Part shown: piece after piece, positions 1-64,000 of the stretch
How the letters are laid out: each line of letters starts with the position of its first letter
Numbering within the stretch: the stretch's first letter is position 1
NCBI RefSeq assembly: GCF_000744815.1
Contig: NZ_JQMQ01000004.1
Coordinates: forward strand, 310,001-374,000
Direction of reading: 5' to 3'
DNA: 64,000 nucleotides
From: Phaeacidiphilus oryzae TH49
GTDB taxonomy: Bacteria; Actinomycetota; Actinomycetes; Streptomycetales; Streptomycetaceae
Made by a program: the position numbers and the translations under genes
Notes under the pieces: generated by a model
What the model saw: only the letters and a program-made list of their open reading frames with translations
Databases searched by the model: none
Told to the model about the DNA's origin: nothing

Positions 1-2
1 GG

Positions 3-1055
3 GGCCTCGGCGAGGACGCCGTGGTGCTCCTCGGGCACGGCGCCGGCGGGCGGCTCAGCGAGGAGCTGCTGCGGGGCGTCCTGCTGCCCGCGATGGCGGA
101 CGGCGGCGAGCCGGCGACCGCCGCCCCGATCCTGGAGGACGCCGCCGTGCTGCCCGGCGGGCCCGCCGAACTGGTCTTCAGCACCGACGCGTTCGTCGTC
201 GACCCGCTCTTCTTCCCCGGCGGCGACATCGGTTCGCTCGCCGTCCACGGCACCGTCAACGACGTGGCGATGATGGGCGCCGAGCCGTTCGCGCTGGCGC
301 TGGCACTGATCGTGGAGGAGGGGCTGCCGATCCCGGTGCTCGACCGGGTGGCCCGCTCCGTGGGCCGCGCGGCCCGGGCCGCCGGGGTGCGGGTGGTCAC
401 CGGGGACACCAAGGTGGTCGGCCGCGGCTCCGCGGACGGCCTCTACCTCACCACCACCGGCCTGGGCCGACGGCTGCCCGGGATCCGGCCCTCGGCGGCC
501 GCCGCCCGACCCGGGGACGAGGTGCTGATCTCCGGACCGATCGGGCTGCACGGCACCACCGTCCTCAGCACCCGCGAGGGCCTCGGCTTCGAGGCCGACA
601 TCGCCTCCGACAGCCGCCCCCTCCACACCCTGGTCAAGGCCCTCGCGGAGGCCGTCCCAGACGCCGTCCGCACCCTCCGCGACCCCACCCGCGGGGGAGT
701 AGCGGCCTCGCTCAACGAGATCGCCCGGGACTCGAGCGCCGCCGCCGGGCGGCCGGTCGGCATCGAACTCGACGAGTCCGCCCTGCCGGTGCCCGCCCCG
801 GTCGCCGCCGCCTGCGAGATCCTCGGCCTGGACGTGCTCCACGTCGCCAACGAGGGCTGCCTGCTGGCCTTCGTCCGCCCGGACAGGGCGGCGGACGCCC
901 TCGCCGCGCTCCGCTCCGCGCCCGGCGGCGCGGGTGCCGGCGCGGCCAGGATCGGCCGGGTCACCGACGCCGGGCGGGTGGTGCTGCACACCCTCCTCGG
1001 CTCCCGCCGCACGGTCGAGATGCCGACCGGCGAGCAGCTTCCCCGCATCTGCTGA
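3..1055 (+). CDS. hypE: HypE, [NiFe]-hydrogenase maturation carbamoyl dehydratase (5' end outside window)
   Basis: HypE dehydrates a carbamoyl group, donated by HypF onto its C-terminal cysteine, to a thiocyanate. This supplies the CN ligands of the [NiFe]-hydrogenase active site in the cytoplasm. The reading frame is open from base 3, and the usual N-terminal segment LLGHGAGGRLSEELL follows almost at once, so only a few residues are probably missing; an internal GTG lies at 21. The PurM-like N-terminal domain is recognisable by DPLFFPGGDIGSLAVHG and VNDVAMMGAEP and by VVTGDTKVV. The protein ends exactly in the family signature PRIC, whose last Cys is the modified residue. Other hyp genes should lie upstream. 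It is followed after 14 bp by the PPDK-like gene, suggesting one operon. The identification is firm; only the start is unseen. Confidence 0.93.
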   Translation, partial: GLGEDAVVLLGHGAGGRLSEELLRGVLLPAMADGGEPATAAPILEDAAVLPGGPAELVFSTDAFVVDPLFFPGGDIGSLAVHGTVNDVAMMGAEPFALALALIVEEGLPIPVLDRVARSVGRAARAAGVRVVTGDTKVVGRGSADGLYLTTTGLGRRLPGIRPSAAAARPGDEVLISGPIGLHGTTVLSTREGLGFEADIASDSRPLHTLVKALAEAVPDAVRTLRDPTRGGVAASLNEIARDSSAAAGRPVGIELDESALPVPAPVAAACEILGLDVLHVANEGCLLAFVRPDRAADALAALRSAPGGAGAGAARIGRVTDAGRVVLHTLLGSRRTVEMPTGEQLPRIC

Positions 1056-1069
1056 CGATTGGTCAAGCC

Positions 1070-2815
1070 ATGTCCCACAGCACCCCGTACCAGGTACGCA
1101 CCGCCGTTCCGGGACCCCGCGCCGCCGGTCAGGGGACGAGCGCGGACGCCTTCCGCAAGGCGGCCGGGCTCGTCGACGCCAAGACCATCGGCCTGGACGA
1201 CGCCCTCCGCCGGGTCACCGGCGCCCAGCTGGGCGAGCTGCTGCTGCCCCGCTTCGGTCCGCCGGAGCCCGGGCGGGGGCGGCGGCCGCTGCTCACCCGG
1301 GGCGTCCCGGCCGCGCCCGGGGCGGCCACCGGCACCGCGGTCTTCGACCCGGTCGCCGCCGTCGACCAGGCCGCCGCCGGCGAGCGGGTGGTGCTGATCC
1401 GGGCCCGGACCACCGCGGCCGACCTGCCGGGCATCCTGGTCGCCGACGCCGTGGTCATCACCGGCGCCGACCGCCTGGCCGGCTCCGCCGCCGCCCTCGC
1501 CCGCGGCCTGGGCACCCCCTGCGTGGCCGGCGCCGCCGACCTGAGGATCGACCCGGCCGCCCGCCGGGCGCTGCTGCCGGACGGCCGGGTACTGGTGGAG
1601 GGCGACCAGGTGTCCGTGGACGGCGGAACGGGGGAGCTGCGGCTCGGCGCCGAACCGCTGGCGCCCTCCCCGGTCGCCCACTACCTGGCCACCGGCGAGA
1701 CCCACCCGGCCGACGTCCCGCTGGTCTCCGCGGTCAGCCAGCTGCTCACCCACGCGGACCGGGTGCGCCGGCTCGGCGTCCGCGCCGACGCCGACACCGC
1801 CGCCGAGGCCCGCCAGGCCCGGCTGCTCGGCGCCGACGGGGTCGGGCTCTGCCGTACCGAGCGGGCCTTCCGCGGCCCGGCCCGCACCCTGGTCGAGGAG
1901 GCCGTGCTGGCCGGCTCCGACGAGGCCCGCCGGCGCGCCCTGGCCGAGCTCCTCCCCGTGCAGCGGGCCCAACTCGCCGGTGTGCTCGGCGAGATGGACC
2001 GCAGACCTGTGGCCGTCCGGCTGTTCGACGCGCCCCTCGGCCGGTTCCTGCCGGACCGCACCGCCCTCGCCGTCCACCTGGCCACCCTGGCCGCCGCCGG
2101 GAGCCCGCAGGACCCGCACGAGGTCGCCCAGCTCGCCGCCGCCGATCGGGTGCACGAGCACAACCCGATGCTCGGGCTGCGCGGCGCCCGTCTCGCGCTG
2201 ACCTGGCCGGAGCTGCTGGAGGTCCAGGTGCGGGCGCTGGCCGGGGCGGTCGCCGAGTGCCGGGCCGCGGGCGGCGAGCCCAGGCCGGAGCTGCTGGTGC
2301 CGCTGGTCGCCTCGTCGGTGGAGACGGAGCTGATCCGGGACCGGGTGCGGCGGATCCTGGACGCCACCGCGGGGGAGTCGGGCGGCACCGTCGACCTGCG
2401 GATCGGCGCGGTGCTGGAACTGCCGCGGGCCACCGTCACCGCCGACCGGATCGCCGGCACCGCGGACTTCTTCGCCTTCGGCACCGACGACCTCACCCAG
2501 ACCGTCTGGGGCCTGTCCCGGGAGGACGCCGAGGCCGGGATCCTGCCGGAGTACCTGGAGCGCGGCATCCTCGCCGCCTCCCCGTTCGAGTCGCTGGACG
2601 GGGCCGGGGTCGGCCACCTGATCAGCCGCGCGCTGCGGGCCGCCCGCCGGGTCGACCCGGGGCTGCGGGCCGGGGTCTACGGCAGCCACGGCTCGGACGC
2701 CGCCTCGATCCGGTTCTTCCACACCACCGGTGTCGACCACGTCTCCTGCCGCCCGCAGCGGGTGCCGGTGGCCCGTCTCGAGGCCGGCCGGGCGGCGCTG
2801 GGCCACCTCGACTGA
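1070..2815 (+). CDS. PPDK-like PEP-utilising protein with lost catalytic residues
   Basis: This 581-residue protein matches the central and C-terminal parts of pyruvate phosphate dikinase but has no ATP-grasp domain. Residues about 76-190 form the swivelling phosphohistidine domain (RGVPAAPGAATG), and about 230-575 the PEP/pyruvate TIM barrel (MLGLRGARL, VLELPRATVTAD, FFAFGTDDLTQ). Several catalytic positions are changed. Ser139 stands where the phosphorylated His of the HAAVVARG motif should be. Tyr537 (GVYGSHGSD) replaces the catalytic Cys of GICGEHGGDP. Asp473 replaces Asn of FGTNDLTQ. The barrel arginines and the metal-binding Glu (ELP) remain. It cannot be a normal dikinase or EI protein; a regulatory or PEP-binding role is an inference. 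It starts 14 bp after hypE with a poor ribosome site, suggesting translation coupled to hypE. A perfect 20-bp palindrome follows the stop. Confidence 0.8.
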   Translation: MSHSTPYQVRTAVPGPRAAGQGTSADAFRKAAGLVDAKTIGLDDALRRVTGAQLGELLLPRFGPPEPGRGRRPLLTRGVPAAPGAATGTAVFDPVAAVDQAAAGERVVLIRARTTAADLPGILVADAVVITGADRLAGSAAALARGLGTPCVAGAADLRIDPAARRALLPDGRVLVEGDQVSVDGGTGELRLGAEPLAPSPVAHYLATGETHPADVPLVSAVSQLLTHADRVRRLGVRADADTAAEARQARLLGADGVGLCRTERAFRGPARTLVEEAVLAGSDEARRRALAELLPVQRAQLAGVLGEMDRRPVAVRLFDAPLGRFLPDRTALAVHLATLAAAGSPQDPHEVAQLAAADRVHEHNPMLGLRGARLALTWPELLEVQVRALAGAVAECRAAGGEPRPELLVPLVASSVETELIRDRVRRILDATAGESGGTVDLRIGAVLELPRATVTADRIAGTADFFAFGTDDLTQTVWGLSREDAEAGILPEYLERGILAASPFESLDGAGVGHLISRALRAARRVDPGLRAGVYGSHGSDAASIRFFHTTGVDHVSCRPQRVPVARLEAGRAALGHLD

Positions 2816-2860
2816 GCGCTGTTCGCGCGATCGACCGTCCGCCCCCGTCCGCCCGTCCGC

Positions 2861-2880
2861 CCGCCCGCCCGGGCGGGCGG
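2861..2880 (+). terminator. GC palindrome after the PPDK-like gene
   Basis: A perfect 20-bp palindrome (CCGCCCGCCC then its complement) lies 45 bp after the stop codon. It has no loop and no T tract. It may end or attenuate the hypE-PPDK transcript, but could also be simple GC-rich repetition, since the preceding bases are also CCGTCCGCC repeats. Confidence 0.35.
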
Positions 2881-2941
2881 TGCGGGCCGACCGGCCCACC
2901 GCCCGTGCCCGGTGGGCACCAGCGCGGCAGGGTCGCCGAGC

Positions 2942-2955
2942 GGGACGGTGGTCCC
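2942..2955. promoter_or_regulatory. DevR/DosR(OsdR)-type box, perfect half-sites
   Basis: The sequence is GGGAC-GGTG-GTCCC, an exact inverted repeat with the 4-bp spacer of the mycobacterial DosR core GGGAC-N4-GTCCC. It ends 32 bp before the start codon of the CBS-BON gene, where an activator could act. A DevR-like regulator is encoded at 6613-7350. The match is seen; control by that regulator is inferred. Confidence 0.65.
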
Positions 2956-2987
2956 AGGAACCTGAGGACCGAGGAGAGGAGCCGACG

Positions 2988-3815
2988 ATGGCCGTACCCG
3001 TCCCCGGCGACCCCGTGCGGAAAGAGCAGCCAGCCGCGGACCGGCCGCGCCCGGAGAAGGTGGAGAGGGTCGAGTCGGGCGTCATCCTGCCCGAGTCCGA
3101 CACCGCCCCGCGCAGGCCGGCGGGCCCGCACCACACCACGGTCGGCGAGGTGATGAAGCAGCCGGTGGTGGCCGTCGACCCGAGGGTGGACTACGCCACC
3201 GCGGTCGCCGCCGCCCACCGGCACCACCACGACGTGCTGCCGGTGATCGACGAGCAGCAGCACGTGATGGGCGTGGTCTGCGCCTCCGACCTGCTGGCCA
3301 AGCTGGCCGTGCAGGCGCTGCCGCCGCGCTCGCGGGTCTTCGAGTCGCGCGATGTGCGCGGCATCCGCCGGCGCGCCCGGGCGGTGGAGACCGGGGAGTT
3401 GATGACTCGTCCGGCGATCACCGTCGGCGTCTCCACCACGGTCGCCGACGCCGCCCTGGTCGCGGTCCGGCACCGGGTGCACCACCTGCCGGTGGTCGAC
3501 GAGAAGCGCCGGCTGACCGGCATGGTCTGCCTCTGCGACCTGCTGGACGTGGAGCGCCGGAGCGACGAGGAGATCGCGGCGGAGGTCCGCGAGGTGGCGC
3601 TGGCCCCGGACAGTGGGCTGATCTCGGCCACCCTCGACGTCCGCTGCGAGCACGGCCGGGTGATCCTGGACGGGCGCACCGTCCGGCGCAGCCAGGCCGA
3701 GCGGCTGCGGCAGCGGGCGCTGACGGTCGAGGGCGTGGTCGACGTCCGCGACCAGCTGCGCTGGGAGCTGGACGACATCGGCACCGGCCCGGCCGACACC
3801 AAGGTCGCGTGGTGA
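2988..3815 (+). CDS. CBS-pair and BON domain protein
   Basis: The product has 275 residues. After a charged N-terminal tail (about 1-45), two CBS motifs follow: TVGEVMKQPVVAVDPRVDYA with DVLPVIDEQQHVMGVV, then TGELMTRPAITVGVSTTVADA with HHLPVVDEKRRLTGMV. A C-terminal BON-like segment spans about 205-265 (DVRCEHGRVILDGRTV, VEGVVDVRDQL). CBS pairs bind adenosine nucleotides or similar ligands and act as energy or redox sensors. CBS-BON proteins are common in actinobacterial dormancy regulons. The ATG at 2988 is chosen because GAGGAGAGGAG precedes it; the frame stays open upstream to 2730, but that part overlaps the PPDK-like gene. The DevR-type box just upstream suggests induction under oxygen limitation. 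A strong hairpin follows the stop. Confidence 0.85.
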   Translation: MAVPVPGDPVRKEQPAADRPRPEKVERVESGVILPESDTAPRRPAGPHHTTVGEVMKQPVVAVDPRVDYATAVAAAHRHHHDVLPVIDEQQHVMGVVCASDLLAKLAVQALPPRSRVFESRDVRGIRRRARAVETGELMTRPAITVGVSTTVADAALVAVRHRVHHLPVVDEKRRLTGMVCLCDLLDVERRSDEEIAAEVREVALAPDSGLISATLDVRCEHGRVILDGRTVRRSQAERLRQRALTVEGVVDVRDQLRWELDDIGTGPADTKVAW

Positions 3816-3821
3816 GCCGGG

Positions 3822-3859
3822 TTCCGCCTCCGCCGGCCCGGCGCCGCGCGGAGGCGGAA
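3822..3859 (+). terminator. 12-bp hairpin after the CBS-BON gene
   Basis: TTCCGCCTCCGC (3822-3833) pairs perfectly with GCGGAGGCGGAA (3848-3859) around a 14-nt GC-rich loop. It starts 7 bp after the stop codon. There is no T tract, as usual in this GC range, so it is a candidate terminator or 3' stabiliser. Confidence 0.6.
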
Positions 3860-3919
3860 CGCCCCGCCCTGACGCACCATGACCGTGGAGATCCCGCCGG
3901 CAGAGGAAGGCCCCGCACC

Positions 3920-4312
3920 ATGGAGTACGCCATCGCCGCCCGTATCGACCAGCCCTTCGAGGAGGCCGTGCCGCGCGTCCGGGCCGCCCTGGCCGACCAG
4001 GGCTTCGGCGTCCTCACCGAGATCGACGTGCAGGCCACCCTGCGCGCCAAGCTGGACGTCGGCACCGAGCCCTATCTGATCCTGGGCGCCTGCAACCCGC
4101 CGCTCGCCCACCGGGCGCTGGAGGCCGACCGGCGGATCGGCCTGCTGCTGCCCTGCAACGTCGTGGTCCGCGCCGACCCGGAGTCCTCCTCGGCCACCGT
4201 CGTCGAGGCCCTGGACCCGCAGGCGATGGTCGCCGTCAGCGGGCGGGCGGAGCTGAAGCCGGTGGCCGACGAGGCGGAACGGCGGTTGCGCGCGGCGCTG
4301 TCCGCGCTGTGA
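3920..4312 (+). CDS. DUF302 domain protein
   Basis: This protein of about 130 residues matches the DUF302 family throughout: a short strand (YAIAARIDQPFEEAVPRV), LADQGFGVLTEIDVQATLRAKL, then EPYLILGACNPPLAHRAL and GLLLPCNVVVR. DUF302 proteins are small cytoplasmic alpha/beta proteins, sometimes fused to metal-handling domains; their biochemical role is unknown. The two Cys (GACNPP and LPCNV) are typical for the family. The ATG at 3920 is preceded by GAGGAAGG; the frame continues upstream to 3809 but would run through the hairpin after the CBS-BON gene. DUF302 genes frequently accompany CBS, Usp and nitroreductase genes in hypoxia islands, which fits here. Confidence 0.8.
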   Translation: MEYAIAARIDQPFEEAVPRVRAALADQGFGVLTEIDVQATLRAKLDVGTEPYLILGACNPPLAHRALEADRRIGLLLPCNVVVRADPESSSATVVEALDPQAMVAVSGRAELKPVADEAERRLRAALSAL

Positions 4313-4346
4313 GCCCGGCCTGGTGATGTTCAGGGAGGCCGGGCTC
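4311..4346. terminator. Bidirectional terminator between convergent genes
   Basis: GAGCCCGGCCT (4311-4321) pairs perfectly with AGGCCGGGCTC (4336-4346) around a 14-nt loop. It lies exactly between the DUF302 stop and the carotenoid oxygenase stop on the other strand, so it could end both transcripts. Confidence 0.65.
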
Positions 4347-4354
4347 GGGCCGGT

Positions 4355-5758
4355 TCAGGCCCGGTCGTCCGGCTGGTCCGGTATCCAGCTGCCGTGGAAG
4401 CCCAGCGGGATCCGCCGGGGCAGGTGGACCCGGGCGACCGGGGCGCCGGTGAAGTCCTGGGCGGAGAGGATCAGCAGGTCGGCGGCGTCCCGCTCGGGGT
4501 TGTGGGCGAAGGCCAGGACGTAGCCGTCGTCCTCGGCGGCGTCCGGTGACCGCGGCGCGAAGACCCCCTCGCCCACATAGGCCTCCCGGCCGAGGCGGTG
4601 CACCTCGCGGGTGCCGCGCAGGAGGTCGTACTTGACCAGCTCGTTGCCGAGGTCGGGGGTGGCCAGCGCGCTCGGCCCCTCGTCGGCGGTGCCGGGGGTG
4701 AAAAGGTCGACCAGGTCGGGGATCAGGGCGGTGTAGCCGTAGCGGTGCGGGCGGGACACGGTCCGCTCGTCCACCCGGGGGAACTCCTCGGAGGCGCCGC
4801 CGATCCGGTCGGTGCGCACCGAGCCGCCGGCCGGGTCCAGCGTCCAGCGGTCCAGCACCGGCTGCTCCGCCGAGTGCAGCCGCAGGGCGTCGAACCGGCC
4901 CGGGTAGCGCACGGTGTCGACCACCACCCGGCCGCCCTCGTCGTAGGCGTTGAGGGTGTGGAAGACGAAGCAGGGCTCCACCTCCAGCCAGCGGACGTCG
5001 GCCGCGGAACCGTCCCTTGGCAGCAGCCCGACCCGGGGCGGGTGGTCGTCGTTCCACTGGTACGGCAGCCGCTCGCCGGCCGCCGCCGCGTCCATGCTGA
5101 AGGTGACCGGCAGGTCGTAGAGGACCACGTACCTCTCGGTGAGGGCGAAGTCGTGGACCATCGGCCCGTCCGCCACCGGTACGTCGGTGGTGCGCACCAC
5201 CCGGCCGGCCGCGTCGATCACGATGTGCTGGAGGTACTGCCAGCCGAAGAAGTAGGCCACGGCGTGCAGTTCGCCGGTGACCGGGTCCAGCTTGGTGTGC
5301 GCGGTGTAGCCGCCGGGGAGCCCGCCGTCGAAGTCGCAGGGCCCGAGGGTGTCCAGCTCGTAGCCCAGCTCGTACGGCCGGGAGCCGGCCTCCACGATCG
5401 CGAAGGTCCGGCCGGCGTGCCCGATCACATGGGTGTTGGGGGCGAAGTCCATCCCCGCGTGCACCGGGCCGCCCTTCCAGACCTCGCCGAGCCGCTCGGC
5501 CACGCGCTGCGAGCGCACCCAGCGGTTGCGGTACCACTCGGCCCGGCCGTCGCGCAGCCGCACGCCGTGCACCATGCCGTCCCCGACGAAGAGGTGGTGG
5601 CCGGCGGGGTCCTCAAGGCCCAGGGGGTTCGGGCCGTTGCGCAGGTAGCGTCCGTTCAGCTGGTCCGGGATGCGGCCGGTCACCGGCAGGTCGAAGGCGG
5701 TGACCTCCTCCCGCACGGGTGCGAAGGCGCCTTCCACGGCGCGGATATCGGTGGACAT
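4355..5758 (-). CDS. Carotenoid oxygenase (carotenoid cleavage dioxygenase family)
   Basis: The product (467 residues) belongs to the RPE65/carotenoid cleavage dioxygenase family, seven-bladed propellers holding a non-haem Fe(II) that cleave alkene bonds of apocarotenoids, stilbenes or lignin-type phenylpropenes. The four iron-binding histidines are in their usual contexts: YTAHTKLDP, MVHDFALTERYVV, FHTLNAYDE and the C-terminal GFHGSWIPDQ. The N-terminal LNGRYLRNGPNP and HLFVGDGMVHGVRL are family hallmarks. The ATG at 5758 follows GGGAGGGG. It lies 56 bp after a TetR gene on the same strand, and that repressor probably controls it. No carotenoid biosynthesis gene is nearby, so the substrate may be a plant-derived aromatic or a carotenoid made elsewhere. 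Confidence 0.9.
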   Translation of the reverse strand: MSTDIRAVEGAFAPVREEVTAFDLPVTGRIPDQLNGRYLRNGPNPLGLEDPAGHHLFVGDGMVHGVRLRDGRAEWYRNRWVRSQRVAERLGEVWKGGPVHAGMDFAPNTHVIGHAGRTFAIVEAGSRPYELGYELDTLGPCDFDGGLPGGYTAHTKLDPVTGELHAVAYFFGWQYLQHIVIDAAGRVVRTTDVPVADGPMVHDFALTERYVVLYDLPVTFSMDAAAAGERLPYQWNDDHPPRVGLLPRDGSAADVRWLEVEPCFVFHTLNAYDEGGRVVVDTVRYPGRFDALRLHSAEQPVLDRWTLDPAGGSVRTDRIGGASEEFPRVDERTVSRPHRYGYTALIPDLVDLFTPGTADEGPSALATPDLGNELVKYDLLRGTREVHRLGREAYVGEGVFAPRSPDAAEDDGYVLAFAHNPERDAADLLILSAQDFTGAPVARVHLPRRIPLGFHGSWIPDQPDDRA

Positions 5759-5814
5759 GGGTGGTCCCCTCCCTTGGTGGGCTGCGACGTCGCCGCCCGT
5801 GGCCGACCGGCGGC

Positions 5815-6432
5815 TCAGGCGAGGAGGTCGCCGCTGAGCGCGCTGAGCATCGCCTCCAGGCGCCGGGCGCCGTTGTCCGGGTCGAGATGGCCGGCCAGTT
5901 CGAGGCTGACCAGCCCGTGCAGCGCGGCCCACAGCGTCTCGGCTACCTGCTGCGGGTCGCCCGGCTTGAGCACTCCGGCCTCCATGGCGGCGCGGACGGC
6001 CCGTACCGGGAAGTCGAAGGTGATGTGCGAGCGGTGGGTCCCTGGGTCGGTCCGGCGGCCGGAGACGGCCCGGGCGCCGAACATCACCTGGTAGTAGTGG
6101 GGTTCGGAGAGCGCGTAGTCCCGGTAGGCGTGGCCGAGTTCGACCAGCCGGGTCCGCGGGTCCGCGGACCGCACGGCCGCCCGCAGCGCGCCCTCGAAGC
6201 GGGCGAAGCCCTCCTCGCAGAGTGCCTCGACCAGGCCCTCCTTGCTGCCGAACATGGTGTACAGCACCTTGGTGGAGGCCCCCACGCTCCCCGCCACCCG
6301 GCGCATGCTCAGCGCCGCCGCGCCCTCGCTCCCGAGCAGCCCGGAGGCCGCGTCGAGGACGGCCGTGCGCAGCGCCGCCTGCCCGGCCTCCTGGGCCTTC
6401 CGATAGGCACCCGCCCCCGCCGCCCTCGCCAT
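5815..6432 (-). CDS. TetR family transcriptional regulator
   Basis: The protein (about 205 residues) has the TetR helix-turn-helix at residues 17-63 (AVLDAASGLLGSEGAAALSMRR, VGASTKVLYTMFGSKEGLVEAL) and a C-terminal domain of the WHG/TetR_C type (LVELGHAYRDYALSEPHYYQVMFG). It is the first gene of a pair with the carotenoid oxygenase and presumably represses both. No ribosome-binding site precedes the ATG at 6432, so the message may be leaderless; a GTG nine codons upstream (6459) is possible but lies inside the operator-like repeat. The repeated GAAACACCGTTTC element immediately upstream suggests autoregulation. Confidence 0.85.
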   Translation of the reverse strand: MARAAGAGAYRKAQEAGQAALRTAVLDAASGLLGSEGAAALSMRRVAGSVGASTKVLYTMFGSKEGLVEALCEEGFARFEGALRAAVRSADPRTRLVELGHAYRDYALSEPHYYQVMFGARAVSGRRTDPGTHRSHITFDFPVRAVRAAMEAGVLKPGDPQQVAETLWAALHGLVSLELAGHLDPDNGARRLEAMLSALSGDLLA

Positions 6433-6433
6433 G

Positions 6434-6466
6434 GAAACACCGTTTCTGTGGGGTAACACCGTTTCT
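6434..6466. promoter_or_regulatory. Tandem operator-like repeat before the TetR gene
   Basis: AACACCGTTTCT occurs twice in direct orientation (6436-6447 and 6455-6466), with a 19-bp period, about two helical turns. The first copy is also an inverted repeat, GAAAC-ACC-GTTTC (6434-6446). It abuts the TetR start codon. It is a likely TetR dimer-pair operator; binding is inferred. Confidence 0.6.
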
Positions 6467-6505
6467 ACGCCCGCCGGGCGGCCCCGTCAACCCGTCGTGG
6501 GGCTT

Positions 6506-6519
6506 GGGTCCAGCGGCCC
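6506..6519. promoter_or_regulatory. Degenerate DevR-type box before the response regulator
   Basis: GGGTC-CAGC-GGCCC keeps the 5-4-5 layout of the DevR box with one mismatch in each half-site. It lies about 95 bp upstream of the TTG start of the DevR-like gene, suggesting autoregulation. It is weaker than the box at 2942 and may be chance in GC-rich DNA. Confidence 0.4.
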
Positions 6520-6612
6520 CTGGGGCGGGACCCTCGGGGCGTGCATCCTGGACGGGTGAACGATGAACGCTCCGCGGTGACACCGCGTCAGGCCACACGG
6601 CAGGAGGACGAG

Positions 6613-7350
6613 TTGAGCGCGCAGGACGGCGACAGCAAGCAGATCAGGGTCTTCCTCCTGGACGACCACGAGGTGGTCCGCCGTGGAGTGCGCGACCTCC
6701 TGGAGGCGGAGGACGACATCTCCGTGGTGGGCGAGGGCTCAGGCGCGGCCGAGGCGCTGGCCCGGATACCCGCCGTCCGCCCGGACGTGGCGGTGCTCGA
6801 CGTCCGGCTGCCGGACGGCAACGGCGTCACCGTCTGCCGCGAACTGCGCGACCGGCTGCCCGAGATGGCCTGCCTGATGCTGACCTCCTTCGACGACGAC
6901 GAGGCGCTGCTGGACGCCATCCTGGCCGGTGCGTCCGGTTACGTCCTCAAGCAGATCAAGGGCAGCGACCTGGTCACCGCCGTGCGGACGGTCGCCTCCG
7001 GCCGCTCCATGCTGGACCCGGCCACCACCGCCCGGCTGATGCAGAGCCTGCGCGCCCGCGAGGAGCCGGTCGAGGAGGACGGCACGGTCTCCGCGCTGAA
7101 CGCCCTCACCCCGCGCGAGCGCCAGATCCTGGAGCTGGTCGAGCAGGGGATGACCAACCGGCAGATCGGCAAGCAGCTCTACCTCGCCGAGAAGACCGTG
7201 AAGAACCACATCTCCCGGCTGCTCGCCAAGCTGGGCGTGGAGCGCCGGATCCAGGCCGCGGTGCTGGCCGGGGAGTGGCACCGCAAGGCCGAGGCCGAGA
7301 ACGGCCGCCCGCAGCGCCCGGAGGGCGGCGGCGGGCCCGGGTCGGCCTGA
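6613..7350 (+). CDS. DevR/DosR-like NarL-family response regulator
   Basis: This 245-residue response regulator has a receiver domain with the acidic pair LLDDHEVV, phosphoacceptor Asp63 ([12 protein letters not shown]) and Lys in [10 protein letters not shown]. Its C-terminal LuxR-type HTH is [18 protein letters not shown] with [18 protein letters not shown]. The [22 protein letters not shown] and AEKTVKN stretches closely resemble mycobacterial DevR (DosR) and streptomycete OsdR, activators of the hypoxia/NO dormancy response. The TTG at 6613 is preferred because a perfect AGGAGG lies 5 nt upstream; the frame is open from 6541 but without a ribosome site. No sensor kinase is in the window. 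The flanking nitroreductase, CBS, DUF302 and hyp genes are typical regulon members. Confidence 0.88.
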
Positions 7351-7383
7351 TCGCGGCCCGCCGCGCGGGTGAGTCCAACGTCC

Positions 7384-7397
7384 GGGACGCCGGTACC
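7384..7397. promoter_or_regulatory. DevR-type box before the nitroreductase
   Basis: GGGAC-GCCG-GTACC keeps one perfect half-site and has one mismatch in the other relative to GGGAC-N4-GTCCC. It lies about 100 bp before the nitroreductase start. An overlapping alternative, GTACC-CTTC-GGCCC (7393-7406), has the same layout, so two tandem sites are possible. Confidence 0.5.
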
Positions 7398-7495
7398 CTT
7401 CGGCCCTGCCTCGGGTACCCGGCCGGTGTGCACCCTGGTAGCAGTCCGGCGGGCGGCAGCCCGCGGCCCACCGGGCAGGCTGATCGGAGTGCGCC

Positions 7496-8512
7496 ATGGA
7501 CAGGACCACGAGCCTTCCCGACGTGTCGGACGAACTGTCGGCAGCCGCGGTGGAGAAACTGGTCTCCGCGGCGGTCGCCGCCCCCTCCATCCACAACACC
7601 CAGCCGTGGCGCTTCCGCCTGCTGCCGGAGAGCCGCACCCTGGAGGTGCGGGCCGTCCCGCAGCGCTCCCTGCGGCACACCGACCCGACCGGGCGCGCCC
7701 TCCACATCTCCGTCGGCGCGGCCGTCTTCAACCTCCGCACCGCCGTCCGCGCCTTCGGCTGGGAGCCGGTCGTCCGACTGCTGCCCAGGCCCGCCGAGCC
7801 CGACCTGCTGGCCTCCGTCCGGCTGGCCGGGCCCAGCCGGGGCGGCCGCACTCCGGACGGCGCGCTCTACGACGCCATCTGGCTCCGGCACACCAGCCGG
7901 CTGCCGTACTCCAACCGGCCCGTGCCGCCCGGCGAACTGACCGCGCTGACCGAGGGCGCCCACGCCGAGGGCGCCCTGCTGATCGTCCCCGACCCGGAGG
8001 AGACCCGCCGACTGATGCTCCTCACCGCCGAGGCCGAGCGGCGCAACACCGCCGACCCGGACCGGCGCGGCGAGAGCCGGCGCTGGATCCGCCCGCCGCA
8101 GGACGGCCGGGTCGGCCTGCCGCCGGACGCCCTCGGCCCGCAGGACGCCCACGGGCGGGTGCCGGTGCGGGACTTCACCGCGCTGCGGATTCCGCTGCAG
8201 CTGCCCTCCGCCGCCTTCGAGGCGCACCCGACCATCGCCGTCCTGTCCACCGCCCACGACCGCCGGGCGGACTGGCTGCGCGCCGGGCAGGCGCTGCAGC
8301 GGGTGCTGCTGCTGGCCACCATGGGCGGGCTGCGCAGTTCGCTGCTCCACCAGGCGCTGGAGTGGCCGGACCTGCGCTGGGCGCTGCGCGACCCGTCGAC
8401 CGGCCCCGGCCATGTGCAGATGCTGGTCCGGCTCGGCTACGGTCCGGTCGGCCAGGCCACCCCGCGGCTCGGCCCGGACGAGGTCATCGAACCGCCGCCG
8501 AGCGGGAGCTGA
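7496..8512 (+). CDS. Acg-type nitroreductase family protein
   Basis: The product (338 residues) belongs to the Acg family, two-lobed nitroreductase-like flavoproteins of actinobacterial dormancy regulons. Supporting segments are AAVAAPSIHNTQPWRFRL near residue 25, HISVGAAVFNLRTAVRAFG, the second-lobe start LIVPDPEETRRLMLLT, and the C-terminal RLGYGPVGQATPRLGPDEV. In mycobacteria Acg lacks detectable nitroreductase activity and is thought to sequester FMN; whether this one is enzymatic cannot be told from sequence. GGAG at 7486 precedes the ATG. It follows the DevR-like gene by 145 bp with a DevR-type box between them, so it is probably its direct target. Confidence 0.87.
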   Translation: MDRTTSLPDVSDELSAAAVEKLVSAAVAAPSIHNTQPWRFRLLPESRTLEVRAVPQRSLRHTDPTGRALHISVGAAVFNLRTAVRAFGWEPVVRLLPRPAEPDLLASVRLAGPSRGGRTPDGALYDAIWLRHTSRLPYSNRPVPPGELTALTEGAHAEGALLIVPDPEETRRLMLLTAEAERRNTADPDRRGESRRWIRPPQDGRVGLPPDALGPQDAHGRVPVRDFTALRIPLQLPSAAFEAHPTIAVLSTAHDRRADWLRAGQALQRVLLLATMGGLRSSLLHQALEWPDLRWALRDPSTGPGHVQMLVRLGYGPVGQATPRLGPDEVIEPPPSGS

Positions 8513-8604
8513 CCCGCCGCCGGATGCCGCCCCTCGGGGCCGAAGGGCGGGGGCCGGGGCGCGGAGGGTGCGTCGCGGCCCCGGCCGGCGGATAGGGTGG
8601 GCCG

Positions 8605-9102
8605 GTGGCCGGACTTGAGTTGCTGTGCGCCGAACACGCTTCGGCGGTCCTGGAGTTCGAGCGGGTGAACCGCGCGTACTTCGCGGGGTTCATCTCGGAC
8701 CGGGGTGACGAGTTCTTCGAGCGCTTCGCGGAGGGGTTCGGCGAGTTGCTGGCCGAGCAGGAGGCGGGCGGCTGCGCCTGCTATCTGCTGGTCGCGGAGG
8801 ACGACGGATCGGTGCTGGGGCGGTTCAACCTGTACGGCCTGGCGGACGGCACGGCGGACCTGGGCTACCGGGTCGCCGAGCGGGCCGCCGGGCGTGGGGT
8901 CGCCACCGGGGCGGTGCGGGAGCTGTGCGGGATCGCCGCGGCCCGGCACGGGGTGCGGGTGCTGCGGGCGGCGGTGTCGGACGGGAACGCGGCGTCGCGG
9001 CGGGTGCTGGCGAAGGCGGGGTTCGTCGCGGTGGGCCCTGCGGGTCCGGCGGATCTGGGGGGCAAGTCCGGCCTGTGGTTCGAGCGCGAGCTCCGCGCCT
9101 GA
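8605..9102 (+). CDS. GNAT family N-acetyltransferase (RimJ/RimL-like)
   Basis: This protein of about 165 residues has the GNAT fold: strand LLVAEDDGSVLGRFNLYG, then LGYRVAERAAGRGVATGAVREL, which contains the acetyl-CoA pyrophosphate loop (R-x-x-G-x-G/A type, here AAGRGVATG), and VSDGNAASRRVLAKAGFV, typical of the RimJ/RimL ribosomal or small-molecule acetyltransferases. The acceptor is unknown. The GTG at 8605 has no ribosome site, but TAGGGT (8593-8598) six bases upstream would place transcription start at the codon, so the mRNA is probably leaderless. It is convergent with the ROK gene, separated by 25 bp. Confidence 0.8.
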   Translation: MAGLELLCAEHASAVLEFERVNRAYFAGFISDRGDEFFERFAEGFGELLAEQEAGGCACYLLVAEDDGSVLGRFNLYGLADGTADLGYRVAERAAGRGVATGAVRELCGIAAARHGVRVLRAAVSDGNAASRRVLAKAGFVAVGPAGPADLGGKSGLWFERELRA

Positions 9103-9127
9103 GGGTGGTCGGGTTCTCCTTCGCGGG

Positions 9128-10378
9128 TCAGGCCGGGGTGGATTCGGTGGTGAGGAGGCGGAGCCCAGGGGCGTAGTGGCCGTGGAGGATCAGGGCGGCG
9201 GCGCCGACCGCGCCCGCGGTGTCGCCGATGACGCTGGTCTCGACGGAGACGGAGTCCAGCGCGCGGGCGATCGAGTTGCCGTTGACGGCCGCGTCGATCT
9301 CCTCGCACATGATGGTCTCGAGGCCGCGCATCCCCTCCCCGCCCAGCACCACCCGGCTGACGTCCAGCAGCGCGACCGCCCCCCGCGCCGCCTGGCCCAG
9401 CAGCCGCGCGGCCCGGCGGGCCACCTCGTCGGCGGCCGGGTCGCCGCGCCGGGCGGCCCGGCGCAGGCGCTTCCAGTCCTCGGTCAGCGCCTCGGCCGCG
9501 CCGCTCAGCCCGATCCGCTCGGCGGCGGCCTCGCCGTGCCGGTGGAAGACCTCCTCGATCAGCGCCCGCGGGCTGCAGTACGGCCCCACGCAGCGGTTGC
9601 TGCCGCAGCTGCAGAGCCGGTCGCCCGGCTCCACCGCCATGTGGCCGAACTCCCCGGCGTTGCCCGAATCCCCGTGCAGCACCGTGTCGTTGAGGACGAT
9701 CCCGCCGCCGATCCCGGCCCCGAAGTAGATGAAGAGGAAGCTGCCGGCCCGCTTCTGCCCGCCGATCCAGCGCTCGCCGATGGCCGCCGCGGTGGCGTCG
9801 TTGTCCAGCGCCACCGGCATGTCCAGCGCGGTGCCGAACATGGACAGCAGCGGCACCCGGCCCCAGCCGGAGAGGTTCGGCGGCGAGACCACCTCGCCCG
9901 CCGTCCCGTCGATCGGCCCGGGTGCCGCGATCCCCGCGCCCAGCAGCCGCGCGGGGTCCACCTCGGTGCGCCCGACCAGCCGCCTCGCCGTCCGCGCCGC
10001 CTGCTCGACCACCGCTGACGGCTCGCCCGGCGCCGAGACGGCGAACCGCCGCCCGGCCACCGTGGACCCCGCGAGGTCCACCAGCACCACCTGGCCGGCG
10101 TCCCGGTCCAGGTGGATGCCGACCGCGTAGGCGCCGTCCGCGCGCGGGGAGAGGAGGGTGCGGCGCTTGCCGCCGCTGGAGGGGGCGTGTCCGGATTCGG
10201 ACACCAGGCCGGCGTCCAGCAGCCGCCGCACCACGTTGGAGACGGTCTGGTTGGTGAGCCCGGTGAGCTCGGCCAGCTCGACCCGGCTGACCGGGCCGCG
10301 GACCCGGATCGCGTCCAGCACCACCGCCTGGTTGTAGCCCCCCACCCGGGGGAGGTTGGTACCGCCCGTCGCAGCCAC
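9128..10378 (-). CDS. ROK family transcriptional repressor
   Basis: This 416-residue protein has an N-terminal winged HTH (QAVVLDAIRVRGPVSRVELA with LTNQTVSNVVRRLLDAGLV) and a ROK sugar-kinase-like domain from about residue 85. The ROK signature includes DNDATAAAIGERW, the phosphate-binding FGAGIGGGIVLND, GEFGHM and the zinc cluster CSCGSNRCVGPYC, a CXCGxxGC-like motif with a slightly changed spacing. It is divergent from the mannoside ABC transporter operon, so it is the likely local repressor, responding to a sugar such as mannose or a mannobiose. The start is GTG with AGGAGGAGG just upstream. A palindrome sits in the spacer of the opposite promoter. Confidence 0.88.
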   Translation of the reverse strand: MAATGGTNLPRVGGYNQAVVLDAIRVRGPVSRVELAELTGLTNQTVSNVVRRLLDAGLVSESGHAPSSGGKRRTLLSPRADGAYAVGIHLDRDAGQVVLVDLAGSTVAGRRFAVSAPGEPSAVVEQAARTARRLVGRTEVDPARLLGAGIAAPGPIDGTAGEVVSPPNLSGWGRVPLLSMFGTALDMPVALDNDATAAAIGERWIGGQKRAGSFLFIYFGAGIGGGIVLNDTVLHGDSGNAGEFGHMAVEPGDRLCSCGSNRCVGPYCSPRALIEEVFHRHGEAAAERIGLSGAAEALTEDWKRLRRAARRGDPAADEVARRAARLLGQAARGAVALLDVSRVVLGGEGMRGLETIMCEEIDAAVNGNSIARALDSVSVETSVIGDTAGAVGAAALILHGHYAPGLRLLTTESTPA

Positions 10379-10466
10379 GCCTCGACCTCCTCCTGCCGTG
10401 CGCCCGAGCGCAACCGCGCGCCTCCCGGGCCCTCGGAACGACCCCGGAGTTTACACGTACGGAACA

Positions 10467-10496
10467 TTGACTTCGTCCATCCAATGGATTTAGCTA
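10467..10496 (+). promoter_or_regulatory. Promoter and operator of the mannoside ABC operon
   Basis: TTGACT (10467-10472) is a good -35, followed after 17-18 bp by TTAGCT/TAGCTA (10490-10496). The spacer contains ATCCA-A-TGGAT (10479-10489), an 11-bp palindrome in an AT-rich patch. A repressor bound there would occlude RNA polymerase; the divergent ROK protein is the obvious candidate. Confidence 0.6.
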
Positions 10497-10579
10497 TCGC
10501 CTCGTCAAGACCCCCTGAAGCCACGTCCGTTCCCCGGCACAACCAGGCATTCATCTGCACCGTCTGTGGGAGGCCCAAC

Positions 10580-11956
10580 GTGCGTACCAGATTGCTCGCC
10601 ACCGCCGCCGTCGCCGCGGCACTGTCCGCCACCCTCGCCGGCTGCGGCGGCACCGCCGGCGGTGGCAGCAGCAAGTCGATCAAGGTGATCTACTGGCAGC
10701 AGCTCAACAGCGCCAACAAGATCCAGGCGAACTACCTCAAGACCCAGGCCGCGGCCTTCGAGAAGGCCAACCCCGGCACCTCGGTCCAACTGGTCCCGGT
10801 CACCGCCTCGGAGAACGACTTCTACACCAAGATCGACCTGATGATGCGGGCCCCGTCCACCACCCCGGACCTGGTCTACGAGGACACCGCCACCCTCAAC
10901 TCCGACGTCGCCAGCGGCTATCTGGCCCCGCTGGACCAGGACCTGTCCTCCTGGTCGGAGTGGCAGAAGTTCGCCCCCGCCGCGAAGGCCGCGGTCCGCG
11001 GCACCGACGGCAAGACCTACGCCGTCCCGGACGAGACCGACACCCGCGGCATCTGGTACAACAAGCAGCTCTTCGCCAAGGCCGGCCTGCCCGTCCCGTG
11101 GCAGCCCAAGAGCTGGGCGGACGTCCTGAGCGCCGCCCGGGCCATCAAGGCCAAGGTCCCCGGCGCGGTGCCGCTGAACATCTACACCGGGAAGGCGGGC
11201 GGCGAGGCCTCCTCGATGCAGGGCCTGGAGATGCTCCTCTACGGCACCCCGGCCGGCTCCAACTCGCTGTACGACGCCAGGACCAAGAAGTGGGTGGTGG
11301 GCAGCCAACAGTTCAAGGACGCGCTGCAGTTCGTCAAGACGGTCTACAGCCAGGGCCTGGGCCCCACCCCGTCCCAGGCGCTGAGCGCCAACTTCTCCAA
11401 CACCATCTCGGACGACCTGCTGCCCTCCGGCAAGCTGGCGATGGACATCGACGGCTCCTGGATGCCGCAGCACTGGATAGCCAGCGGCGACAAGCCGTGG
11501 CCGCAGTGGTCCTCGACGATGGCCACCGCCCCCATGCCGACCCAGAACGGCCAGGCGCCCGGCCAGGTCAGCATGTCCGGCGGCTGGGCCTGGTCGATCC
11601 CGGCCAAGGCCCGGAACTCCAGTCTGGCCTGGAAGTTCGTCCAGTACCTCAACACCGAGCAGGCCGCGACCCAGTGGAACGTCGTCAACAACACCATCGC
11701 GGTGCGGAGCGACGTCGCGGCCGACCCGAAGTACCTGAAGTCGGTGCCCACCAACGCCTTCTTCACCGGTCTGGTCAAGCACACCTACTACCGTCCCGCG
11801 CTGCCGGTCTACACCCAGGTGTCCACCGCCATCCAGGACGCCATGGAGTCGGTGACCACCGGCCAGAGCTCGGTGGCGGCCGCGGCGAGCACCTATGACA
11901 GCGCGGTCAAGGCCGCCGTGGGCGCCGGGAACACCGAGACCGGCGGCAACCCGTGA
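10580..11956 (+). CDS. ABC transporter substrate-binding lipoprotein (sugar, CUT1 type)
   Basis: The product is a 458-residue extracellular solute-binding protein of the MalE/CUT1 class. The N-terminus is a lipoprotein signal (RLLATAAVAAALSATLAGC) with lipobox LAGC, so it is anchored outside the membrane. KVIYWQQLNS, TPDLVYEDTATLNSDVASGY, RGIWYNKQLFAKAGL and AMDIDGSWMPQHW are typical of family 1 sugar-binding proteins. The GTG at 10580 is supported by GGGAGG 6 nt upstream and by the signal peptide. It overlaps the next permease gene by 4 nt. The neighbouring GH38 alpha-mannosidase and ROK repressor suggest alpha-mannosides as ligand; the sugar itself cannot be read from sequence. Confidence 0.9.
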   Translation: MRTRLLATAAVAAALSATLAGCGGTAGGGSSKSIKVIYWQQLNSANKIQANYLKTQAAAFEKANPGTSVQLVPVTASENDFYTKIDLMMRAPSTTPDLVYEDTATLNSDVASGYLAPLDQDLSSWSEWQKFAPAAKAAVRGTDGKTYAVPDETDTRGIWYNKQLFAKAGLPVPWQPKSWADVLSAARAIKAKVPGAVPLNIYTGKAGGEASSMQGLEMLLYGTPAGSNSLYDARTKKWVVGSQQFKDALQFVKTVYSQGLGPTPSQALSANFSNTISDDLLPSGKLAMDIDGSWMPQHWIASGDKPWPQWSSTMATAPMPTQNGQAPGQVSMSGGWAWSIPAKARNSSLAWKFVQYLNTEQAATQWNVVNNTIAVRSDVAADPKYLKSVPTNAFFTGLVKHTYYRPALPVYTQVSTAIQDAMESVTTGQSSVAAAASTYDSAVKAAVGAGNTETGGNP

Positions 11957-12852
11957 GCACGGTGAACGGCACGGCCGGAAGAGCGCAGGCGCCGCTGCGC
12001 GCGCTCTTCCGGGGAATGCCGCTGCTGCCGGCCGTCCTGCTGCTGGTGCTCTTCCTGGCCGGGCCGATCGCGTACTGCGTCTACTACGCCTTCACCGACA
12101 TGCAGCTCACCGGCTCGGCCGTGACCCACTTCGTGGGCCTCGCCAACTTCACCAAGGCGCTGCACGACCCGCAGTTCATCAACTCGGTCGTGCTGACCGT
12201 GGTGTTCGTGGTCGGCTCCGCGGTGATCGGGCAGAACACCTTCGGCCTCGCCCTGGCCGTGCTGATGGCCAAGGCGTCCAAGCCGGTCCGGCAGATCACC
12301 ACCGGCGTGGTGGTGGCCGCCTGGGTGCTGCCCGAGGTGGTCGCCGGATACCTGATGTACGCCTTCTTCTTCCAGCAGGGCTCGCTCAACGCGATCCTCG
12401 GCGGGCTCGGCCTGCCGCGGCAGAACTGGCTGTACACCATGCCGATCCTGGCGGTCTGCCTGGCCAACGTCTGGCGCGGGACGGCCTTCTCGATGATGGT
12501 CTACTCGGCCGCGCTGGACGAGGTGCCGCAGGAGCTGGTGGAGGCGGCGATGGTGGACGGCGCCGGGCCGTGGCAGCGGCTGTGGCGGGTCACCCTGCCG
12601 GTGATCCGGCGGACCATCACCACCAACCTGATGCTGATCACCCTGCAGACGCTGGCCGTCTTCGGGCTGATCTACACCATGACCCACGGCGGCCCCGGGA
12701 ACCGCACCGAGACGCTGCCCATCTTCATGTACCAGCAGGCCTTCCAGAACAGCCTGATCGGCTACGGGACCGCGATCGCGCTGGTGCTGCTGCTGGTGGG
12801 CGCCGTCTTCTCGGCGGTGTACCTCCGGCTGCTGAAGCTGGAGGACGACTGA
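11953..12852 (+). CDS. Sugar ABC transporter permease (MalF-like)
   Basis: This 299-residue integral membrane protein of the CUT1 class has about six membrane segments, beginning with LLPAVLLLVLFLAGPIAYCV. It carries the EAA loop that docks to the ATPase (EAAMVDGAGPWQRLWRVTLP). The GTG start overlaps the stop of the binding-protein gene (GTGA), and its own stop shares one base with the next ATG, so the three are translationally coupled. As in many streptomycete CUT1 systems no ATPase is encoded here; a shared MsiK-type ATPase elsewhere is probably used. Confidence 0.92.
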   Translation: MSTVNGTAGRAQAPLRALFRGMPLLPAVLLLVLFLAGPIAYCVYYAFTDMQLTGSAVTHFVGLANFTKALHDPQFINSVVLTVVFVVGSAVIGQNTFGLALAVLMAKASKPVRQITTGVVVAAWVLPEVVAGYLMYAFFFQQGSLNAILGGLGLPRQNWLYTMPILAVCLANVWRGTAFSMMVYSAALDEVPQELVEAAMVDGAGPWQRLWRVTLPVIRRTITTNLMLITLQTLAVFGLIYTMTHGGPGNRTETLPIFMYQQAFQNSLIGYGTAIALVLLLVGAVFSAVYLRLLKLEDD

Positions 12853-13775
12853 TGGCCCTCACCGACTCGACCCGGAGACTGAGCCTCCGCCAGCCCAGGT
12901 CCAAGCCCAAGCCCGGCCGGTCGCCCGCGGCCACCGGGGGACTCTCCGGGCTGCGGAGGCACCTGGCCTCCCGGCTCGCGGTGAACGGCGTGCTGCTGCT
13001 GGTCTCGCTGGCCTTCCTGCTGCCGCTGCTGTGGATGCTGCTGGCCTCGCTCAACGCCCACGCCGACTTCACCCTCTCGGTGCCCTCGCCGCCCACGTTC
13101 CACAACTTCGGGGCGGTGCTGAACACCACGACCACCTTCCAGCCGATGCTCAACGGGCTGCTGCTGTGCGGCGGCGGCACCCTGATCTGCGTGGTCTGCT
13201 CGATCCTGGCCGCGTACCCGCTCTCCCGCTACCGCTCGCGGCTGCGCCGGCCGTTCCTCTACACCGTGCTGTTCAGCACCGGGCTGCCGATCACCGCCGT
13301 GATGATCCCGGTGTACAGCATGTTCGTCCAGGTCAACCTGATCGACTCGATGCTCGGGACGACCCTCTTCCTGGGCGCCTCGGCGCTGCCGTTCGGCATC
13401 TGGCTGATGAAGAACTTCATGGACGGCGTGCCGCTGGTGCTGGAGGAGGCCGCCCGGATCGACGGGGCCGGCTGGTTCCAGGTGCTGTGGCGGGTGGTGC
13501 TGCCGCTGATGCGCTCCGGCGTGACGGTGGTGACGATCTTCACCTTCATCGGGATGTGGGGGAACTTCTTCGTCCCCTTCATCCTGCTGCTCTCCCCGGA
13601 GAAGCTGCCCGCCTCGGTCAGCGTCTTCAACTTCCTCAGCGCCCACGACCAGACCCAGTACGGGCAGCTGTCGGCGTTCTCCATCCTCTACTCGATCCCC
13701 GTCGTCGTCCTCTACCTGGTGCTCGCGCGCCGGTTCGGCGGCGGATTCGCCCTGGGCGGCGCGCTCAAGGGCTGA
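12852..13775 (+). CDS. Sugar ABC transporter permease (MalG-like)
   Basis: This is the second permease subunit, about 307 residues, partner of the MalF-like protein. A basic cytoplasmic N-terminal stretch (PRSKPKPGRSP) precedes the first segment (VNGVLLLVSLAFLLPLLWML). The EAA motif is EEAARIDGAGWFQVLWRVVL. The ATG shares its A with the stop of the previous gene. Downstream after 41 bp, with GAGAGGC in between, comes the alpha-mannosidase gene, which should be in the same transcript. Confidence 0.92.
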   Translation: MALTDSTRRLSLRQPRSKPKPGRSPAATGGLSGLRRHLASRLAVNGVLLLVSLAFLLPLLWMLLASLNAHADFTLSVPSPPTFHNFGAVLNTTTTFQPMLNGLLLCGGGTLICVVCSILAAYPLSRYRSRLRRPFLYTVLFSTGLPITAVMIPVYSMFVQVNLIDSMLGTTLFLGASALPFGIWLMKNFMDGVPLVLEEAARIDGAGWFQVLWRVVLPLMRSGVTVVTIFTFIGMWGNFFVPFILLLSPEKLPASVSVFNFLSAHDQTQYGQLSAFSILYSIPVVVLYLVLARRFGGGFALGGALKG

Positions 13776-13816
13776 GCGCACCCCCGCACCCCACTGACGC
13801 GAGAGGCACAGAAAGA

Positions 13817-16800
13817 ATGCACAGCGACCGCGAACTGACCGAGCGCCGGCTCGAACGGGTATTGAGCCAGCGTCTGCGCCCGGCCGTGCACCCCCGGTCC
13901 GTCCCGCTGGACGTGGAGGTGTGGGCCGTCCCCGGCGAGCCGGTGCCGGTCCGCGAGGGACTCGCCGCCGACTACCGCCCGACGGCGGTCGGCGAGCCGT
14001 GGGGACCCCCCTGGACCACCAGCTGGTTCCGGGTCCGCGGTACCGTCCCCGCCGAGTGGGCGGGCAGCCGGGTGGAGGCCGTCCTGGACCTCGGCTTCGA
14101 CCGGGACGGGGCCGGCTTCTCCGCCGAGGGCCTGGTCTACCGGCCGGACGGCACCGCGGTGAAGGCCCTCAACCCGCGCAACCTGTGGGTGCCGGTGACC
14201 GAACGGGCCGCCGGGGGAGAGGAGTTCGCGGTCTTCGTCGAGGCCGCGGCCAACCCCAAGGTGATGGTCTCAGGACCGGACAGCGACCCCCACGCGCCGA
14301 CCGCGCTCGGCGGGGTCGCGCCCTGGCTGGGGGAGGGCGGCGAGGGGCCCGGCGAGCCGATCTACCGGCTGCGCCGGATGGAGCTGGCCGTACTGGACAC
14401 CGCCGTCTGGGAGCTGACGCAGGACCTGGAGGTCCTCGGCCAGCTGATGCACGAGCTCCCGGAGGAGTCCCCGCGCCGCTGGCAGATCCTGCGGGCGGTG
14501 GAGCTCGCGCTGGACGCGGTCGACCTCCAGGACATCGGCGGCAGCGCCGAGGCCGCCCGGGCCCGGCTGGCCCCGGCGCTCGCCTCCCCGGCGGCCGGCA
14601 GCGCCCACCGGATCTCCGCGGTCGGCCACGCCCATATCGACTCCGCCTGGCTCTGGCCGCTCCGCGAGACCGTGCGCAAGGTGGCCCGCACCGTCTCCAA
14701 CGTCACCCAGCTGATGGACGACCACCCCGAGTTCCGCTTCGTGATGTCCCAGGCCCAGCAGCTGGCCTGGCTCAAGGAGCACCGTCCGGAGGTGTGGGCG
14801 CGGGCCCAGGAGAAGGCCAAGACCGGGCAGTTCCTGCCGACCGGCAGCCTGTGGGTGGAGCCGGACACCAACATCAGCGGCGGCGAGGCGCTGGTCCGCC
14901 AGTTCGTCCACGGAAAGCGTTTCTACCTGGACGAGTTCGGGGTCGAGACCGAGGAGATGTGGCTGCCGGACACCTTCGGTTACAACGCCGCCCTCCCGCA
15001 GCTGATGAAGCTCGCCGGGGTGCGCTGGTTCCTCACCCAGAAGATCTCCTGGAACACCACCAACAAGTTCCCCCACCACACCTTCTGGTGGGAGGGGATC
15101 GACGGCACCCGGATCTTCAGCCACTTCCCGCCGGTGGACAGCTACAACAGCGAGCTCTCCGGTGCCGAACTCGCGCACAGCGTCCGCAACTTCCAGGACA
15201 AGAAGCTCTCCGGCCGCTCCCTGGTGCCGTTCGGCTACGGCGACGGCGGTGGCGGCCCCACCCGCGAGATGCTCGCCAGGGCCCGCCGACTGGGCGACCT
15301 GGAGGGCTCGCCCCGGGTGGCGATCGAGAGCCCGGCGGAGTTCTTCACCGCCGCCCAGGCCGAGTACAACGACGCCCCGGTCTGGGTCGGCGAGCTCTAT
15401 CTGGAGTTCCACCGCGGCACCCTGACCAGCCAGTTGGCCACCAAGCAGGGCAACCGCCGGAGCGAGCACCTGCTGCGCGAGGCCGAGCTGTGGGCGGCCA
15501 CCGCGGCCGTGCGCACCGGCGCCGACTACCCGTACGAGCAGCTGGACCGGTTGTGGAAGACGGTGCTGCTCCACCAGTTCCACGACATCCTCCCTGGCAC
15601 CTCGATCGCCTGGGTGCACCGCGAGGCCGAGGAGACCCACGCCCGGGTGGCCGCCGAGCTGGAGGAGCTGATCGGCGCGGCGCAGCGGGCGCTGGCCGGC
15701 GAGGGCGCCGGCTCCGGCGACGCCGAACTGGTCTTCAACGCGGCCCCGCACGCCCGCCACGGGGTGGCCGCGCTGGGCGCCGCCCGGCGCGAGGAGCCGG
15801 CCGCGGTCCGCGCCGAGTCCCGGCCGGAGGGCCTGGTCCTGGAGAACGAGCTGGTCCGGTTCGTGATCGACGGGCGCGGACTGGTGGTCTCCGCCCGCGA
15901 CCTGACCACCGGCCGGGAGGCGCTGCCGCCCGGCTCCGCCGCCAACCTCCTCCAGCTCCACCAGGACTACCCGAACACCTACGACGCCTGGGACATCGAC
16001 GCCTTCTACCGCAACTCCGTCCGCGACCTCACCGGCGCCGACGAGGTCGCCGCGACCGAGGACGGCGACGCGGTACGGGTGGTCCGCAGCTTCGGCGACT
16101 CGCGGGTCGAGCAGCTGCTCTCGCTGCGCGAGGGGTCGCGCGGGCTGGAGGTCGACACCACCGTCGACTGGCAGGAGTGCGAGAAGCTCCTCAAGGCCGC
16201 CTTCCCGCTGGACGTCCGGGCCGCCCACTCCACCGCGGAGATCCCGTTCGGCCACATCGAGCGCCCCACCCACGCCAACACCAGCTGGGACGCGGCCAAG
16301 TTCGAGGTCTGCGCCCACCGCTTCCTCCACGTGGGGGAGAAGGACTGGGGCGCGGCCCTGGTCAACGACTCCACCTACGGCCACGACGTCACCCGGGACG
16401 TCCGCCCGGACGGCGGCACCACGACGACCGTCCGGCTGTCCCTCCTCCGGGCCCCGCGCTTCCCCGACCCGGACACCGACCGGGGGCGGCACCGGCTGCG
16501 CTACACCTTCCTGGTCGGCGCCGAGGTGCCGGACGCGATCCGCGAGGGCTACCGGCTCAACCTGCCGGAGCGGACCGTCGCCGTCCCCGACGCGGCGGCG
16601 GTCGCCGAGGTGGGCCCGCTGGTGGGGGTGGACCCGGACGGGGTGGTGATCGAGGCGGTCAAGCTCGCCGACGACCGGTCGGGCGACGTGGTGGTCCGCC
16701 TCTACGAGGCGCACGGCGTGCGGGCGCGGGCGGTGCTGGCGACCGGCTTCCCGGTCTCCTCCGCCTGGGAGACCGACCTGCTGGAGCGCCCGCTGACGGA

Positions 16801-16903
16801 CGCCTCCGGGGCCGCGGGGCCGCTCGACGCGGACGGCGGGATCCCGCTCTCCCTCCGGCCGTTCCAGATCCTCACCCTCCGGCTGCGGAGGGGCGAGGGC
16901 TAG
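13817..16903 (+). CDS. GH38 alpha-mannosidase
   Basis: This is a 1028-residue glycoside hydrolase family 38 enzyme without a signal peptide, so it is cytoplasmic and acts on imported mannosides. An N-terminal beta domain is followed by the zinc-dependent catalytic domain: GHAHIDSAWLWP (about residue 270, zinc ligands His and Asp), MWLPDTFGYNAALPQ (nucleophile Asp about 385, also a zinc ligand), KISWNTTNKFPHHTFWWEGI, and HQFHDILPGTSI (about 587, final His ligand). The C-terminal beta domains contain LLQLHQDYPNTYDAWDI and FGHIERPTHANTSWD, typical of the bacterial/ManA-like subfamily. It probably trims alpha-linked manno-oligosaccharides from fungal walls or N-glycans. The ATG at 13817 is preceded by GAGAGGC. 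Confidence 0.93.
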   Translation: MHSDRELTERRLERVLSQRLRPAVHPRSVPLDVEVWAVPGEPVPVREGLAADYRPTAVGEPWGPPWTTSWFRVRGTVPAEWAGSRVEAVLDLGFDRDGAGFSAEGLVYRPDGTAVKALNPRNLWVPVTERAAGGEEFAVFVEAAANPKVMVSGPDSDPHAPTALGGVAPWLGEGGEGPGEPIYRLRRMELAVLDTAVWELTQDLEVLGQLMHELPEESPRRWQILRAVELALDAVDLQDIGGSAEAARARLAPALASPAAGSAHRISAVGHAHIDSAWLWPLRETVRKVARTVSNVTQLMDDHPEFRFVMSQAQQLAWLKEHRPEVWARAQEKAKTGQFLPTGSLWVEPDTNISGGEALVRQFVHGKRFYLDEFGVETEEMWLPDTFGYNAALPQLMKLAGVRWFLTQKISWNTTNKFPHHTFWWEGIDGTRIFSHFPPVDSYNSELSGAELAHSVRNFQDKKLSGRSLVPFGYGDGGGGPTREMLARARRLGDLEGSPRVAIESPAEFFTAAQAEYNDAPVWVGELYLEFHRGTLTSQLATKQGNRRSEHLLREAELWAATAAVRTGADYPYEQLDRLWKTVLLHQFHDILPGTSIAWVHREAEETHARVAAELEELIGAAQRALAGEGAGSGDAELVFNAAPHARHGVAALGAARREEPAAVRAESRPEGLVLENELVRFVIDGRGLVVSARDLTTGREALPPGSAANLLQLHQDYPNTYDAWDIDAFYRNSVRDLTGADEVAATEDGDAVRVVRSFGDSRVEQLLSLREGSRGLEVDTTVDWQECEKLLKAAFPLDVRAAHSTAEIPFGHIERPTHANTSWDAAKFEVCAHRFLHVGEKDWGAALVNDSTYGHDVTRDVRPDGGTTTTVRLSLLRAPRFPDPDTDRGRHRLRYTFLVGAEVPDAIREGYRLNLPERTVAVPDAAAVAEVGPLVGVDPDGVVIEAVKLADDRSGDVVVRLYEAHGVRARAVLATGFPVSSAWETDLLERPLTDASGAAGPLDADGGIPLSLRPFQILTLRLRRGEG

Positions 16904-17026
16904 CGCCGGCCGCCGCTCCCGGCGCCCTCCTCCGCCCCCGCCGTCCTCCGCCGCAGGTGAGACTTCGGTGAGGAGCCCGCGGCAACCGGGGACGGAGGGG
17001 CGGGGCGGACCCTCTATGGTGGCGCG

Positions 17027-17995
17027 ATGGCTCGGACAAGGCTCTACCGCGCGGGGAAGCTCGACCTGGAGGACTTCCCCGTCGAGGACATATCGGAATA
17101 CCTTCCTCAATCGGACGTGGTCGTCTGGCTCGACCTCTGCGATCCCACCGACGAGGACTTCGTCAGGATCGAGGAGGAGTTCGGGCTGCACGAGCTGGCC
17201 GTCGAGGACGCCAGGCACCAGCACCAGCGCCCCAAGCTGGACCGCTACCCGACGCACTGCTTCCTGAGCATGTACGCCGTCTGCGGGGTGGAGGACCGGC
17301 TGGAGACCTGCGCCCTCTCGGTCTTCGTCACCCCCAACGCGCTGATCACCGTCCGCGCCAGCGACCGCTTCGACATCGACGAGGTGGTCGCCCGCTGGGA
17401 CGACTCCCGCGAGCTCGCCGAGCACGGCGTCGGCTTCCTGCTGCACGGCCTCCTCGACGTCCTGGTCGACGGCCACTTCGTGGCGGTCCGGGAACTCGAC
17501 GACCGGATAGAGGACCTGGAGGACCTCCTCTTCTCCGAGGACTCCCGGGAGGCCAGGGACGTCCAGCGGCACTCCTTCGCCCTGCGTAAGAGCCTGGTGC
17601 GGCTGCGCCGGGTCGCGCTGCCGATGCGCGAGATGGTCAACACCCTGATCCGCCGCGACCTCCACCTGGTCGCGGACCCGATGGTGCCGTACTACCAGGA
17701 CGTCTACGACCATGTGCTGCGGGTCGCCGAATGGACGGACTCGCTGCGGGACATGGTCGGCTCGGTGATGGAGACCAACCTCACCATCCAGGGCAACCGG
17801 ATGAACCTGATCATGAAGAAGCTGGCCGGCTGGGCGTCCATCGTAGCCGTCCCCACCGCCGTGACCGGCTTCTACGGCCAGAACGTGCCGTACCCCGGAT
17901 TCGGCACCCACTGGGGCTTCCTGGCCTCCTGCCTGGTCACCGTCGGCATCTCGGTCGGCCTCTACCTGGTCTTCCGCCGGCGCGACTGGATCTGA
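17027..17995 (+). CDS. CorA-family divalent cation transporter
   Basis: This 322-residue protein has a large cytoplasmic alpha/beta N-terminal domain (DVVVWLDLCDPTDEDFVRI, ELAVEDARHQHQRPKLDRYP), a long stalk helix and two C-terminal membrane segments (WASIVAVPTAVTGFYGQNVP and LASCLVTVGISVGLYLVF). CorA channels import Mg2+ (or Co2+/Ni2+) as homopentamers. The selectivity signature is YGQN rather than the canonical YGMN, a variant seen in many actinobacterial homologues. The ATG is preceded not by a ribosome site but by TATGGT (17015-17020), seven bases upstream, so the message is probably leaderless. It is apparently a single-gene unit. Confidence 0.88.
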   Translation: MARTRLYRAGKLDLEDFPVEDISEYLPQSDVVVWLDLCDPTDEDFVRIEEEFGLHELAVEDARHQHQRPKLDRYPTHCFLSMYAVCGVEDRLETCALSVFVTPNALITVRASDRFDIDEVVARWDDSRELAEHGVGFLLHGLLDVLVDGHFVAVRELDDRIEDLEDLLFSEDSREARDVQRHSFALRKSLVRLRRVALPMREMVNTLIRRDLHLVADPMVPYYQDVYDHVLRVAEWTDSLRDMVGSVMETNLTIQGNRMNLIMKKLAGWASIVAVPTAVTGFYGQNVPYPGFGTHWGFLASCLVTVGISVGLYLVFRRRDWI

Positions 17996-18070
17996 CCGGG
18001 CGGCGGCCGCCCGGCGCCTATTCTTGACGGGAACTCGCCTGCCCTGCGCGTGAGTTGGGGGTGCCGCAGG

Positions 18071-19702
18071 ATGAGCAGTCCATCCGGTCCGTCCAGTGCG
18101 TCCGGTCCGTCCGGTCGATTCGGTCCGTCCGGTCCGCCGGTCGACGAGGGCCCGTCCGGCCCCGTCGCCCGTCCGGCCGCCGCGCCCGACGCCGGCTCGC
18201 CGCCGCCGGCCCGGGCGCCGTTCGCGGCGCTGCCGGTGGGGGCCGTCGCGGCGGCCCTCCTCGCGCTGGAGCTCGGCTTCTCCGGCCGCTACGGCTACCA
18301 CCGGGACGAGCTGTACTTCCTGGTCGCCGGGCAGCACCTGGCTTGGGGCTACCCGGACCAGCCGCCGCTGGTCCCGGCCGTGGCGCGGGCGATGTCGGCC
18401 GCCTTCCCGCACTCGCTGGTCGCGTTGCGCGCCCCGATGGCGTCGGCGGTGGCGGCCGTGGTGGTGATGACGGGGCTGCTGGCCCGGGAGTTCGGGGCGC
18501 GGCGCGGCGGCCAGACGCTGGCGGCGGGCGGCACGGCGGTCTCCGCGATCGTCCTCGCGCTGGGGCACACCCTGTCGACGGCCACCTTCGCGCTGCTCGC
18601 CGAGGTCCTGCTGCTCTGGATGCTGGTCCGGCTGCTCCGCTCCGGGGACGGCCGCTGGTGGCCGCTGATCGGAGTGCTCGCGGGGATCGGGCTGATGGCG
18701 GACCCGCTGGTGGGCGCGATCCTGCTGGGGGCCGGGGTGGGGATCCTGGTCTCCGGCCCGCGCCGGGTGCTGTGGTCGCCCTGGCCGGCGCTGGGCGCGG
18801 CCGTCGCGGCCGGGCTGTGGCTGCCGTACCTGCTGTGGCAGGCCCGGCACGGCTGGCCGGAGCTTGCGGTCAGCCGGTCGATCGCGGCCGGCGGATCCGG
18901 GACCTCGCTGCCGCGCGGGCTCTTCCCGCCGATGCAGGCCGTGGTGGTCTCGGCGTTCCTGACGCCGGTCTGGATCGCCGGGCTGGTGCGGTTGCTGCGC
19001 GCCCGCGAGCTGCGCGTCTTCCGGTCGCTCGGCTGGGCGTACCTGGTGCTGGTGGTGCTCTTCACGGCGCTGGCCGGCAAGACGTACTACCTGGTCGCCC
19101 TCTACCCGGTGCTGCTGGCGGCGGGCGCCCAGCCCACGCTGGACTGGGTGCGGCGCCGACCGGAGCGGGCCGGCCGGCGGCGGGCGCTGCTGGCGGCCGC
19201 CGTGCTGCTGAGCCTCGTCGACGTGGTGGTCTCGCTGCCGGTGGTGCCGGCCGCGATGCTGCACGCCACCCCGATCACGGCCCTGGACGAGCCGGCCGGC
19301 GAGACCGTGGGCTGGCCCGTCTACGTACGCCAGGTCGCCGCGGTCTACCGTGCGCTGCCGGTCGCCGAGCGGTCCGGGGCGATCGTGCTGACCCGCAACT
19401 ACGGGGAGGCCGGAGCCGTGGACTACTTCGGTCCCGCGCTCGGCCTGCCGCCCGCCTACAGCGGCCACAACGGCTTCTACGACTGGGGCCCGCCGCCGGA
19501 CTCCGCCCGCACCGCGGTGGTGATCGGCTTCCAGCATCAGCCCGGGCTGCTCCGGGGGGCCTTCGGCGACTGCCGCCAGGTGGCCCGGCTGGAGAACGGG
19601 CTGCACCTCGACAACGACGAGCAGCACACGCCGCTGTGGATCTGCACCGGCCGCCGCGCCTCCTGGCCGGCGCTCTGGCCGGGCTTCAAGACCCTCGGCT
19701 GA
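18071..19702 (+). CDS. GT39/ArnT-like membrane glycosyltransferase
   Basis: The protein (about 543 residues) has a disordered Ser/Gly/Pro N-terminus (to about residue 50) and roughly ten membrane segments. GYHRDELYFLVAGQHLAWGY near residue 75 carries the Asp-Glu pair of the first extracellular loop of PMT/ArnT-type enzymes, followed by PDQPPLVPAVARAM. These use polyprenyl-phosphate sugars to glycosylate proteins or lipids on the outer face. The C-terminal soluble part ends with DNDEQHTPLWICTGRR. The acceptor and sugar are unknown. The ATG at 18071 is chosen, with GGGGG about ten bases upstream; a GTG at 18050 in the same frame is an alternative. It is convergent with the small membrane protein gene. 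Confidence 0.8.
   Translation: MSSPSGPSSASGPSGRFGPSGPPVDEGPSGPVARPAAAPDAGSPPPARAPFAALPVGAVAAALLALELGFSGRYGYHRDELYFLVAGQHLAWGYPDQPPLVPAVARAMSAAFPHSLVALRAPMASAVAAVVVMTGLLAREFGARRGGQTLAAGGTAVSAIVLALGHTLSTATFALLAEVLLLWMLVRLLRSGDGRWWPLIGVLAGIGLMADPLVGAILLGAGVGILVSGPRRVLWSPWPALGAAVAAGLWLPYLLWQARHGWPELAVSRSIAAGGSGTSLPRGLFPPMQAVVVSAFLTPVWIAGLVRLLRARELRVFRSLGWAYLVLVVLFTALAGKTYYLVALYPVLLAAGAQPTLDWVRRRPERAGRRRALLAAAVLLSLVDVVVSLPVVPAAMLHATPITALDEPAGETVGWPVYVRQVAAVYRALPVAERSGAIVLTRNYGEAGAVDYFGPALGLPPAYSGHNGFYDWGPPPDSARTAVVIGFQHQPGLLRGAFGDCRQVARLENGLHLDNDEQHTPLWICTGRRASWPALWPGFKTLG
18083..18136 (+). repeat. TCCGGTCCG-type minisatellite in the GT39 N-terminus
   Basis: TCCGGTCCG and close variants recur about six times, encoding a Ser-Gly-Pro-Ser tail before the first membrane segment. 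Such an array can vary in length between strains without affecting the membrane domain. Confidence 0.55.
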
Positions 19703-19724
19703 CGCGGTGGCGCGGCCGGCGGGG

Positions 19725-20153
19725 TCACCGCCGGCTTCGCCGCCGCAGCAGCGCGCCGACCGCCGAGCCCGCGCAGGCTGCCGGGATGACGATCAGCGCC
19801 AGCCGGTCGTACCCGGTGCGCAGGGCCAGCGCCCCGCCGCTGCCGAGGAGGAAGCCGTCCACGAAGAGCCAGCAGACCAGGCCGATCACCGGCGACCAGA
19901 CGAGCCGTGCGGGCACGGCGGCGATCGCCGCCAGGCAGCCGAACAGCACGATCGCCACCAGGGCGTAGCGATGGCCCAGCGCGAGCAGCAGGACCACCGA
20001 CAGCACTGCGGCGGAGGCGTACGCCAGCGGCAGGGCCAGGTCGGCCAGAAAGGTGTCCGGCGCCGGAGTGGGCCGCCGGGACCGCGGGGGCCGCTGCGGC
20101 TGCGGCGGCCGATACGGCTGCTTCGGGGTGGTTCGCGGATCGAGGAGGAACAC
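19725..20153 (-). CDS. Small four-helix membrane protein, function unknown
   Basis: This hypothetical protein (142 residues) has a Pro/Arg-rich cytoplasmic N-terminus (about 35 residues) and four predicted membrane segments: LALPLAYASAAVLSVVLLLA, ALVAIVLFGCLAAIAAVPA, VIGLVCWLFVDGFLLG and LALIVIPAACAGSAVGALL, ending in Arg-rich RRRSRR. The arrangement resembles the short four-helix DUF4118-like module found in front of some histidine kinases (KdpD type), but no kinase is attached. The GTG at 20153 is preferred because GGAGG precedes it by about 7 nt; the frame extends upstream as basic low-complexity sequence unlikely to be translated. Confidence 0.6.
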   Translation of the reverse strand: MFLLDPRTTPKQPYRPPQPQRPPRSRRPTPAPDTFLADLALPLAYASAAVLSVVLLLALGHRYALVAIVLFGCLAAIAAVPARLVWSPVIGLVCWLFVDGFLLGSGGALALRTGYDRLALIVIPAACAGSAVGALLRRRSRR

Positions 20154-20466
20154 GGCTCGTCCTCCGTTCGCTCGTCTGCGCCCGGCCGCGGCCTGCGGCC
20201 GTCGATTCCACCCTCCCTCGCTCCGGCCCCCGGCGGGCGGCCCCTTGACGGTCCGTATACGCCGGCGGCTCCCCTCTTGACGCTTTCCTGACGCCGTCGG
20301 GCTCGACCGCCGCCGTCTGGGTAGTCGCTGACGTTTCGTCAGGGATGCCTGGCGCGGCTGGGGCGATCGCCCCCGAACGGCCCAGCCGATCCCCGCGCGT
20401 CGCACTGCGCGGGCGGCGGCTTCCGCCGCATGCTGGAGTCAGGGCGAGTCGGCGAGAGGAGAGGCG
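20154..20466. other. Divergent intergenic region with a conserved palindrome
   Basis: This 313-bp stretch separates the four-helix protein from the hypothetical gene at 20467. It holds CTGACG-TTT-CGTCAG (20328-20342), one of five related palindromes in the window, and TTGACG (20277-20282) as a possible -35. No RNA gene or open frame with a ribosome site was seen. Confidence 0.5.
20328..20342. promoter_or_regulatory. TGACG-N3-CGTCA palindrome, copy 1
   Basis: CTGACG-TTT-CGTCAG is a perfect 15-bp inverted repeat, 125 bp before the 20467 gene. It matches the palindromes before the mce operon (39295) and the LLM operon (53594). Confidence 0.55.
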
Positions 20467-20820
20467 ATGCTGTTCACGGCGATGACGCTGCATCCGATGC
20501 CGCTGCGGGAGCGGCCGGGGCAGATCGAGTTGGACAAGGCCGACCTGGAGACGATCCGTCACTGGGCGCACCGGTACGGGATGACGGCGCCGCAGGACGA
20601 ACCTGGCCGCCGGGTGCTGCCCGCCGAGGCACTGGAGTTCGGCGGCACCGGCTGGGAGGTGACCGCCGACGAGACCCAGGCCGCCCTCAAGCGCTGGCGC
20701 AACCGCCGCCCGCAATCCGCCGCGGGGGAGGACGAGGACGATCCGGCGCCCGAGGTGTGGGACCGCTTCGTCGCCTTCCTGGAGGAGGCCGCGGTGACCG
20801 AGGGCTTCCGCATCTGGTGA
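20467..20820 (+). CDS. Hypothetical protein, 117 residues
   Basis: I do not recognise a family. The protein is soluble and acidic in the C-terminal half, with no signal peptide. It has an N-terminal segment DLETIRHWAHRYGMTAP, a middle VLPAEALEFGGTGWEVTADE, and an acidic linker (GEDEDDPAPE) before a short helix (VWDRFVAFLEEAAVTEGFRIW). The first segment is loosely like the Lsr2/small regulator type that ends in an IRxWAxxxG element, but the basic loop is replaced by acidic residues, so that link is weak. GAGGAGAGG precedes the ATG. A TGACG-N3-CGTCA palindrome lies upstream. Confidence 0.6.
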   Translation: MLFTAMTLHPMPLRERPGQIELDKADLETIRHWAHRYGMTAPQDEPGRRVLPAEALEFGGTGWEVTADETQAALKRWRNRRPQSAAGEDEDDPAPEVWDRFVAFLEEAAVTEGFRIW

Positions 20821-20878
20821 GGCGCACGGGACCACTGTCGTCCGGACGGTCGGGAATGCCCGCGGCCACCTCGGGGTT

Positions 20879-20898
20879 ACATACCCATGGGGGTATGT
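20879..20898. promoter_or_regulatory. CsoR/CstR-type operator before thioredoxin
   Basis: ACATACCC-ATGG-GGGTATGT is a perfect 8-bp inverted repeat with a 4-bp spacer. It contains the TACCC-N4-GGGTA core recognised by CsoR-family repressors (copper, nickel or persulfide sensors). It ends 29 bp before the thioredoxin start. No csoR gene is in the window, so the regulator must act in trans. Confidence 0.65.
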
Positions 20899-20927
20899 GA
20901 CAGCCCCGAGCGAGCCCTGGAGGCGAC

Positions 20928-21293
20928 ATGGCGACCATCGAACTCACCGCCGGCAACTTCGAGCAGACGGTGACCGACCACGACATCGTGCTGGTGGACT
21001 TCTGGGCGTCCTGGTGCGGCCCCTGCCGGATGTTCGGCCCGGTCTTCGAGCGGGTCTCGGAACGGCACCCGGACCTCGCCTTCGCCAAGGTCGACACCGA
21101 GGCGCAGCAGGAGCTCTCGGCGGTCTTCGGCATCACCTCGATTCCCACCCTGATGGTCGTCCGGGACAAGGTGGTGGTCTTCTCGCAGGCCGGCGCACTC
21201 CCGGAGAAGGCGCTAGAGCAGGTCGTCGAGCAGACCCGGGCGCTGGACATGGACGAGGTCCACCGCCGGCTGGCCGCCGCCACGGCCTCCTGA
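20928..21293 (+). CDS. Thioredoxin
   Basis: This is a thioredoxin of 121 residues with the classical active site FWASWCGPCRM (Cys30, Cys33) and the cis-proline loop FGITSIPTLMVVRD. It carries a C-terminal extension of some 15 residues (RALDMDEVHRRLAAATAS) beyond the usual fold. It reduces protein disulfides, or persulfides in a sulfur-stress setting. GGAGGC precedes the ATG. The CsoR/CstR-type operator upstream and the AhpD-like gene downstream suggest a metal- or reactive-sulfur-inducible thiol unit rather than the housekeeping thioredoxin, which usually sits with trxB. Confidence 0.92.
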   Translation: MATIELTAGNFEQTVTDHDIVLVDFWASWCGPCRMFGPVFERVSERHPDLAFAKVDTEAQQELSAVFGITSIPTLMVVRDKVVVFSQAGALPEKALEQVVEQTRALDMDEVHRRLAAATAS

Positions 21294-21421
21294 CCACGGC
21301 GGCAGGGATCCGGGCCAATCGGTCCACCGCCCCGGCCCGCACCGCCCTAGCCGCCGCGCCAGGGGCGGGGCTGCACTGGACGGGCCATCAGGCGGCAGGC
21401 CGGACGAAGGAGGAGCGGGCC

Positions 21422-21796
21422 ATGGGATACGGCACCACCGTCCGCGAGGAACTGCGGCGCCCGTCGCGGGAGCTGCGTCATCTGATCCCCGAGGTGTACC
21501 GGGGCTACCACGAACTCCACGACAGCGCGCTGGCCCCGGGGGCACTGGACGCGCGGACCAAGGAGCTGATCGCGCTGGCGATCGCGGTCACCCGGGAGTG
21601 CGACGGCTGCATCGCCGCCCACGCCCACGCCGCGGTGGCGCACGGGGTCGGCGAGCAGGAGGTCGCGGAGGCCATGGGCGTGGCCATCCTGATGAACGGC
21701 GGCCCGGGCACGGTGTACGGTCCGCGTGCCCTGGCCGCGTTCCAGGAGTTCGCCGAGCAGCAGCAGCAGCACCAGCAGGCCGCGGGCAGCCACTGA
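21422..21796 (+). CDS. Carboxymuconolactone decarboxylase/AhpD-like protein
   Basis: This 124-residue protein of the AhpD/CMD superfamily has the redox motif ECDGCIAAH (CxxC with His four residues on), which acts as a thiol peroxidase or disulfide reductant in AhpD-like members. It is preceded by ALDARTKELIALAIAVTR and followed by AVAHGVGEQEVAEAMGVAIL. It ends with a Gln-rich tail (EFAEQQQQHQQAAG). GGAGGAGCGG precedes the ATG at 21422. It follows the thioredoxin by 128 bp in the same direction and could receive electrons from it. A very strong terminator hairpin follows. Confidence 0.85.
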   Translation: MGYGTTVREELRRPSRELRHLIPEVYRGYHELHDSALAPGALDARTKELIALAIAVTRECDGCIAAHAHAAVAHGVGEQEVAEAMGVAILMNGGPGTVYGPRALAAFQEFAEQQQQHQQAAGSH

Positions 21797-21852
21797 GCGG
21801 CCGCCGACGGCGCCACCGCGAGGACGACGCGCTGGCGCGCCGGCCGAGAGAA

Positions 21853-21885
21853 TGGGCGGCGCCTCCGAATGGGAGGCGCCGCCCA
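21853..21885 (+). terminator. Strong 14-bp terminator hairpin
   Basis: TGGGCGGCGCCTCC (21853-21866) pairs perfectly with GGAGGCGCCGCCCA (21872-21885) around the 5-nt loop GAATG, 57 bp after the AhpD-like stop. It is the clearest factor-independent-type terminator of the window, though without a U tract. Confidence 0.75.
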
Positions 21886-22009
21886 GCCGTGTCCTGAACC
21901 GGCCAGGAAAACGGTCCTGGCCGGCATTCGCCGAGTCCCGCCCGAAATACCGAATCACGGACCGGCCGAGCCCTTCCCGGGCCGAAATTTTCGGGCTTCG
22001 CCCCCGATA

Positions 22010-22038
22010 TTGACACCCCCTGGCCGCCGGTTTAGCGT
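22010..22038 (+). promoter_or_regulatory. Vegetative promoter of the SGNH esterase gene
   Basis: A consensus -35 TTGACA (22010-22015), a 17-bp spacer and TAGCGT (22033-22038) as -10 lie 41 bp before the GTG start. This fits the principal (HrdB-type) sigma factor. The surrounding stretch is unusually AT-rich. Confidence 0.65.
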
Positions 22039-22079
22039 CGCCCGCGTTCCCCATCGGATTTCAGTGGAGGTGTCCCACT

Positions 22080-23411
22080 GTGGGATTGAATCGAAAATCC
22101 GCCTATGCGGGTTGGGCGGTGGCGGCCGTGCTGGCCGGAACGGTCGCCTTCTCCTCGCCGGTCGCCGCGGTGGGGGGAGCCACCCAGGCCGGGTCCGGCG
22201 ACCACTGGGTGGACACCTGGACCGCGATGCCGCAGCTGACCGAGCCCGGGAACATGCCGCCGGCGCCCTTCACCGGCACCGACTCGGTGTTCGTGAACAG
22301 CACCGTCCGGCAGACCGTGCACGTCACCCAGGGCGGCGACCAGCTGCGGCTGCGGTTCTCCAACGCCTTCGGCGGGGCCGCGCTGCCGATCACCGCCGCC
22401 TCGATCGCCCTGCCGGCCGGCGGCGCCGCCGGGGTCAGCGGCATCCAGCCGGGCAGCTCGCACGCGCTGACCTTCGACGGCCGGCCCTCCGCCGTGGTGC
22501 CGACCGGCTCCCAGGTGGTCTCCGACCCGGTCGGCTTCCATGTGCCGGCCGGAGCGAACCTCACCGTCACGATGTACCTGGCGCAGGGTCAGGCGTCGAC
22601 CGCCCTCACCTCCCACCCGGGCTCCCGGACCACCTCCTACATGGAGGCCGGCGACCATCTGGACGACACCGACCTGAGCGGCGCCGCCACCGCCGACCAC
22701 TGGTACTTCATCAGCGGTGTGGAGTCCTGGTCGGGCCGGGACAGCGCGGCCGCCATCGTCCTCGGCGACTCCCTCTCCGACGGCCGGGGGTCGACCACCA
22801 ACCAGAACGACCGCTGGCCGGACCAGCTCGCCGCCCGGCTGCGCCGCGACCCCGGCACTGCCCGGGTCGCCGTCGACAACCAGGCGGCCGGCGGCAACCG
22901 GCTGCTCAACGACGGCCTGGGCCCCAACGCGCTGTCCCGGGTGGACCGCGACGTACTGGCGCAGAGCGGCGTCCAGTGGCTGCTGGTCTTCGAGGGCGTC
23001 AACGACATCGGCACCGCCGACGCCACCCCGCAGGCGCAGCAGCAGGTCACCGCGGACGTCATCGCCGCGTACGACCAGAGCATCAGGCGGGCGCACGCCC
23101 AGGGGATCCGGGTGTACGGCGCGACGCTGACGCCCTTCGGCGGAAACACCGGCTACGACGATCCGCAGGGATATCGGGAGAAGTCCCGCGAGGCGATCAA
23201 CGACTGGATAAGGAACAGCGGCCGATTCGACGCGGTGGTCGATTTCGACAAGGCTGCGCGGGATCCGCAGAACCCCCGGAACATTCTTCCGCAATACGAT
23301 TCCGGCGATCACCTGCATTTGAACCCGGCCGGATACGGGGCGCTGGCCGCCGCCGTACCGGACCGGCTTTTCCTGCAGCAGCCGCTGCCGCCCGGATTCG
23401 GCTTCAACTGA
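22080..23411 (+). CDS. Secreted SGNH/GDSL esterase
   Basis: The product (443 residues) begins with a Sec signal peptide (AGWAVAAVLAGTVAFSSPVA) and is secreted. Residues about 40-215 form an N-terminal beta domain (HWVDTWTAMPQL). The SGNH hydrolase domain then has block I IVLGDSLSDGRG (nucleophile Ser), the oxyanion Gly/Asn region NQAAGGNRLL, FEGVNDIGTAD (Asn) and the Asp-x-x-His pair in GDHLHLNPAGYGAL. Such enzymes deacylate lipids or acetylated polysaccharides; the xylanase and glucuronidase next door make acetyl-xylan a reasonable but unproven substrate. GGAGG precedes the GTG start. A perfect -35 promoter lies upstream, and it is convergent with the xylanase across a shared hairpin. Confidence 0.88.
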   Translation: MGLNRKSAYAGWAVAAVLAGTVAFSSPVAAVGGATQAGSGDHWVDTWTAMPQLTEPGNMPPAPFTGTDSVFVNSTVRQTVHVTQGGDQLRLRFSNAFGGAALPITAASIALPAGGAAGVSGIQPGSSHALTFDGRPSAVVPTGSQVVSDPVGFHVPAGANLTVTMYLAQGQASTALTSHPGSRTTSYMEAGDHLDDTDLSGAATADHWYFISGVESWSGRDSAAAIVLGDSLSDGRGSTTNQNDRWPDQLAARLRRDPGTARVAVDNQAAGGNRLLNDGLGPNALSRVDRDVLAQSGVQWLLVFEGVNDIGTADATPQAQQQVTADVIAAYDQSIRRAHAQGIRVYGATLTPFGGNTGYDDPQGYREKSREAINDWIRNSGRFDAVVDFDKAARDPQNPRNILPQYDSGDHLHLNPAGYGALAAAVPDRLFLQQPLPPGFGFN

Positions 23412-23434
23412 CCGGCCGGCCCGGCGGAACCAGC

Positions 23435-23480
23435 CGGTGCCCGCGCGAGGCGGGGGCCTCACCGCGCCGCGCGGGCACCG
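23435..23480. terminator. Bidirectional hairpin between esterase and xylanase
   Basis: CGGTGCCCGCGCG (23435-23447) pairs perfectly with CGCGCGGGCACCG (23468-23480). It occupies the 73-bp gap between the two converging genes and can serve both as terminator. Confidence 0.6.
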
Positions 23481-23484
23481 CGGC

Positions 23485-24621
23485 TCAGTGCCGGCCGGCC
23501 GCCGCGGCGAAGGCGTTCGCCAGGGCGTAGTACGCCGGCTTCGGCTGGTAGTCGGCGTCGTACGGGGTGGCCGCGCCGTAGCCGGTGAAGAAGCCGGGGA
23601 TCCAGGAGTCGCCGTCGTCGAAGCCCCAGACCGTGACCCCGACGCAGCGCCGGACGGCCAGGCAGGCGTCGGCGACCGAGCCGAAGTCGGCGGCCTGCTG
23701 CTGGAGGTCGGCGTCGGTGGCCGGGAGGAGGATCCGGTCGTCGAGCTCGGTGACGGCGGTGTCCACCCCGATCGCGGCGAACCGCTGCATGTTCGCCTTG
23801 ATGTCGGTGGGCAGCTCGCCGAGGATGAAGTGCGACTCGAGGCCGATGCCGCCCAGCGGCACGCCCTCCGCCTTGAAGCGCTTGGCCATCGCGTAGGCGG
23901 CGTCGCTCTTCGCGTTGACGCCCTCGATGTTGTAGTCGTTGACGTACAGCTTGGCGTGCGGGTCGGCCTCGTGGGCCCAGCGGATCGCGTCGGCGATGTA
24001 GCCGGGGCCGAGGGCCTTCTCCCAGATCGTCTGCTTGAGGGTGCCGTCCTCGTTGAACGGCTCGTTGACCACGTCCCAGGCGTAGATCCGGCCCTTGAAG
24101 TGGCTGACCTCGGTGATGATGTGCTGCCTGAGGATCGCCTTCAGCTGGGCGTCGGTGAAGGACCCGCCGGTCAGCCAGGTCGGCAGCTGGCTGTCCCAGA
24201 CCAGGTTGTGGCCCCGGACCAGCTGGTGGTGGGCCTCGGCGAAGGAGACCAGCTCGTCGGCGCCGCTCCAGTCGAAGGTGCCCCGCTGCGGCTCCACCAC
24301 CTCCCACTTCATCGCGTTCCCGGGGGTGACCGCGCTGAACTGCGAGCCGGTGATCTGCCGGAAGGTCTGGTCGGTGTCGAGGTAGGAGATCGGGTCCACC
24401 GCGGTGCCGACGTATTTGCCGTCGGCGGCGGCGAGCTGACGCAGCGTCTGCGCGGTCGCGCCGGTGGTCTGGGCCGAGCCCGCGGGGGCGGCGGAGCCGG
24501 CCGCGGAGGCGGACCCGGCGCCGGCCAGGCCGCCCGCGGCGACCGCCGCGACGACCGCGCAGCCGGCGAGTGCCCGTCGGGCGGCTCTGGAGAGAGTCGA
24601 GGGCGAAGGCAGGGCGAACAT
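23485..24621 (-). CDS. Secreted GH10 endo-1,4-beta-xylanase
   Basis: This is a 378-residue family 10 xylanase with a signal peptide (RRALAGCAVVAAVAAGGLAG) and no carbohydrate-binding module. Catalytic features are FSAVTPGNAMKWEVVEPQRG, HNLVWDSQLPTW, the acid/base Glu in YAWDVVNEPFNEDG and the nucleophile Glu in AVTELDD. TVWGFDDGDSWIPGF and a C-terminal YYALANAF complete the barrel. It cleaves internal xylan linkages outside the cell. It is divergent from the GH115 glucuronidase; together they would degrade glucuronoxylan. Its upstream region carries two copies of the CGAAACTT element associated with xylanase control in streptomycetes. Confidence 0.93.
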   Translation of the reverse strand: MFALPSPSTLSRAARRALAGCAVVAAVAAGGLAGAGSASAAGSAAPAGSAQTTGATAQTLRQLAAADGKYVGTAVDPISYLDTDQTFRQITGSQFSAVTPGNAMKWEVVEPQRGTFDWSGADELVSFAEAHHQLVRGHNLVWDSQLPTWLTGGSFTDAQLKAILRQHIITEVSHFKGRIYAWDVVNEPFNEDGTLKQTIWEKALGPGYIADAIRWAHEADPHAKLYVNDYNIEGVNAKSDAAYAMAKRFKAEGVPLGGIGLESHFILGELPTDIKANMQRFAAIGVDTAVTELDDRILLPATDADLQQQAADFGSVADACLAVRRCVGVTVWGFDDGDSWIPGFFTGYGAATPYDADYQPKPAYYALANAFAAAAGRH

Positions 24622-24653
24622 GCGAAGTGGTTCCCCTCTGGGTGGGTGGCGGT

Positions 24654-24687
24654 GTTTCGAAACTTGTGCTTGGCAGGTCGAAACTTC
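24654..24687. promoter_or_regulatory. Xylanase-type operator repeats (CGAAACTT)
   Basis: GTTTCGAAACTT (24654-24665) and CGAAACTTC (24679-24687) lie 33-66 bp upstream of the xylanase start, with a 21-bp offset between the CGAAACTT cores. Repeats of the CGAAA/GAAACTTTC type are known before streptomycete xylanase genes and mediate xylan induction and repression. Identity with that operator is inferred from sequence only. Confidence 0.6.
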
Positions 24688-24854
24688 CCGTGCCGCGTGA
24701 CCATAGAGCGGCCCCGCGCCGCGGTCAATCCACTGGGGCGGATGTTTTCCATGGTCACCAACCGCAGGTACAGAGCCTGAAGTTGACGCTGCGAGATCCG
24801 TTGACGCCGGGCGGTGGTCACCTTATGGTCTCCGCTGGCAAGCGAGTAGGTGTC

Positions 24855-24869
24855 AGAAACTTTCGAAAG
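24855..24869. promoter_or_regulatory. Xylanase-type operator before GH115
   Basis: AGAAACTTTCGAAAG contains GAAACTTTC and a perfect 10-bp palindrome CTTTCGAAAG (24860-24869). It lies just before, and partly overlaps, the ribosome site of the GH115 gene, and matches the elements before the divergent xylanase. Shared control of both genes is likely. Confidence 0.65.
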
Positions 24870-24882
24870 AGGACCCGCCGGC

Positions 24883-27800
24883 ATGGATGAATCACGCGAG
24901 ACCCCCGGCCCCGGGGGCACCTTCAGCCCGAGCCGCCGCTCGGTGGTCGCCATGGGTGCTCTGGGGCTCGGCGCGCTGGCCGCGCCGGCGCTGCTGCCCG
25001 GTACGGCCTGGGCGGACGCGGCGGCTGCCGGCGCCGGCGCGAGCGGCGGATCCGGCTCCGCCGAGCCGACCGACCCCGGCGCCTACGTCCGCTTCCAGCC
25101 GGTGCCCGGCGGATTCCCGCTCGCCGTCGGCGGCAGCCCGGTGCCGCTGTGGGTGGACGGCAGTGCCGACCACCCCGGAGTGGTCCGCGCGGCCGGCGAC
25201 CTCCGCGACGACCTCAAGCGGGTGACCGGCACCGCCCCGCGCTCAGCACCGCCGCCGGGGCCCCGCCCGCGGCCCGCACCGCCGTGCTGATCGGCACCCT
25301 CGGCCGCAGCCCGGTCATCGACCGGCTGGCCGCCGAAGGAAAGATCGACACCAGCGGCGTCGCAGGTCGCTGGGAGACCTCCCTCCAGCAGGTGGTGGAC
25401 CGCCCGCTGCCCGGCGTCGACCGGGCCCTGGTGATCGCCGGCAGCGACCAGCGCGGCACCATCTACGGCCTGTACGACGTGAGTTACGGCATCGGCGTCT
25501 CTCCCTGGTACTGGTGGGCGGACGCCGCCCCGACCCCGCGCGAGCAGCTGTGGATCCTCCCCGGCCGGCACACCCAGGGCACCCCGGCCGTCCGCTACCG
25601 CGGCTTCTTCATCAACGACGACAACCCTGTACTGGACAGCTGGGCCGTCTCCTACTTCGGCAAGGGCCTCGCGGCCGGCTACCCCGGCGGGCTCAACCAC
25701 TTCTTCTACGCCCGGATCTTCGAGGTGATGCTGCGGCTGAAGGCCAACTACCTCTGGCCGGCGGTCTGGGGCCGCGCCTTCGCCCTGGACGACCCGCAGA
25801 ACCACGCCACCGCCACCGCCTACGGAGTGGTGATGGGCACCTCCCACGAGGCGCCGATGCTGCGCGGGATCGAGGAGTGGAACCGCTTCGCCGTCCCGGC
25901 CGTACGGGACGCCCAGGGCAACATCACCACCCCGGGCCACGACCCCTACGGCGGCACAGGCGAATGGTCCTTCCGCTACAACTCCGACGCCCTGAAGGCC
26001 TACTGGCGCGAGGGCATCCAGCGGATGGTGGACCAGAAGATCGAGGGCGTGGTCACCATCGGCATGCGCGGGAACGGCGACACCGCGCTCACCGACGGCG
26101 CCGGCATCGACCTGATGCAGCAGATCATCGACGCCCAGCGGCAGATCATCGCCGAGGTCACCGGCAAGGACGCGGCCCTCACCCCGCAGTGCTGGACCCT
26201 CTACAAGGAGGTGCAGCGCTACTGGGCCGAGGGCCTGCGCGCCCCGAGCGACGTCATCATCAACCTCTGCGACGACAACTGGGGCAACATGCGGATGCTC
26301 CCGGATCCGGCGGAGCCCGCGCGCTCCGGCGGCTACGGGATCTACTACCACGACGACTACGTGGGCGCCGGCCGCAACTACATGTGGCTGTCGACCTCCA
26401 ACCTGGCCAACATGTGGGAGCAGCTCCACCAGGTCACCGCCTACGGCGACAGCAGCCTCTGGATGCTCAACGCCGGCGTCTTCAAGAAGCACGAGGCGGC
26501 CGTCCAGTTCTTCCTGGACTACTCCTGGAACCCGGACCGCTGGCCGCTGGAGCGGCTGACCGAGTGGCAGGTCCGGTTCGCCCGGCAGAACCTGGGCGCG
26601 GAGCAGGCCGCCGCGATCGGCGCGGTGCTCCACCGGTACGGCGTCCTCCAGGCCCGCCGCAAGCCCGAGCTGCTCAACCGGCGGATCACCACCGCCGCCG
26701 ACGGCACCGTCCACAACGACGACGCGGCCACCCCTTTCGCCCCCGCCAACTACCGCGAGCTGGAACGGGTCACCGCCGACTGGCAGGAGCTGGCCGACGA
26801 GGCCGAGCGGATCGCCCGCGCCCTCCCGGCCTCCGCCCAGGACGCCTTCACCGAGCTCGTCGGCTACCCGGTGCGGGCCACCGCCAACGTCTACGCGCTC
26901 CGCCAGGCCGAGTTCACCAACCTCCGCTACGCCGCCCAGGGCCGGGCCGCCACCAATGCGCTCGCCGACCGGACGGCCGCCTGCTTCGCCACCGACCAGG
27001 ACCTCCAGCAGGCCTACAACTCCCAGGTGGCGAACGGCAAGTGGGCCGGGTTCATGATCCAGCCGCACCTGGACTACGGCGATGTCGCCCGATACGGCTC
27101 GGACGCCTCCTGGCAGCAGCCGCCGCTGCCGGACATGGTCTTCCCGGCGGTTCAGCGGATCACCCTCGCCCCGGGCGCCGAGATGGGGGTGGCGCTGGAC
27201 GGCACCGAGACCGCGTGGTGGCCGCAGTCCCCGGCGGCCGACGCGGTGCTGCCCGCGCTGAGCCGCTGGTCGGCCGCTCCGCCGCCGTACATCGAGATCT
27301 TCAACCGCGGCTCGCAGCCCTTCGACTACACCGTCCGCTCCGGCGCGTCCTGGCTGACGGTCGGCTCTCCGAGCGGACGGATCGACACCGAGACCCGGCT
27401 CGAACTGCGCGCCGACTGGGCGCGGGCGCCCCGCGGCACCACCCGCGTTCCGCTCACCGTGAGCGGAAGCGAGGGCACCGAGGTGGTGGTCACGGCGCTG
27501 GTGGAGAACCCGTCGCTGCCCGCGGGGGCCCGCGGCCACGTCGAGGCCGACGGCCATGTCTCGATCCTCGCGCCGCACTACTCGCGCGCGTTCGGCGGCA
27601 GCGCCGGGATCGACTGGACCACCCTCGCCGACCTCGGCCGGGACGGCTCGGTGGTGACGCCCTTCCCGGTCACCGCGGCCCGCCAGACCCCGGGGGCGGC
27701 GGACTCGCCGCGGCTGGAGTACGACGTGGTGCTCCTGGCGCCGGGCGAGGTGCGGGTCACCGCCTACCTCTCCCCGCGCAACCACGCGCTGGCCTCGGGC

Positions 27801-28082
27801 AGCCTGGCCTACGCCGTCTCCTTCGACGGCGCCGCGCCGCAGAGCGTGGACATCGTCACCGCGACCGGCTCGGTGGACGCCACCCTGAACGACGCCTGGG
27901 CCCGCAACACGTCCAACAACGTCAACGCGACCACCACCAGCCACAGCATCGCCGCGGCCGGCAACCACACCCTGCGGTTCTGGATGGTCGACCCGACGGT
28001 GATCCTCCACAAGCTCGTCATCGACACCGGCGGCCTCCGCTGGTCCTACCTGGGCCCGCCGGAGAGCCACCGCCTCTCCTGA
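24883..28082 (+). pseudogene. GH115 alpha-glucuronidase, interrupted by a single-base frameshift
   Basis: GH115 enzymes release (4-O-methyl)glucuronic acid from intact xylan. The gene is split over two frames. Frame 1 (24883-25290) gives a Tat-type signal (SPSRRSVVAMG) and FPLAVGGSPVPLWVDG up to DLKRVTGTAP, then nonsense and a stop. The rest of the enzyme is open in the -1 frame to 28082, resuming with LSTAAGAPPAARTAVLIGTL. Inserting one G at about 25239 (CCCCG|CGCTC) restores one protein of about 1066 residues. The main part shows the family segments FFINDDNPVLDSW, HFFYARIFEVMLRLKANYLW, VTIGMRGNGD and LCDDNWGNMRMLP, and the C-terminal Ig-like domains. The body shows no other decay, so this is a recent mutation or a sequence error. 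Without correction, only a start inside the gene (for example 25149) would yield the cytoplasmic body. Confidence 0.85.
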
Positions 28083-28306
28083 GGGAGGAGGGTCCGGGTA
28101 CCGAGGGGACCCGCTCGCCGGCGCCGGCGCGATGGCCGCCGCCGGCGGCGGCCCCTCGGCCGGTCCCGCCCCGCCTGCGGCCGCCGTTCCCGTCCGCGAC
28201 TGCCGTACCGGCGGGGGACTGCCGCCTCGTTTACACCGTCCGCGGCCCCGGGTAATCTTCCGGCGACCCGTCAGAAACCAACGCCGGTAAGGCCGTTGGC
28301 GCTCCT

Positions 28307-28318
28307 GACAACGTTGTC
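28307..28318. promoter_or_regulatory. Palindromic operator before GH76
   Basis: GACAACGTTGTC is a perfect 12-bp palindrome ending 12 bp before the GH76 start codon. It has the form of a LacI-family operator (central CG). A second inverted repeat, CCAACG/CGTTGG (28278-28283, 28294-28299), lies just upstream. The cognate regulator is unknown. Confidence 0.55.
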
Positions 28319-28330
28319 GTGGAGGTTGAT

Positions 28331-30289
28331 GTGAGACCCCCTGCTCTCTCGCCCGGCATCCGCGGCGGTGGCGCCGCCGGCCGGCTGCTCGCCTTCGGGC
28401 TGGCCCTGCTCACCGCCGTCGGCCTCGCCCTCGCGACTCCGGCCGCGCAGGCGCGGGCGTCCGCGCCGACGGCGGTGGACGCCGGTGCCGCCGCTTCTGG
28501 CGCCGCTCCCGCCGCCGGCGCCGCTTCCGCCGACGGCACCGCGGTCTGCGTCCTGTCCTGCGACGGTGTCGGCGCCGCGCAGGCGCAGGGCGACAGTGCG
28601 CCGGTTCCCGCCCGCCGCGTCGGCGCCGGGCTGCTGACACTGCACGTCTCCGCCAAGGACGACATGGCCTGGGGAGTCCTGGCGGGCGGCAGCGCGTCCG
28701 ACACCGTCTGGGTCGAGCGCACCTGGAACGCCGGCACCGACCACGAGACGCTGGGCACCACCGCGCTGTCCGGCACCGGCGGCACGGCCGCCACGGCGCT
28801 ATACAACATCACTGACCCACGCGGCCACCGCCGCGGCTGGGTCCGCGCCTGCGCCGCCACCGCCGGCCGGCAGTCCTGCACCGGCTGGGCGTACCCCAAG
28901 GACTGCGACACCCTCTGCGACGGGACCCCCTCCTCCCAGGCGGCGGGCGACGCCGTACCGGTGCCCGAGGTCGCGGTCGACGGACGCACCCTCGCCCTCC
29001 ACGCCGACCAGCGCGACCGGATGGGCTGGGCCGGCCTGGCCGCCGCCCGCCCCGGCGACCGGATCTGGATCGAGCGCTCCTGGGACGGCGGCGCGAGCAC
29101 ACCGGACGGCGGGCAGCTCGGCCTCACCGCCGCACGCGCCGGTGCGTCCACCGCCGCCACCTCGATGTTCGCCTCCCGCGATCCGCGCGGCCTCCTCTAC
29201 GGCGGCGCCCTCCGCGCCTGCCTCCGGCCCGCCGGCCAGTCGGCCGCGAGCTGCACGGAGTGGTCGCGGCCCGCGCCCTCGAAGGCGGCCGCCGCGGCGG
29301 ACGCCCTGATGTGGTCCTACGACCCCTACAGCGGCTGGTGGCCCAGCAGTTGGTGGAACTCGGCGGCCACCCTGACCGCCCTGATCGACTACGAGCGGAC
29401 CGCCGGCACCCACGACTACGACTGGGTGGTCGCCCGCACCTTCGACGAGAACCACCAGGCGTTCCCGGCCGGAGTGCGCAGCTCGGACGCGATCCAGGGG
29501 AACTTCATCTCCCGCGCGGTCGACGACACGGGCTGGTGGGGCCTGGCCTGGCTCACCGCGTACGACTACACCCACCAGGCGCGCTACCTGGCCACCACGC
29601 AGACCATCGGGGACTTCCTCAACCAGTACTGGGACCCGGGCACCTGCGGGGGCGGCGAGTGGTGGAGCATCGAGAAGACCTACAAGAACGCCGTCACCAG
29701 CGGGCTGTACCTGCTCTTCACGGCTGAGCTGCACCAGGCGATCCCGGGCGACACCCAGTGGCTCGACCGGGCCAGGACGGCCGGGGCCTGGTACATGTCC
29801 AGCGGGCTGATCGACTCCCAGGGGCTGGTCAACGACGGCCTGACCGACACCTGCCAGAACAACGGCCAGACCGTCTGGAGCTACAACCAGGGCCTCGCCA
29901 TCGGCGGCCTGACCGAGCTCTGGAAGGACACCGGCGACGCGACCGCGCTGGCCACCGCGCGCCGCCTCGCGGACACCGCGATGAGCAGCGGCCAGCTGAC
30001 CGTGAACGGCATCCTCACCGAGTCCTGCGACCTCGGCCAGGGCTCCTGCGACGACAACCAGCGGCAGTTCAAGGGCATCTTCATCCGCAACTTCGCCGAT
30101 CTGGCGCGGGCGACAGGCGCGCCGGCCTACCGCGACTACATCCGGACCCAGGCCGACTCCATCTGGTCCACGGACCGGGACTCCCTCAACAACCTCGGTG
30201 AGCGCTGGGCCGGCACCACCCCCAACGCCACCTCCTGGCGCACCCAGGCCAGCGCCCTGGAGGCACTGACCGCCGCCGCGGCGGGCTGA
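28331..30289 (+). CDS. Secreted GH76 alpha-1,6-mannanase with two N-terminal repeat modules
   Basis: The product is a secreted protein of about 652 residues. The signal peptide includes LLAFGLALLTAVGLALATPA. Residues about 70-320 hold two tandem modules of about 110 residues, each with a Cys-x3-Cys-Asp-Gly start (VCVLSCDG; DTLCDG), a D-x-M-x-W core (KDDMAWGVLAGG; RDRMGWAGLAAA), WVERTWNAG/WIERSWDGG and a closing DPRG. Their role is unknown, perhaps binding to mannan. The catalytic GH76 domain (about 320-650) has the Asp-Asp pair in SRAVDDTGWWGLAWL, EWWSIEKTYKNAV and DDNQRQFKGIFIRNFADLA. It attacks alpha-1,6-mannan of fungal or actinobacterial walls. The GTG at 28331 is chosen because GGAGG lies 5 nt upstream. 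It complements the intracellular GH38 mannosidase locus functionally. Confidence 0.88.
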   Translation: MRPPALSPGIRGGGAAGRLLAFGLALLTAVGLALATPAAQARASAPTAVDAGAAASGAAPAAGAASADGTAVCVLSCDGVGAAQAQGDSAPVPARRVGAGLLTLHVSAKDDMAWGVLAGGSASDTVWVERTWNAGTDHETLGTTALSGTGGTAATALYNITDPRGHRRGWVRACAATAGRQSCTGWAYPKDCDTLCDGTPSSQAAGDAVPVPEVAVDGRTLALHADQRDRMGWAGLAAARPGDRIWIERSWDGGASTPDGGQLGLTAARAGASTAATSMFASRDPRGLLYGGALRACLRPAGQSAASCTEWSRPAPSKAAAAADALMWSYDPYSGWWPSSWWNSAATLTALIDYERTAGTHDYDWVVARTFDENHQAFPAGVRSSDAIQGNFISRAVDDTGWWGLAWLTAYDYTHQARYLATTQTIGDFLNQYWDPGTCGGGEWWSIEKTYKNAVTSGLYLLFTAELHQAIPGDTQWLDRARTAGAWYMSSGLIDSQGLVNDGLTDTCQNNGQTVWSYNQGLAIGGLTELWKDTGDATALATARRLADTAMSSGQLTVNGILTESCDLGQGSCDDNQRQFKGIFIRNFADLARATGAPAYRDYIRTQADSIWSTDRDSLNNLGERWAGTTPNATSWRTQASALEALTAAAAG

Positions 30290-30484
30290 CCGCTCCGCAG
30301 GGCCGGCCAGCGCCCGAGGGCCGCGGAAACCCGCGCCCAGCCGCGAGATCCACCGCACCCGGCAACGAAGCCCGAACCACCCCGGGCAGCCACCGCCGGG
30401 TGCGGCGCCCGCCACCCCGCGCGTTCCGCGCCCGCGTGGGGCCCCGCCCTGCGCTTCCCCGCTCTGCGCTTCCGCGCCCGGCGT

Positions 30485-31483
30485 TCACAGTTCCAAAGCG
30501 CCCTCGCTGCGGCGGGTGGTGAGCATGCGGCGGGGGGTGGTGCCAGAGAGGGCGCGGAACTCTCGGGTGAGGTGGGCCTGGTCGAAGTAGCCGGCGGCGG
30601 TCGCGGTCTCGGTTGCGGTCGCACCGCGGTCGAGCAGCGCCACGGCCCGGCCGAAGCGCAGGACGCGCGCGGAGACCTTGGGCGTCAGCCCGATCTGCTC
30701 GGCGAAGCGCCGGCCCAGATACCGCTGGCTCCACCCGACCTCGGCCGCGATCCGGCCGATCGGCAGGGTGCCCGCGCTGCCCGCGAGGAGCTGCCAGGCG
30801 CGGACCACCTCGGGCGCGGGGGAGGGCCCGTCCGCCAGCCGGGCCAGCAGGGCCGCGTCCAGCAGGTCGAAGCGGCGCTCCCAGTCCCTGGTGGCCGCCA
30901 GCCGCTCCACCAGCTCGCCGGCCTGCCGGCCCAGCAGGTCCCGGAGCTCGATGACCTGGCCGGTCAGCTCCCGCATGGGCAGGCCGAGGAGGCGGTAGGC
31001 GCCGAGCGGCGTGAACTCCAGCCGGATCGCCTCCTGACCGCCGGGATGGACGCACTGGGCTGGCCCGTCGGCCAGCCCCACTACCAGGGAGCCGATCCGC
31101 CCGCTGCCGGCCCCGGTCGCGCCCAGCCGCCGGACGTCGGAGAACGGCTCCCCGAGGCTGATCACCAGCACCGCGCGGGCGCTCGGCACCATCCGCACCT
31201 GGTACGGGGACGGCACGGCCTCCCAGTAGCCGGCGTAGTCGAGGAGGTACGGGCGCAGGCCCGGATGCCAGACCGGCCGCGCCCGCCATATCCCGGCCAC
31301 GCGCGCCACCTCAAGGCGGCCGGTGGCCGTGGCCGTGGCGGTCGCGGTCGCGGTCGCGGTGGCGGTGGTCCCCGCGAACGGCGCCCCCGCCGCGCCCCCG
31401 CCGTACAGAGTTCGCACCCCACCAGTCTCCAGTGAGCGGAGGGGCGCGGTCCGCGGAAGCGGACGGGTTCGCAGATTCTTCAC
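30485..31483 (-). CDS. AraC family transcriptional regulator
   Basis: This regulator of up to 332 residues has an N-terminal sensor part (RPYLLDYAGYWEAVPSPYQV, EAIRLEFTPLGAYRLLG), as in the group of AraC proteins with an N-terminal DUF6597-like fold, and a C-terminal AraC HTH pair (IGRIAAEVGWSQRYLGRRF, GYFDQAHLTREFRALSGTTP). An unusual Thr-Ala run near residues 40-54 is encoded by a hexanucleotide array. The start is uncertain: GTG at 31483 has a poorly placed ribosome site, GTG at 31417 has GGAGA at a better distance and still precedes the repeat. Its target is not clear; the aldehyde dehydrogenase gene upstream on the same strand is a candidate. Confidence 0.8.
   Translation of the reverse strand: MKNLRTRPLPRTAPLRSLETGGVRTLYGGGAAGAPFAGTTATATATATATATATGRLEVARVAGIWRARPVWHPGLRPYLLDYAGYWEAVPSPYQVRMVPSARAVLVISLGEPFSDVRRLGATGAGSGRIGSLVVGLADGPAQCVHPGGQEAIRLEFTPLGAYRLLGLPMRELTGQVIELRDLLGRQAGELVERLAATRDWERRFDLLDAALLARLADGPSPAPEVVRAWQLLAGSAGTLPIGRIAAEVGWSQRYLGRRFAEQIGLTPKVSARVLRFGRAVALLDRGATATETATAAGYFDQAHLTREFRALSGTTPRRMLTTRRSEGALEL
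31321..31370. repeat. Hexanucleotide array (GTCGCG/GTGGCC) in the AraC gene
   Basis: About eight near-identical 6-bp units encode alternating Thr-Ala on the minus strand. Copy-number change would stay in frame and only lengthen or shorten the linker. Confidence 0.7.
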
Positions 31484-31589
31484 CTCTCCGGTGCCGGTGC
31501 CGGATGATCGTGCGGGGCGGAGCTGCTCGACGATCGAACGTCCGGCCAGAGCCAGAGCCCACCCCCGCGGCCGGCTGAGAAGGCCGGCG

Positions 31590-32978
31590 TCAGCCGACCC
31601 ACACCGTGGTGACGTTGCAGAACTCGCGCAGGCCGTGGCCGGCGAGCTCCCGGCCGTAGCCGGAGCGCTTGATGCCGCCGAAGGGAAGCGCCGGGTGGGA
31701 GGCGGTCATGCCGTTGAGGTAGACCGCGCCCGCGCGCAGCTCGGCGATCAGCCGGCGCTGCTCCTCGGCGTCCTGGGTCCAGGCGTTGGAGCTGAGGCCG
31801 TAGCGGGTGTCGTTGGCCAGGGCGATCGCCTCGTCCAGGGAGCCCACCCGGTAGAGCGAGGCGACCGGCCCGAAGACCTCCTCGGTGTGCATCCGCGTCT
31901 CCGGGGTGAGGTCGGTGACCACGGTGGGGGAGTAGTACCACCCCGCGCCGAGGCCGTTCGGCCGCTCGCCGCCGCAGAGCACCGTCGCGCCCTTCTCCCT
32001 GGCGTCCGCGACCTGCTCCTCGACCTCCGTCAGCCCGGACTCGGTGGCCAGCGGGCCGACCTTGGTCTCCTCGGCCATCGGGTCGCCGACCCGCAGCGCC
32101 CGCATCGCCTCGACGAAGGCCCGGGAGAACTCGTCGAAGACGGCCTCGTGGACGATGAAGCGCTTGGCCGCGATGCAGGACTGCCCGTTGTTCTGCACCC
32201 GGGCGGTCACCGCCACCTCGGCCGCCTTCGCCACGTCCGCCGAGGGCAGCACCAGGAAGGGGTCGCTGCCGCCGAGTTCGAGCACCGACTTCTTGGCCTC
32301 GCTGCCGGCGATCTCGGCGACCGCGCGCCCGGCGCCCTCGCTGCCGGTGAGGGTCACCGCGGCCACCCGCGGGTCGCGCAGCACGCCCTCGATGGCGCTC
32401 GACGGGACCAGCAGCGTCTGGAAGGCGCCGACCGGGAAGCCCGCCCGGTCGAAGACCTTCTCCAGGGCCAGCGCCGTCCGCGGGACGTTGGAGGCGTGCT
32501 TCAGCAGCGCGGTGTTCCCGGCCAGCAGGGCGGGGGCGGCGAACCTGATCACCTGCCACAGCGGGAAGTTCCACGGCATCACGGCCAGCACCGGGCCGAG
32601 CGGGCGCAGTCGTACGTAGGCGTCGCGGGCGCCGGTGTCGGCGATGTCCTCCGGGGTGGGGCGCTCGTCGGCGAGCAGCGCGCGGGCGTGGGCGGCGTAC
32701 CAGCGGAGCGCCTTGGCGCACTTCTGGACCTCGGCCCGGGCCTGGGCGAGCGGCTTGCCCATCTCCAGGGTGACCGTGCGGGCCAGCTCGTCCAGCTGGT
32801 CGTCCAGGACGTCGGCGGCGGAGCGCAGCAGTTTGGCCCGGGAGTCCGGGTCCATCGCGTGGTAGCCGGCGAAGGCGGCCTCGGAGCGGGCGATCCGCTC
32901 CTCGATCTGCTCGTCCGTGAACGGCTCGAACGTCTCCAGGGTCTCGGCGGTGGCGGGGTTGATCGTGGCGATCGGCAT
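31590..32978 (-). CDS. Aldehyde dehydrogenase (succinate-semialdehyde dehydrogenase type)
   Basis: The product is a 462-residue NAD(P)-dependent aldehyde dehydrogenase, short as in the GabD/SSADH-type actinobacterial subgroup. Active-site features are PWNFPLWQVIRFAAPALLAG, LTGSEGAGRAV (cofactor loop), ELGGSDPFLVL with the general-base Glu, NNGQSCIAAKRF with the nucleophilic Cys, EEVFGPVASLYRV and LPFGGIKRSGYGRELA. It would oxidise succinate semialdehyde to succinate (GABA or polyamine catabolism) or a related aldehyde. GGAGG precedes the ATG. It is divergent from rbsR and upstream of the AraC gene. Confidence 0.88.
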   Translation of the reverse strand: MPIATINPATAETLETFEPFTDEQIEERIARSEAAFAGYHAMDPDSRAKLLRSAADVLDDQLDELARTVTLEMGKPLAQARAEVQKCAKALRWYAAHARALLADERPTPEDIADTGARDAYVRLRPLGPVLAVMPWNFPLWQVIRFAAPALLAGNTALLKHASNVPRTALALEKVFDRAGFPVGAFQTLLVPSSAIEGVLRDPRVAAVTLTGSEGAGRAVAEIAGSEAKKSVLELGGSDPFLVLPSADVAKAAEVAVTARVQNNGQSCIAAKRFIVHEAVFDEFSRAFVEAMRALRVGDPMAEETKVGPLATESGLTEVEEQVADAREKGATVLCGGERPNGLGAGWYYSPTVVTDLTPETRMHTEEVFGPVASLYRVGSLDEAIALANDTRYGLSSNAWTQDAEEQRRLIAELRAGAVYLNGMTASHPALPFGGIKRSGYGRELAGHGLREFCNVTTVWVG

Positions 32979-33132
32979 GCTTCGACGCCTCCAGAAGGGG
33001 GGGTGGCGGCTCTTGATGCTCGGCTACCCACCATTCTGGCGCGAACCGGTGCAACCTGCGGATCCCTGCGGCGGCGAGTCGCCCGGCGGCGCGGTAGATC
33101 ACAATCCGGACTCGGCTCTTGCCAAGGGAGTG

Positions 33133-33146
33133 TGGAATCGATTCCA
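33133..33146. promoter_or_regulatory. RbsR operator O1
   Basis: TGGAATCGATTCCA is a perfect 14-bp palindrome with the central CG of LacI-family operators, 52 bp before rbsR. With the second copy 22 bp downstream it probably mediates autorepression of the ribose operon. Confidence 0.75.
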
Positions 33147-33154
33147 ATCTCTCG

Positions 33155-33168
33155 TGTAATCGATTCCA
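33155..33168. promoter_or_regulatory. RbsR operator O2
   Basis: TGTAATCGATTCCA differs from O1 in one base. The 22-bp centre-to-centre spacing puts both on one face of the helix, allowing cooperative binding. Confidence 0.7.
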
Positions 33169-33197
33169 TGGGTGGATCAGTCGGAGGAGGGCGCTCG

Positions 33198-34205
33198 ATG
33201 GCGAGCATCAAGGACGTCGCCGCCCGCGCGGGCGTCTCCGCGGCCACCGTCTCCCGCGTGCTCAACGAGCACCCCGCGGTCAGCCCGGACACCCGCGCCC
33301 GGGTGCTCGCGGCCGTCGCCGAGCTGGAGTACCGGCCGAACGCCCTGGCCCGCTCGCTGCGCACGGCCCAGACCCGGACCATCGGCCTGGTCGTCAGCGA
33401 CGTCCTCAACCCCTTCTTCACCGAGCTGGCCCGGGCGGTCGAGGACGAGGCCAGGGCGCTCGGCTACAGCGTGGTCATCGGCAACGCCGACGAGCAGCCG
33501 CGGCTCCAGGACCACCACATCGCCACCCTCCTGGACCGACGGATCGACGGACTGCTGCTCAGCCCGGCCGACGGAGCGTCCCCGCTGCTGCGGGAGACCG
33601 TCCGGGAGGGCTCCGTGCCGCTGGTCTTCGTGGACCGGTGGATCCCCGGCCTGGACGGCGTCCCGGTGGTCCGCGCCGACGGCTGCGCCGCGATCCGCGA
33701 CCTGGTCCGCCACCTCCACGCGCTCGGCCGCCGCCGGCTGGCCATCATCGCGGGGCCCGCGGCCACCACCACCGGCCGCGAGCGGATCGGCGCCTTCCGC
33801 GCGGCGCTCGCGGAACTCGGCCTGACGCTCCCTCAGGAGTACATCGGGCAGGGGGACTTCCAGGCGGACAGCGGCCGCCGCTCGGCCGCCGGCTTCCTGG
33901 AGCTGCCGGAGCCGCCGGACGCGGTCTTCGCCGCGGACAACCTGATGGCGCTGGGCGCCCTGGACGAGTTCCGCGGCCGCGGCCTGCGCGTCCCCGAGGA
34001 CATCGCGCTGGCCGCCTTCGACGACATCCCCTGGTTCCCGCACACCGCGCCGCCGATCACCGCGATCGCGCAGCCCACCCGGGAGCTCGGGCGGGCCGCG
34101 GTGCGTGCGCTGGCCGACCGGATCGAGGGGCGCACCGCCTCCTCGGTCACCCTCTCCGCGCGGCTGGTCGCCCGCCGCTCCTGCGGAGAGCCCGAGAGAA
34201 CCTGA
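33198..34205 (+). CDS. rbsR: LacI family repressor of the ribose operon
   Basis: This 335-residue LacI/GalR-type repressor begins with the HTH ASIKDVAARAGVSAATVSRV and hinge YRPNALARSLRTAQTRTIGLV, followed by a periplasmic-binding-protein-like effector domain (LNPFFTELARAVEDEARALG, GLLLSPADG, FVDRWIPGLDG, AAFDDIPWF). It heads the rbs operon, so ribose or a derivative is the likely inducer. The ATG at 33198 follows GGAGGAGGG; an upstream ATG (33168) overlaps the second operator. Two near-identical palindromes in front support autoregulation. The ribose assignment rests on the neighbouring genes. Confidence 0.87.
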   Translation: MASIKDVAARAGVSAATVSRVLNEHPAVSPDTRARVLAAVAELEYRPNALARSLRTAQTRTIGLVVSDVLNPFFTELARAVEDEARALGYSVVIGNADEQPRLQDHHIATLLDRRIDGLLLSPADGASPLLRETVREGSVPLVFVDRWIPGLDGVPVVRADGCAAIRDLVRHLHALGRRRLAIIAGPAATTTGRERIGAFRAALAELGLTLPQEYIGQGDFQADSGRRSAAGFLELPEPPDAVFAADNLMALGALDEFRGRGLRVPEDIALAAFDDIPWFPHTAPPITAIAQPTRELGRAAVRALADRIEGRTASSVTLSARLVARRSCGEPERT

Positions 34206-34245
34206 ACCCGACCCCGCCAAGAGTGTCCCCGACAAGGAGTAGTCG

Positions 34246-35847
34246 ATGAGCAGCGTGGCTCCATCGAGCACCCCGCCGGATCCGCCGGAACCCCCGGCCG
34301 GCTCCGCCGAACTGCTGCGCCTGGAGGGCGTGCGCAAGACCTTCCCCGGTGTGGTCGCCCTGGACCGGGTGGACTTCGACCTCCGCCGGGGCGAGGTGCA
34401 CGTCCTCCTCGGCGAGAACGGCGCCGGCAAGAGCACCCTGATCAAGGTCCTCTCCGGGGCGCACCGGCCGGACCGCGGCCGCGTCCTGGTGGACGGCGCG
34501 GAGGTGCGGATCAACGGCGCCCAGGACGCCGAGCGGCTCGGCATCGCCACCATCTACCAGGAGTTCAACCTGGTGCCCGAGCTCAGCGTGGCGGAGAACA
34601 TCTTCCTCGGCCGCCAGCCCCGGCGGTACGGCTTCGTGGACCGGCGCCGGATGCAGGAGGAGGCCGCCGAGCTGCTGAAGCGGGTCGGCCTGGACGTGCC
34701 GCCGCGCACCCGGGTCGCCGAACTCGGGATAGCCGGGCGGCAGATGGTGGAGATCGCCAAGGCGCTCAGCCTTCGCGCCCGGGTACTGATCATGGACGAG
34801 CCGACCGCGGTGCTCACCACCGAGGAGGTGGAGAAGCTCTTCGCCATCGTCCGGGCGCTGCGCGCGGACGGTGTCGGCGTCGTCTTCATCACCCACCACC
34901 TGGAGGAGATCGCCGCCCTCGGCGACCGGGTCACCGTCCTGCGGGACGGCCGCAGCGTCGACCAGGTGCCGGCCGACACCGACCAGGACGAGCTGGTGCG
35001 GCTGATGGTCGGCCGCGAGATCGAGGCCCAGTATCCGCGCGAGCGCCCGGAGTTGGGCGAACCGCTGCTCCGGGTGCGCGGCCTCACCAGTGCCGGCGTC
35101 TTCCGGGACGTGGACTTCGAGGTGCGGGCCGGCGAGGTGGTCGGCCTGGCCGGTCTGGTCGGCGCCGGCCGCACCGAGGTGGTGCGGGCGGTGTTCGGCG
35201 CGGACCCCTACGACTCCGGGAGTGTCGAGGTCGAGGGCCGGCCAGTGCGGCCGGGCGACGTCAACGCGGCGATGGCGGCCGGGATCGGCCTGGTCCCGGA
35301 GGACCGCAAGGCGCAGGGCCTGGTGCTGGACGCCCCGATCGAGGAGAACCTCGGCCTGGTGACGCTGGGCCGCACGGCCCGCTACGGCTTCGTGGACCGC
35401 TCCGGGCAGCGCGCCTCCGCGGCCGGCATCGCCGAGCGGCTCAGGGTCCGGATGGCCGGGCTCGACCAGCCGGCCGGCACCCTCTCCGGCGGCAACCAGC
35501 AGAAGCTGGTGATCGGCAAGTGGCTGCTGGCCGGCTCCCGGGTGCTGATCCTGGACGAGCCGACCCGCGGCATCGACGTCGGCGCCAAGGTCGAGATCTA
35601 CCAGCTCGTCAACGAGCTCACCGCGTCGGGGCACGCGGTGCTGATGGTCTCCAGCGACCTGCCCGAGGTGCTCGGGATGAGCGACCGGGTGCTGGTGATG
35701 GCGCAGGGGCGGATCGCGGGGGAACTGGACCCCGCGCGGGCGAGCCAGGACGACGTGATGGCTCTGGCGGTAACCGAATCGTGGGAAACGGGCTCGTCGG
35801 CAACGGAGCCGGCGGAGGGAAAGGTGGGAATCTCCCATGGCCACTGA
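34246..35847 (+). CDS. rbsA: Ribose ABC transporter ATPase RbsA
   Basis: This is a 533-residue double-ATPase of the CUT2 class. Domain 1 has Walker A GENGAGKST (about residue 65), the Q loop TIYQEFNLVPELS, the relaxed signature ELGIAGRQMVEIAKAL and Walker B VLIMDEPTAVL. Domain 2 has the degenerate Walker A GLVGAGRTE typical of RbsA, canonical signature TLSGGNQQKLVIGKWL and Walker B VLILDEPTRGIDVG. A Pro-rich N-terminal tail precedes domain 1. It energises the RbsC part of the next gene. CAAGGAG lies before the ATG, and its 3' end overlaps the next gene by 11 nt. Confidence 0.94.
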   Translation: MSSVAPSSTPPDPPEPPAGSAELLRLEGVRKTFPGVVALDRVDFDLRRGEVHVLLGENGAGKSTLIKVLSGAHRPDRGRVLVDGAEVRINGAQDAERLGIATIYQEFNLVPELSVAENIFLGRQPRRYGFVDRRRMQEEAAELLKRVGLDVPPRTRVAELGIAGRQMVEIAKALSLRARVLIMDEPTAVLTTEEVEKLFAIVRALRADGVGVVFITHHLEEIAALGDRVTVLRDGRSVDQVPADTDQDELVRLMVGREIEAQYPRERPELGEPLLRVRGLTSAGVFRDVDFEVRAGEVVGLAGLVGAGRTEVVRAVFGADPYDSGSVEVEGRPVRPGDVNAAMAAGIGLVPEDRKAQGLVLDAPIEENLGLVTLGRTARYGFVDRSGQRASAAGIAERLRVRMAGLDQPAGTLSGGNQQKLVIGKWLLAGSRVLILDEPTRGIDVGAKVEIYQLVNELTASGHAVLMVSSDLPEVLGMSDRVLVMAQGRIAGELDPARASQDDVMALAVTESWETGSSATEPAEGKVGISHGH

Positions 35848-37813
35848 GGTGATGGAGCGCCAGGCCGCGGGCGGCCGCGGCAGAGACGGCGGACTGCGCC
35901 GGCTCCTGCTGGAGAACGGGGCACTGGTCGCCCTTCTGCTGCTGGTGGTGGTGCTGTCGGTGCTCTCCGGCAGCTTCCTGACGACCAGCAACCTGCTGAA
36001 CGTCGGTGTGCAGGCGGCGGTGGACGCGGTGCTCGCCTTCGGCGTCACCTTCGTCATCGTCTCGGCCGGGATCGACCTCTCGGTCGGCTCGATGGCCGCG
36101 CTCTCCGCGATCGTCCTCGCCTGGCTGGCCTCCAGCGGCGGTCTGCCGGTCTGGCTGGCGGTGATCGTGTCGCTGGTCACGGGCGTGGCCGGTGGACTGC
36201 TCAACGGCGTGCTGATCTCCTTCGGCAAGCTGCCGCCGTTCATCGCCACCCTGGCGATGCTCTCGGTCGGCCGCGGCCTCGCCATGGTGATCTCCCAGGG
36301 CAGCCCGATCGCCTTCCCGTCCTCGGTCTCCGGCCTCGGCGAGACCCTCGGCGGCTGGCTGCCGGTGCCCGTGCTGGTGATGCTGGTGATGGGCGCGGTC
36401 ACCGCGGTCATCCTGGGCCGCACCTACATCGGCCGCACCATGTACGCGATCGGCGGCAACGAGGAGGCGGCCCGGCTCTCCGGGATCCGGGTCAAGAAGC
36501 AGAAGCTGGTGATCTACGGCCTCTCCGGCCTCTTCGCCGCGATCGCCGGCATCGTCCTCGCCTCCAGGCTCGCCTCCGCGCAGCCGGACGCCGCCAACGG
36601 CTACGAGCTGGACGCCATCGCCGCCGTGGTGATCGGCGGGGCCAGCCTCTCCGGCGGCAAGGGCAAGGCCTCCGGCACCTTCATCGGCGCGCTGATCCTG
36701 GCCGTCCTGCGGAACGGGCTCAACCTGCTGAACGTCTCCTCGTTCTGGCAGCAGGTGGTGATCGGCGTGGTGATCGCGCTGGCCGTGCTGCTGGACACGC
36801 TGCGGCGGCGCAGTGCCCGGGCCTCCGCGGCCGGGACCAGCGCGGGCGCCGGCGCGGTCGCGGGCGGCTCCGGCGGCGGACGCCGGATGCGGGACGGGCT
36901 GCTCGGCGCGGCCGCCGTGGTGGTCGTCCTCGGCCTGGTGATCGGGGTCAACGCGTACCGCTCGGGCGGCAGTTCGAAGCCCAAGGTGGGGCTGACGCTG
37001 TCCACCCTGAACGACCCCTTCTTCGTCTCGGTGCGCTCCGGCGCCCAGGCCGAGGCCAGGAAGCTGGGGGTGGACCTGACCATCACCAACGCGGACAACG
37101 ACGCCTCGGCCCAGGCCGACCAGGTCTCCAACTTCCTCAGCCAGAACGACCAGGCGGTCGTCCTCAACCCGGTGGACTCCAACGCCGCCGCCCCCTCGGC
37201 GAAGCTCGCGGCGAAGTCCAAGGTGCCGGTGATCGCGGTGGACCGGGGCGTCACCGGCGCGCCGATCACCAGCCTGGTCGCCTCGGACAACGTCACCGGC
37301 GGCCGGCTCGCCGCCCGGGCGCTGGCCGAGCAGCTCGGCGGGCAGGGCAGCATCGTGGTGCTGCAGGGCACCGCGGGCACCTCCGCCGCGCAGGAGCGCG
37401 AACAGGGCTTCAAGGCCGGGATCGCCGCCTACCCGGGGATCAGGATCGTCGCCGAGCAGCCCGCGGACTTCGACCGCACCAAGGGCCTGGACGTGATGAG
37501 CAACCTCCTCCAGGCGCACCCGGACGTGGCGGGGGTCTTCGCCGCCAACGACGAGATGGCCCTGGGCGCGATCAAGGCGCTCGGCGCCAAGGCCGGAAAG
37601 GTCAAGGTGGTGGGCTTCGACGGGGAGGCCGAGGGGCTGGCCGCGGTGCGGGCCGGCACCGAGGCGGCGGACGTCGCCCAGCGGCCCTCCCAGCTCGGGC
37701 AGCTGGCCGTGCTGAACGCCGTTCGGGCGATCAAGGGGCAGAGCGTCCCGTCGAATGTCAAGGTGGCGGTTGAGGTCGTCACCAAGGGGAACGTCGCCGC
37801 GTTCAAGCCCTGA
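35837..37813 (+). CDS. Fused ribose permease and ribose-binding protein (RbsC-RbsB)
   Basis: One 658-residue protein carries both transport partners. Residues about 25-325 are the RbsC permease (LALLLLVVVLSVLSGS-like first segment, then VIVSAGIDLSVGSMAALSAI, NGVLISFGKLPPFIATLAML, AIGGNEEAARLSGI, IAAVVIGGASLSGGKG). A basic, Gly/Ala-rich linker (about 325-350) and one extra membrane segment (LLGAAAVVVVLGLVIGVNAY) then lead to an RbsB-type binding domain at about 375-658 (VGLTLSTLNDPFFVSVRSGA, VLNPVDSN, VPVIAVDRG, ANDEMALGAIKALG). The binding protein is therefore tethered outside by the added helix instead of a lipid. Similar fusions are known in streptomycetes. The ATG at 35837 lies inside rbsA, so translation is coupled. 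Confidence 0.93.
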   Translation: MATEVMERQAAGGRGRDGGLRRLLLENGALVALLLLVVVLSVLSGSFLTTSNLLNVGVQAAVDAVLAFGVTFVIVSAGIDLSVGSMAALSAIVLAWLASSGGLPVWLAVIVSLVTGVAGGLLNGVLISFGKLPPFIATLAMLSVGRGLAMVISQGSPIAFPSSVSGLGETLGGWLPVPVLVMLVMGAVTAVILGRTYIGRTMYAIGGNEEAARLSGIRVKKQKLVIYGLSGLFAAIAGIVLASRLASAQPDAANGYELDAIAAVVIGGASLSGGKGKASGTFIGALILAVLRNGLNLLNVSSFWQQVVIGVVIALAVLLDTLRRRSARASAAGTSAGAGAVAGGSGGGRRMRDGLLGAAAVVVVLGLVIGVNAYRSGGSSKPKVGLTLSTLNDPFFVSVRSGAQAEARKLGVDLTITNADNDASAQADQVSNFLSQNDQAVVLNPVDSNAAAPSAKLAAKSKVPVIAVDRGVTGAPITSLVASDNVTGGRLAARALAEQLGGQGSIVVLQGTAGTSAAQEREQGFKAGIAAYPGIRIVAEQPADFDRTKGLDVMSNLLQAHPDVAGVFAANDEMALGAIKALGAKAGKVKVVGFDGEAEGLAAVRAGTEAADVAQRPSQLGQLAVLNAVRAIKGQSVPSNVKVAVEVVTKGNVAAFKP

Positions 37814-37830
37814 CGGGAGTCGGGGAGCCG

Positions 37831-38820
37831 GTGGCAGCACAGGAAGCAGAAGGGCAGAGAGTGGACACGCGCGACTGGGAACTGGTGGTCGTGGGCTCGG
37901 CCAACGCCGATCTGGTGGTCGGGGTGGAGCGCCGGCCGGGGGCGGGGGAGACCGTCCTCGGCTCCGACCTGGTCGTCCACCCGGGCGGGAAGGGCGCCAA
38001 CCAGGCGGTGGCCGCGGCACGGCTGGGGGCCGCCACCGCGCTCCTCGGCCGGGTCGGCGAGGACGCCCACGGGCAGCTGCTCACCACCTCGCTGCGGGAC
38101 GCCGGGGTGGACACCGGCGCCCTCCTCACGGGCGGCGCGGCCACCGGGGTGGCGCTGATCACCGTCGACCCGGACGGGGACAACAGCATCGTGGTCTCGC
38201 CCGGCGCCAACGCCCGGCTCACCCCGGCGGACGTCCGGGCGGCCGAGCCGCTGCTGGCCGGGGCCCGGGTGATCTCCCTGCAGCTGGAGATCCCGCTGGA
38301 GACGGTCGCCGAGGCCGCGGCCGTCGCCCGGCGGAACGGCACCCGGGTGGTCCTCAACCCCTCGCCGCCGGCCCGGCTGCCCGCCGAGGTGCTGGCCGTC
38401 TGCGACCCGCTGGTGGTCAACGAGCACGAGGCGGCCGTACTGCTGGGTGACGGCCCGTCAGAAGCCGGATCGGACACGTCGGAGAAGGAGGTTCCGGACC
38501 GGCGGGACGCCCCGGAGGACTGGGCGCGGGCCCTGGTCGGCGAGGCCGGCTGCCGGTCGGTGGTGGTGACCCTGGGCGCGGCGGGCGCGGTGATCGCGGA
38601 GGCCGACGGGAGCGGTACGGTGGCCACCACCCGGGTGCCCAGCCCCCGGGTGAAGGCGGTGGACACCACCGGCGCGGGGGACGCCTTCACCGCGGCGCTC
38701 GCCTGGCGGCTCGGGCGGGGGAGTCCCTCGCCGGGGCGGCGGCCTTCGCCGCCCGGGTCGGGGCGGCCGCGGTCACCAAGCCCGGCGCGCAGGCCTCGTA
38801 TCCGACCCCGGCGGAGCTGA
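37831..38820 (+). CDS. rbsK: Ribokinase, C-terminus out of frame through an apparent one-base loss
   Basis: Ribokinase phosphorylates ribose at O5. Residues about 15-290 match the PfkB family: VVGSANADLVVGVERRPGAG, HPGGKGANQAVAAARLGA, VVLNPSPP, LVVNEHEA and the ATP/catalytic motif VDTTGAGDAFTAALAW. After LGRG the frame turns into a Pro/Arg/Ser-rich nonsense tail ending at 38820. Adding one G to the G5 run at 38716-38720 restores ESLAGAAAFAARVGAAAVTK and a stop TGA at 38865-38867 that overlaps the rbsD GTG by 4 nt, exactly as expected for this operon. So the true gene is probably 37831-38867. Whether the shift is real or a base-drop error must be checked. GGGGAG precedes the GTG start. Confidence 0.82.
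   Translation: MAAQEAEGQRVDTRDWELVVVGSANADLVVGVERRPGAGETVLGSDLVVHPGGKGANQAVAAARLGAATALLGRVGEDAHGQLLTTSLRDAGVDTGALLTGGAATGVALITVDPDGDNSIVVSPGANARLTPADVRAAEPLLAGARVISLQLEIPLETVAEAAAVARRNGTRVVLNPSPPARLPAEVLAVCDPLVVNEHEAAVLLGDGPSEAGSDTSEKEVPDRRDAPEDWARALVGEAGCRSVVVTLGAAGAVIAEADGSGTVATTRVPSPRVKAVDTTGAGDAFTAALAWRLGRGSPSPGRRPSPPGSGRPRSPSPARRPRIRPRRS
38448..38460. promoter_or_regulatory. TGACG-N3-CGTCA palindrome, copy 2 (inside rbsK)
   Basis: TGACG-GCC-CGTCA matches the palindromes at 20329, 39295, 48626 and 53594 but lies inside rbsK coding sequence. It could be incidental or an auxiliary site some 850 bp before the mce operator. Confidence 0.3.
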
Positions 38821-38863
38821 CGGCGCTCGACAGTGCAGACAGTGTAGAGGGTGGGGAGTTCCG

Positions 38864-39259
38864 GTGAAGCGCTCCGGGATCATCAACCGGGCGCTGGCCG
38901 GCCGGTTGGCCGCGCTCGGCCACACGGACCAGGTGGTGGTCTGCGACGCCGGACTGCCCATCCCGGACGGACCGCGGGTGGTGGACCTGGCCTTCCGCTT
39001 CGGGGTGCCGTCCTTCGCCGAGGTGCTGGAGGGGCTGCTGGCGGAGCTGGTCTTCGAGGGGGCGGTGGCCGCCGCCGAGGCCGAGGAGGCCAACCCCGAG
39101 GTGCTCCGCCGGCTCTCCGCGGCCTTCCCGGGTCCGGCGCTGGAGCTGATCCCGCATGCGGAGCTCAAGGCGCGCACGGCCGGCGCGCGCCTCGTGGTGC
39201 GCACCGGCGAGGCGCGCCCGTACGCCAACGTCCTGCTCCGCTGCGGAGTCCCGTTCTGA
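38864..39259 (+). CDS. rbsD: D-ribose pyranase RbsD
   Basis: This 131-residue protein interconverts the beta-pyranose and beta-furanose forms of ribose so that ribokinase can act. It has the N-terminal MKRSGIINRALAGRLAALGH with the catalytic His20, VVVCDAGLPIPDG and a C-terminal TGEARPYANVLLRCGVPF, all family hallmarks. The GTG start overlaps the expected (frame-corrected) rbsK stop by 4 nt. It is the last gene of the rbs operon; a gap of over 220 bp with its own signals separates it from the mce operon. Confidence 0.93.
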   Translation: MKRSGIINRALAGRLAALGHTDQVVVCDAGLPIPDGPRVVDLAFRFGVPSFAEVLEGLLAELVFEGAVAAAEAEEANPEVLRRLSAAFPGPALELIPHAELKARTAGARLVVRTGEARPYANVLLRCGVPF

Positions 39260-39294
39260 CGTCTTGTGAGGTCACAGCCCCTCTGGCGAGTTAC

Positions 39295-39307
39295 TGACGG
39301 GTCGTCA
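39295..39307. promoter_or_regulatory. TGACG-N3-CGTCA palindrome, copy 3 (mce operon)
   Basis: TGACG-GGT-CGTCA lies in an AT-richer stretch between rbsD and the mce operon, where its promoter must be. TCTTG and CAGTAGAT-type elements follow, but no clear -35/-10 pair could be fixed. It is a candidate operator for mce regulation. Confidence 0.55.
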
Positions 39308-39355
39308 AATTTCTCCGGCATGACTCTTGTTTCAGTAGATTCCGGTTACTAGAGT

Positions 39356-39376
39356 CCCGAGAGCTTCGATCTCGGG
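39356..39376 (+). promoter_or_regulatory. Leader hairpin upstream of the mce operon
   Basis: CCCGAGA (39356-39362) pairs with TCTCGGG (39370-39376) around a 7-nt loop. It lies about 65 nt before the strong ribosome site at 39433 and could be a 5' UTR structure or a weak terminator from rbs. Confidence 0.4.
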
Positions 39377-39442
39377 AGGACCTGCGCCATCGCCGAGTAC
39401 GCGCCTGCCAGGGACCAGACTCCGCCCCAACCGGAGGACCGC

Positions 39443-39484
39443 ATGATGCCTTGCGATGCGTCCGCTCGCCAGAGGCGGGTGTGA
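39443..39484 (+). CDS. Possible 13-residue leader peptide coupled to yrbEA
   Basis: An ATG-ATG start with a perfect GGAGG 5 nt upstream opens a frame of 13 codons (MMPCDASARQRRV). It ends in TGATG, where the TGA shares its A with the ATG of yrbEA. The yrbEA ATG itself has only a weak ribosome site, so initiation may depend on reading this leader. Alternatively, a single missing base between 39448 and 39482 would make it the true N-terminus of YrbEA, as in three other frameshifts seen here. Confidence 0.4.
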   Translation: MMPCDASARQRRV

Positions 39485-40257
39485 TGGCGGAGAGAGACCT
39501 GATCACCCGGCCGCTGGCGCCCATCGGCGGCTTCTTCGCGATGTCCCTGGACACCTTCCGGGCGATGTTCCGGCGCCCGTTCCAGCTGCGGGAGTTCCTG
39601 GAGCAGACGGTGTTCATCGCCGGGGTCTCGATCTTCCCGGCGATCATGCTCACGGTGCCCTTCCTCGGGGTGGTCATCTACCTGGTCAACCAGCTGCTGA
39701 TGCAGATCGGCGCGATCGACCTGGCCGGCGCGGGCGTCGGCCTGGCGGTGATCCGGGAGATCGGGCCGATGGCCAGCGTCCTGGTGGTGGCCGGAGCCGG
39801 GGCCACGGCGATCTGCGCCGACCTCGGCTCCCGGAAGATCCGCGAGGAGATCGACGCCCTCCAGGTGCTCGGTGTGGACCCCGTTCACCGGCTGGTGGTG
39901 CCCCGGGTGCTGGCCTCCACTCTGGTGGCGGTGCTGCTGAACGCCGTCGTCTCGGCGGTCGCCATCGGCACCGGCTATGTCCTCTCTGTGGCCCTGCAGG
40001 GCGCCAGTCCGGGGCAGTTCGCGGCCAACCTGACCCTCCTCACCCACCTCTCCGACTTCGTGGTCAGCCAGATCAAGGCGGCGTCCTTCGGGCTCTGCGC
40101 CGGTCTGGTCGCCTGCTACCGCGGGCTCACCACCGCGGGCGGCGCCAAGGGCGTCGGCGACTCCGTCAACCAGACCGTCATCCTGGCCATCGTCCTGCTG
40201 TTCGTCTTCAACGTGCTGATCACCGCGGTCTATCTGCAACTCGGCGGCGGGGCATAG
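39484..40257 (+). CDS. YrbEA, MlaE-family permease of the mce operon
   Basis: This 257-residue integral membrane protein of the MlaE/YrbE family is one of two permease subunits of the Mce lipid (or sterol) import ABC system. About five to six membrane segments are visible, with the family motifs FLGVVIYLVNQLLMQIGA, VIREIGPMASVLVVAGAGAT and ADLGSRKIREEIDALQVLGV, the EExDAL loop that contacts the ATPase. The ATG at 39484 is used; an in-frame TTG at 39451 is an alternative. It forms a heterodimer with YrbEB. The mce ATPase (MceG/Mkl) is not encoded next to it. Confidence 0.9.
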   Translation: MAERDLITRPLAPIGGFFAMSLDTFRAMFRRPFQLREFLEQTVFIAGVSIFPAIMLTVPFLGVVIYLVNQLLMQIGAIDLAGAGVGLAVIREIGPMASVLVVAGAGATAICADLGSRKIREEIDALQVLGVDPVHRLVVPRVLASTLVAVLLNAVVSAVAIGTGYVLSVALQGASPGQFAANLTLLTHLSDFVVSQIKAASFGLCAGLVACYRGLTTAGGAKGVGDSVNQTVILAIVLLFVFNVLITAVYLQLGGGA

Positions 40258-40268
40258 GGGGCGGCGCG

Positions 40269-41111
40269 GTGGCGAACACGATTCCCCGGCGGCGCCGAGG
40301 CGCGGACTCGGCGGTGCTCCGCACCCTGGAGACGATCGGCGACCAACTCTCCTTCTACACCAGGTCCCTGCTGTGGGTGTACCGGGCGCTCGGCCGCTAC
40401 CACCGGGAGATCGTCCGCCAGCTGGCCGGCGTCACCTTCGGCACCGGGGCGCTGGCCATGGTCGGCGGCACTGCGGTGATCGTCGCCTTCCTCACCGGCA
40501 GTGCCGGGGTCGAGATCGCACTGGAGGGCTACTCGCAGCTCGCCAACATCGGTGTGGAGGCGATCAGTGGATTCGTGTCGGCCTATGTGAACACCCGGAT
40601 CTCCGCCCCCCTGATCGCCGGCGTGGCGCTGATCGCCACCGTGGGCTCGGGCTTCACCGCCGAGATCGGCGCGATGCGGATCAGCGACGAGGTGGACGCC
40701 CTGGAGGTGATGGCGGTGCCCACCCTGCCGTACCTGGTCACCACCAGGCTGATCGCCGGCTTCGTCGCGGTCACCCCGCTGTACGCGGTCTCCCTCTTCA
40801 TGTCCTACGCCCTCACCCGGCTGACCGTGGTCGACTTCTACGGCCAGTCCTCCGGCTCCTACGACCACTACTTCGGCACCTTCCTGGTGCCCAGGGACAT
40901 CCTCAGCTCCTTCCTGGAAGTGCTGGTGATGTCGGTCGTGGTGATGGGGGTGCACTGCTACTACGGCTACACGGCCGGCGGCGGCCCGGCCGGGGTCGGC
41001 CGGGCGGTCGGCCGCGCGGTGCGGCTCTCCCTGGTCGGCATCATGTTCGTCGCCCTGGCCATGAGCCTGATCCTGTACGGCCACTCCGACACCCTCCACG
41101 TCTCCAGGTGA
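40269..41111 (+). CDS. YrbEB, MlaE-family permease of the mce operon
   Basis: This second MlaE-type permease has 280 residues. It shares GALAMVGGTAVIVAFLTGSA, the EIGAMRISDEVDALEVMAV loop and a C-terminal CYYGYTAGGGPAGVGRAVGR that corresponds to the conserved GY.A.GGA.GVG segment. The N-terminus is basic (MANTIPRRRRG). It starts with GTG 12 bp after yrbEA and is followed after 9 bp by the first MCE gene, AGGTGG lying between. Together the pair forms the membrane core of the importer. Confidence 0.92.
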   Translation: MANTIPRRRRGADSAVLRTLETIGDQLSFYTRSLLWVYRALGRYHREIVRQLAGVTFGTGALAMVGGTAVIVAFLTGSAGVEIALEGYSQLANIGVEAISGFVSAYVNTRISAPLIAGVALIATVGSGFTAEIGAMRISDEVDALEVMAVPTLPYLVTTRLIAGFVAVTPLYAVSLFMSYALTRLTVVDFYGQSSGSYDHYFGTFLVPRDILSSFLEVLVMSVVVMGVHCYYGYTAGGGPAGVGRAVGRAVRLSLVGIMFVALAMSLILYGHSDTLHVSR

Positions 41112-41120
41112 GGTGGTGAC

Positions 41121-42428
41121 ATGGCGCTGACCGTCGCTCCCGGCTCGCCCCGCCCGCCCGGGCCGGGCCCCAGGGCCGCCCGCCGGGCCGCCCCCAGGAC
41201 CGAGCGGGCACTGCGGCTGCGCAACCGGCTGCTCGGCGTGCTCGGCACGGTCCTGGTGCTGGGCGTGGTCGGCCTGGTGGTCGCCGACTACCTCCAGGTC
41301 TTCACCCCGGCGGTGCGGGTGACGGTGGAGGCCGACCGCTCGGGTCTGCTGACCGCTCCCGGCTCCGACGTCACCCTGCGCGGGGTCACCGTGGGCCAGG
41401 TGCGCTCGGTCCAGGCGGTGGACGGGGGAGCCCGGCTCACTCTGGCCCTGAGCCCCCGCCAGGTCCGGTTCATCCCCGCCGACGTCACCGCCGAGGTCGT
41501 CGCCCCCACCGTCTTCGGCACCAAGTACGTCGACCTGGAGGCGCCGGCCGGCGGCTCCGGCGGCGGTCCGCGGATCAGCGCGGGAGCCGTCCTCACCTCG
41601 GCCCGGGTGGGCACCGAGATCAACACCCTGTTCCAGAACCTCTACCAGCTGCTGACCGCCGTCCAGCCGGCCAAGGTCAGTGCCACCCTGGGCGCGCTGG
41701 CCGGCGCCCTCGACGGCCGCGGCTACCGGCTGGGCGGCTACATCGACCAGCTGAACACCTACCTCACCGACCTCGACCCCGGCCTGGCCCCGCTCCGCAC
41801 CGACCTGGCCCGGCTCCCGGCGGTCGCCGGCGCATACGCCAAGGCCGTCCCCGACCTGGCCCGCACCCTGGACAACCTCCGCACCACCAGCCGCACCCTG
41901 GTCACCCGGCAGGCCCAGCTGGACGCCTTCCTGCTGGACATGGGCGGACTCTCCGGACACGCGAACCGGTTCCTCACCGACAACGAGCAGGCGCTGCCCA
42001 ACGCCCTCGCCATGGTCCAGCCGATCACCGCCACCATGGCCCGCTACTCCTCCGAGTTCCCCTGCCTCTTCGCCTCCGCGAACCAGCTGCGGATCCAGTC
42101 GCTGCCCTCACTGACCGGCAATCCCGGGCTGAACGGCATCGTCACCATCCTCCCCGGTCGCGACCCGTACACCTACCCCGGCGACCTGCCGAAGACCGTG
42201 GACGTCGGGCCCGGCTGCGACGGCGGTCCGATCACCAAGGCCCAACTCCCGTATCCGCACATCAAGTTCGACGACGGCTCGGGGTCGGTCAACGACAACA
42301 CCAGCAACGCGGAGACCGTCGGCGTCCCGCCGCTCGCCGTCCAGCTCTTCGGCGAGGACGCCGGCAGGGCGATCGCCAAGTCGCTGGCGGACGCCAGGGC
42401 GAAGGCGAAGGGGGCGGGGTCGAAGTGA
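41121..42428 (+). CDS. MCE family protein, MceA position
   Basis: This 435-residue protein has one N-terminal membrane anchor (LLGVLGTVLVLGVVGLVVA) and an MlaD/MCE domain at about residues 65-145 (VRVTVEADRSGLLTAPGSDV, LRGVTVGQVRSV). A long helical region follows (about 150-320), then a C-terminal part with the SSEFPCLFASANQLRI segment found in the Mce1 helical C-domain. MCE proteins assemble as heterohexamers forming a tunnel for lipids between the outer lipid layer and the YrbE permease. Its stop overlaps the next gene by 4 nt (GTGA). Confidence 0.92.
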   Translation: MALTVAPGSPRPPGPGPRAARRAAPRTERALRLRNRLLGVLGTVLVLGVVGLVVADYLQVFTPAVRVTVEADRSGLLTAPGSDVTLRGVTVGQVRSVQAVDGGARLTLALSPRQVRFIPADVTAEVVAPTVFGTKYVDLEAPAGGSGGGPRISAGAVLTSARVGTEINTLFQNLYQLLTAVQPAKVSATLGALAGALDGRGYRLGGYIDQLNTYLTDLDPGLAPLRTDLARLPAVAGAYAKAVPDLARTLDNLRTTSRTLVTRQAQLDAFLLDMGGLSGHANRFLTDNEQALPNALAMVQPITATMARYSSEFPCLFASANQLRIQSLPSLTGNPGLNGIVTILPGRDPYTYPGDLPKTVDVGPGCDGGPITKAQLPYPHIKFDDGSGSVNDNTSNAETVGVPPLAVQLFGEDAGRAIAKSLADARAKAKGAGSK

Positions 42429-43468
42429 GCGGGCCTCGGGCCGGGGTCGGCGTGAAGGTGCTGGTGATCGTGGTGATCGGGGGCGTCCTCACGGCCGGGA
42501 TCGCCGCCGTCCTCGGCGGCTTCCGGCAGGAGAGCACCCACACCTACCATGCGGTCTTCAGCAGCGCCTCCGGGCTGGTCGCCGGGCAGGACGTACGGGC
42601 CGCCGGGGTCTCGGTCGGCCAGGTGGAGAAGGTGGCCCTGCGCTCGGACGACCGGGCCGAGGTCACCTTCACCGTGGACCGCACGGTGCCGATGACCACC
42701 ACCACCCAGGCCTCCATCCGCTACCAGAACCTGGTCGGCGACCGCTATCTGCAGCTCTCCCCGGGCGCGGCGGCGGACGGCCGCCGCCCGGCCGCGCTGG
42801 CCCCCGGCGCCCTCATCCCGCTCGACCGCACCGCTCCCGCCCTCGACCTCGACGAGCTCTACAACGGCTTCACCCCACTGCTCCAGGGACTGGCCCCGCA
42901 ACAGGTCAACCAGCTCTCCGGCGAGCTGATCGAGGTCCTCCAGGGGGAGGGCGGCAGCGTGCAGCAGCTGCTCGGCGACATCGGCTCGCTCACCTCCACG
43001 CTGGCCGACCGGGACCGGGTGATCGGAGAGCTGGTGAGCGAGTTCGACTCCGCGCTCGGCAACCTGGACGCCCACCGCGGCCAGCTCTCCGACCTGATCA
43101 GCCGGTTGCAGCACCTGGTCAGCGGGCTCTCCCAGGACCGCAAGCAGATCGGCGACTCGCTCTCCGGGGTCAGCCGGCTCACCACCTCGGTCGGCGGACT
43201 GCTCCAGGAGACCCGTCCGGACATCACCGGGACGGTCGGCCAGACCGACCGCCTGGCCGCCCTGCTGGAGGCGAACTCGGGTCTGCTGCAGAAGGACCTG
43301 ACCCGGCTTCCGGTCGACTACCGACTGCTCTCCCGGCTCGGCGCCTACGGGCAGTTCTTCAACTTCTACCTGTGCCAGGTCCAGATCATGGTCACGGGAC
43401 CGGACGGGAAGCCGGTCACGCTGCCGGCTCTGAACAGCGAGATCTCGCGCTGCAAGGCGAACGGCTGA
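42425..43468 (+). CDS. MCE family protein, MceB position
   Basis: This is the second MCE subunit, 347 residues. It has an anchor (VKVLVIVVIGGVLTAGIAA), an MCE domain at about 40-120 (YHAVFSSASGLVAGQDVRAA, RYQNLVGDRYLQLSPG) and a helical domain with many Gln/Leu heptads (GGSVQQLLGDIGSLTSTLAD). The Cys pair in the C-terminus (FYLCQVQIM and SRCKANG) is typical of MceB. The GTG start overlaps the MceA stop. Confidence 0.92.
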   Translation: MSGPRAGVGVKVLVIVVIGGVLTAGIAAVLGGFRQESTHTYHAVFSSASGLVAGQDVRAAGVSVGQVEKVALRSDDRAEVTFTVDRTVPMTTTTQASIRYQNLVGDRYLQLSPGAAADGRRPAALAPGALIPLDRTAPALDLDELYNGFTPLLQGLAPQQVNQLSGELIEVLQGEGGSVQQLLGDIGSLTSTLADRDRVIGELVSEFDSALGNLDAHRGQLSDLISRLQHLVSGLSQDRKQIGDSLSGVSRLTTSVGGLLQETRPDITGTVGQTDRLAALLEANSGLLQKDLTRLPVDYRLLSRLGAYGQFFNFYLCQVQIMVTGPDGKPVTLPALNSEISRCKANG

Positions 43469-43484
43469 GGGGCGGGGCGCGGAC

Positions 43485-44498
43485 ATGAAGAGCTTTCAGG
43501 AGATGAACCGGAGGCGGGTCGGCCTGGTCGGCCTGGTCGTGCTGGCCCTGGTGGTGGCGCTCGCCCTGGAGTCGGGGACCATCTACCGCGACCTGACCAG
43601 CGACGGCTACCGGGCGCAGTTCAGCGAGGCCGGGAACCTCGGCAAGGGCGACGACGTGGAGGTGGCCGGCGTCAAGGTCGGCGAGGTCACCGGGATCGGC
43701 CTGGACCGCGGCCACGTCGAGGTCGCCTTCACCGTCCGCCACGGCGTCCACCTGGGCGCCGCCACCCGGGCCGCGATCAGCACCGAGTCCCCGCTCGGCC
43801 ACAAGTTCCTCGGCCTCACCTCGGCCGGCGGCGGCGTGCTGGCCTCCGGCGGGGAGATACCGCTGGCCAGGACCACCGCGCCGTACGACATCCAGCAGGT
43901 GCTCGACGACGCCACAGACACCGTCGGCAGGATCGACACCGGGCAGCTGGCCAAGGCCTTCGACACCACCGCGCAGACCTTCCAGAACACCCCCGCCCAG
44001 ACCCGCGCCGCCCTCCAGGGGGTCTCCGCGCTCTCCGCCACCATCGCCACCCGTGACCAGGCGCTGCGCCGGCTCCTCGCCCGGGCCAGGAGCGTGACCG
44101 GCATCCTCGCCCAGCGCACCGGCAACCTCAACGCCCTCTTCGACGACGGGAACCTGCTGCTCGACGAGCTCTACCAGCGGCGGCAGGACATCCAGGCGGT
44201 ACTGGTCAACGCCACCGCGATGGTCCGGCAGCTGCGCGGGCTCGTCAGCGACAACCAGCGGCGGCTCGGCCCCGCGCTGGACCACCTGGACTCGGTGGTC
44301 CGGCTGCTCAACCGCAACAAGGGCAACATCGACGCGGCCATCGACGGTCTCCGCTCCTACGCCACCGGTCTGGGCGAGGCGGTGGGGTCGGGGCCGTTCT
44401 TCTACGGCTACATCCAGGACATCATCCCCACCAGCGGCCTGCCGGTCGTCCGAAAGCTCGCCGCGGGCGGGGGACTCACCGGGGGGAGCGGCAAGTGA
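43485..44498 (+). CDS. MCE family protein, MceC position
   Basis: This is the third MCE subunit, 337 residues, with a basic N-terminus and anchor (RRVGLVGLVVLALVVALALE). The MCE domain lies at about 35-115 (YRAQFSEAGNLGKGDDVEVA, LGHKFLGLTSAGGG), followed by the tunnel-forming helical domain (ALLARARSVTG-type heptads, LLLDELYQRRQDIQAVLVNA). The ATG at 43485 lies 16 bp after MceB; the stop overlaps the next GTG. Confidence 0.92.
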   Translation: MKSFQEMNRRRVGLVGLVVLALVVALALESGTIYRDLTSDGYRAQFSEAGNLGKGDDVEVAGVKVGEVTGIGLDRGHVEVAFTVRHGVHLGAATRAAISTESPLGHKFLGLTSAGGGVLASGGEIPLARTTAPYDIQQVLDDATDTVGRIDTGQLAKAFDTTAQTFQNTPAQTRAALQGVSALSATIATRDQALRRLLARARSVTGILAQRTGNLNALFDDGNLLLDELYQRRQDIQAVLVNATAMVRQLRGLVSDNQRRLGPALDHLDSVVRLLNRNKGNIDAAIDGLRSYATGLGEAVGSGPFFYGYIQDIIPTSGLPVVRKLAAGGGLTGGSGK

Positions 44499-45862
44499 GA
44501 GTCCCGAAGCCCGACCGGGCCGCCCTGCGCCGACTCCGGCTGCCGGCCGGACCGGTCTCCCTGGCCCCGCGCGGCGGCGGCCGCCCGGCCCGCGGGCCCC
44601 GCCGGCTGCGGGTGATCGCCACCGTGCTGGGGCTGCTCCTGGTCGCCGCCCTGGTCGGCGCCTTCTGGCCCGGGCCGCAGGAGCGGCACCTCACCGCGTA
44701 CTTCAGCCAGACCATCGGCCTCTACCCGGGCGACGGGGTGCGGGTGCTCGGCGTGCCGATCGGCCGGGTGGACCGGGTGACCTCGGAGGGCGACCGGGTC
44801 CGGGTGGACCTCAGCTACCACGCCGCCGACCCGCTGCCGCCCGGCGCCCGCGCGGTGATCGTCGCCCCCACCCTGGTCTCCGGCCGCTATGTGCAGCTCA
44901 CCCCCGCGTACACCGGAGGCGCCCAACTCGCCGACGGGGCCGTCATCCCGGAGTCCCGCACGGCCGTACCGGTGGAATGGGACGACATCGAGCAGCAGAT
45001 CACCAAGCTGGCCACGGACCTCGGGCCGAAGGGCGCCAACCGGGACGGCTCGGTCAGCCGGCTGCTGGACGCCACCGCAGGCAACCTGAACGGGAACGGG
45101 GCCGAACTGCACCGCTCGATCCAGCGGCTGTCGGCGGCGGTGAGCACCCTCTCCCAGGGCAGCGGGGACTTCTTCGCCACCGTCGGCAACCTGCAGAGGC
45201 TGACCGCGGCGCTGGCCGAGAACGACACCGAGGTGGCCGCCTTCCTCAGGCGACTCGACTCGGTCTCCGGGGTGCTGGACGGCGACCGGGCCGACCTGGC
45301 GGCCACCCTCTCCACCCTCGACCAGTCGCTGTCCGCCGTACGGGAGTTCATCGACGGCAACAAGGACCGGATCGGCAGGACCCTCCAGGACCTGGACACC
45401 GAGACCTCCGCGCTGTCCGCCAAGCGGCAGCAGCTGGCGGACATCCTCCAGGTGGCGCCGGCCGCGCTGGGGAACTTCCAGAACATCTACAACCCGGTGG
45501 ACGGCGGCATGGACGGCGCCTTCGCCACCACCTGGCTGCAGGACCCGGCGGTCTTCATCTGCTCCACCGTCCTCTCCCTCGGCGGCACGCCGAAGGCCTG
45601 CCAGCAGGCGGTCGCCCCGCTGGCCGACCTGCTGAAGATGGACAACCTGCCGGTCGGCCTGGACCTGCTGAACCGGGACGGGACCCCGAACCAGGCAAAT
45701 CCGAACAGCAAGTCGCTGTCCTCGGGATCGGGATCGGGTGCGGGGTCGGGTGCGGGTTCTTCGGGCTCCGGCTCGGCCTCGGGCTCCGGCTCGGGTTCCG
45801 GCTCGGGTTCCGGGAGCGGGTCGGGGTCCGGGCTGCTCGGTCTGCTGGGAGGCGGAAAGTGA
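44495..45862 (+). CDS. MCE family protein, MceD position, with Gly/Ser tail
   Basis: This fourth MCE subunit has 455 residues, with an anchor (IATVLGLLLVAALVGAF), an MCE domain at about 65-145 (LTAYFSQTIGLYPGDGVRVL, APTLVSGRYVQLTP) and a helical domain. From about residue 408 the sequence is almost only Gly and Ser with a few Ala, ending in GLLGLLGGGK. MceD tails are often Pro-rich in mycobacteria; a Gly/Ser tail is a flexible extracellular extension of unknown role. It overlaps both neighbours by 4 nt. Confidence 0.9.
   Translation: MRVPKPDRAALRRLRLPAGPVSLAPRGGGRPARGPRRLRVIATVLGLLLVAALVGAFWPGPQERHLTAYFSQTIGLYPGDGVRVLGVPIGRVDRVTSEGDRVRVDLSYHAADPLPPGARAVIVAPTLVSGRYVQLTPAYTGGAQLADGAVIPESRTAVPVEWDDIEQQITKLATDLGPKGANRDGSVSRLLDATAGNLNGNGAELHRSIQRLSAAVSTLSQGSGDFFATVGNLQRLTAALAENDTEVAAFLRRLDSVSGVLDGDRADLAATLSTLDQSLSAVREFIDGNKDRIGRTLQDLDTETSALSAKRQQLADILQVAPAALGNFQNIYNPVDGGMDGAFATTWLQDPAVFICSTVLSLGGTPKACQQAVAPLADLLKMDNLPVGLDLLNRDGTPNQANPNSKSLSSGSGSGAGSGAGSSGSGSASGSGSGSGSGSGSGSGSGLLGLLGGGK
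45721..45835 (+). repeat. TCGGGN/TCCGGN hexamer array in mceD
   Basis: Degenerate 6-bp units (TCGGGA, TCGGGT, TCCGGC) encode the Ser-Gly tail. Changes of unit number stay in frame. Confidence 0.6.
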
Positions 45863-47211
45863 CGGGGGCCGGCGGCGGCGCCGGTTCAGGGCCGACGCGG
45901 CGGCGTGCGCTGCTGGCCGGCGGGGTGGTGGGCGGCCTCCTCGCGCTCTGCGGCTGCCAGTTCGACGGGGTCGGCTCCTGGCGGCTGCCGCTCTCCGCCG
46001 GCACCGGCGCCCACTCCTACACCGTCACCGCGGAGATGGCCGACGTCGACAACCTGGTCCCGAACGCCGAGGTCAAGGTGGGCGACGTGACCGTGGGCAC
46101 GGTCCGGAAGATCGCCTTCGACGACTGGCACGCCCGGCTCACCCTCTCGCTCAAGGACGGCGTCCACCTGCCGGGCAACGCGGTGGCGACGCTCGGTCAG
46201 AAGAGCGTGCTGGGCGCGGAGTACATCCAGCTGGCCGGGCCCGCCGACGCGCCGGCCGCCGACGCACCGGCCGCCGGCGTGCTGGAGGCCGGCGACGACA
46301 TCCCGCTCTCCCGGACCGGCCAGTACCCCTCCACCGAGGACCTGCTGAGCGCCCTCTCCCTGCTGCTCAACGGCGGGGGGCTCAACCAGCTGCGGACCAT
46401 CACCACCGAGCTGAACCACATCCTCGGCGGCCACGAGGACCAGACCCGCCAGCTGCTGGCGCACCTCGACACCTTCGTCGGCACACTGAACGGCGAGCGG
46501 GCGAACATCGTCAGCTCGATCGACCGCCTGGACCAGCTCGGGGGCGCCCTCTCCCGGCAGAACCGCGCCCTGGCCGGCGCCGTCGCGGAGGTGCCGCAGG
46601 GCATCTCGGTGCTGGACCAGGAGCACGGGCAGCTGGTCGGCATGCTCGGGGACGTCGCCGAACTCGGCCGGACGGCGGGCACGGTGATCGACCGGAGCCG
46701 GCAGAACCTGGAGCTCGACCTCAAGCAACTCCAGCCGGTGGTGGGCAGGTTGGCGGACGCCGGGCAGAACCTGCCGGAGTCCCTCTCCGAGCTGCTGACC
46801 TACCCGTTCCCGGGCGAGGCCGTACCCAGGATGATCAAGGGCGACTATATGAACCTGTTCGTCAAGCTGGACCTCCGGACCAGCACCCTCAGCCGGAACT
46901 GGCTCACCGGGCTGCCGGTGCTGGGCGACCTGCTGAACAGGACGGGCTCGCAGCAGAAGGTCAACCCGCTGACCCAGCCGCTGAAGCCGGGCGGCGGCCT
47001 CCTCGGGGGGCTGCTGGGAACGGGGGCCGGCTCGTCCGGGTCGGGCTACTCGGGGACGGATTCCTCCGGGGGAACGGGCACCGGAGCCACCGGGTCCACC
47101 GGTTCCGGCGGTTCCGGCGGCTCCACCGGTTCCGGCGGCGGTTCGAGCGGGGGCAGCGGCAGCGGCGGCGGCCTCCTCGGCGGGCTCCTCGGACTAGGGG
47201 GGAACAATTGA
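45859..47211 (+). CDS. MCE family lipoprotein, MceE position (LprK-like)
   Basis: The fifth MCE subunit (450 residues) has a lipoprotein-type start: RRRALLAGGVVGGLLALCGC with the modifiable Cys at the end of LCGC, matching the rule that MceE-position proteins are lipoproteins (LprK in Mycobacterium). The MCE domain lies at about 50-130 (DVDNLVPNAEVKVGDVTVG, LGQKSVLGAEYIQLAG). A helical domain and YPFPGEAVPRMIKGDYMNLF, a well-conserved MceE segment, follow. The last 80 residues are Gly/Ser/Thr-rich, ending in LLGGLLGLGGNN. GTG start and stop both overlap the neighbours by 4 nt. Confidence 0.92.
   Translation: MTGAGGGAGSGPTRRRALLAGGVVGGLLALCGCQFDGVGSWRLPLSAGTGAHSYTVTAEMADVDNLVPNAEVKVGDVTVGTVRKIAFDDWHARLTLSLKDGVHLPGNAVATLGQKSVLGAEYIQLAGPADAPAADAPAAGVLEAGDDIPLSRTGQYPSTEDLLSALSLLLNGGGLNQLRTITTELNHILGGHEDQTRQLLAHLDTFVGTLNGERANIVSSIDRLDQLGGALSRQNRALAGAVAEVPQGISVLDQEHGQLVGMLGDVAELGRTAGTVIDRSRQNLELDLKQLQPVVGRLADAGQNLPESLSELLTYPFPGEAVPRMIKGDYMNLFVKLDLRTSTLSRNWLTGLPVLGDLLNRTGSQQKVNPLTQPLKPGGGLLGGLLGTGAGSSGSGYSGTDSSGGTGTGATGSTGSGGSGGSTGSGGGSSGGSGSGGGLLGGLLGLGGNN
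47029..47177 (+). repeat. Gly/Ser/Thr-coding low-complexity array in mceE
   Basis: Repeats of TCCGGCGGT and TCCACCGGT type encode the MceE tail. It parallels the mceD tail and has the same GLLGGLLG-like cap. Confidence 0.5.
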
Positions 47212-48536
47212 TCAGTCGCCTGGTCCGCTTCCAGCTGGTCGCCTTCGTCCTCCTCACCGTGGTCGGCGTGGTCTTCGCCTCGGTGAACTACGTGCGGCTG
47301 CCGCAACTGGTCGGCATCGGCCGGTACCGGATGTCCGTCGACCTGCCGGACAGCGGCCAGCTCTACGCCAACGCCATCGTCACCCTGCGCGGGGTGCAGA
47401 TCGGCCGGGTGGACGACGTCCACCTCACCCCGACCGGGGCCCGGGCCGACCTGTCCATCGACGACGGGACGCGGATCCCGGCCTCCTCCACCGCCCGGAT
47501 CCGGGTCACCTCGGCGATCGGCGAGCAGTACGTGGACTTCGTCCCCGCGCACAGCGGCCCGCCGTATCTGACGGCGGGTCAGACGGTGCCGAAGAGCGCC
47601 GTCAGCCTGCCGACCCCGGTGGACCGGGTGCTGGGCAGCGCCTCCCAGCTCGCCGCCTCGGTACCCCTCGACAAGCTGCGGATCACCGTGGACGAGGCGT
47701 ACCGGGCGTTCGCGGGCAGCAGCGGCGACCTCCAACGGATGCTGGACGCCCTCGGCCCGCTGCTGAACAACGCGCAGGCCAACGTCGGCCCGACGGCGGC
47801 GCTGATCGCCGAGCTGGCGCCGGTGCTCCGGACCCAGCAGAACGCGGCCCCGGACATCACCGGCTTCTCCCGCAACCTCTCCTCGTTCACCACCCAGCTC
47901 AAGCTGAGCGACGCGGACCTCCGGGGCACCCTCGACCAGGGGCCGGCCTTCGCGCAGGCCGCCGACGGCCTGATCGGCCGGCTCGCGCCGACCCTGCCCA
48001 CGCTGCTGGCCAACCTCACCTCGCTGGGGCAGGTGCTGGACGTCTACATCCCCTCGGTCACCACCACCCTGTCCATCCTCCCGGCGGACATCGACATCAT
48101 CTCGGCGGTCAGCCTCAACGCCCCGCCGGGCTGGTCGCACATGGACTTCCTCACCGGCGTCAACAAGCCGCCGAGCTGCACCACCGGCTTCACCGGCGGC
48201 CCGCAGCGCGACCCCACCGACACCTCCAAGGGCGCCGTCCCCCAGGACTCGTACTGCAAGATCGCCCACGACTCCGCCAGCGACGTCCGCGGCAGCCGCA
48301 ACAACCCCTGCCCGAACGACCCGAGCCTCCGCTCGGCGACGGCGGCCGGCTGCGGCCTCGACTTCACGGGGAGCGCGGGCTCCTCCTCCGCGTCGCCCAC
48401 CGCCACCTACGACGCCTCCACCGGCCTGATGTTCTCGCCGGACGGCAAGACCTACCAGCTCGGCCCGGGCATCCTCGGGCCGCCGCCGTCGGACTGGCGG
48501 GACCTGCTGCTGAACACCCTCGCCCAGAACCAGTAG
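47208..48536 (+). CDS. MCE family protein, MceF position
   Basis: This is the sixth MCE subunit, 442 residues. The start is TTG at 47208, overlapping the MceE stop (TTGA) and preceded by AGGGGGG. It has an anchor (FQLVAFVLLTVVGVVFASV), an MCE domain at about 35-115 (RYRMSVDLPDSGQLYANAIV, VTSAIGEQYVDFVPA) and a helical domain. The C-terminal region carries several Cys (PPSCTTGF, DSYCKIAHD, NNPCPNDP, AAGCGLDF), as usual for MceF, which could form extracellular disulfides. It completes the A-F set. Confidence 0.92.
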   Translation: MISRLVRFQLVAFVLLTVVGVVFASVNYVRLPQLVGIGRYRMSVDLPDSGQLYANAIVTLRGVQIGRVDDVHLTPTGARADLSIDDGTRIPASSTARIRVTSAIGEQYVDFVPAHSGPPYLTAGQTVPKSAVSLPTPVDRVLGSASQLAASVPLDKLRITVDEAYRAFAGSSGDLQRMLDALGPLLNNAQANVGPTAALIAELAPVLRTQQNAAPDITGFSRNLSSFTTQLKLSDADLRGTLDQGPAFAQAADGLIGRLAPTLPTLLANLTSLGQVLDVYIPSVTTTLSILPADIDIISAVSLNAPPGWSHMDFLTGVNKPPSCTTGFTGGPQRDPTDTSKGAVPQDSYCKIAHDSASDVRGSRNNPCPNDPSLRSATAAGCGLDFTGSAGSSSASPTATYDASTGLMFSPDGKTYQLGPGILGPPPSDWRDLLLNTLAQNQ

Positions 48537-48548
48537 AAGGGAGCCGCG

Positions 48549-49172
48549 GTGAGCGACACCGAGACGGCTGCCGCCGACCCGACCACCGAAGCGGAGGAGG
48601 CGCCGGCGTCCCGCGAAACGGGCACTGACGAACCGTCAACCCAGGCGGCCTGTATGCCTCTTGGCCGGTCGCGTCCCGTGCTGCGCGCGGCGCTTCGCTC
48701 GCCCGCGGCGGCCGTGCTGCTAATGCTCGCCGTGCTGGCCGTCGGCCGGCTCGGTCTCGGGGAGCGGCATTCCGCGCAGACGCGGGAGCAGGCGGAGCGG
48801 ACCGACCAGGCGGTGCTGTCCGCGGCCAGGCAGGAGGTGCTGGCGCTCACCGGCCTGGACGGCGAGACCGCGCAGTCCCAGCTCGACCGCGCGATCGCCG
48901 GGGCGACCGGGTCCTTCAAGAGCCAGATGCAGAGCTCGGCGGCCGCGTTCAAGAGCGTGGTCTCCGGCGACAAGGTGGTCTCCACCGGAACGATCGACGG
49001 TATCGGCGTGAAGTCGGTGTCCGGCGGCTCGGCGACGGTGCTGGTCGCCGCGGAGGCGAAGGTGAGCAACAAGACGAACGCCAAGGGGGAGAACCGCCTC
49101 TACCGGCTGTCCGTGACCCTTCGGAAGATCCAGGGCAAGTGGCTCGTCAGCACGGTGGAGATGGTGTCATGA
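48549..49172 (+). CDS. Mce-associated membrane protein 1 (type A)
   Basis: This 207-residue protein has a cytoplasmic acidic N-terminus (about 60 residues), one membrane segment (AAAVLLMLAVLAVGRLGLG) and an extracellular NTF2-like domain ending NRLYRLSVTLRKIQGKWLVS. Such Mas proteins stabilise or assist Mce complexes. It is closely related to the third Mce-associated gene. AGGGAG precedes the GTG at 48549. A TGACG-N3-CGTCA palindrome lies inside the N-terminal coding part, 16 bp before an in-frame ATG (48654), so a second promoter and start there are possible. Confidence 0.85.
   Translation: MSDTETAAADPTTEAEEAPASRETGTDEPSTQAACMPLGRSRPVLRAALRSPAAAVLLMLAVLAVGRLGLGERHSAQTREQAERTDQAVLSAARQEVLALTGLDGETAQSQLDRAIAGATGSFKSQMQSSAAAFKSVVSGDKVVSTGTIDGIGVKSVSGGSATVLVAAEAKVSNKTNAKGENRLYRLSVTLRKIQGKWLVSTVEMVS
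48626..48638. promoter_or_regulatory. TGACG-N3-CGTCA palindrome, copy 4
   Basis: TGACG-AAC-CGTCA lies in the 5' coding part of Mce-associated gene 1. It may control an internal promoter for the four Mce-associated genes, or act as a second site for the mce regulator. Confidence 0.4.
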
Positions 49173-49711
49173 GCGCAGAGTCGGCCGTCCTCTCCCACGC
49201 CCGGCGAGTCGGCCGCGCCCTCCTCTTCGGCCGCGCGCCGGTGGCGCTGAGCGCGGCGCTCGCGGTGCTGCTGGTCGCGGTGGCGGCCTGGACGGTGGTG
49301 ACGAGCCGTCAGGCGGCGGCCGCCGAGCGGGTGGAGTCGGCGCGGGGGGCGGCGGTCTCGGCGGCCTCCCAGCTGGTGCCGCAGATCCTCTCGTACAACT
49401 ACCACACCCTTGCCCAGGACCTGGCCACCGGCGAGGGGGCGACGACGGGCGGGTTCACCGCGCGCTACCACGACCTGTTCACCCGGCGGATCGAGCCGGC
49501 GGCGAGGAAAGAGGGCGTGGTGACCAACGCGGACGTGGTCGGGACCTCCGTGGTACGGGCGAGCGAGCGGCAGGTGGTGACGCTGGTCTTCATCGACCAG
49601 ACGACCACCGACGGCGGCGGCGCCACCCCGAGACTCGACTCCTCCCGGGCCCTGGTGACCCTGGTCCCGGTAGGCCCCCGCTGGCTCATCTCCGCGGTCA
49701 CCCCCATCTGA
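49169..49711 (+). CDS. Mce-associated membrane protein 2 (type B)
   Basis: This 180-residue protein has a single membrane segment (VALSAALAVLLVAVAAWTVV) and an extracellular domain. It includes YHDLFTRRIEPAARKEGVVT, the QVVTLVFIDQTTT strand and the terminal PRWLISAVTPI, all shared with the fourth Mce-associated gene and not with the first or third. The ATG overlaps the previous stop (ATGA). It probably pairs with the type A protein. Confidence 0.85.
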   Translation: MSAESAVLSHARRVGRALLFGRAPVALSAALAVLLVAVAAWTVVTSRQAAAAERVESARGAAVSAASQLVPQILSYNYHTLAQDLATGEGATTGGFTARYHDLFTRRIEPAARKEGVVTNADVVGTSVVRASERQVVTLVFIDQTTTDGGGATPRLDSSRALVTLVPVGPRWLISAVTPI

Positions 49712-49725
49712 GACGGAGCGCCCTC

Positions 49726-50396
49726 ATGCCGCACCCGGACACCGCGACGAACCCGAACACCGCCCACGACGACGAGCCGCGCCCGGCCCCGAAGCGGGCC
49801 CCGGCGCCGCCCCCGAAGCGCCTTCCGATCCCGCCCCCGAGGCCGCCCCCGATCCCGCCCCCGAGGCCGCGGCCGACCCGGTCGCGGGGTCGGAGGCACC
49901 GGACGCCGTCCCGACCGCCCATCTCTGGACGGGGGGAGTCGCCGGGCTCTGTCTGCTGCTGGTGGCCGCGCTGGTCGTCGGCGGGCGGTACTACCTGCAG
50001 GCGCGCGGCGCGGACGCCGCGCAGGCTCGGCAGCGGGCCGCGGTGGCGGCCGCCCGGCAGGAGGTGGCGAACCTGACCGACCTCGACTACCGGCACGCCG
50101 GCGACGGCGTGGACGCCATCCTCGGCCTGGCCACCGGTTCGTTCCGGCAGCAGTTCTCCAGTACCGAAGCGGGTTTCCGCACGGTGCTGATCAGCGGCCA
50201 GGTGGAGTCCAGGGGCCAGATCACCCAGGCCGCCGTGGCCGCCACCGCCCCCGGCGCGATCCGGGTGCTGGTCGCGGCGAAGGCAGTGGTCAGCAACACG
50301 GCCGCGAAGAACGAGACCCGCCTCTACCGCATCGCCGTCACCACCGTGCCCTCCCAGGGCCGTTGGCTGGTGTCGGACATGGACTTCGTCTCCTGA
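49726..50396 (+). pseudogene. Mce-associated membrane protein 3 (type A), apparently frameshifted
   Basis: The ATG at 49726 has GGAG 7 nt upstream and opens MPHPDTATNPNTAHDDEPRP in one frame. The membrane segment (VAGLCLLLVAALVVGGRYYL) and the whole type A extracellular domain (ARQEVANLTDLDY, RLYRIAV, RWLVSDMDFVS) lie in the -1 frame. That frame has no start codon before a GTG at 49962, which would fall inside the membrane helix. One missing base somewhere between about 49780 and 49910, a C-rich Pro-coding stretch with a 24-bp tandem repeat, explains this. The domain itself is intact. It is either a real null or a base-drop error; a variable repeat tract is a third possibility. Confidence 0.75.
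49827..49874 (+). repeat. 24-bp tandem repeat in Mce-associated gene 3
   Basis: Two 24-bp units beginning GATCCCGCCCCCGAGGCCG follow each other, the second diverging only at its end. They lie in the stretch where the reading frame must change, so slippage here is conceivable. Confidence 0.65.
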
Positions 50397-50409
50397 GGAG
50401 CAGCCGACC

Positions 50410-50970
50410 ATGCCGAGCACGCCGAGCACGCCGAGCACGAGGAACCCCGCACTGCGGCTCTGCCGCGCCGCCGCCCGGCTGTCCCGCCCCCTCCGCTGGT
50501 CGGTGGCGGCCGCGCTCACCCTGCTGGTCGCCGCCGCGATCGCCGGCAGCCTGCTGGCCGTCCAGCGGACGCGGGCCGAGGCCGCCACCGCCGACGCCGG
50601 TACGGCAGCCGTCGCCGCCGCCCGCGCCCGCACCGCCGAGCTCCTCACCTATCGCGCCGGCGACCAGCTCGGCGCCCAGCTGGCCCGTGCCAGGGCCGGC
50701 ACCACCGGCGCCTTCCGCGACGACTTCGACACCCTGGCCTCCCAGCTGATCGGCCCCGCCGTGACCCAGACCCAGGTGAGCACCACCGCCAAGGTCGCCG
50801 CCGCCGGCGTGGTCAGCGCGACCCGCAGCCAGGTGGTCACCCTCCTCTTCGTCGACCAGACCACCACCAGCCAGAAGACCCGGAAGAGCAGCACCGACTC
50901 CAGCCGGATCCGCGTCACCATGACCCGGGTGCACGGGAGTTGGCTGATCTCCGACCTGCGCCCCATCTGA
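50410..50970 (+). CDS. Mce-associated membrane protein 4 (type B)
   Basis: This 186-residue type B Mce-associated protein has an N-terminal PSTPSTPST repeat, a membrane segment (VAAALTLLVAAAIAGSLLA), then an extracellular domain with FRDDFDTLASQLIGPAV, QVVTLLFVDQTTTSQ and GSWLISDLRPI matching gene 2. GAGGAG precedes the ATG. It is the last gene of the mce unit, and a bidirectional hairpin follows at once. Confidence 0.85.
   Translation: MPSTPSTPSTRNPALRLCRAAARLSRPLRWSVAAALTLLVAAAIAGSLLAVQRTRAEAATADAGTAAVAAARARTAELLTYRAGDQLGAQLARARAGTTGAFRDDFDTLASQLIGPAVTQTQVSTTAKVAAAGVVSATRSQVVTLLFVDQTTTSQKTRKSSTDSSRIRVTMTRVHGSWLISDLRPI
50413..50439 (+). repeat. Three 9-bp repeats (CCGAGCACG)
   Basis: Three perfect copies directly after the ATG of Mce-associated gene 4 encode Pro-Ser-Thr three times. 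Loss or gain of units keeps the frame. Confidence 0.75.
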
Positions 50971-50975
50971 GGCCG

Positions 50976-50996
50976 AGGCGGCGGGCCCCGCCGCCT
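50976..50996. terminator. Bidirectional hairpin ending the mce unit
   Basis: AGGCGGCGGG pairs perfectly with CCCGCCGCCT around a single base. It fills the 30-bp gap between the converging Mce-associated gene 4 and the SnoaL-like gene. Confidence 0.6.
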
Positions 50997-51000
50997 TCGC

Positions 51001-51405
51001 TCACATCACCGCGTCGGTCTCCAGCGGCCCGGCGGTGATCCGGATCTCCCGTACCCGCACCGGCTCCTCGTCGGCCAGGTAGAAGATGTGGATGAACGGG
51101 GCGCTGACCACCCGCTCCGGCGCGTCCTTCCGGGCCATCGTCGCCTCCCCGCGCAGCAGCCGTACGCCGCCGTCGGCGACCCAGTACTCCAGCACCCGGT
51201 GGCTGATCTCCAGCGGCTCGTCGATCCTGACGAAGAAGTCCTGGATGGCCCGCCGCCCGTCGACCCGCTCGGTGCCGAAGTGCATCACGGTGTCCTCGGT
51301 GAGCACCTCGAAGCCCGGCTCGAAGTCCAGGGTGTCGATGGCCGACATGAAGCCCAGCACCCATGCGGGCACCGCCGCCGCCCGCGCGTTCTCCGCCGCG
51401 GTCAT
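51001..51405 (-). CDS. SnoaL/NTF2-like protein
   Basis: This 134-residue protein is predicted to have the cone-shaped NTF2/SnoaL fold: FMSAIDTLDFEPGFEVLTED, MHFGTERVDGRRAIQDFFVR, HRVLEYWVADGGVRLLRGEA and FIHIFYLADEEPVRVREIRI. Family members are isomerases, hydrolases, cyclases or accessory proteins in aromatic degradation; the activity cannot be assigned. The ATG overlaps the MarR stop by 4 nt and GGAGAGG precedes it, so it is the second gene of a MarR operon and probably metabolises or senses the same compound. Confidence 0.8.
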   Translation of the reverse strand: MTAAENARAAAVPAWVLGFMSAIDTLDFEPGFEVLTEDTVMHFGTERVDGRRAIQDFFVRIDEPLEISHRVLEYWVADGGVRLLRGEATMARKDAPERVVSAPFIHIFYLADEEPVRVREIRITAGPLETDAVM

Positions 51406-51905
51406 CGGTCCTCTCCTCGGTCCGCCTCGCGGAGCTCCCGCTCCACCGCCAGCGCGGCCTGCCGCAGCCGCCGGTCGGTGCCGGTGATGTCCTCCGGCCC
51501 GAGGACGGAGTTGAGGGTGTCGCTGATCCGCAGCACCTCGGTGCCCATCTCGCGGAGCGCCGCCCGGCCCTCGCCGGTGAGGCCCAGGCACAGCGCCCGC
51601 TCGCTCTCCGGGTGCGGGCGGCGCGCCACCCAGCCGCGCTCCTCGAGCTGGGTGACCATCCGGGTCATCGTCTGCGGCCGGACGTAGCAGCGGCGGGCCA
51701 GTTGAGCCAGCGTGAGGCTGGGCTCGCGGTCCAGGATCCGCAGGGCGGTGTAGCTGGAGAGGGTCAGGTTCCAGGGGCGCAGCCGCAGGTTGCCGATCCG
51801 GCTGACCGCCCGCTCGAACCGGAACACCGCGTCGATCATCAGCGAGGCGTCGTCCAGCTCCGCCACCTCGGAGGACGCGGAGGACTCGGAGGGGTTGCTC
51901 GTCAT
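51402..51905 (-). CDS. MarR family transcriptional regulator
   Basis: This 167-residue MarR protein has a dimerisation helix (MIDAVFRFERAVSRIGNLRL), the winged HTH LSSYTALRILDREPSLTLAQ, RCYVRPQTMTRMVTQLEERG and WVARRPHPESERALCLGLTG. It is divergent from the flavin reductase gene. The intergenic DNA carries three GCATGCTT elements at about 20-bp intervals over the overlapping promoters, so it should repress both directions and be relieved by an aromatic-type ligand. The ATG at 51905 is preferred; longer N-termini in frame run into the operators. Confidence 0.87.
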   Translation of the reverse strand: MTSNPSESSASSEVAELDDASLMIDAVFRFERAVSRIGNLRLRPWNLTLSSYTALRILDREPSLTLAQLARRCYVRPQTMTRMVTQLEERGWVARRPHPESERALCLGLTGEGRAALREMGTEVLRISDTLNSVLGPEDITGTDRRLRQAALAVERELREADRGEDR

Positions 51906-51942
51906 TCCCGCAGCGTATCGGCCCTGCGGGGGCGAATTCATC

Positions 51943-51990
51943 AGCATGCTTGCTGTTGTGTTCGCATGCTTATAAGGTATCAGCATGCTT
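51943..51990. promoter_or_regulatory. Divergent promoter with triple GCATGCTT operator
   Basis: AGCATGCTT (51943-51951), GCATGCTT (51964-51971) and AGCATGCTT (51982-51990) are spaced 20 and 19 bp apart. Between the last two lies the palindrome CTTATAAG (51969-51976), which gives a -10 TATAAG on both strands. The third box contains the ATG of the flavin reductase gene, which lies 8 bp after the -10, so its mRNA is probably leaderless. Confidence 0.7.
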
Positions 51991-52479
51991 ACATCTTACT
52001 CCCGCCCCGACCCCCTGCGGTTCCGGTCGGTCCTGGGGCACTTCCCGAGCGGCGTCGCGGCGGTCACCGCCCGCGACCCGGAGGGCCGGCCGGTCGGCAT
52101 GGCGGTGTCCTCGTTCACCTCCGTCTCACTCGAACCGCCGCTGGTGGCCTTCCTGCCCGGCCGGAGCTCGACGACCTTCCCGCTGATCGCCGAGCACGGC
52201 ACCTTCTGCGTCAACGTCCTGGCGGACGGCCAGGAGGAGGTCTGCCGGCGGCTGTCGGCGCGCGGCGGCGACAAGTTCGCCGGACTCGACTGGCGGCCCG
52301 GGCCGCACGGCGACCCGGTGCTGGACGGGGTGGTGGCCTGGATCGGCTGCACCATCGAGTCGGTGCACGACGCCGGCGACCACCACATCGTGCTCGGCCG
52401 GGTGGACGGACTGGCCGCCGACACCGCCGCCAGCCCCCTCCTCTTCTTCCGCAGTGCCTACCACCAGGTCGCAGCCTGA
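51985..52479 (+). CDS. Flavin reductase family protein (two-component monooxygenase reductase)
   Basis: This 164-residue FMN-binding split-barrel protein of the HpaC/DIM6 type has the segments RFRSVLGHFPSGVAAVTARD, GMAVSSFTSVSLEPPLVAFL, FCVNVLADGQEEVCRRLS and the terminal PLLFFRSAYHQVAA with the conserved Arg/Tyr. It supplies FMNH2 by NAD(P)H oxidation to a partner monooxygenase; the LLM-class enzyme at 53665 is the natural partner. The start lies inside the third operator box and no ribosome site is present, hence leaderless. It is divergent from the MarR gene. Confidence 0.88.
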   Translation: MLTSYSRPDPLRFRSVLGHFPSGVAAVTARDPEGRPVGMAVSSFTSVSLEPPLVAFLPGRSSTTFPLIAEHGTFCVNVLADGQEEVCRRLSARGGDKFAGLDWRPGPHGDPVLDGVVAWIGCTIESVHDAGDHHIVLGRVDGLAADTAASPLLFFRSAYHQVAA

Positions 52480-52570
52480 GTGCTGCCGCTGTCGCGGCGA
52501 CCGCCGCGCGGCACTGCCGCTGCCGCCGGGCACTGTCCCCACCCCGTACCCCCCTACCGGAGGCCGGTCG

Positions 52571-53560
52571 ATGACGACCCTGACCCTGCCACTCTCCGAA
52601 GCCCGCGCGCTGGTCACCGACGCGATGGCCGCCTGCGGGCACACCGCCGCCGAGGCCGGCGCCATCGCCGACCACCTCCTCGACTGCGAGCTGCGCGGAC
52701 TGCCCTTCGGCGGCCTCGCCCGGGCGCTCTCCATAGCCGAGCGGATCCAGACGACCGCCACCCCGCGAACGGAGATCCGGACGGTCGCCGAGACCCCGGT
52801 GTCGGCCACCCTGGACGGCGGCGACCAGGTCGGCTACCTGGTCGGCCTGCGCGCCCTGGAGACCGCCGTGGCCAAGGCCCGCGCCCAGGGCATCGCCCTG
52901 GTGGGCGCCCGCAACACCTGGTACACCGGGATGTTCTCCTACTACCTGGAGAAGGCCGCCGCGGCCGGACTGGCCGGCCTGATCGCCGGCAGCGGCCCGG
53001 CCGTGGTCGCCCCGCACGGCGGCACCGAGGGCCGCTACGGCACCAACCCGATCGCCTTCGGCTTCCCCGCCGAACCCCACCCCGTCATCTGGGACATCGG
53101 CACCTCCGCGGTGATGCACGGCGAGGCGGTGCTGAAGTCCCGGCTGGGCCGGAAGCTGTCCCCGGGCCAGGCGTACGACGCCTCCGGCGCGCCCACCCTC
53201 GACCCGGCCGAGGCGCTCGGCGGGGCCCTCGGGGCCTGGGGCGGTCACAAGGGCTCGGGGCTCGCCCTGGTCGTCCAGCTGCTCGGGATGATGACCGGCG
53301 CGGCGGCCGATCCGCCCGGCATCTCCGACTGCGGCTTCCTGGTCGTCCTCTTCGACCCCGCGCACCTCACCGACGCCGAGGACTACCGCCGCCGGACGGA
53401 GGCACTGGCGGAGGCGGTCCGCGCCACCCGCCCGGTGGAGGGCGGCGAGCCGGTGCGGGTGCCCTTCGACCGGTCCGCGGCCGGCCGCGCCGAGGCGCTC
53501 CGCCGCGGCACCGTCGATGTGCCGGAGGAGGTCGTCTCGGCCCTCCGGCGCCGACCGTGA
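52571..53560 (+). CDS. Ldh_2 (malate/L-lactate dehydrogenase) family protein with altered active site
   Basis: This 329-residue protein of the NAD(P)H-dependent Ldh_2 family (malate, ureidoglycolate and delta1-piperideine-2-carboxylate reductases) shows DHLLDCELRGLPFGGLARAL at about 34-53, GARNTWYTGMFSYYLEKAAA, APHGGTEGRYGTNPIAFGFP and the closing GGHKGSGLALVVQLLGMMTG. The usual segment LxGHxSHGxxR is changed to LRGLPFGGLAR, so the conserved His residues (positions 44 and 47 here) are Leu and Gly. The cofactor-binding parts look intact. It therefore may use another acid/base or another substrate. The ATG has only a distant CCGGAGG. Confidence 0.82.
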   Translation: MTTLTLPLSEARALVTDAMAACGHTAAEAGAIADHLLDCELRGLPFGGLARALSIAERIQTTATPRTEIRTVAETPVSATLDGGDQVGYLVGLRALETAVAKARAQGIALVGARNTWYTGMFSYYLEKAAAAGLAGLIAGSGPAVVAPHGGTEGRYGTNPIAFGFPAEPHPVIWDIGTSAVMHGEAVLKSRLGRKLSPGQAYDASGAPTLDPAEALGGALGAWGGHKGSGLALVVQLLGMMTGAAADPPGISDCGFLVVLFDPAHLTDAEDYRRRTEALAEAVRATRPVEGGEPVRVPFDRSAAGRAEALRRGTVDVPEEVVSALRRRP

Positions 53561-53593
53561 CCAGGCGGCCGCGGCGCCGCCCGCCGTGGCCCC

Positions 53594-53606
53594 TGACGGT
53601 TCGTCA
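53594..53606. promoter_or_regulatory. TGACG-N3-CGTCA palindrome, copy 5 (LLM operon)
   Basis: TGACG-GTT-CGTCA lies in the 104-bp gap between the Ldh_2 stop and the LLM start, 58 bp before that start. The position fits an operator for a new transcription unit and links it to the mce operon. Confidence 0.55.
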
Positions 53607-53664
53607 ACTAGCCGACCCGGCACCGGCCGCGGCGGCCGGCGCCCTCGTGAACGGAGATCGCACC

Positions 53665-54693
53665 ATGCTTGAGTTCTTCACCGGGCTTCAGCCCCTGCAG
53701 GCCGGGGAGACCACCCCGGACGCCCTGCTCGACCGGGTCCGCGAGCTGGACCGCTCCCAGGTGATCGACCGGGTACTCGTCGGCTACTCGTCCACCTGGC
53801 CGCACAACCACGCCACCGCCCCCTTCGCGCTGGCCGCGAGCGAGCGCTTCTCGCCGATCGTCGCCCACCGGCCCGGGGTGATGGCCCCGGTCGCCGCCGC
53901 CCGCTACTTCGCCACCCTGGACGTGCTGGCCCGCGGCCGGCTCGCGATCAACGTGGTGGTCGGCGGTTCGGACAAGGACCTCCGCAGGGAGTCCGACGGC
54001 CTCCCGAAGGCCGAGCGGTACCGCCGGGCGGTGGAGTACCTGGACCTGGTCCGCCGGGCCTGGACCGAACCCGAGCCCTTCGACCACCGCGGCGCGTACT
54101 ACACCGCGGAGGCGGTGCGGCTGCAGACCAGGCCCGTGCGGGGGCAGGTGCCGATCTTCATGGGCGGGGAGAGCGCCGAGGCCGTCGACTTCGGCGCCCG
54201 CCACGCCGACCTCTACATGCTCTGGGGCGAACCGCTCGCCGGCACCGAGGAGCGCATCGAGCGGGTCAGCCGGGCCGCCGAGCGGTACGGCCGCGCCATG
54301 CGCTTCTCCCTCAGCCTGCGGCTCTTCGTCGGCGACACCGACGAGGAGGCCTGGGCGCGGGCCCGCGAGGTGGAGCGGCGGATCGCCGAGGCCTCCGGCA
54401 GCGGCGCCTTCCTCCGCTCCTCGTCCACCGACACCTCCACCGGCCGGCAGCGCGCCCTCGCCCTCACCGACGAGGAGCTGCACGACGACTGCTTCTGGAC
54501 CGGACTGACGAGACTGCTCGGCGGGTTCGCCAACTCGCAGGCCCTGGTCGGCTCCGAGGAGCGCATCCTGGACGCTCTGGGCAGGTACCGGGAGCTGGGC
54601 GTGGACGCCTTCCTCTTCACCACCGGCGCCGAGGCGGCCTGGGACCCCGCCCTGGAGGGCTTCCTGGCCCGGGCGAAGAAGGAGCTGGCATGA
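53665..54693 (+). CDS. LLM class flavin-dependent oxidoreductase (SsuD-like)
   Basis: This 342-residue bacterial luciferase-like monooxygenase has the TIM-barrel signatures DRVLVGYSSTWPHNHATAPF, MAPVAAARYFATLDVLARGR, INVVVGGSDKDLRRES and VPIFMGGESAEAVDFGARHA, closest to alkanesulfonate monooxygenase SsuD. It uses FMNH2 and O2; the flavin reductase at 51985 probably supplies it. No sulfonate transporter is adjacent, and the next genes encode CoA-thioester enzymes, so an organic acid precursor is a more likely substrate than a sulfonate. The stop overlaps the CoA ligase start by 4 nt. Confidence 0.88.
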   Translation: MLEFFTGLQPLQAGETTPDALLDRVRELDRSQVIDRVLVGYSSTWPHNHATAPFALAASERFSPIVAHRPGVMAPVAAARYFATLDVLARGRLAINVVVGGSDKDLRRESDGLPKAERYRRAVEYLDLVRRAWTEPEPFDHRGAYYTAEAVRLQTRPVRGQVPIFMGGESAEAVDFGARHADLYMLWGEPLAGTEERIERVSRAAERYGRAMRFSLSLRLFVGDTDEEAWARAREVERRIAEASGSGAFLRSSSTDTSTGRQRALALTDEELHDDCFWTGLTRLLGGFANSQALVGSEERILDALGRYRELGVDAFLFTTGAEAAWDPALEGFLARAKKELA

Positions 54694-56345
54694 CGGCGCA
54701 CGACACTCCCGGCAGCCTCGGCAGCCCCGGTCCGGACGAGGCCGACGGCACGGTCGGCGGGCTGATCGCGGCACGCGCGGCGGCGCACCCGGACCGGCCC
54801 GCACTGATCTGCGGGGACGCGCGGCTGACCTACCGCGAGCTCGACCAGGCGGTCACCGAGGTGGCCCGGGGCTTCGCGGCGCTCGGCGCCGTCCCCGGGG
54901 ACTCGGTCGGCATCCTCCTCCCCAACCGTCTCGAATACCTCCTCAGCTGGTTCGGCGCGGCCCGGGCAGGCCTGGTCGAGGTCCCGGTCAACGCCTCGTA
55001 CAAGGGCGCCTTCCTGGACCACGCGCTGCGCGTCGCCGATGTGCGGGTGCTGGTCACCGAGCCGGCGCTGCTCGACCTGGTGGCCGGGCTGCCCTCGCTC
55101 CCGCCCTCGCTGGCGCAGGTCGTGCTGCTGGACGGCGAGGCCGCCGGCGGCGGCCCGGCCGGGGGGCGCGGTCGGCTGCCCTCGCGGGTACGCCTCCTCG
55201 GCTGGGAGAGGATGCTGGCCGGCGGGTCGCCCGCGGAACTCCCGCGGGTCGGGCCCGCCGACCCGGTCGCGGTGATGCTGACCTCCGGGACCACCGGGCG
55301 CAGCAAGGGGGTGGTCTACCCCCACCGGATGCAGGTGGTGGCCGCCGCCGAGGCGGCCCTGCGGATGGCCACCGGGCCGGAGGAGCGCCTCTACACCTGC
55401 CTGCCGCTGTTCCACGGCGCCGCCCAGGTCAACCTCTCCCTCCACGCCCTCGCCGCCGGGGCCGCCCTGGTGCTCGGCCGGCGGTTCAGCGCCAGCCGGT
55501 TCTGGGACGAGCTGCGCCGCCACGAGGTCACCCAGTTCAACGCCCTCGGCTCGATCCTGCCCATGCTGCTGGCCCAGCCGCCGTCCCCGCGCGACCGCGA
55601 GCACCGGGCCCGCAAGGCCTTCGCGGCGCCGGCTCCGCCGCAGGTGCTCCACCCCTTCGAGGAGCGCTTCGGCGTCCATCTGGTCGAGGGGTACGGGCTC
55701 ACCGAGATCAAGAACGTCCTCTACAACCCGCTCGGCGCCCGCCGGGTCGGCTCCCTCGGACTGCCCACCCCCTCCACCGAGTTGGAGGTCCACGACGAGG
55801 CGGGCGACCGTGTGGAGCCCGGCCGGGTGGGCGAGATCGTCTACCGGCCGCGCCGGCCGGACATCATGTTCTCCGGCTACCGCGGCGACCCCGAAGCGAC
55901 GCTGGCCACCATGAAGGACCTCTGGTGGCACACCGGCGACCTGGGCCGCACCGACGAGGACGGCTACTTCTACTTCGTCGACCGCAAGAAGGACGCGCTG
56001 CGCCGGCGCGGCGAGAACATCTCCTCCCACGAGGTCGAGTCGGTGCTCCTCGCCTACCCCGGGGTGGTGGCCGCGGCGGCCGTGGCCACCCCCTCCGAGC
56101 TCGGCGAGGACGAGGTGCTGGCGGTCCTCCAGCCGGACACCGGAAGGCGGTTGGACCTCGCCGAGGTGTTCGCCCACTGCGACCGGTCCATGCCGCACTT
56201 CATGGTGCCCCGCTACTACCGGGTCGTGGACGCGCTTCCGTTGACCCCGACCGGCAAGGTCCGCAAGTCCGCCCTGCGGGAGAGCGGACGCGGGGAAGCC
56301 TGGGACGCGCAGTCCGCCGGCCTCAAGCCCACCCGGATCGTCTGA
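54690..56345 (+). CDS. AMP-dependent acyl-CoA synthetase/ligase (CaiC-like)
   Basis: This 551-residue adenylate-forming enzyme converts a carboxylic acid plus ATP and CoA to an acyl-CoA. The core motifs are VMLTSGTTGRSKGVVYPHRM (P-loop), GYGLTEIKNVLYNPL, WWHTGDLGRTDEDGYFYFVD, RRRGENISSHEVES and the C-terminal PTGKVRKSALRE with the catalytic Lys. Overall it resembles crotonobetaine/carnitine-CoA ligases and related medium-chain or cyclic acid ligases. The ATG overlaps the LLM stop (ATGA), so both are co-translated, and the lyase-like gene follows after 12 bp. The acid used is unknown. Confidence 0.9.
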   Translation: MTAHDTPGSLGSPGPDEADGTVGGLIAARAAAHPDRPALICGDARLTYRELDQAVTEVARGFAALGAVPGDSVGILLPNRLEYLLSWFGAARAGLVEVPVNASYKGAFLDHALRVADVRVLVTEPALLDLVAGLPSLPPSLAQVVLLDGEAAGGGPAGGRGRLPSRVRLLGWERMLAGGSPAELPRVGPADPVAVMLTSGTTGRSKGVVYPHRMQVVAAAEAALRMATGPEERLYTCLPLFHGAAQVNLSLHALAAGAALVLGRRFSASRFWDELRRHEVTQFNALGSILPMLLAQPPSPRDREHRARKAFAAPAPPQVLHPFEERFGVHLVEGYGLTEIKNVLYNPLGARRVGSLGLPTPSTELEVHDEAGDRVEPGRVGEIVYRPRRPDIMFSGYRGDPEATLATMKDLWWHTGDLGRTDEDGYFYFVDRKKDALRRRGENISSHEVESVLLAYPGVVAAAAVATPSELGEDEVLAVLQPDTGRRLDLAEVFAHCDRSMPHFMVPRYYRVVDALPLTPTGKVRKSALRESGRGEAWDAQSAGLKPTRIV

Positions 56346-56357
56346 GGGAGTGTCAGG

Positions 56358-57287
56358 ATGACCGACGGCGTGCTCATCCGGGAGGTCGCCCCCCGGCTGA
56401 CCTTCCAGGACCATATGGTGCCCACCGAGGTGAAGACCGAGTTCCTCCGGCGGCTGCTGGCGGCCGGGCTGCGCTCGTTCGAGCTCACCTCCTTCGTCCG
56501 GCCCGACCTGGTGCCGGGTCTGGCCGACGCCGAGGAGCTGTTCGCCCGCGTCCCGCGGCCGCCCGGCGCCGAGTTCGGCTGCTGCGTGGGCAACCGCCGG
56601 GGGCTCCAGCGGGCCCTGGACGCAGGCGCGGACAGTGCCTGCTACCTCCTCTCCGCCGACGAGGAGTTCGCCCGCGCCAACACCGGTCTCTCCACCGAAG
56701 AGTCACTGGCCGAGCTGGAGCGGACGGCGGCGCTCGCGGCCGACAGGGGCATCGGGTTCGGCAGCTACCTGATCTTCGCCTGGGGCGGTCCTGGCGGCCC
56801 GCCGCGCGGCCCCGCGGACCTGGAACCGCTGGCCCGGCGGCTGCTGGAGATCGGCGTGGACCACTGGATCCTCGCCGACTCCGCGGGCTACGCCGCCCCG
56901 CCGCAGATCCGGGAGCTGGCCCGCTGGGCGCTGGAGCACGTCCCGGCGGACAACCTCACCGTCCAGATCCACGACGCCCGCGGGATGGGGCTCGCCGCGC
57001 TGCTCCCGCTGCTCGAACTCGGGGTGCGCCGGATCGACGCCTCCCTCGCGGGCAGCGGCGGGCATCCGGCGATGCCGGGCAGCCAGGGCGGCGGACTGTG
57101 CACGGAGGACGCCGTCCAGCTCCTCGAACTCTCCGGGGTGGGTACCGGTATCGACCTGTCCGCCCTGGTCGACACCGCCAACTGGCTGGAGGAGGAGGTG
57201 GGCATCCCCTGCCGGGGCTTCCTCCGGCACACCGGCCCGGTGCCGAGGGCGGGCCGGGCCGCCCGACCGCTCGACTTCATCTGGTAG
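56358..57287 (+). CDS. HMG-CoA-lyase-like protein with non-canonical metal site
   Basis: This 309-residue TIM-barrel protein of the HMGL/DRE-TIM superfamily has the overall family order (VLIREVAPRLTFQDH, VKTEFLRRLLAAGLRSFELT, ILADSAGYAAPPQIRELARW, IDASLAGSGGHPAMPG), but key residues differ. The RDGLQ metal loop is RLTFQ (Leu14 for Asp). The HxH metal pair is QIH (Gln203, His205). The catalytic Cys of the GGCPY loop is His236 (GGHPAM). Either the reaction differs from HMG-CoA cleavage or the metal site is rebuilt. GGGAG precedes the ATG. Coupled with the acyl-CoA ligase, it probably acts on the CoA ester that enzyme makes. Confidence 0.82.
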   Translation: MTDGVLIREVAPRLTFQDHMVPTEVKTEFLRRLLAAGLRSFELTSFVRPDLVPGLADAEELFARVPRPPGAEFGCCVGNRRGLQRALDAGADSACYLLSADEEFARANTGLSTEESLAELERTAALAADRGIGFGSYLIFAWGGPGGPPRGPADLEPLARRLLEIGVDHWILADSAGYAAPPQIRELARWALEHVPADNLTVQIHDARGMGLAALLPLLELGVRRIDASLAGSGGHPAMPGSQGGGLCTEDAVQLLELSGVGTGIDLSALVDTANWLEEEVGIPCRGFLRHTGPVPRAGRAARPLDFIW

Positions 57288-57329
57288 CCCGGTGCGGGCC
57301 GCCTGCGCCGATCAGCCCGTCTGCGCCGG

Positions 57330-58247
57330 TCAGCCCGCCGGGACCACCCGGACGTAGTCCACCTCCATCCGGAAGTCCTTCCACGGCACTGCCGGCGGGC
57401 CGCCGACATAGCCCACGGCCACGTTCAGCACCACCGTCGCACGCGCGGTGGCCGCGTACGGCTCGGTGGCCACCGGTCGGCCGTCCACCAGGAACTCCAT
57501 CCTGCCGCCGGTCCAGCGGGCCTGGTAGACGTGCCACCGGGTGGGGTCGACGCCCGCGTACTGGCCGCCGTCCTTGGAGCTCCCGGTGTGGTAGGCGAAG
57601 TGCGGGGTGAAGCTCGGGTGCACGGGGTCGGACGGCCAGTTCTCCAGGACGTCGACCTCGCCCACGGCCGGCCAGTCGGACTCCGGCTCGCCCAGCGTCC
57701 AGGCGGCCGGCCAGGCGCCCACCTCGACCGGGCTGGTCCTGGCCCGTATCTGTATCTCGGTGCCGCGGCGGAAGGGCGTGCCGGCCGTCTGCAGGCGGGC
57801 GCTGGTGTGGCCGCCGCGGACCGAGGCGTCGGCGCGGGCGGTGATCACCAGATGGCCCTCGCCGTCCAGCGCGCTGTTCTGCCGCGAGGAGGTGTAGGTC
57901 TGCCGGGTCCTGCCGTCGTCCCAGCCGTACCCCGTGTCGTAGTCCCAGCGGGAGGAGGGCGCGGCGCCCGCCGGGCCGGAGAACTCGTCGTCGAAGAGGG
58001 CGTCCGCGGGCGGCCGGCTGGGCGGGGGAGAGGCCCGCGCGGTGACGGCCGCCCTCGGCGCCCGCGAGGCGGAGGGCGAGGCCGGGCCCGACGGCGAGGG
58101 CGGGCCCGACGGCGACGCCGAGGGCGAGGCCGCCCCGTCCGCGGTCACCCGCTGGACCCGGTGGAAGTAACCGAGGTACGCCCGCGCCCCCCAGAGCAGC
58201 GCGGCGGCGCAGACCACCGCCAGCACGACGATCAGCAGGCGCTTCAC
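57330..58247 (-). CDS. Membrane-anchored GH16 family glycoside hydrolase
   Basis: This protein of about 305 residues has an N-terminal membrane anchor (LLIVVLAVVCAAALLWGA), a Ser/Pro-rich stalk (about 35-85) and a GH16 jelly-roll domain. The catalytic ExDxxE motif is present as GEVDVLEN, with DDEFSGPAGAAPSSRWDYDT at the start, GHLVITARAD, WPAAWTLGEPESDWP and the terminal DFRMEVDYVRVV. Family members cleave beta-glucans, carrageenan, agar or xyloglucan; the absence of a loop near ExDxxE and the WHVYQARWTGGRMEFLVDG strand suggest a bacterial endo-beta-glucanase type. The GTG at 58247 is chosen for the strong GGGAGGGGG 5 nt upstream; an ATG at 58271 is an alternative. Confidence 0.84.
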   Translation of the reverse strand: MKRLLIVVLAVVCAAALLWGARAYLGYFHRVQRVTADGAASPSASPSGPPSPSGPASPSASRAPRAAVTARASPPPSRPPADALFDDEFSGPAGAAPSSRWDYDTGYGWDDGRTRQTYTSSRQNSALDGEGHLVITARADASVRGGHTSARLQTAGTPFRRGTEIQIRARTSPVEVGAWPAAWTLGEPESDWPAVGEVDVLENWPSDPVHPSFTPHFAYHTGSSKDGGQYAGVDPTRWHVYQARWTGGRMEFLVDGRPVATEPYAATARATVVLNVAVGYVGGPPAVPWKDFRMEVDYVRVVPAG

Positions 58248-58468
58248 CGCATCCCCCTCCCGCAGCCCCATGGACCTCACGAATCCGGGGACGAACACGA
58301 GGGTATCCGGCCCCACCGACGAACCGGCCGCCCCTCGCGGAACCTGTGGACAACCGAGAAGAGCGGGGGAGAACCGCCGGCTCCAGGTGAACCGGGGGGA
58401 GGCCGGCGGCGTAACCGCGGGTGGAAGCCCGCTGCGGGCGGGTGGGAAGCCAGTGGAAGAAGCGCGTC

Positions 58469-59038
58469 ATGAAACGTCTCACTGCGATTGTCATCGGCGC
58501 GGCCGCGGTCGCCGGTCTGGCCGCGGGCTGCAGCTCCGGCACGACCTCCTCGGCCTCCGGCCCGTCGTCCTCCTCCTCTTCGTCCTCTTCGTCCTCTTCG
58601 GGCGGCGGGGGCGGCTCCTCCTCCGGTGGAGCCGTGGTCAAGGCGCAGAACTCGTCGCTGGGCCAGATCCTGGTGGACGGGTCCGGCCGGACGCTCTACC
58701 TCTTCAAGGCCGACACCGGCACCACCTCCACCTGCAACGGCGCCTGTGCGCAGGCCTGGCCGCCGCTGACCACCAACGGCAAGCCGCAGGCCGGCGGGGT
58801 CAGTGCGGGGATGCTCGGCACCACCACCCGCTCGGACGGTAAGACCGAGGTCACCTACGGAGGCCACCCGCTCTACTACTTCTCCGGCGACGCCAAGTCC
58901 GGCGACACCAAGGGCCAGGCGGTGAACGCCTTCGGCGCCCTCTGGTACGTGATGGGCCCGAACGGCCAGGCGATCACCAGCGCCGGCGGCAGTGGAAGCA
59001 GCAGCGGGAGCGGCGGCAGCGGCGGTTACGGCTACTGA
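58469..59038 (+). CDS. COG4315-type lipoprotein with repeated secreted domain
   Basis: This 189-residue lipoprotein has signal MKRLTAIVIGAAAVAGLAAG with the modified Cys directly after it (LAAGC). A Ser/Gly linker (about 24-55) and two copies of the PF03640 secreted repeat follow: SLGQILVDGSGRTLYLFKAD with CNGACAQAWPPL, then TRSDGKTEVTYGGHPLYYFS with GQAVNAFGALWYVMGP. The family is exported and of unknown function; the paired Cys and aromatic residues suggest redox or haem-related binding in some members. GGAAGAAG precedes the ATG. A Gly/Ser tail ends in GGYGY. Confidence 0.85.
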   Translation: MKRLTAIVIGAAAVAGLAAGCSSGTTSSASGPSSSSSSSSSSSSGGGGGSSSGGAVVKAQNSSLGQILVDGSGRTLYLFKADTGTTSTCNGACAQAWPPLTTNGKPQAGGVSAGMLGTTTRSDGKTEVTYGGHPLYYFSGDAKSGDTKGQAVNAFGALWYVMGPNGQAITSAGGSGSSSGSGGSGGYGY

Positions 59039-59045
59039 CGCCGGC

Positions 59046-60218
59046 TCAGCCGATGGCGAAGAAGGGCGATTCCCCCCGGGTGTCGAAGCCCGGGGTCGGC
59101 CCGGTGCGGTCCTCGGAGAGCACCGCCGAGGCGCCCGGGAGCTCGGCGATCACCGCCACCTGGCCCCTGGTCAGACAGGACGGCGGCGAACTCGGCATCC
59201 GCAGCCGCACCCGCAGGTGGACGTCCTGCCCCGGGGCGAGGGCCACCGTGCCGAGCAGTGGCCAGCCGCCGCCCGAGGCTCCGGCGCCGAGGGAGACGGT
59301 GGACCAGCCGCCGCCGACCGACCAGCTCGCGCTGGGAAAGACGGCCACGGCGCAGGCTGGGCTGGCGCCGTAGGCGTCCAGGTGCAGCCGGATGCCGGAG
59401 TAGGCGGCGGGCGTCGGGTCGGTGAGGGTGAAGTCGAACTCGGGGGCGCTGCCGGGGGAGGCGGAGGCCGGGCCGGTCGCGGTGAGGGCCGGGGTCTTGA
59501 GCGGCGCCGACGCCGAGGCCGATCCGCCGCCGTCCACCGCCACCCGCACCGTGGCGGTCGCGACGCCCGGGGGGATCAGCCGCAGCTGTTCGGTGGCGGT
59601 GCCGTGCGCCGGCAGCGGGAGGCCGTAACGGGCGGTGTCCTGCCCGAGGGCCGCGTCGTAGGAGACCGTGACCGGCTGCCAACTCCCGTCCGTGGCACGG
59701 CGTTCCAGTACCGCGGTCTCGTTCGGTGCGGAGCCGGGGGTGTTCGAGGTGGGCGCCCCCAGATCCAGGGTGACCCGCGCGGTCCTGCCGGGGCCCCGGT
59801 TGGCCACCGTGTAGGAGAACGGGGTGGGGGCGCCCGCGGCGAAGGCGGCGGGCAGGCTCAGGGAGACCGAGGCCCGGCCGCCGGTGCCGCCGCTCGCGGT
59901 CGTCGGCGTCGACGAGGCCGAGGCGCCGGACGACGGAGAGCCCGACGGACTCGCGGACGGCGGCGGCGCCCCGGAAGGAGAGGTGTTCGGTGTGGTCACC
60001 ACGACCGTGGAACCGCGGCCGGCCGGCGCCGGGTCCGCGGCGAGGACGATCGCGGTCGCCGTGCCCGCCGCCACCATCGCGGTCGCCCCGGCCACCGCCG
60101 TACGCACGACCGTCCGCCGGCGGCCGCGCCGCCGGGCCGCGGCGGCGCCGGCCGGACGGGCCGCGGCGGCCGCGTGCTCGACCACCTCGGCGAGGATGCT
60201 GTCCAGATCCCTGCTCAC
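59046..60218 (-). CDS. Membrane protein translationally coupled to an ECF sigma factor (putative anti-sigma)
   Basis: This 390-residue protein has a short cytoplasmic N-terminus (SRDLDSILAEVVEHAAAA, then Arg-rich RRRGRRR), one membrane segment (VAGATAMVAAGTATAIVLAA), a Ser/Pro/Thr stalk and an extracellular region (about 125-390) with two CARDB/DUF11-like beta domains (PFSYTVANRGPGRTARVTLD, FDFTLTDPTPAAYSGIRLHL). Its GTG overlaps the sigma factor stop by 4 nt, the classical arrangement of a sigma/anti-sigma pair. The cytoplasmic part is short and lacks the HxxxCxxC of zinc anti-sigma factors, so binding of the sigma factor is inferred from position. The extracellular domains could sense the wall. 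Confidence 0.7.
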   Translation of the reverse strand: MSRDLDSILAEVVEHAAAAARPAGAAAARRRGRRRTVVRTAVAGATAMVAAGTATAIVLAADPAPAGRGSTVVVTTPNTSPSGAPPPSASPSGSPSSGASASSTPTTASGGTGGRASVSLSLPAAFAAGAPTPFSYTVANRGPGRTARVTLDLGAPTSNTPGSAPNETAVLERRATDGSWQPVTVSYDAALGQDTARYGLPLPAHGTATEQLRLIPPGVATATVRVAVDGGGSASASAPLKTPALTATGPASASPGSAPEFDFTLTDPTPAAYSGIRLHLDAYGASPACAVAVFPSASWSVGGGWSTVSLGAGASGGGWPLLGTVALAPGQDVHLRVRLRMPSSPPSCLTRGQVAVIAELPGASAVLSEDRTGPTPGFDTRGESPFFAIG

Positions 60219-60841
60219 GGCTGCTCCACCCTTCGCGTCCTGCCGTTGCCCCTGACCTTCACGCCCTCGCTCGCTCCGCCGCCCCGGTCGTCGGCCTGCT
60301 CGCGCAGGTACGGCTCCAGCGCCCGCCGGCCGCGCGCCAGCCGGGACTTGACCGATCCCGGCCGCGCTCCCGTCTCGGCGGCGATCTCCTCCACCGACAG
60401 CTCGGCGAAGTGATGGAGCACGATCGCCAGCCGCTGGTCGGGGGATATCCGGCGGAGCGCCTCCACCAGCGCGAGGTGGTCCGGCGACAGGCCCGGTACC
60501 TCGCCCGAGCGCTGGTAGTCGCGCTGGTGCGCGAAGGAACGATTCACCGACTTCCGCCAGGAGGAGACCGCCAGCCGGCAGGCGACCGTGCGTACCCACG
60601 CCTCAGGCTCGCCGTCACCCCGGTTCAGCCGGCTCCAGCGCTGCCAGGCCCGGGCGAACGCCTCCTGCACCGCGTCCTCGGCCTCCGCCAGGCTGCCGGT
60701 GACCGCGTAGACCTGGCCGACCAGCCGCCGGTACGCGGCCGCGTAGAAGGCGTCGAAGTCCTGCCCATGCCCCCGCTCGTCTCCATGCCCTTGCCCAGGC
60801 CCCCGTCCGGGCTCGCGCCCGTCTCCAGGATCGTCCGCCAC
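60215..60841 (-). CDS. ECF sigma factor, SigE-family (actinobacterial SigE-70 type)
   Basis: This 208-residue sigma factor has region 2 at about 28-95 (DFDAFYAAAYRRLVGQVYAV, AEDAVQEAFARAWQRWSR) and region 4 at about 125-180 (ALRRISPDQRLAIVLHHFAE, SVEEIAAETGARPGSVKSRL ARGR). The N-terminal tail is rich in Gly, Asp and His. It directs RNA polymerase to a small stress regulon. It is cotranscribed with the membrane protein that overlaps its 3' end. AGGGGG lies before the GTG start. An ECF-type promoter at 60916-60943 suggests autoregulation. Confidence 0.88.
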   Translation of the reverse strand: MADDPGDGREPGRGPGQGHGDERGHGQDFDAFYAAAYRRLVGQVYAVTGSLAEAEDAVQEAFARAWQRWSRLNRGDGEPEAWVRTVACRLAVSSWRKSVNRSFAHQRDYQRSGEVPGLSPDHLALVEALRRISPDQRLAIVLHHFAELSVEEIAAETGARPGSVKSRLARGRRALEPYLREQADDRGGGASEGVKVRGNGRTRRVEQP

Positions 60842-60915
60842 CGTGCCCCCTGCCCGCCCGCCCCGCGCTGTCCGTCAGTTGAGCGCGGCGTGTCATCCGC
60901 GCCGCTGCCGCAGGA

Positions 60916-60943
60916 GATACGCCTGAGCCGGTGGCCCGGTTGC
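60916..60943 (-). promoter_or_regulatory. ECF-type promoter upstream of the sigma gene
   Basis: On the minus strand GCAACC, a 16-bp spacer and CGTATC form a typical ECF -35/-10 pair, about 75 bp before the sigma factor start. It is a candidate autoregulated promoter. Confidence 0.6.
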
Positions 60944-60995
60944 ATCGGGTTTCGTCACGGGTCGATCACGACGGCGCCTCGATGCCGGTACGGGC

Positions 60996-61811
60996 TCAGC
61001 TCGTGCCGGCCTCGTCCTTCGGGGATCCCTGACTCGGCTTCATCCCGTCCTCGTCGAACTCGGGGGTCAGGTACCTGTTCGCGATGTCCCGCGCGCGTTG
61101 CGCCGTCGCGCGGGCGTGCTTCGCGGCCTCTGCCAACCCGTCGCCGTTGGGGCGCAGCTTGACCGCTTCGTCCAGGTTGCCGGCGTACTCCTCCTCCACC
61201 TCGGCGAGCTGCGAGGCCACACTGACGAGTTGCCGTCGCAGGTTCACCAGCGTCGCATCCATGGGCAGGCCGCCGGCCGCCACCTGTCGTTGCTTCCCCT
61301 GGACGCGTTCCGCCTGCGCCTGCTCCCGGCTGATCTCCCCCTGTTCGCGGCGGGCGCGAGCATTGTCCCGGTGGAGGGCGGCCGCACTGCGGTCCAGGCG
61401 CGCCATGCTCGCCTTGAGGAGGGCACGGCTCCGATCCAGATCCTGGAAGGCACGCGCCTGCTGGGGGACCGCGTGATTGTTCGTGCGCCGGGCGCGTTCG
61501 TCGAGGCGTTTCTCCAGAGCGTTCAGTCTCTGCTCGCGCTCATCGGCCTCCAGCTCCCGCCGGTCGGCGATCCTCTCCCGCTCGTCGGCGCGGCTCTCCC
61601 GCTCGTCGGCGATCCGTTCACGCTCATCGGCGGCCTGCTGGCGGGCCGCCGCGAGGAGCTCCCACTCGTCGGCACTCTGCTCCCGCTCGGCCTGCGCCTC
61701 TTCCCTCCGCCTCAGCGCCGTCTGGCGTTCCTGCAGTTGGGCCGCGCGCTCCTCCAGGTTGATCTCCTGCTGATCGCGCGTCGCCTCGCCTTTCCCCGGA
61801 AGTCCATCCAC
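60996..61811 (-). CDS. Coiled-coil protein with ADERE heptad repeats
   Basis: This hypothetical protein of 271 residues is almost wholly helical. Residues about 15-105 are heptads rich in Arg, Glu and Gln, including RERIADERESRADERERIAD, a perfect seven-residue period with Ala or Leu at the core. A second helical part (about 110-240) contains RALLKASMARLDRSAAALHR. There is no signal peptide or membrane segment. Such ADEREA-type coiled coils occur in actinobacterial two-component or stress-regulation proteins, but no catalytic domain is seen here. No ribosome site precedes the GTG; CATACT lies 6 bp upstream, so it may be leaderless. Confidence 0.65.
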   Translation of the reverse strand: MDGLPGKGEATRDQQEINLEERAAQLQERQTALRRREEAQAEREQSADEWELLAAARQQAADERERIADERESRADERERIADRRELEADEREQRLNALEKRLDERARRTNNHAVPQQARAFQDLDRSRALLKASMARLDRSAAALHRDNARARREQGEISREQAQAERVQGKQRQVAAGGLPMDATLVNLRRQLVSVASQLAEVEEEYAGNLDEAVKLRPNGDGLAEAAKHARATAQRARDIANRYLTPEFDEDGMKPSQGSPKDEAGTS

Positions 61812-61883
61812 AGGGAGAGTATGCGCTAACCGGTGCCGTCGAGCCTCCGTCCGGGCAGGACCCGACCGGCCCCGGCACTCGGG

Positions 61884-62588
61884 TCAGCCCCTCTGCGTCG
61901 GCACCTCCTTGGGCCGCGCGCACTGCTCGCGGGCGGCCAGCGGAGTCGGCACCGGTATGCCCTCCACTCCGCCGACGCGGTTGGCCCACCAGCAGGTCAC
62001 CCCGCGCACCAGGCGCATCCTCAGTGCCGGGTACCTCTGGGGGCGGCGGAAGACGCCGACCGTGTCGCCCCAGTAGGCGTTCTTGGCGTCGATTCCCGCG
62101 TAGTGGTGGCGAATGCCCTGGAAGGGTGGGAAGTCCGTGTGGACCTCGCGCAGTTCGAGCCCGGTGTACGCGGCAAGGGCCCGCATCCCGTCCGGGTAGT
62201 AGCGCCAGCAGTCCTGTACGTCGTGGGCATGGCCGCGGGAGGGGGCGGTGACGAAGGCGGTGCCGCCCGGCTTCAGGACCCGGGCGATCTCCAGCATGGT
62301 CGCCCAGAAGAAGGGAATGTGCTCGAAGGCCTGTCCCGAGATGACGAAATCGGCGCTTCCGGACTTCAGGGGGATGCGATACGGCTTGGTCATCACGCGG
62401 TCCACATTGCGGCCGTCGCGCACGTCGACGCCCACGTAGTCGATGTCGCGCCCCTCCAGCAGTGAGCGGTGGGTGAGGGTCTGCTTGTCGGAGATCCGCG
62501 CGCCCAGATCGACGACGCGGAGCCGGCCGTGGTCGGGGAGGTACTCCTCGACGCAGAGTTTCATATGGGCGTAGGCGGAAGGGTGCAT
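61884..62588 (-). CDS. Class I SAM-dependent methyltransferase
   Basis: This 234-residue methyltransferase has motif I LRVVDLGARISDK, an acidic loop YVGVDVRDGRNV, motif II-like SADFVISGQAFEHIPFFWAT, and motif III LEIARVLKPGGTAFVTAPSR. The G-x-G of motif I is shortened (LGAR), as in methyltransferase-11-type enzymes of sugar or glycan clusters. SRGHAHDVQDCWRYYPDGMR matches a subgroup that is found near glycosyltransferases. The acceptor is unknown. The ATG at 62588 follows GAGAGG at a long distance; the frame is open further upstream but without a supported start. Confidence 0.8.
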   Translation of the reverse strand: MHPSAYAHMKLCVEEYLPDHGRLRVVDLGARISDKQTLTHRSLLEGRDIDYVGVDVRDGRNVDRVMTKPYRIPLKSGSADFVISGQAFEHIPFFWATMLEIARVLKPGGTAFVTAPSRGHAHDVQDCWRYYPDGMRALAAYTGLELREVHTDFPPFQGIRHHYAGIDAKNAYWGDTVGVFRRPQRYPALRMRLVRGVTCWWANRVGGVEGIPVPTPLAAREQCARPKEVPTQRG

Positions 62589-63033
62589 AAGACCGGTTTC
62601 CTCTCGTTGTGTGCCTGGTTCGATGAAGACGGTGAGATCACCTATGGGCCGGCGGGACAGGCGGGGGCGGGTGCCGTCTGCGGGCCAGTGGTCGGCTGCC
62701 CGGACATGACGTCTGTGACGTTGAAGCTGTGCCGCGGCGAAGGCTGCTCGGAAGGACGGGGCAATTCCCGGAATCCGCCGGAACGGAGGCGCGGCGCTTG
62801 AACGGCGGTGTGTCGGCTTCATCCGCATGGGTGCCGGTTCCGCTCACGTGATCTTCCCCCCGGAAGGATCGTGGTCATCGGGCCCGCAGTGCGACCGCGC
62901 TCGGTTATATCATGAAGCTACTGTTAATACGCCACGATCTTCCTGTGTACGGACGGCGCTCCTTCGGGCATTCCTTCCTTTGCGGCGCCTGGCGCCTGGC
63001 GCCCGGGGGCGGTGGGCGGTAAGGAATGGCGTC
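62589..63033. other. Divergent intergenic region between the two methyltransferase genes
   Basis: These 445 bp contain no gene with a ribosome site. An AT-rich island (62902-62932, with TTATAT and TTAATAC) stands out and probably holds promoters. GGCGCCT is repeated in tandem near 62980-63000. An imperfect hairpin GATCTTCC/GGAAGGATC surrounds 62850-62871. Confidence 0.5.
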
Positions 63034-63873
63034 ATGGCCGATGAGCGCGAAGTGGATCTGGGCGAGGTCCAGCGAACCCTGATCATCCCCCTGGCCGCGC
63101 GGGCGCGGGAGAGCCGGGAGAAGCGGCCGCTGCTGCGGGACCCCAAGGCGGTGGAGATCCTGGAGTCCGCCGACTTCGACCTCGCCACCTACGGCCGTGA
63201 CTGGGGCGGCGCGCTCACCGTGCTGCGCACCGCCGTCTACGACGGCTGGGTGCGGGAGTTCCTGGGCGAGCACCCTGGCGGCACGGTGGTGGAGATCGGA
63301 ACCGGCCTCAACACCCGCTTCGAGCGGGTCGACGACGGGCGGGTGCACTGGATCGACCTGGACCTGCCGGACGCCGTCGCGCTGCGCCGCCGCTTCTTCG
63401 CCGACACCGAGCGGCGCCGGACGGTCGCGGCCTCCTTCCTGGACGAGGAGTGGCTGGAGGCGGTCGGCGCCGCCCCCGGCCCGTACTTCTTCGTCGCCGA
63501 CGGCGTGCTGGTCTACCTCCCCGAGCCGGAGGTGACGGTGGCGCTGGCCCGGCTGGCCCGGCGCTTCCCCGGGGCGCGGATCGCCTTCGACACCTACACC
63601 CGCGCCTCCGTGGAGCGTCAGCACAAGGCGGCAGAGCGGCGCGGCATCGCCGCCCGCTGGGCCTGGGCCTGCGACGACCCGCGCGCCCTGGGGCCGCTCG
63701 GCCTGACCGTGCTGGACTCCCGCCCGGTCACCGACCCGCCGGCCGAGATCCGCGGCCGCCTCTCCGCCGGCCGCCGACTGGCGCTCCGCGCTCTCCGCCC
63801 GCTGACCCGCGGTCTTATGACGGTCAACCTGTTCGAGGCCGCCCGCTCCGCCGGCGCCGGGCGAGCCGCCTAG
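63034..63873 (+). CDS. Class I SAM-dependent methyltransferase, leucine carboxyl methyltransferase-like
   Basis: This protein of about 279 residues belongs to the LCMT/PPM2-like putative O-methyltransferase group common in actinobacteria. It has the N-terminal LIIPLAARARESREKRPLLR and DPKAVEILESADFD, motif I GGTVVEIGTGLNTRFERVDD, the acidic VHWIDLDLPDAVALRRRFF, and ASFLDEEWLEAVGA with PYFFVADGVLVYLPEPEV. This group methylates polyketide or amino-acid carboxyl or hydroxyl groups in secondary metabolism. AAGGAA precedes the ATG at 63034. It stands alone here, divergent from the other methyltransferase. Confidence 0.85.
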   Translation: MADEREVDLGEVQRTLIIPLAARARESREKRPLLRDPKAVEILESADFDLATYGRDWGGALTVLRTAVYDGWVREFLGEHPGGTVVEIGTGLNTRFERVDDGRVHWIDLDLPDAVALRRRFFADTERRRTVAASFLDEEWLEAVGAAPGPYFFVADGVLVYLPEPEVTVALARLARRFPGARIAFDTYTRASVERQHKAAERRGIAARWAWACDDPRALGPLGLTVLDSRPVTDPPAEIRGRLSAGRRLALRALRPLTRGLMTVNLFEAARSAGAGRAA

Positions 63874-63895
63874 GCCCAGCGGAGCCGCCTGGGCC
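63873..63895 (+). terminator. Hairpin after the LCMT-like gene
   Basis: GGCCCAG (63873-63879) pairs with CTGGGCC (63889-63895) around a 9-nt loop, directly at the stop codon. Related CCCAGGC repeats follow up to 63918. Confidence 0.5.
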
Positions 63896-63974
63896 CGGCG
63901 AAGCCGCCCAGGCCCGGCGAGGACCGCGGCCGGGGTCGGCGCCGCCGCCGGGCCGGAGGGCATATCGTCCAGGG

Positions 63975-64000
63975 ATGGCGCGGCACTCGGTGGTTCATCT
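63975..64000 (+). CDS. Possible start of a gene running out of the window
   Basis: An ATG at 63975 opens MARHSVVH up to the window end. CATATC about 8 bp upstream could be a -10 for a leaderless message; AGGG directly abuts the ATG. Nothing can be said about the product. Confidence 0.3.

Follow-up and report, generated by a model that had tools for sequence, protein, structure and literature searches.

HMG-CoA lyases are regarded as metal enzymes, and so are the aldolases, synthases and carboxytransferases related to them. The Ldh_2 family (PF02615) is common to sulfolactate, ureidoglycolate and malate/lactate dehydrogenases, and its enzymes may run as reductases. HMG-CoA lyase is described as having Arg41, Glu72, Tyr167 and Cys266 as catalytic residues and Asp42, Asn275, His233 and His235 as Mg ligands (PMC6941031). 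Among luciferase-like (LLM) monooxygenases, the alkanesulfonate monooxygenases SsuD and MsuD have a flavin reductase partner and an active-site Trp, and MsuD is described as requiring two arginines, R225 and R296 (PMC8234197). Here we describe a predicted catabolic operon that joins relatives of these enzymes: an Ldh_2-family dehydrogenase-like protein, an LLM monooxygenase, an AMP-forming acyl-CoA ligase and an HMG-CoA-lyase-like barrel protein.

The operon lies in the window, the whole 64,000-nucleotide stretch of Phaeacidiphilus oryzae TH49 DNA that we analysed. The LLM gene (53665..54693; Bac_luciferase PF00296, 167.6 bits) overlaps the ligase gene (54690..56345; PF00501, 244.1 bits, plus PF13193) by 4 bp, and a 12-bp gap separates the ligase gene from the lyase-like gene (56358..57287; HMGL-like PF00682, 64.3 bits against a cut-off of 29), all three on the + strand. 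The sequence-only reading had described three tightly coupled genes, and its coordinates and spacing were correct. The flavin reductase, Ldh_2 and SnoaL-like proteins that it had placed nearby were found by Pfam match between 51001 and 53560, together with a MarR-family regulator. Flavin reductase (51985..52479; Flavin_Reduct PF01613, 157.2 bits) and Ldh_2 protein (52571..53560; PF02615, 264.5 bits) are encoded on the + strand; on the - strand, the gene for a SnoaL_2-fold small protein (51001..51405; PF12680, 30.0 bits against a cut-off of 27) overlaps by 4 bp the MarR gene (51402..51986 by its ORF limits; PF01047, 62.6 bits), whose true start is probably nearer 51905 than the ORF limit. The operon would run in the order flavin reductase, Ldh_2, LLM, ligase and lyase-like protein, with MarR and SnoaL divergent. 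Among the NCBIfam matches listed (for the ligase, the best 25 of 105), none reached its cut-off for any of the 7 window proteins.

The Ldh_2, LLM, ligase and lyase-like genes occurred together in 23/23 other loci (tblastn), 21 actinobacterial and 2 proteobacterial, and the four spanned 4.6–9.6 kb in every one; co-occurrence was thus as expected of the uncharacterised pathway that had been proposed from the window. The two proteobacterial loci kept the set in a different order (LLM, lyase-like, ligase). Plasmids as well as chromosomes of Actinomycetota and Proteobacteria carry it, and two of the loci (L003 and L004) belong to one genome. In a search of 72,556 plasmid records, one set of four headed both the LLM and the lyase-like match lists; two of them are closely similar Pseudonocardia plasmids, so that three are independent. 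Identity in these four plasmids was 54–64% for the lyase-like protein, with the next match at 39% (best 20 of 363 records), and 57–79% for the LLM, with the highest other match at 43% (best 12 of 83 records). When 394 genomes of the family were searched, the LLM and the lyase-like protein matched in the same two. It is nearly certain that the conserved operon is real, and the gene set, a rare one whose members travel together, probably breaks down an acid. A literature search of titles and the starts of abstracts, with subscription papers mostly outside its scope, found no publication on the set, and we regard it as newly described here.

Other genes kept less constant company. A MarR relative was present in 21/23 other loci (tblastn), a hotdog (PaaI-like) gene in 12/23, a TcuA-like gene in 8/23 at full length with partial matches in 4/23, NIPSNAP in 7/23, SnoaL_4 and AroQ-like genes in 6/23 each, and CMD and full-length PrpD-like genes in 4/23 each; SnoaL relatives at 66–68% identity lay near four of the 23 clusters (L008, L014, L015 and L021). 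We considered the PaaI-like, TcuA-like, NIPSNAP, SnoaL_4, AroQ-like, CMD and PrpD-like accessory genes as core steps and left them out because each is limited to part of the 23 loci. A close TcuA relative was not found in the genome of the window, where the best match had 41% identity and a 583-bit match to the TcuA model fell at the same place. The search of that genome for NIPSNAP, run without a positive control, was empty.

Three presumed MarR operators lie at the start of the operon: AGCATGCTT at 51943..51951, CGCATGCTT at 51963..51971, centred 20 bp from the first copy, and AGCATGCTT again at 51982..51990, centred 19 bp beyond the second. The flavin reductase ATG (51985-51987) sits within the third copy. 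The operator-like motif GCATGCTT was found at cluster genes in 21/23 other loci, with 84 sites observed across loci against 8.4 expected, 76 of the 84 falling between 60 nt inside and 400 nt before the start of a cluster gene. At the cluster genes of the two proteobacterial loci it was not found (0/4 sites there). Judged by its sequence, the conserved motif defines a predicted MarR regulon.

The lyase-like protein shares its barrel fold and about 30% identity with HMG-CoA lyases (PF00682; 6nds, 1ydo and human 2cw6/3mp3), and scored 187.1 bits against NCBIfam PRK05692, below the cut-off of 246. Its AlphaFold2 model (mean pLDDT 81.1) had HMG-CoA lyases as its best PDB matches, 6nds aligning over 294 residues (VIA Z 38.8, rmsd 2.0), in keeping with the earlier view that the barrel is kept. 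That view had also held that the Asp of RDGLQ, the first His of HxH and the catalytic Cys are missing, and the motifs agree: PRLTFQ, QIHD and GGHP stand where PRDGLQ, HxHD and GGCP are usual. The genome also encodes an ordinary paralogue (L002, minus strand) that retains RDGLQ, HFHD, GGCP and TGN. In the alignment, L14 in place of Asp, Q203 in place of His, H236 in place of Cys and G246 in place of Asn occurred in 24/24 variants, that is, the window protein and its counterparts in the other loci, and in 0/9 ordinary relatives. A fourth kind of Mg ligand, Asn, is also gone, with GGG in place of GN; this loss was absent from the sequence-only reading.

What remained was equally uniform. R13, Q17, E42, N79, D174, H205 and E250 were identical in 24/24 variants and 9/9 ordinary relatives, Y137, which aligns with Tyr167 of HMG-CoA lyase, was invariant among the 24 variants, and Cys75, Cys76, Trp170, Tyr178 and His236 were new invariant residues in all 24, as was C248 invariant. 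Set against the residues described for HMG-CoA lyase, the likeness lies in the catalytic Arg41, Glu72 and Tyr167 (R13, E42 and Y137) and in one ligand, His235 (H205 in 24/24 variants), the sole equivalent kept of the four described; the difference lies in the Asp, first His and Asn ligands and the catalytic Cys266, replaced in all 24 variants, with His236 in the place of a Cys that all 9 ordinary relatives have. In a tree, the 24 variants formed one side of a branch with support of 100/100, several of the ordinary relatives having long branches. The 24 rows represent about 22 independent ones, since the variants of L019 and L020 are identical and those of L003 and L022 nearly so, and the nine ordinary relatives comprise eight from the best 20 of 363 plasmid records and one from the same genome. 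Ratios of dN/dS were 0.12–0.40 in 11 pairs, one of them with dS >1, indicating purifying selection. The altered active site proposed earlier is thus a conserved and selected feature.

We asked what the LLM monooxygenase and its neighbours resemble most. SsuD and MsuD were the nearest models: the LLM belongs to their family, has a flavin reductase partner and has a Trp, W187, that corresponds to W195 of MsuD. Nonetheless it scored 163.2 bits against TIGR03565 (alkanesulfonate monooxygenase), far under the cut-off of 518.2, and has Ser217 and Leu285 at the places of R225 and R296 in 24/24 aligned sequences. It is therefore not an alkanesulfonate monooxygenase, because both sulfonate-binding arginines are missing throughout. 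Degradation of alkanesulfonate or sulfolactate was considered on account of the best scores of the LLM (SsuD) and the Ldh_2 protein (NF040650, sulfolactate dehydrogenase), the latter being its nearest named model at 161.3 bits against a cut-off of 500, and of a molybdopterin oxidoreductase upstream in the Polymorphobacter locus (L026:9412-10632) with a Mo-co_dimer domain, which is present in sulfite oxidases. Because the arginines are gone, the scores lie far under the cut-offs and the oxidoreductase was not found in the other 22 loci (tblastn), we rejected this route as the main reading. The best-scoring model for the ligase, among the best 25 of 105 matches, was the ATP-dependent acyl-CoA ligase PRK06155, matched over almost its full length but with 502.7 bits, short of the cut-off, 722.

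PF00296 and PF01613 proteins are encoded in one operon, as for a two-component FMNH2-dependent LLM monooxygenase, and the flavin reductase is presumed to be the FMNH2 source. Its closest NCBIfam model was HsaB (195.1 bits, below the cut-off of 230). A flavin reductase gene was present in 18/23 other loci and not found in the sequence stretch around the cluster in five (L018, L019, L020, L023 and L026); a RibBA gene was present in 6/23, in 5 of which it adjoins the cluster and a cluster operator. Because flavin reductase and RibBA genes accompany the cluster, F420 is less likely than FMN as the LLM cofactor; it keeps some likelihood, since a small F420_oxidored-domain gene occurs in the two proteobacterial loci.

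We propose a pathway whose step order is taken from family chemistry; FMNH2 oxygenation, CoA activation and carbon-carbon cleavage, put forward in the sequence-only reading, are consistent with the genes as putative steps. An inducer, either the substrate itself or an intermediate formed early on, would free from MarR the three operators covering the flavin reductase start. The Ldh_2 dehydrogenase would form a keto group adjoining a carboxylate, and the LLM, with reduced FMN supplied by the reductase, would put oxygen into the carbonyl by Baeyer-Villiger insertion or oxidative decarboxylation, giving a carboxylic acid that the ligase would convert to its CoA thioester. In the lyase-like protein, Arg13, Glu42 and Tyr137 may handle the enolate of this thioester, and His236, in the place of the Cys, may act with His205 as acid and base, replacing the Mg-chelated hydroxy acid, so that a carbon-carbon bond is cut by retro-Claisen or retro-aldol chemistry without a divalent metal. 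This full mechanism, in which the operon ends in a metal-free acyl-CoA enolate lyase, is our preferred reading and is put forward tentatively. Slightly more doubtful is the broader idea that this clade of DRE-TIM-type barrel proteins has traded the Mg site for a His/Cys active site that needs no metal, and that it cleaves or rearranges a CoA thioester to complete a new oxygen-dependent catabolic pathway.

The same residues admit other readings. With the Mg site gone and the Arg, Glu and Tyr described as catalytic still in place, the lyase-like protein might be a metal-free hydrolase, dehydratase, isomerase or epimerase that acts on the ligase-made acyl-CoA and cuts no carbon-carbon bond. The hotdog, AroQ-like and PrpD-like genes fit this in that they differ between clusters, so that the steps around the lyase-like protein vary; a hydrolase would, however, be partly redundant in the 12 loci that carry a separate thioesterase-like gene, and HMG-CoA lyases are the closest relatives of the lyase-like protein with a solved structure. 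We consider a non-cleaving role rather unlikely. That the metal site has moved, with His205 and His236, and perhaps Cys75, Cys76 or Cys248, binding a softer metal such as Zn, is less probable again: H236 and the three cysteines are invariant in 24/24, as expected of new ligands, but position 236 is the place of the residue described as the catalytic Cys and not that of a described ligand. A pseudoenzyme, serving to bind or channel the CoA ester or to tether ligase and monooxygenase, would also be expected to lack metal ligands and the catalytic Cys. Uniform replacement residues, retention of R13, E42, Y137, D174 and E250, and purifying selection speak against this non-catalytic role and make it improbable.

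The sequence-only reading suggested that the substrate is imported and is a lipid, a terpenoid or sterol-like, on the strength of a palindrome shared with an mce operon. The neighbour is real: a MlaE permease and four MlaD/Mce4_CUP1 proteins are encoded upstream in the window, between 39451 and 45862. So is the palindrome TGACGnnnCGTCA, at 39295 on the mce side and at 53594 on the cluster side (TGACGGTTCGTCA, 53594..53606), with 6 copies in the window against 0.14 expected. However, the dyad is one of a genome-wide set, the longer form having 50 genome matches at ≤1 mismatch and its reversed control 0. At 20 sampled genome places, a script recognised the site in 18, with a reading-frame start near 8; one site (L053) lies between frames that by eye resemble P450 and thiolase, which would favour a lipid. 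The exact 13-bp dyad was absent from the other 23 loci, and the mce-region frames (all those of at least 200 residues, + strand, 39300-46000) had no match there. The lipid or sterol guess is weakened because the dyad is genome-wide and, in its exact form, missing from the other loci.

An MFS gene was present in 15/23 other loci, and the best model for five scanned MFS proteins was a metabolite/H+ symporter (346–370 bits, below the cut-off of 443). The window's cluster has no MFS gene, its genome relatives having ≤38% identity, which favours import by the adjoining mce system and means that the case for a small acid rests on other species. Weighing both sides, we find a small polar organic acid more likely than a lipid as substrate, and degradation of an mce-imported lipid, terpenoid or sterol-like compound quite improbable.

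This branch, conserved and selected with most of its metal site gone, would illustrate another way to HMG-CoA-lyase-type chemistry. Its lyase-like enzyme may cleave or rearrange carbon compounds with no need of the metal on which its relatives depend. The LLM, an oxygenase type distinct from the alkanesulfonate monooxygenases, adds an interest of its own. Constant gene neighbours and a common operator together offer a direct route to the substrate, as whatever compound relieves repression by MarR.

The sequence-only reading had placed three tightly coupled genes in the window, and this arrangement held. On the plus strand, a luciferase-like monooxygenase gene (LLM, PF00296; 53665-54693) overlaps an AMP-forming acyl-CoA ligase gene (54690-56345) by 4 bp, and a 12 bp gap separates the ligase gene from that of an HMG-CoA-lyase-like barrel protein (PF00682; 56358-57287). 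Genes for a flavin reductase (51985-52479) and an Ldh_2 dehydrogenase (PF02615; 52571-53560) lie upstream of the LLM gene on the same strand, with MarR regulator and SnoaL-like genes divergent from them. All seven cluster proteins matched a Pfam family above cut-off. None of their listed NCBIfam matches attained the curated cut-off (for the ligase, the best 25 of 105 matches were listed), so the names do not give reactions; the SnoaL-like protein had zero NCBIfam matches.

The cluster is real and conserved. In 23 other loci, the window excluded (L004 and L006-L027; 21 actinobacterial, two proteobacterial), the LLM, ligase and lyase-like genes that had been proposed as a pathway occurred together every time, with Ldh_2 besides, over spans of 4.6-9.6 kb. 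The order was LLM, ligase, lyase-like in 21 loci and LLM, lyase-like, ligase in both proteobacterial ones; the set has therefore been kept together despite rearrangement. The ligase match was divided between two frames in L014. A MarR relative was detected by tblastn in 21/23 loci, the other two having an annotated MarR or helix-turn-helix regulator; flavin reductase was present in 18/23 and an MFS gene in 15/23.

Few genomes have the lyase-like gene. With an E-value limit of 1e-60, it turned up in two of 394 family genomes (the 7.8 Mb source genome, sole representative of its genus in the genome set used, and one other) and in one of 396 genomes of the phylum sample, the source genome itself. 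An LLM query of the family sample matched the same two genomes. A pattern scan of an 84,980-species collection yielded 19 loci, a lower bound since it used just two short peptide patterns. Plasmid searching added four records (two Pseudonocardia, one Polymorphobacter, one Paraburkholderia), three of which were retrieved for locus comparison. The same four led an LLM query of 72,556 plasmid records at 57-79% identity, the others among the 12 matches listed reaching at most 43%.

Between the MarR and flavin reductase genes lie three copies of a palindromic GCATGCTT motif (51943-51951, 51963-51971 and 51982-51990; centres 19-20 bp apart). Searching for GCATGC with TT after or AA before, we found 84 sites in the 23 loci, near-copy pairs L019/L020 and L004/L022 included, whereas 20 first-order Markov simulations averaged 8.4 and never exceeded 13. 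Seventy-six of the 84 fell within 400 nt upstream of the start of a cluster gene or up to 60 nt inside the gene. Such sites occurred in 21 loci (L004, L006-L025), all actinobacterial, and in neither proteobacterial locus. They stood at the starts of flavin reductase, MarR, MFS, Ldh_2, LLM, SnoaL_4, RibBA, PrpD and NIPSNAP genes, which links such additional genes with the pathway. In the source genome a stricter motif with one mismatch permitted had three matches here and one elsewhere; the reversed control gave two, so there it is the motif's place, not its number, that is telling. Judged by that place, MarR would bind the motif, which likely marks a MarR regulon over the 21 actinobacterial loci. 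In the window, as in several further loci, the last copy contains the flavin reductase ATG, an arrangement compatible with a leaderless message that its repressor covers.

Judged by identity to the window protein, which was 69-87% for 18 other loci and 57-58% for the two proteobacterial loci, LLM was the best conserved of the four proteins. Its sequence can be aligned with those of SsuD and MsuD, and it probably uses FMNH2 because the operon contains a flavin reductase. MsuD binds its sulfonate through Trp195, Arg225 and Arg296, and no sulfite could be measured when any one of them was changed to alanine (PMC8234197). Counted along the alignment, LLM shares the Trp (W187), whereas Arg225 and Arg296 are replaced by Ser217 and Leu285 in 24/24 proteins. 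We therefore did not class LLM as an alkanesulfonate monooxygenase.

We aligned the 24 lyase-like variants with nine ordinary relatives. Residues at human Arg41, Glu72, Asp204, His235 and Glu279 were identical in 33/33, and the place of Tyr167 (Tyr137) was invariant in the variants. At Asp42, His233, Cys266 and Asn275, 24/24 variants had Leu14, Gln203, His236 and Gly246, whereas 9/9 ordinary relatives had Asp, His, Cys and Asn, so the loss of the Asp, first His and catalytic Cys noticed from sequence is borne out. According to the review PMC6941031, Asp42, Asn275, His233 and His235 bind the essential Mg of HMG-CoA lyase, and Arg41, Glu72, Tyr167 and Cys266 are most critical for catalysis. On these roles, the variants have lost three of four metal ligands, retaining His235, and kept three of four catalytic residues, the fourth being replaced by His. 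Cys75, Cys76, Trp170 and His236 are newly fixed; Tyr178 and Cys248 are also invariant, but occur in 1/9 and 2/9 ordinary relatives. In the tree, a branch with 100/100 support (length 1.06 on the variants' side, midpoint root) separates the variants from the ordinary relatives. The gene is under constraint, as its dN/dS was 0.12-0.40 in 11 pairs (LLM, 0.08-0.23). The barrel is also retained: a structure predicted from 19 sequences (mean pLDDT 81.1; residues 291-309 poor) best matched HMG-CoA lyases. The top match was 6nds, aligned over 294 residues with Z 38.8 and rmsd 2.0; it is an Acinetobacter enzyme whose structure was determined with CoA and 3-methylmalate.

Beside the observed gene set, gene company, operator-like motif, active-site replacement and selection, we propose a chain consistent with the chemistry of the families. 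Ldh_2 would dehydrogenate next to a carboxylate, LLM would direct FMNH2/O2 attack on the carbonyl to give an acid, and the ligase would activate this acid with CoA. The acyl-CoA enolate would then react in the metal-less barrel, where His236 and His205 would serve as acid/base; C-C cleavage is the likeliest reaction. Rival explanations concern this last protein. It may act on an acyl-CoA without C-C cleavage; its metal site, stripped of three ligands, may have moved; or the constrained barrel may be a binding protein.

Clusters were of two kinds, the window's being of the first by sequence. First-kind additions were a PaaI-like hotdog protein (12/23 loci), a TcuA-like FAD dehydrogenase (eight at full length; the single one scanned scored 413 bits versus a cut-off of 369), NIPSNAP (seven), RibBA (six, one 10 kb distant), PrpD-like (four at full length) and a protein related to the window's SnoaL (four). 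Of these and of the second-kind extras described below, the window cluster has none except SnoaL, and no TcuA or NIPSNAP relative of comparable identity was detected in the rest of its genome, which places such genes outside the core. RibBA genes carry the operator motif at their start in L006 (3863-5113), L007, L009, L010 and L016, and in Rhodococcus triatomae (L024:8663-9325) a shorter, diverged RibB-domain gene overlaps the 3' end of the lyase-like frame. TcuA-like matches 3' of the lyase-like gene were only partial (10-50% of length) in L008, L009, L010 and L015, as if decaying.

The second kind (L004, L018-L020, L022, L023) adds a SnoaL_4 protein and, immediately 3' of the lyase-like gene, a diverged type II dehydroquinase (L004:13380-13973; PF01220, 92.1 bits) scoring under AroQ cut-offs; the usual active-site Asn, Tyr and His are presumably retained in the L004 protein. 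Four of the six have a CMD protein. Upstream of the Polymorphobacter cluster, L026:9412-10632 encodes a molybdopterin oxidoreductase with a Mo-co_dimer domain, adjoined by a porin. Within ~16 kb of the clusters in L024 and L025 lie an acetoacetyl-CoA-synthetase-like ligase, a glyoxalase/VOC-fold protein and an FAA hydrolase, resembling an aromatic-degradation module.

A palindrome in common with the mce operon had suggested a lipid, terpenoid or sterol-like substrate. The operon (39451-45862) is real and adjacent, and the TGACGnnnCGTCA dyad does precede both it (39295) and the LLM gene (53594), with further copies at 20329, 38448, 48626 and 49299. These six exceed chance (0.14 expected), yet belong to a genome-wide set: a longer form, allowed up to one mismatch, matched the genome 50 times and its reversed control not once, making TGACGnnnCGTCA likely the site of a global regulator. 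Neither the exact dyad nor a match to the mce-region frames occurred in the 23 other loci. Five cluster MFS proteins scored best with a metabolite/H+ symporter model, then ProP or TcuC, all under cut-offs. A small acid is thus a likelier substrate than a lipid for the pathway in general; a lipid uptake link is possible in this one genome, because the window's cluster has no MFS gene.

Our literature search on this gene set found no description of it. All components fall into known families; as variants, both the metal-less lyase clade and the pathway are new.
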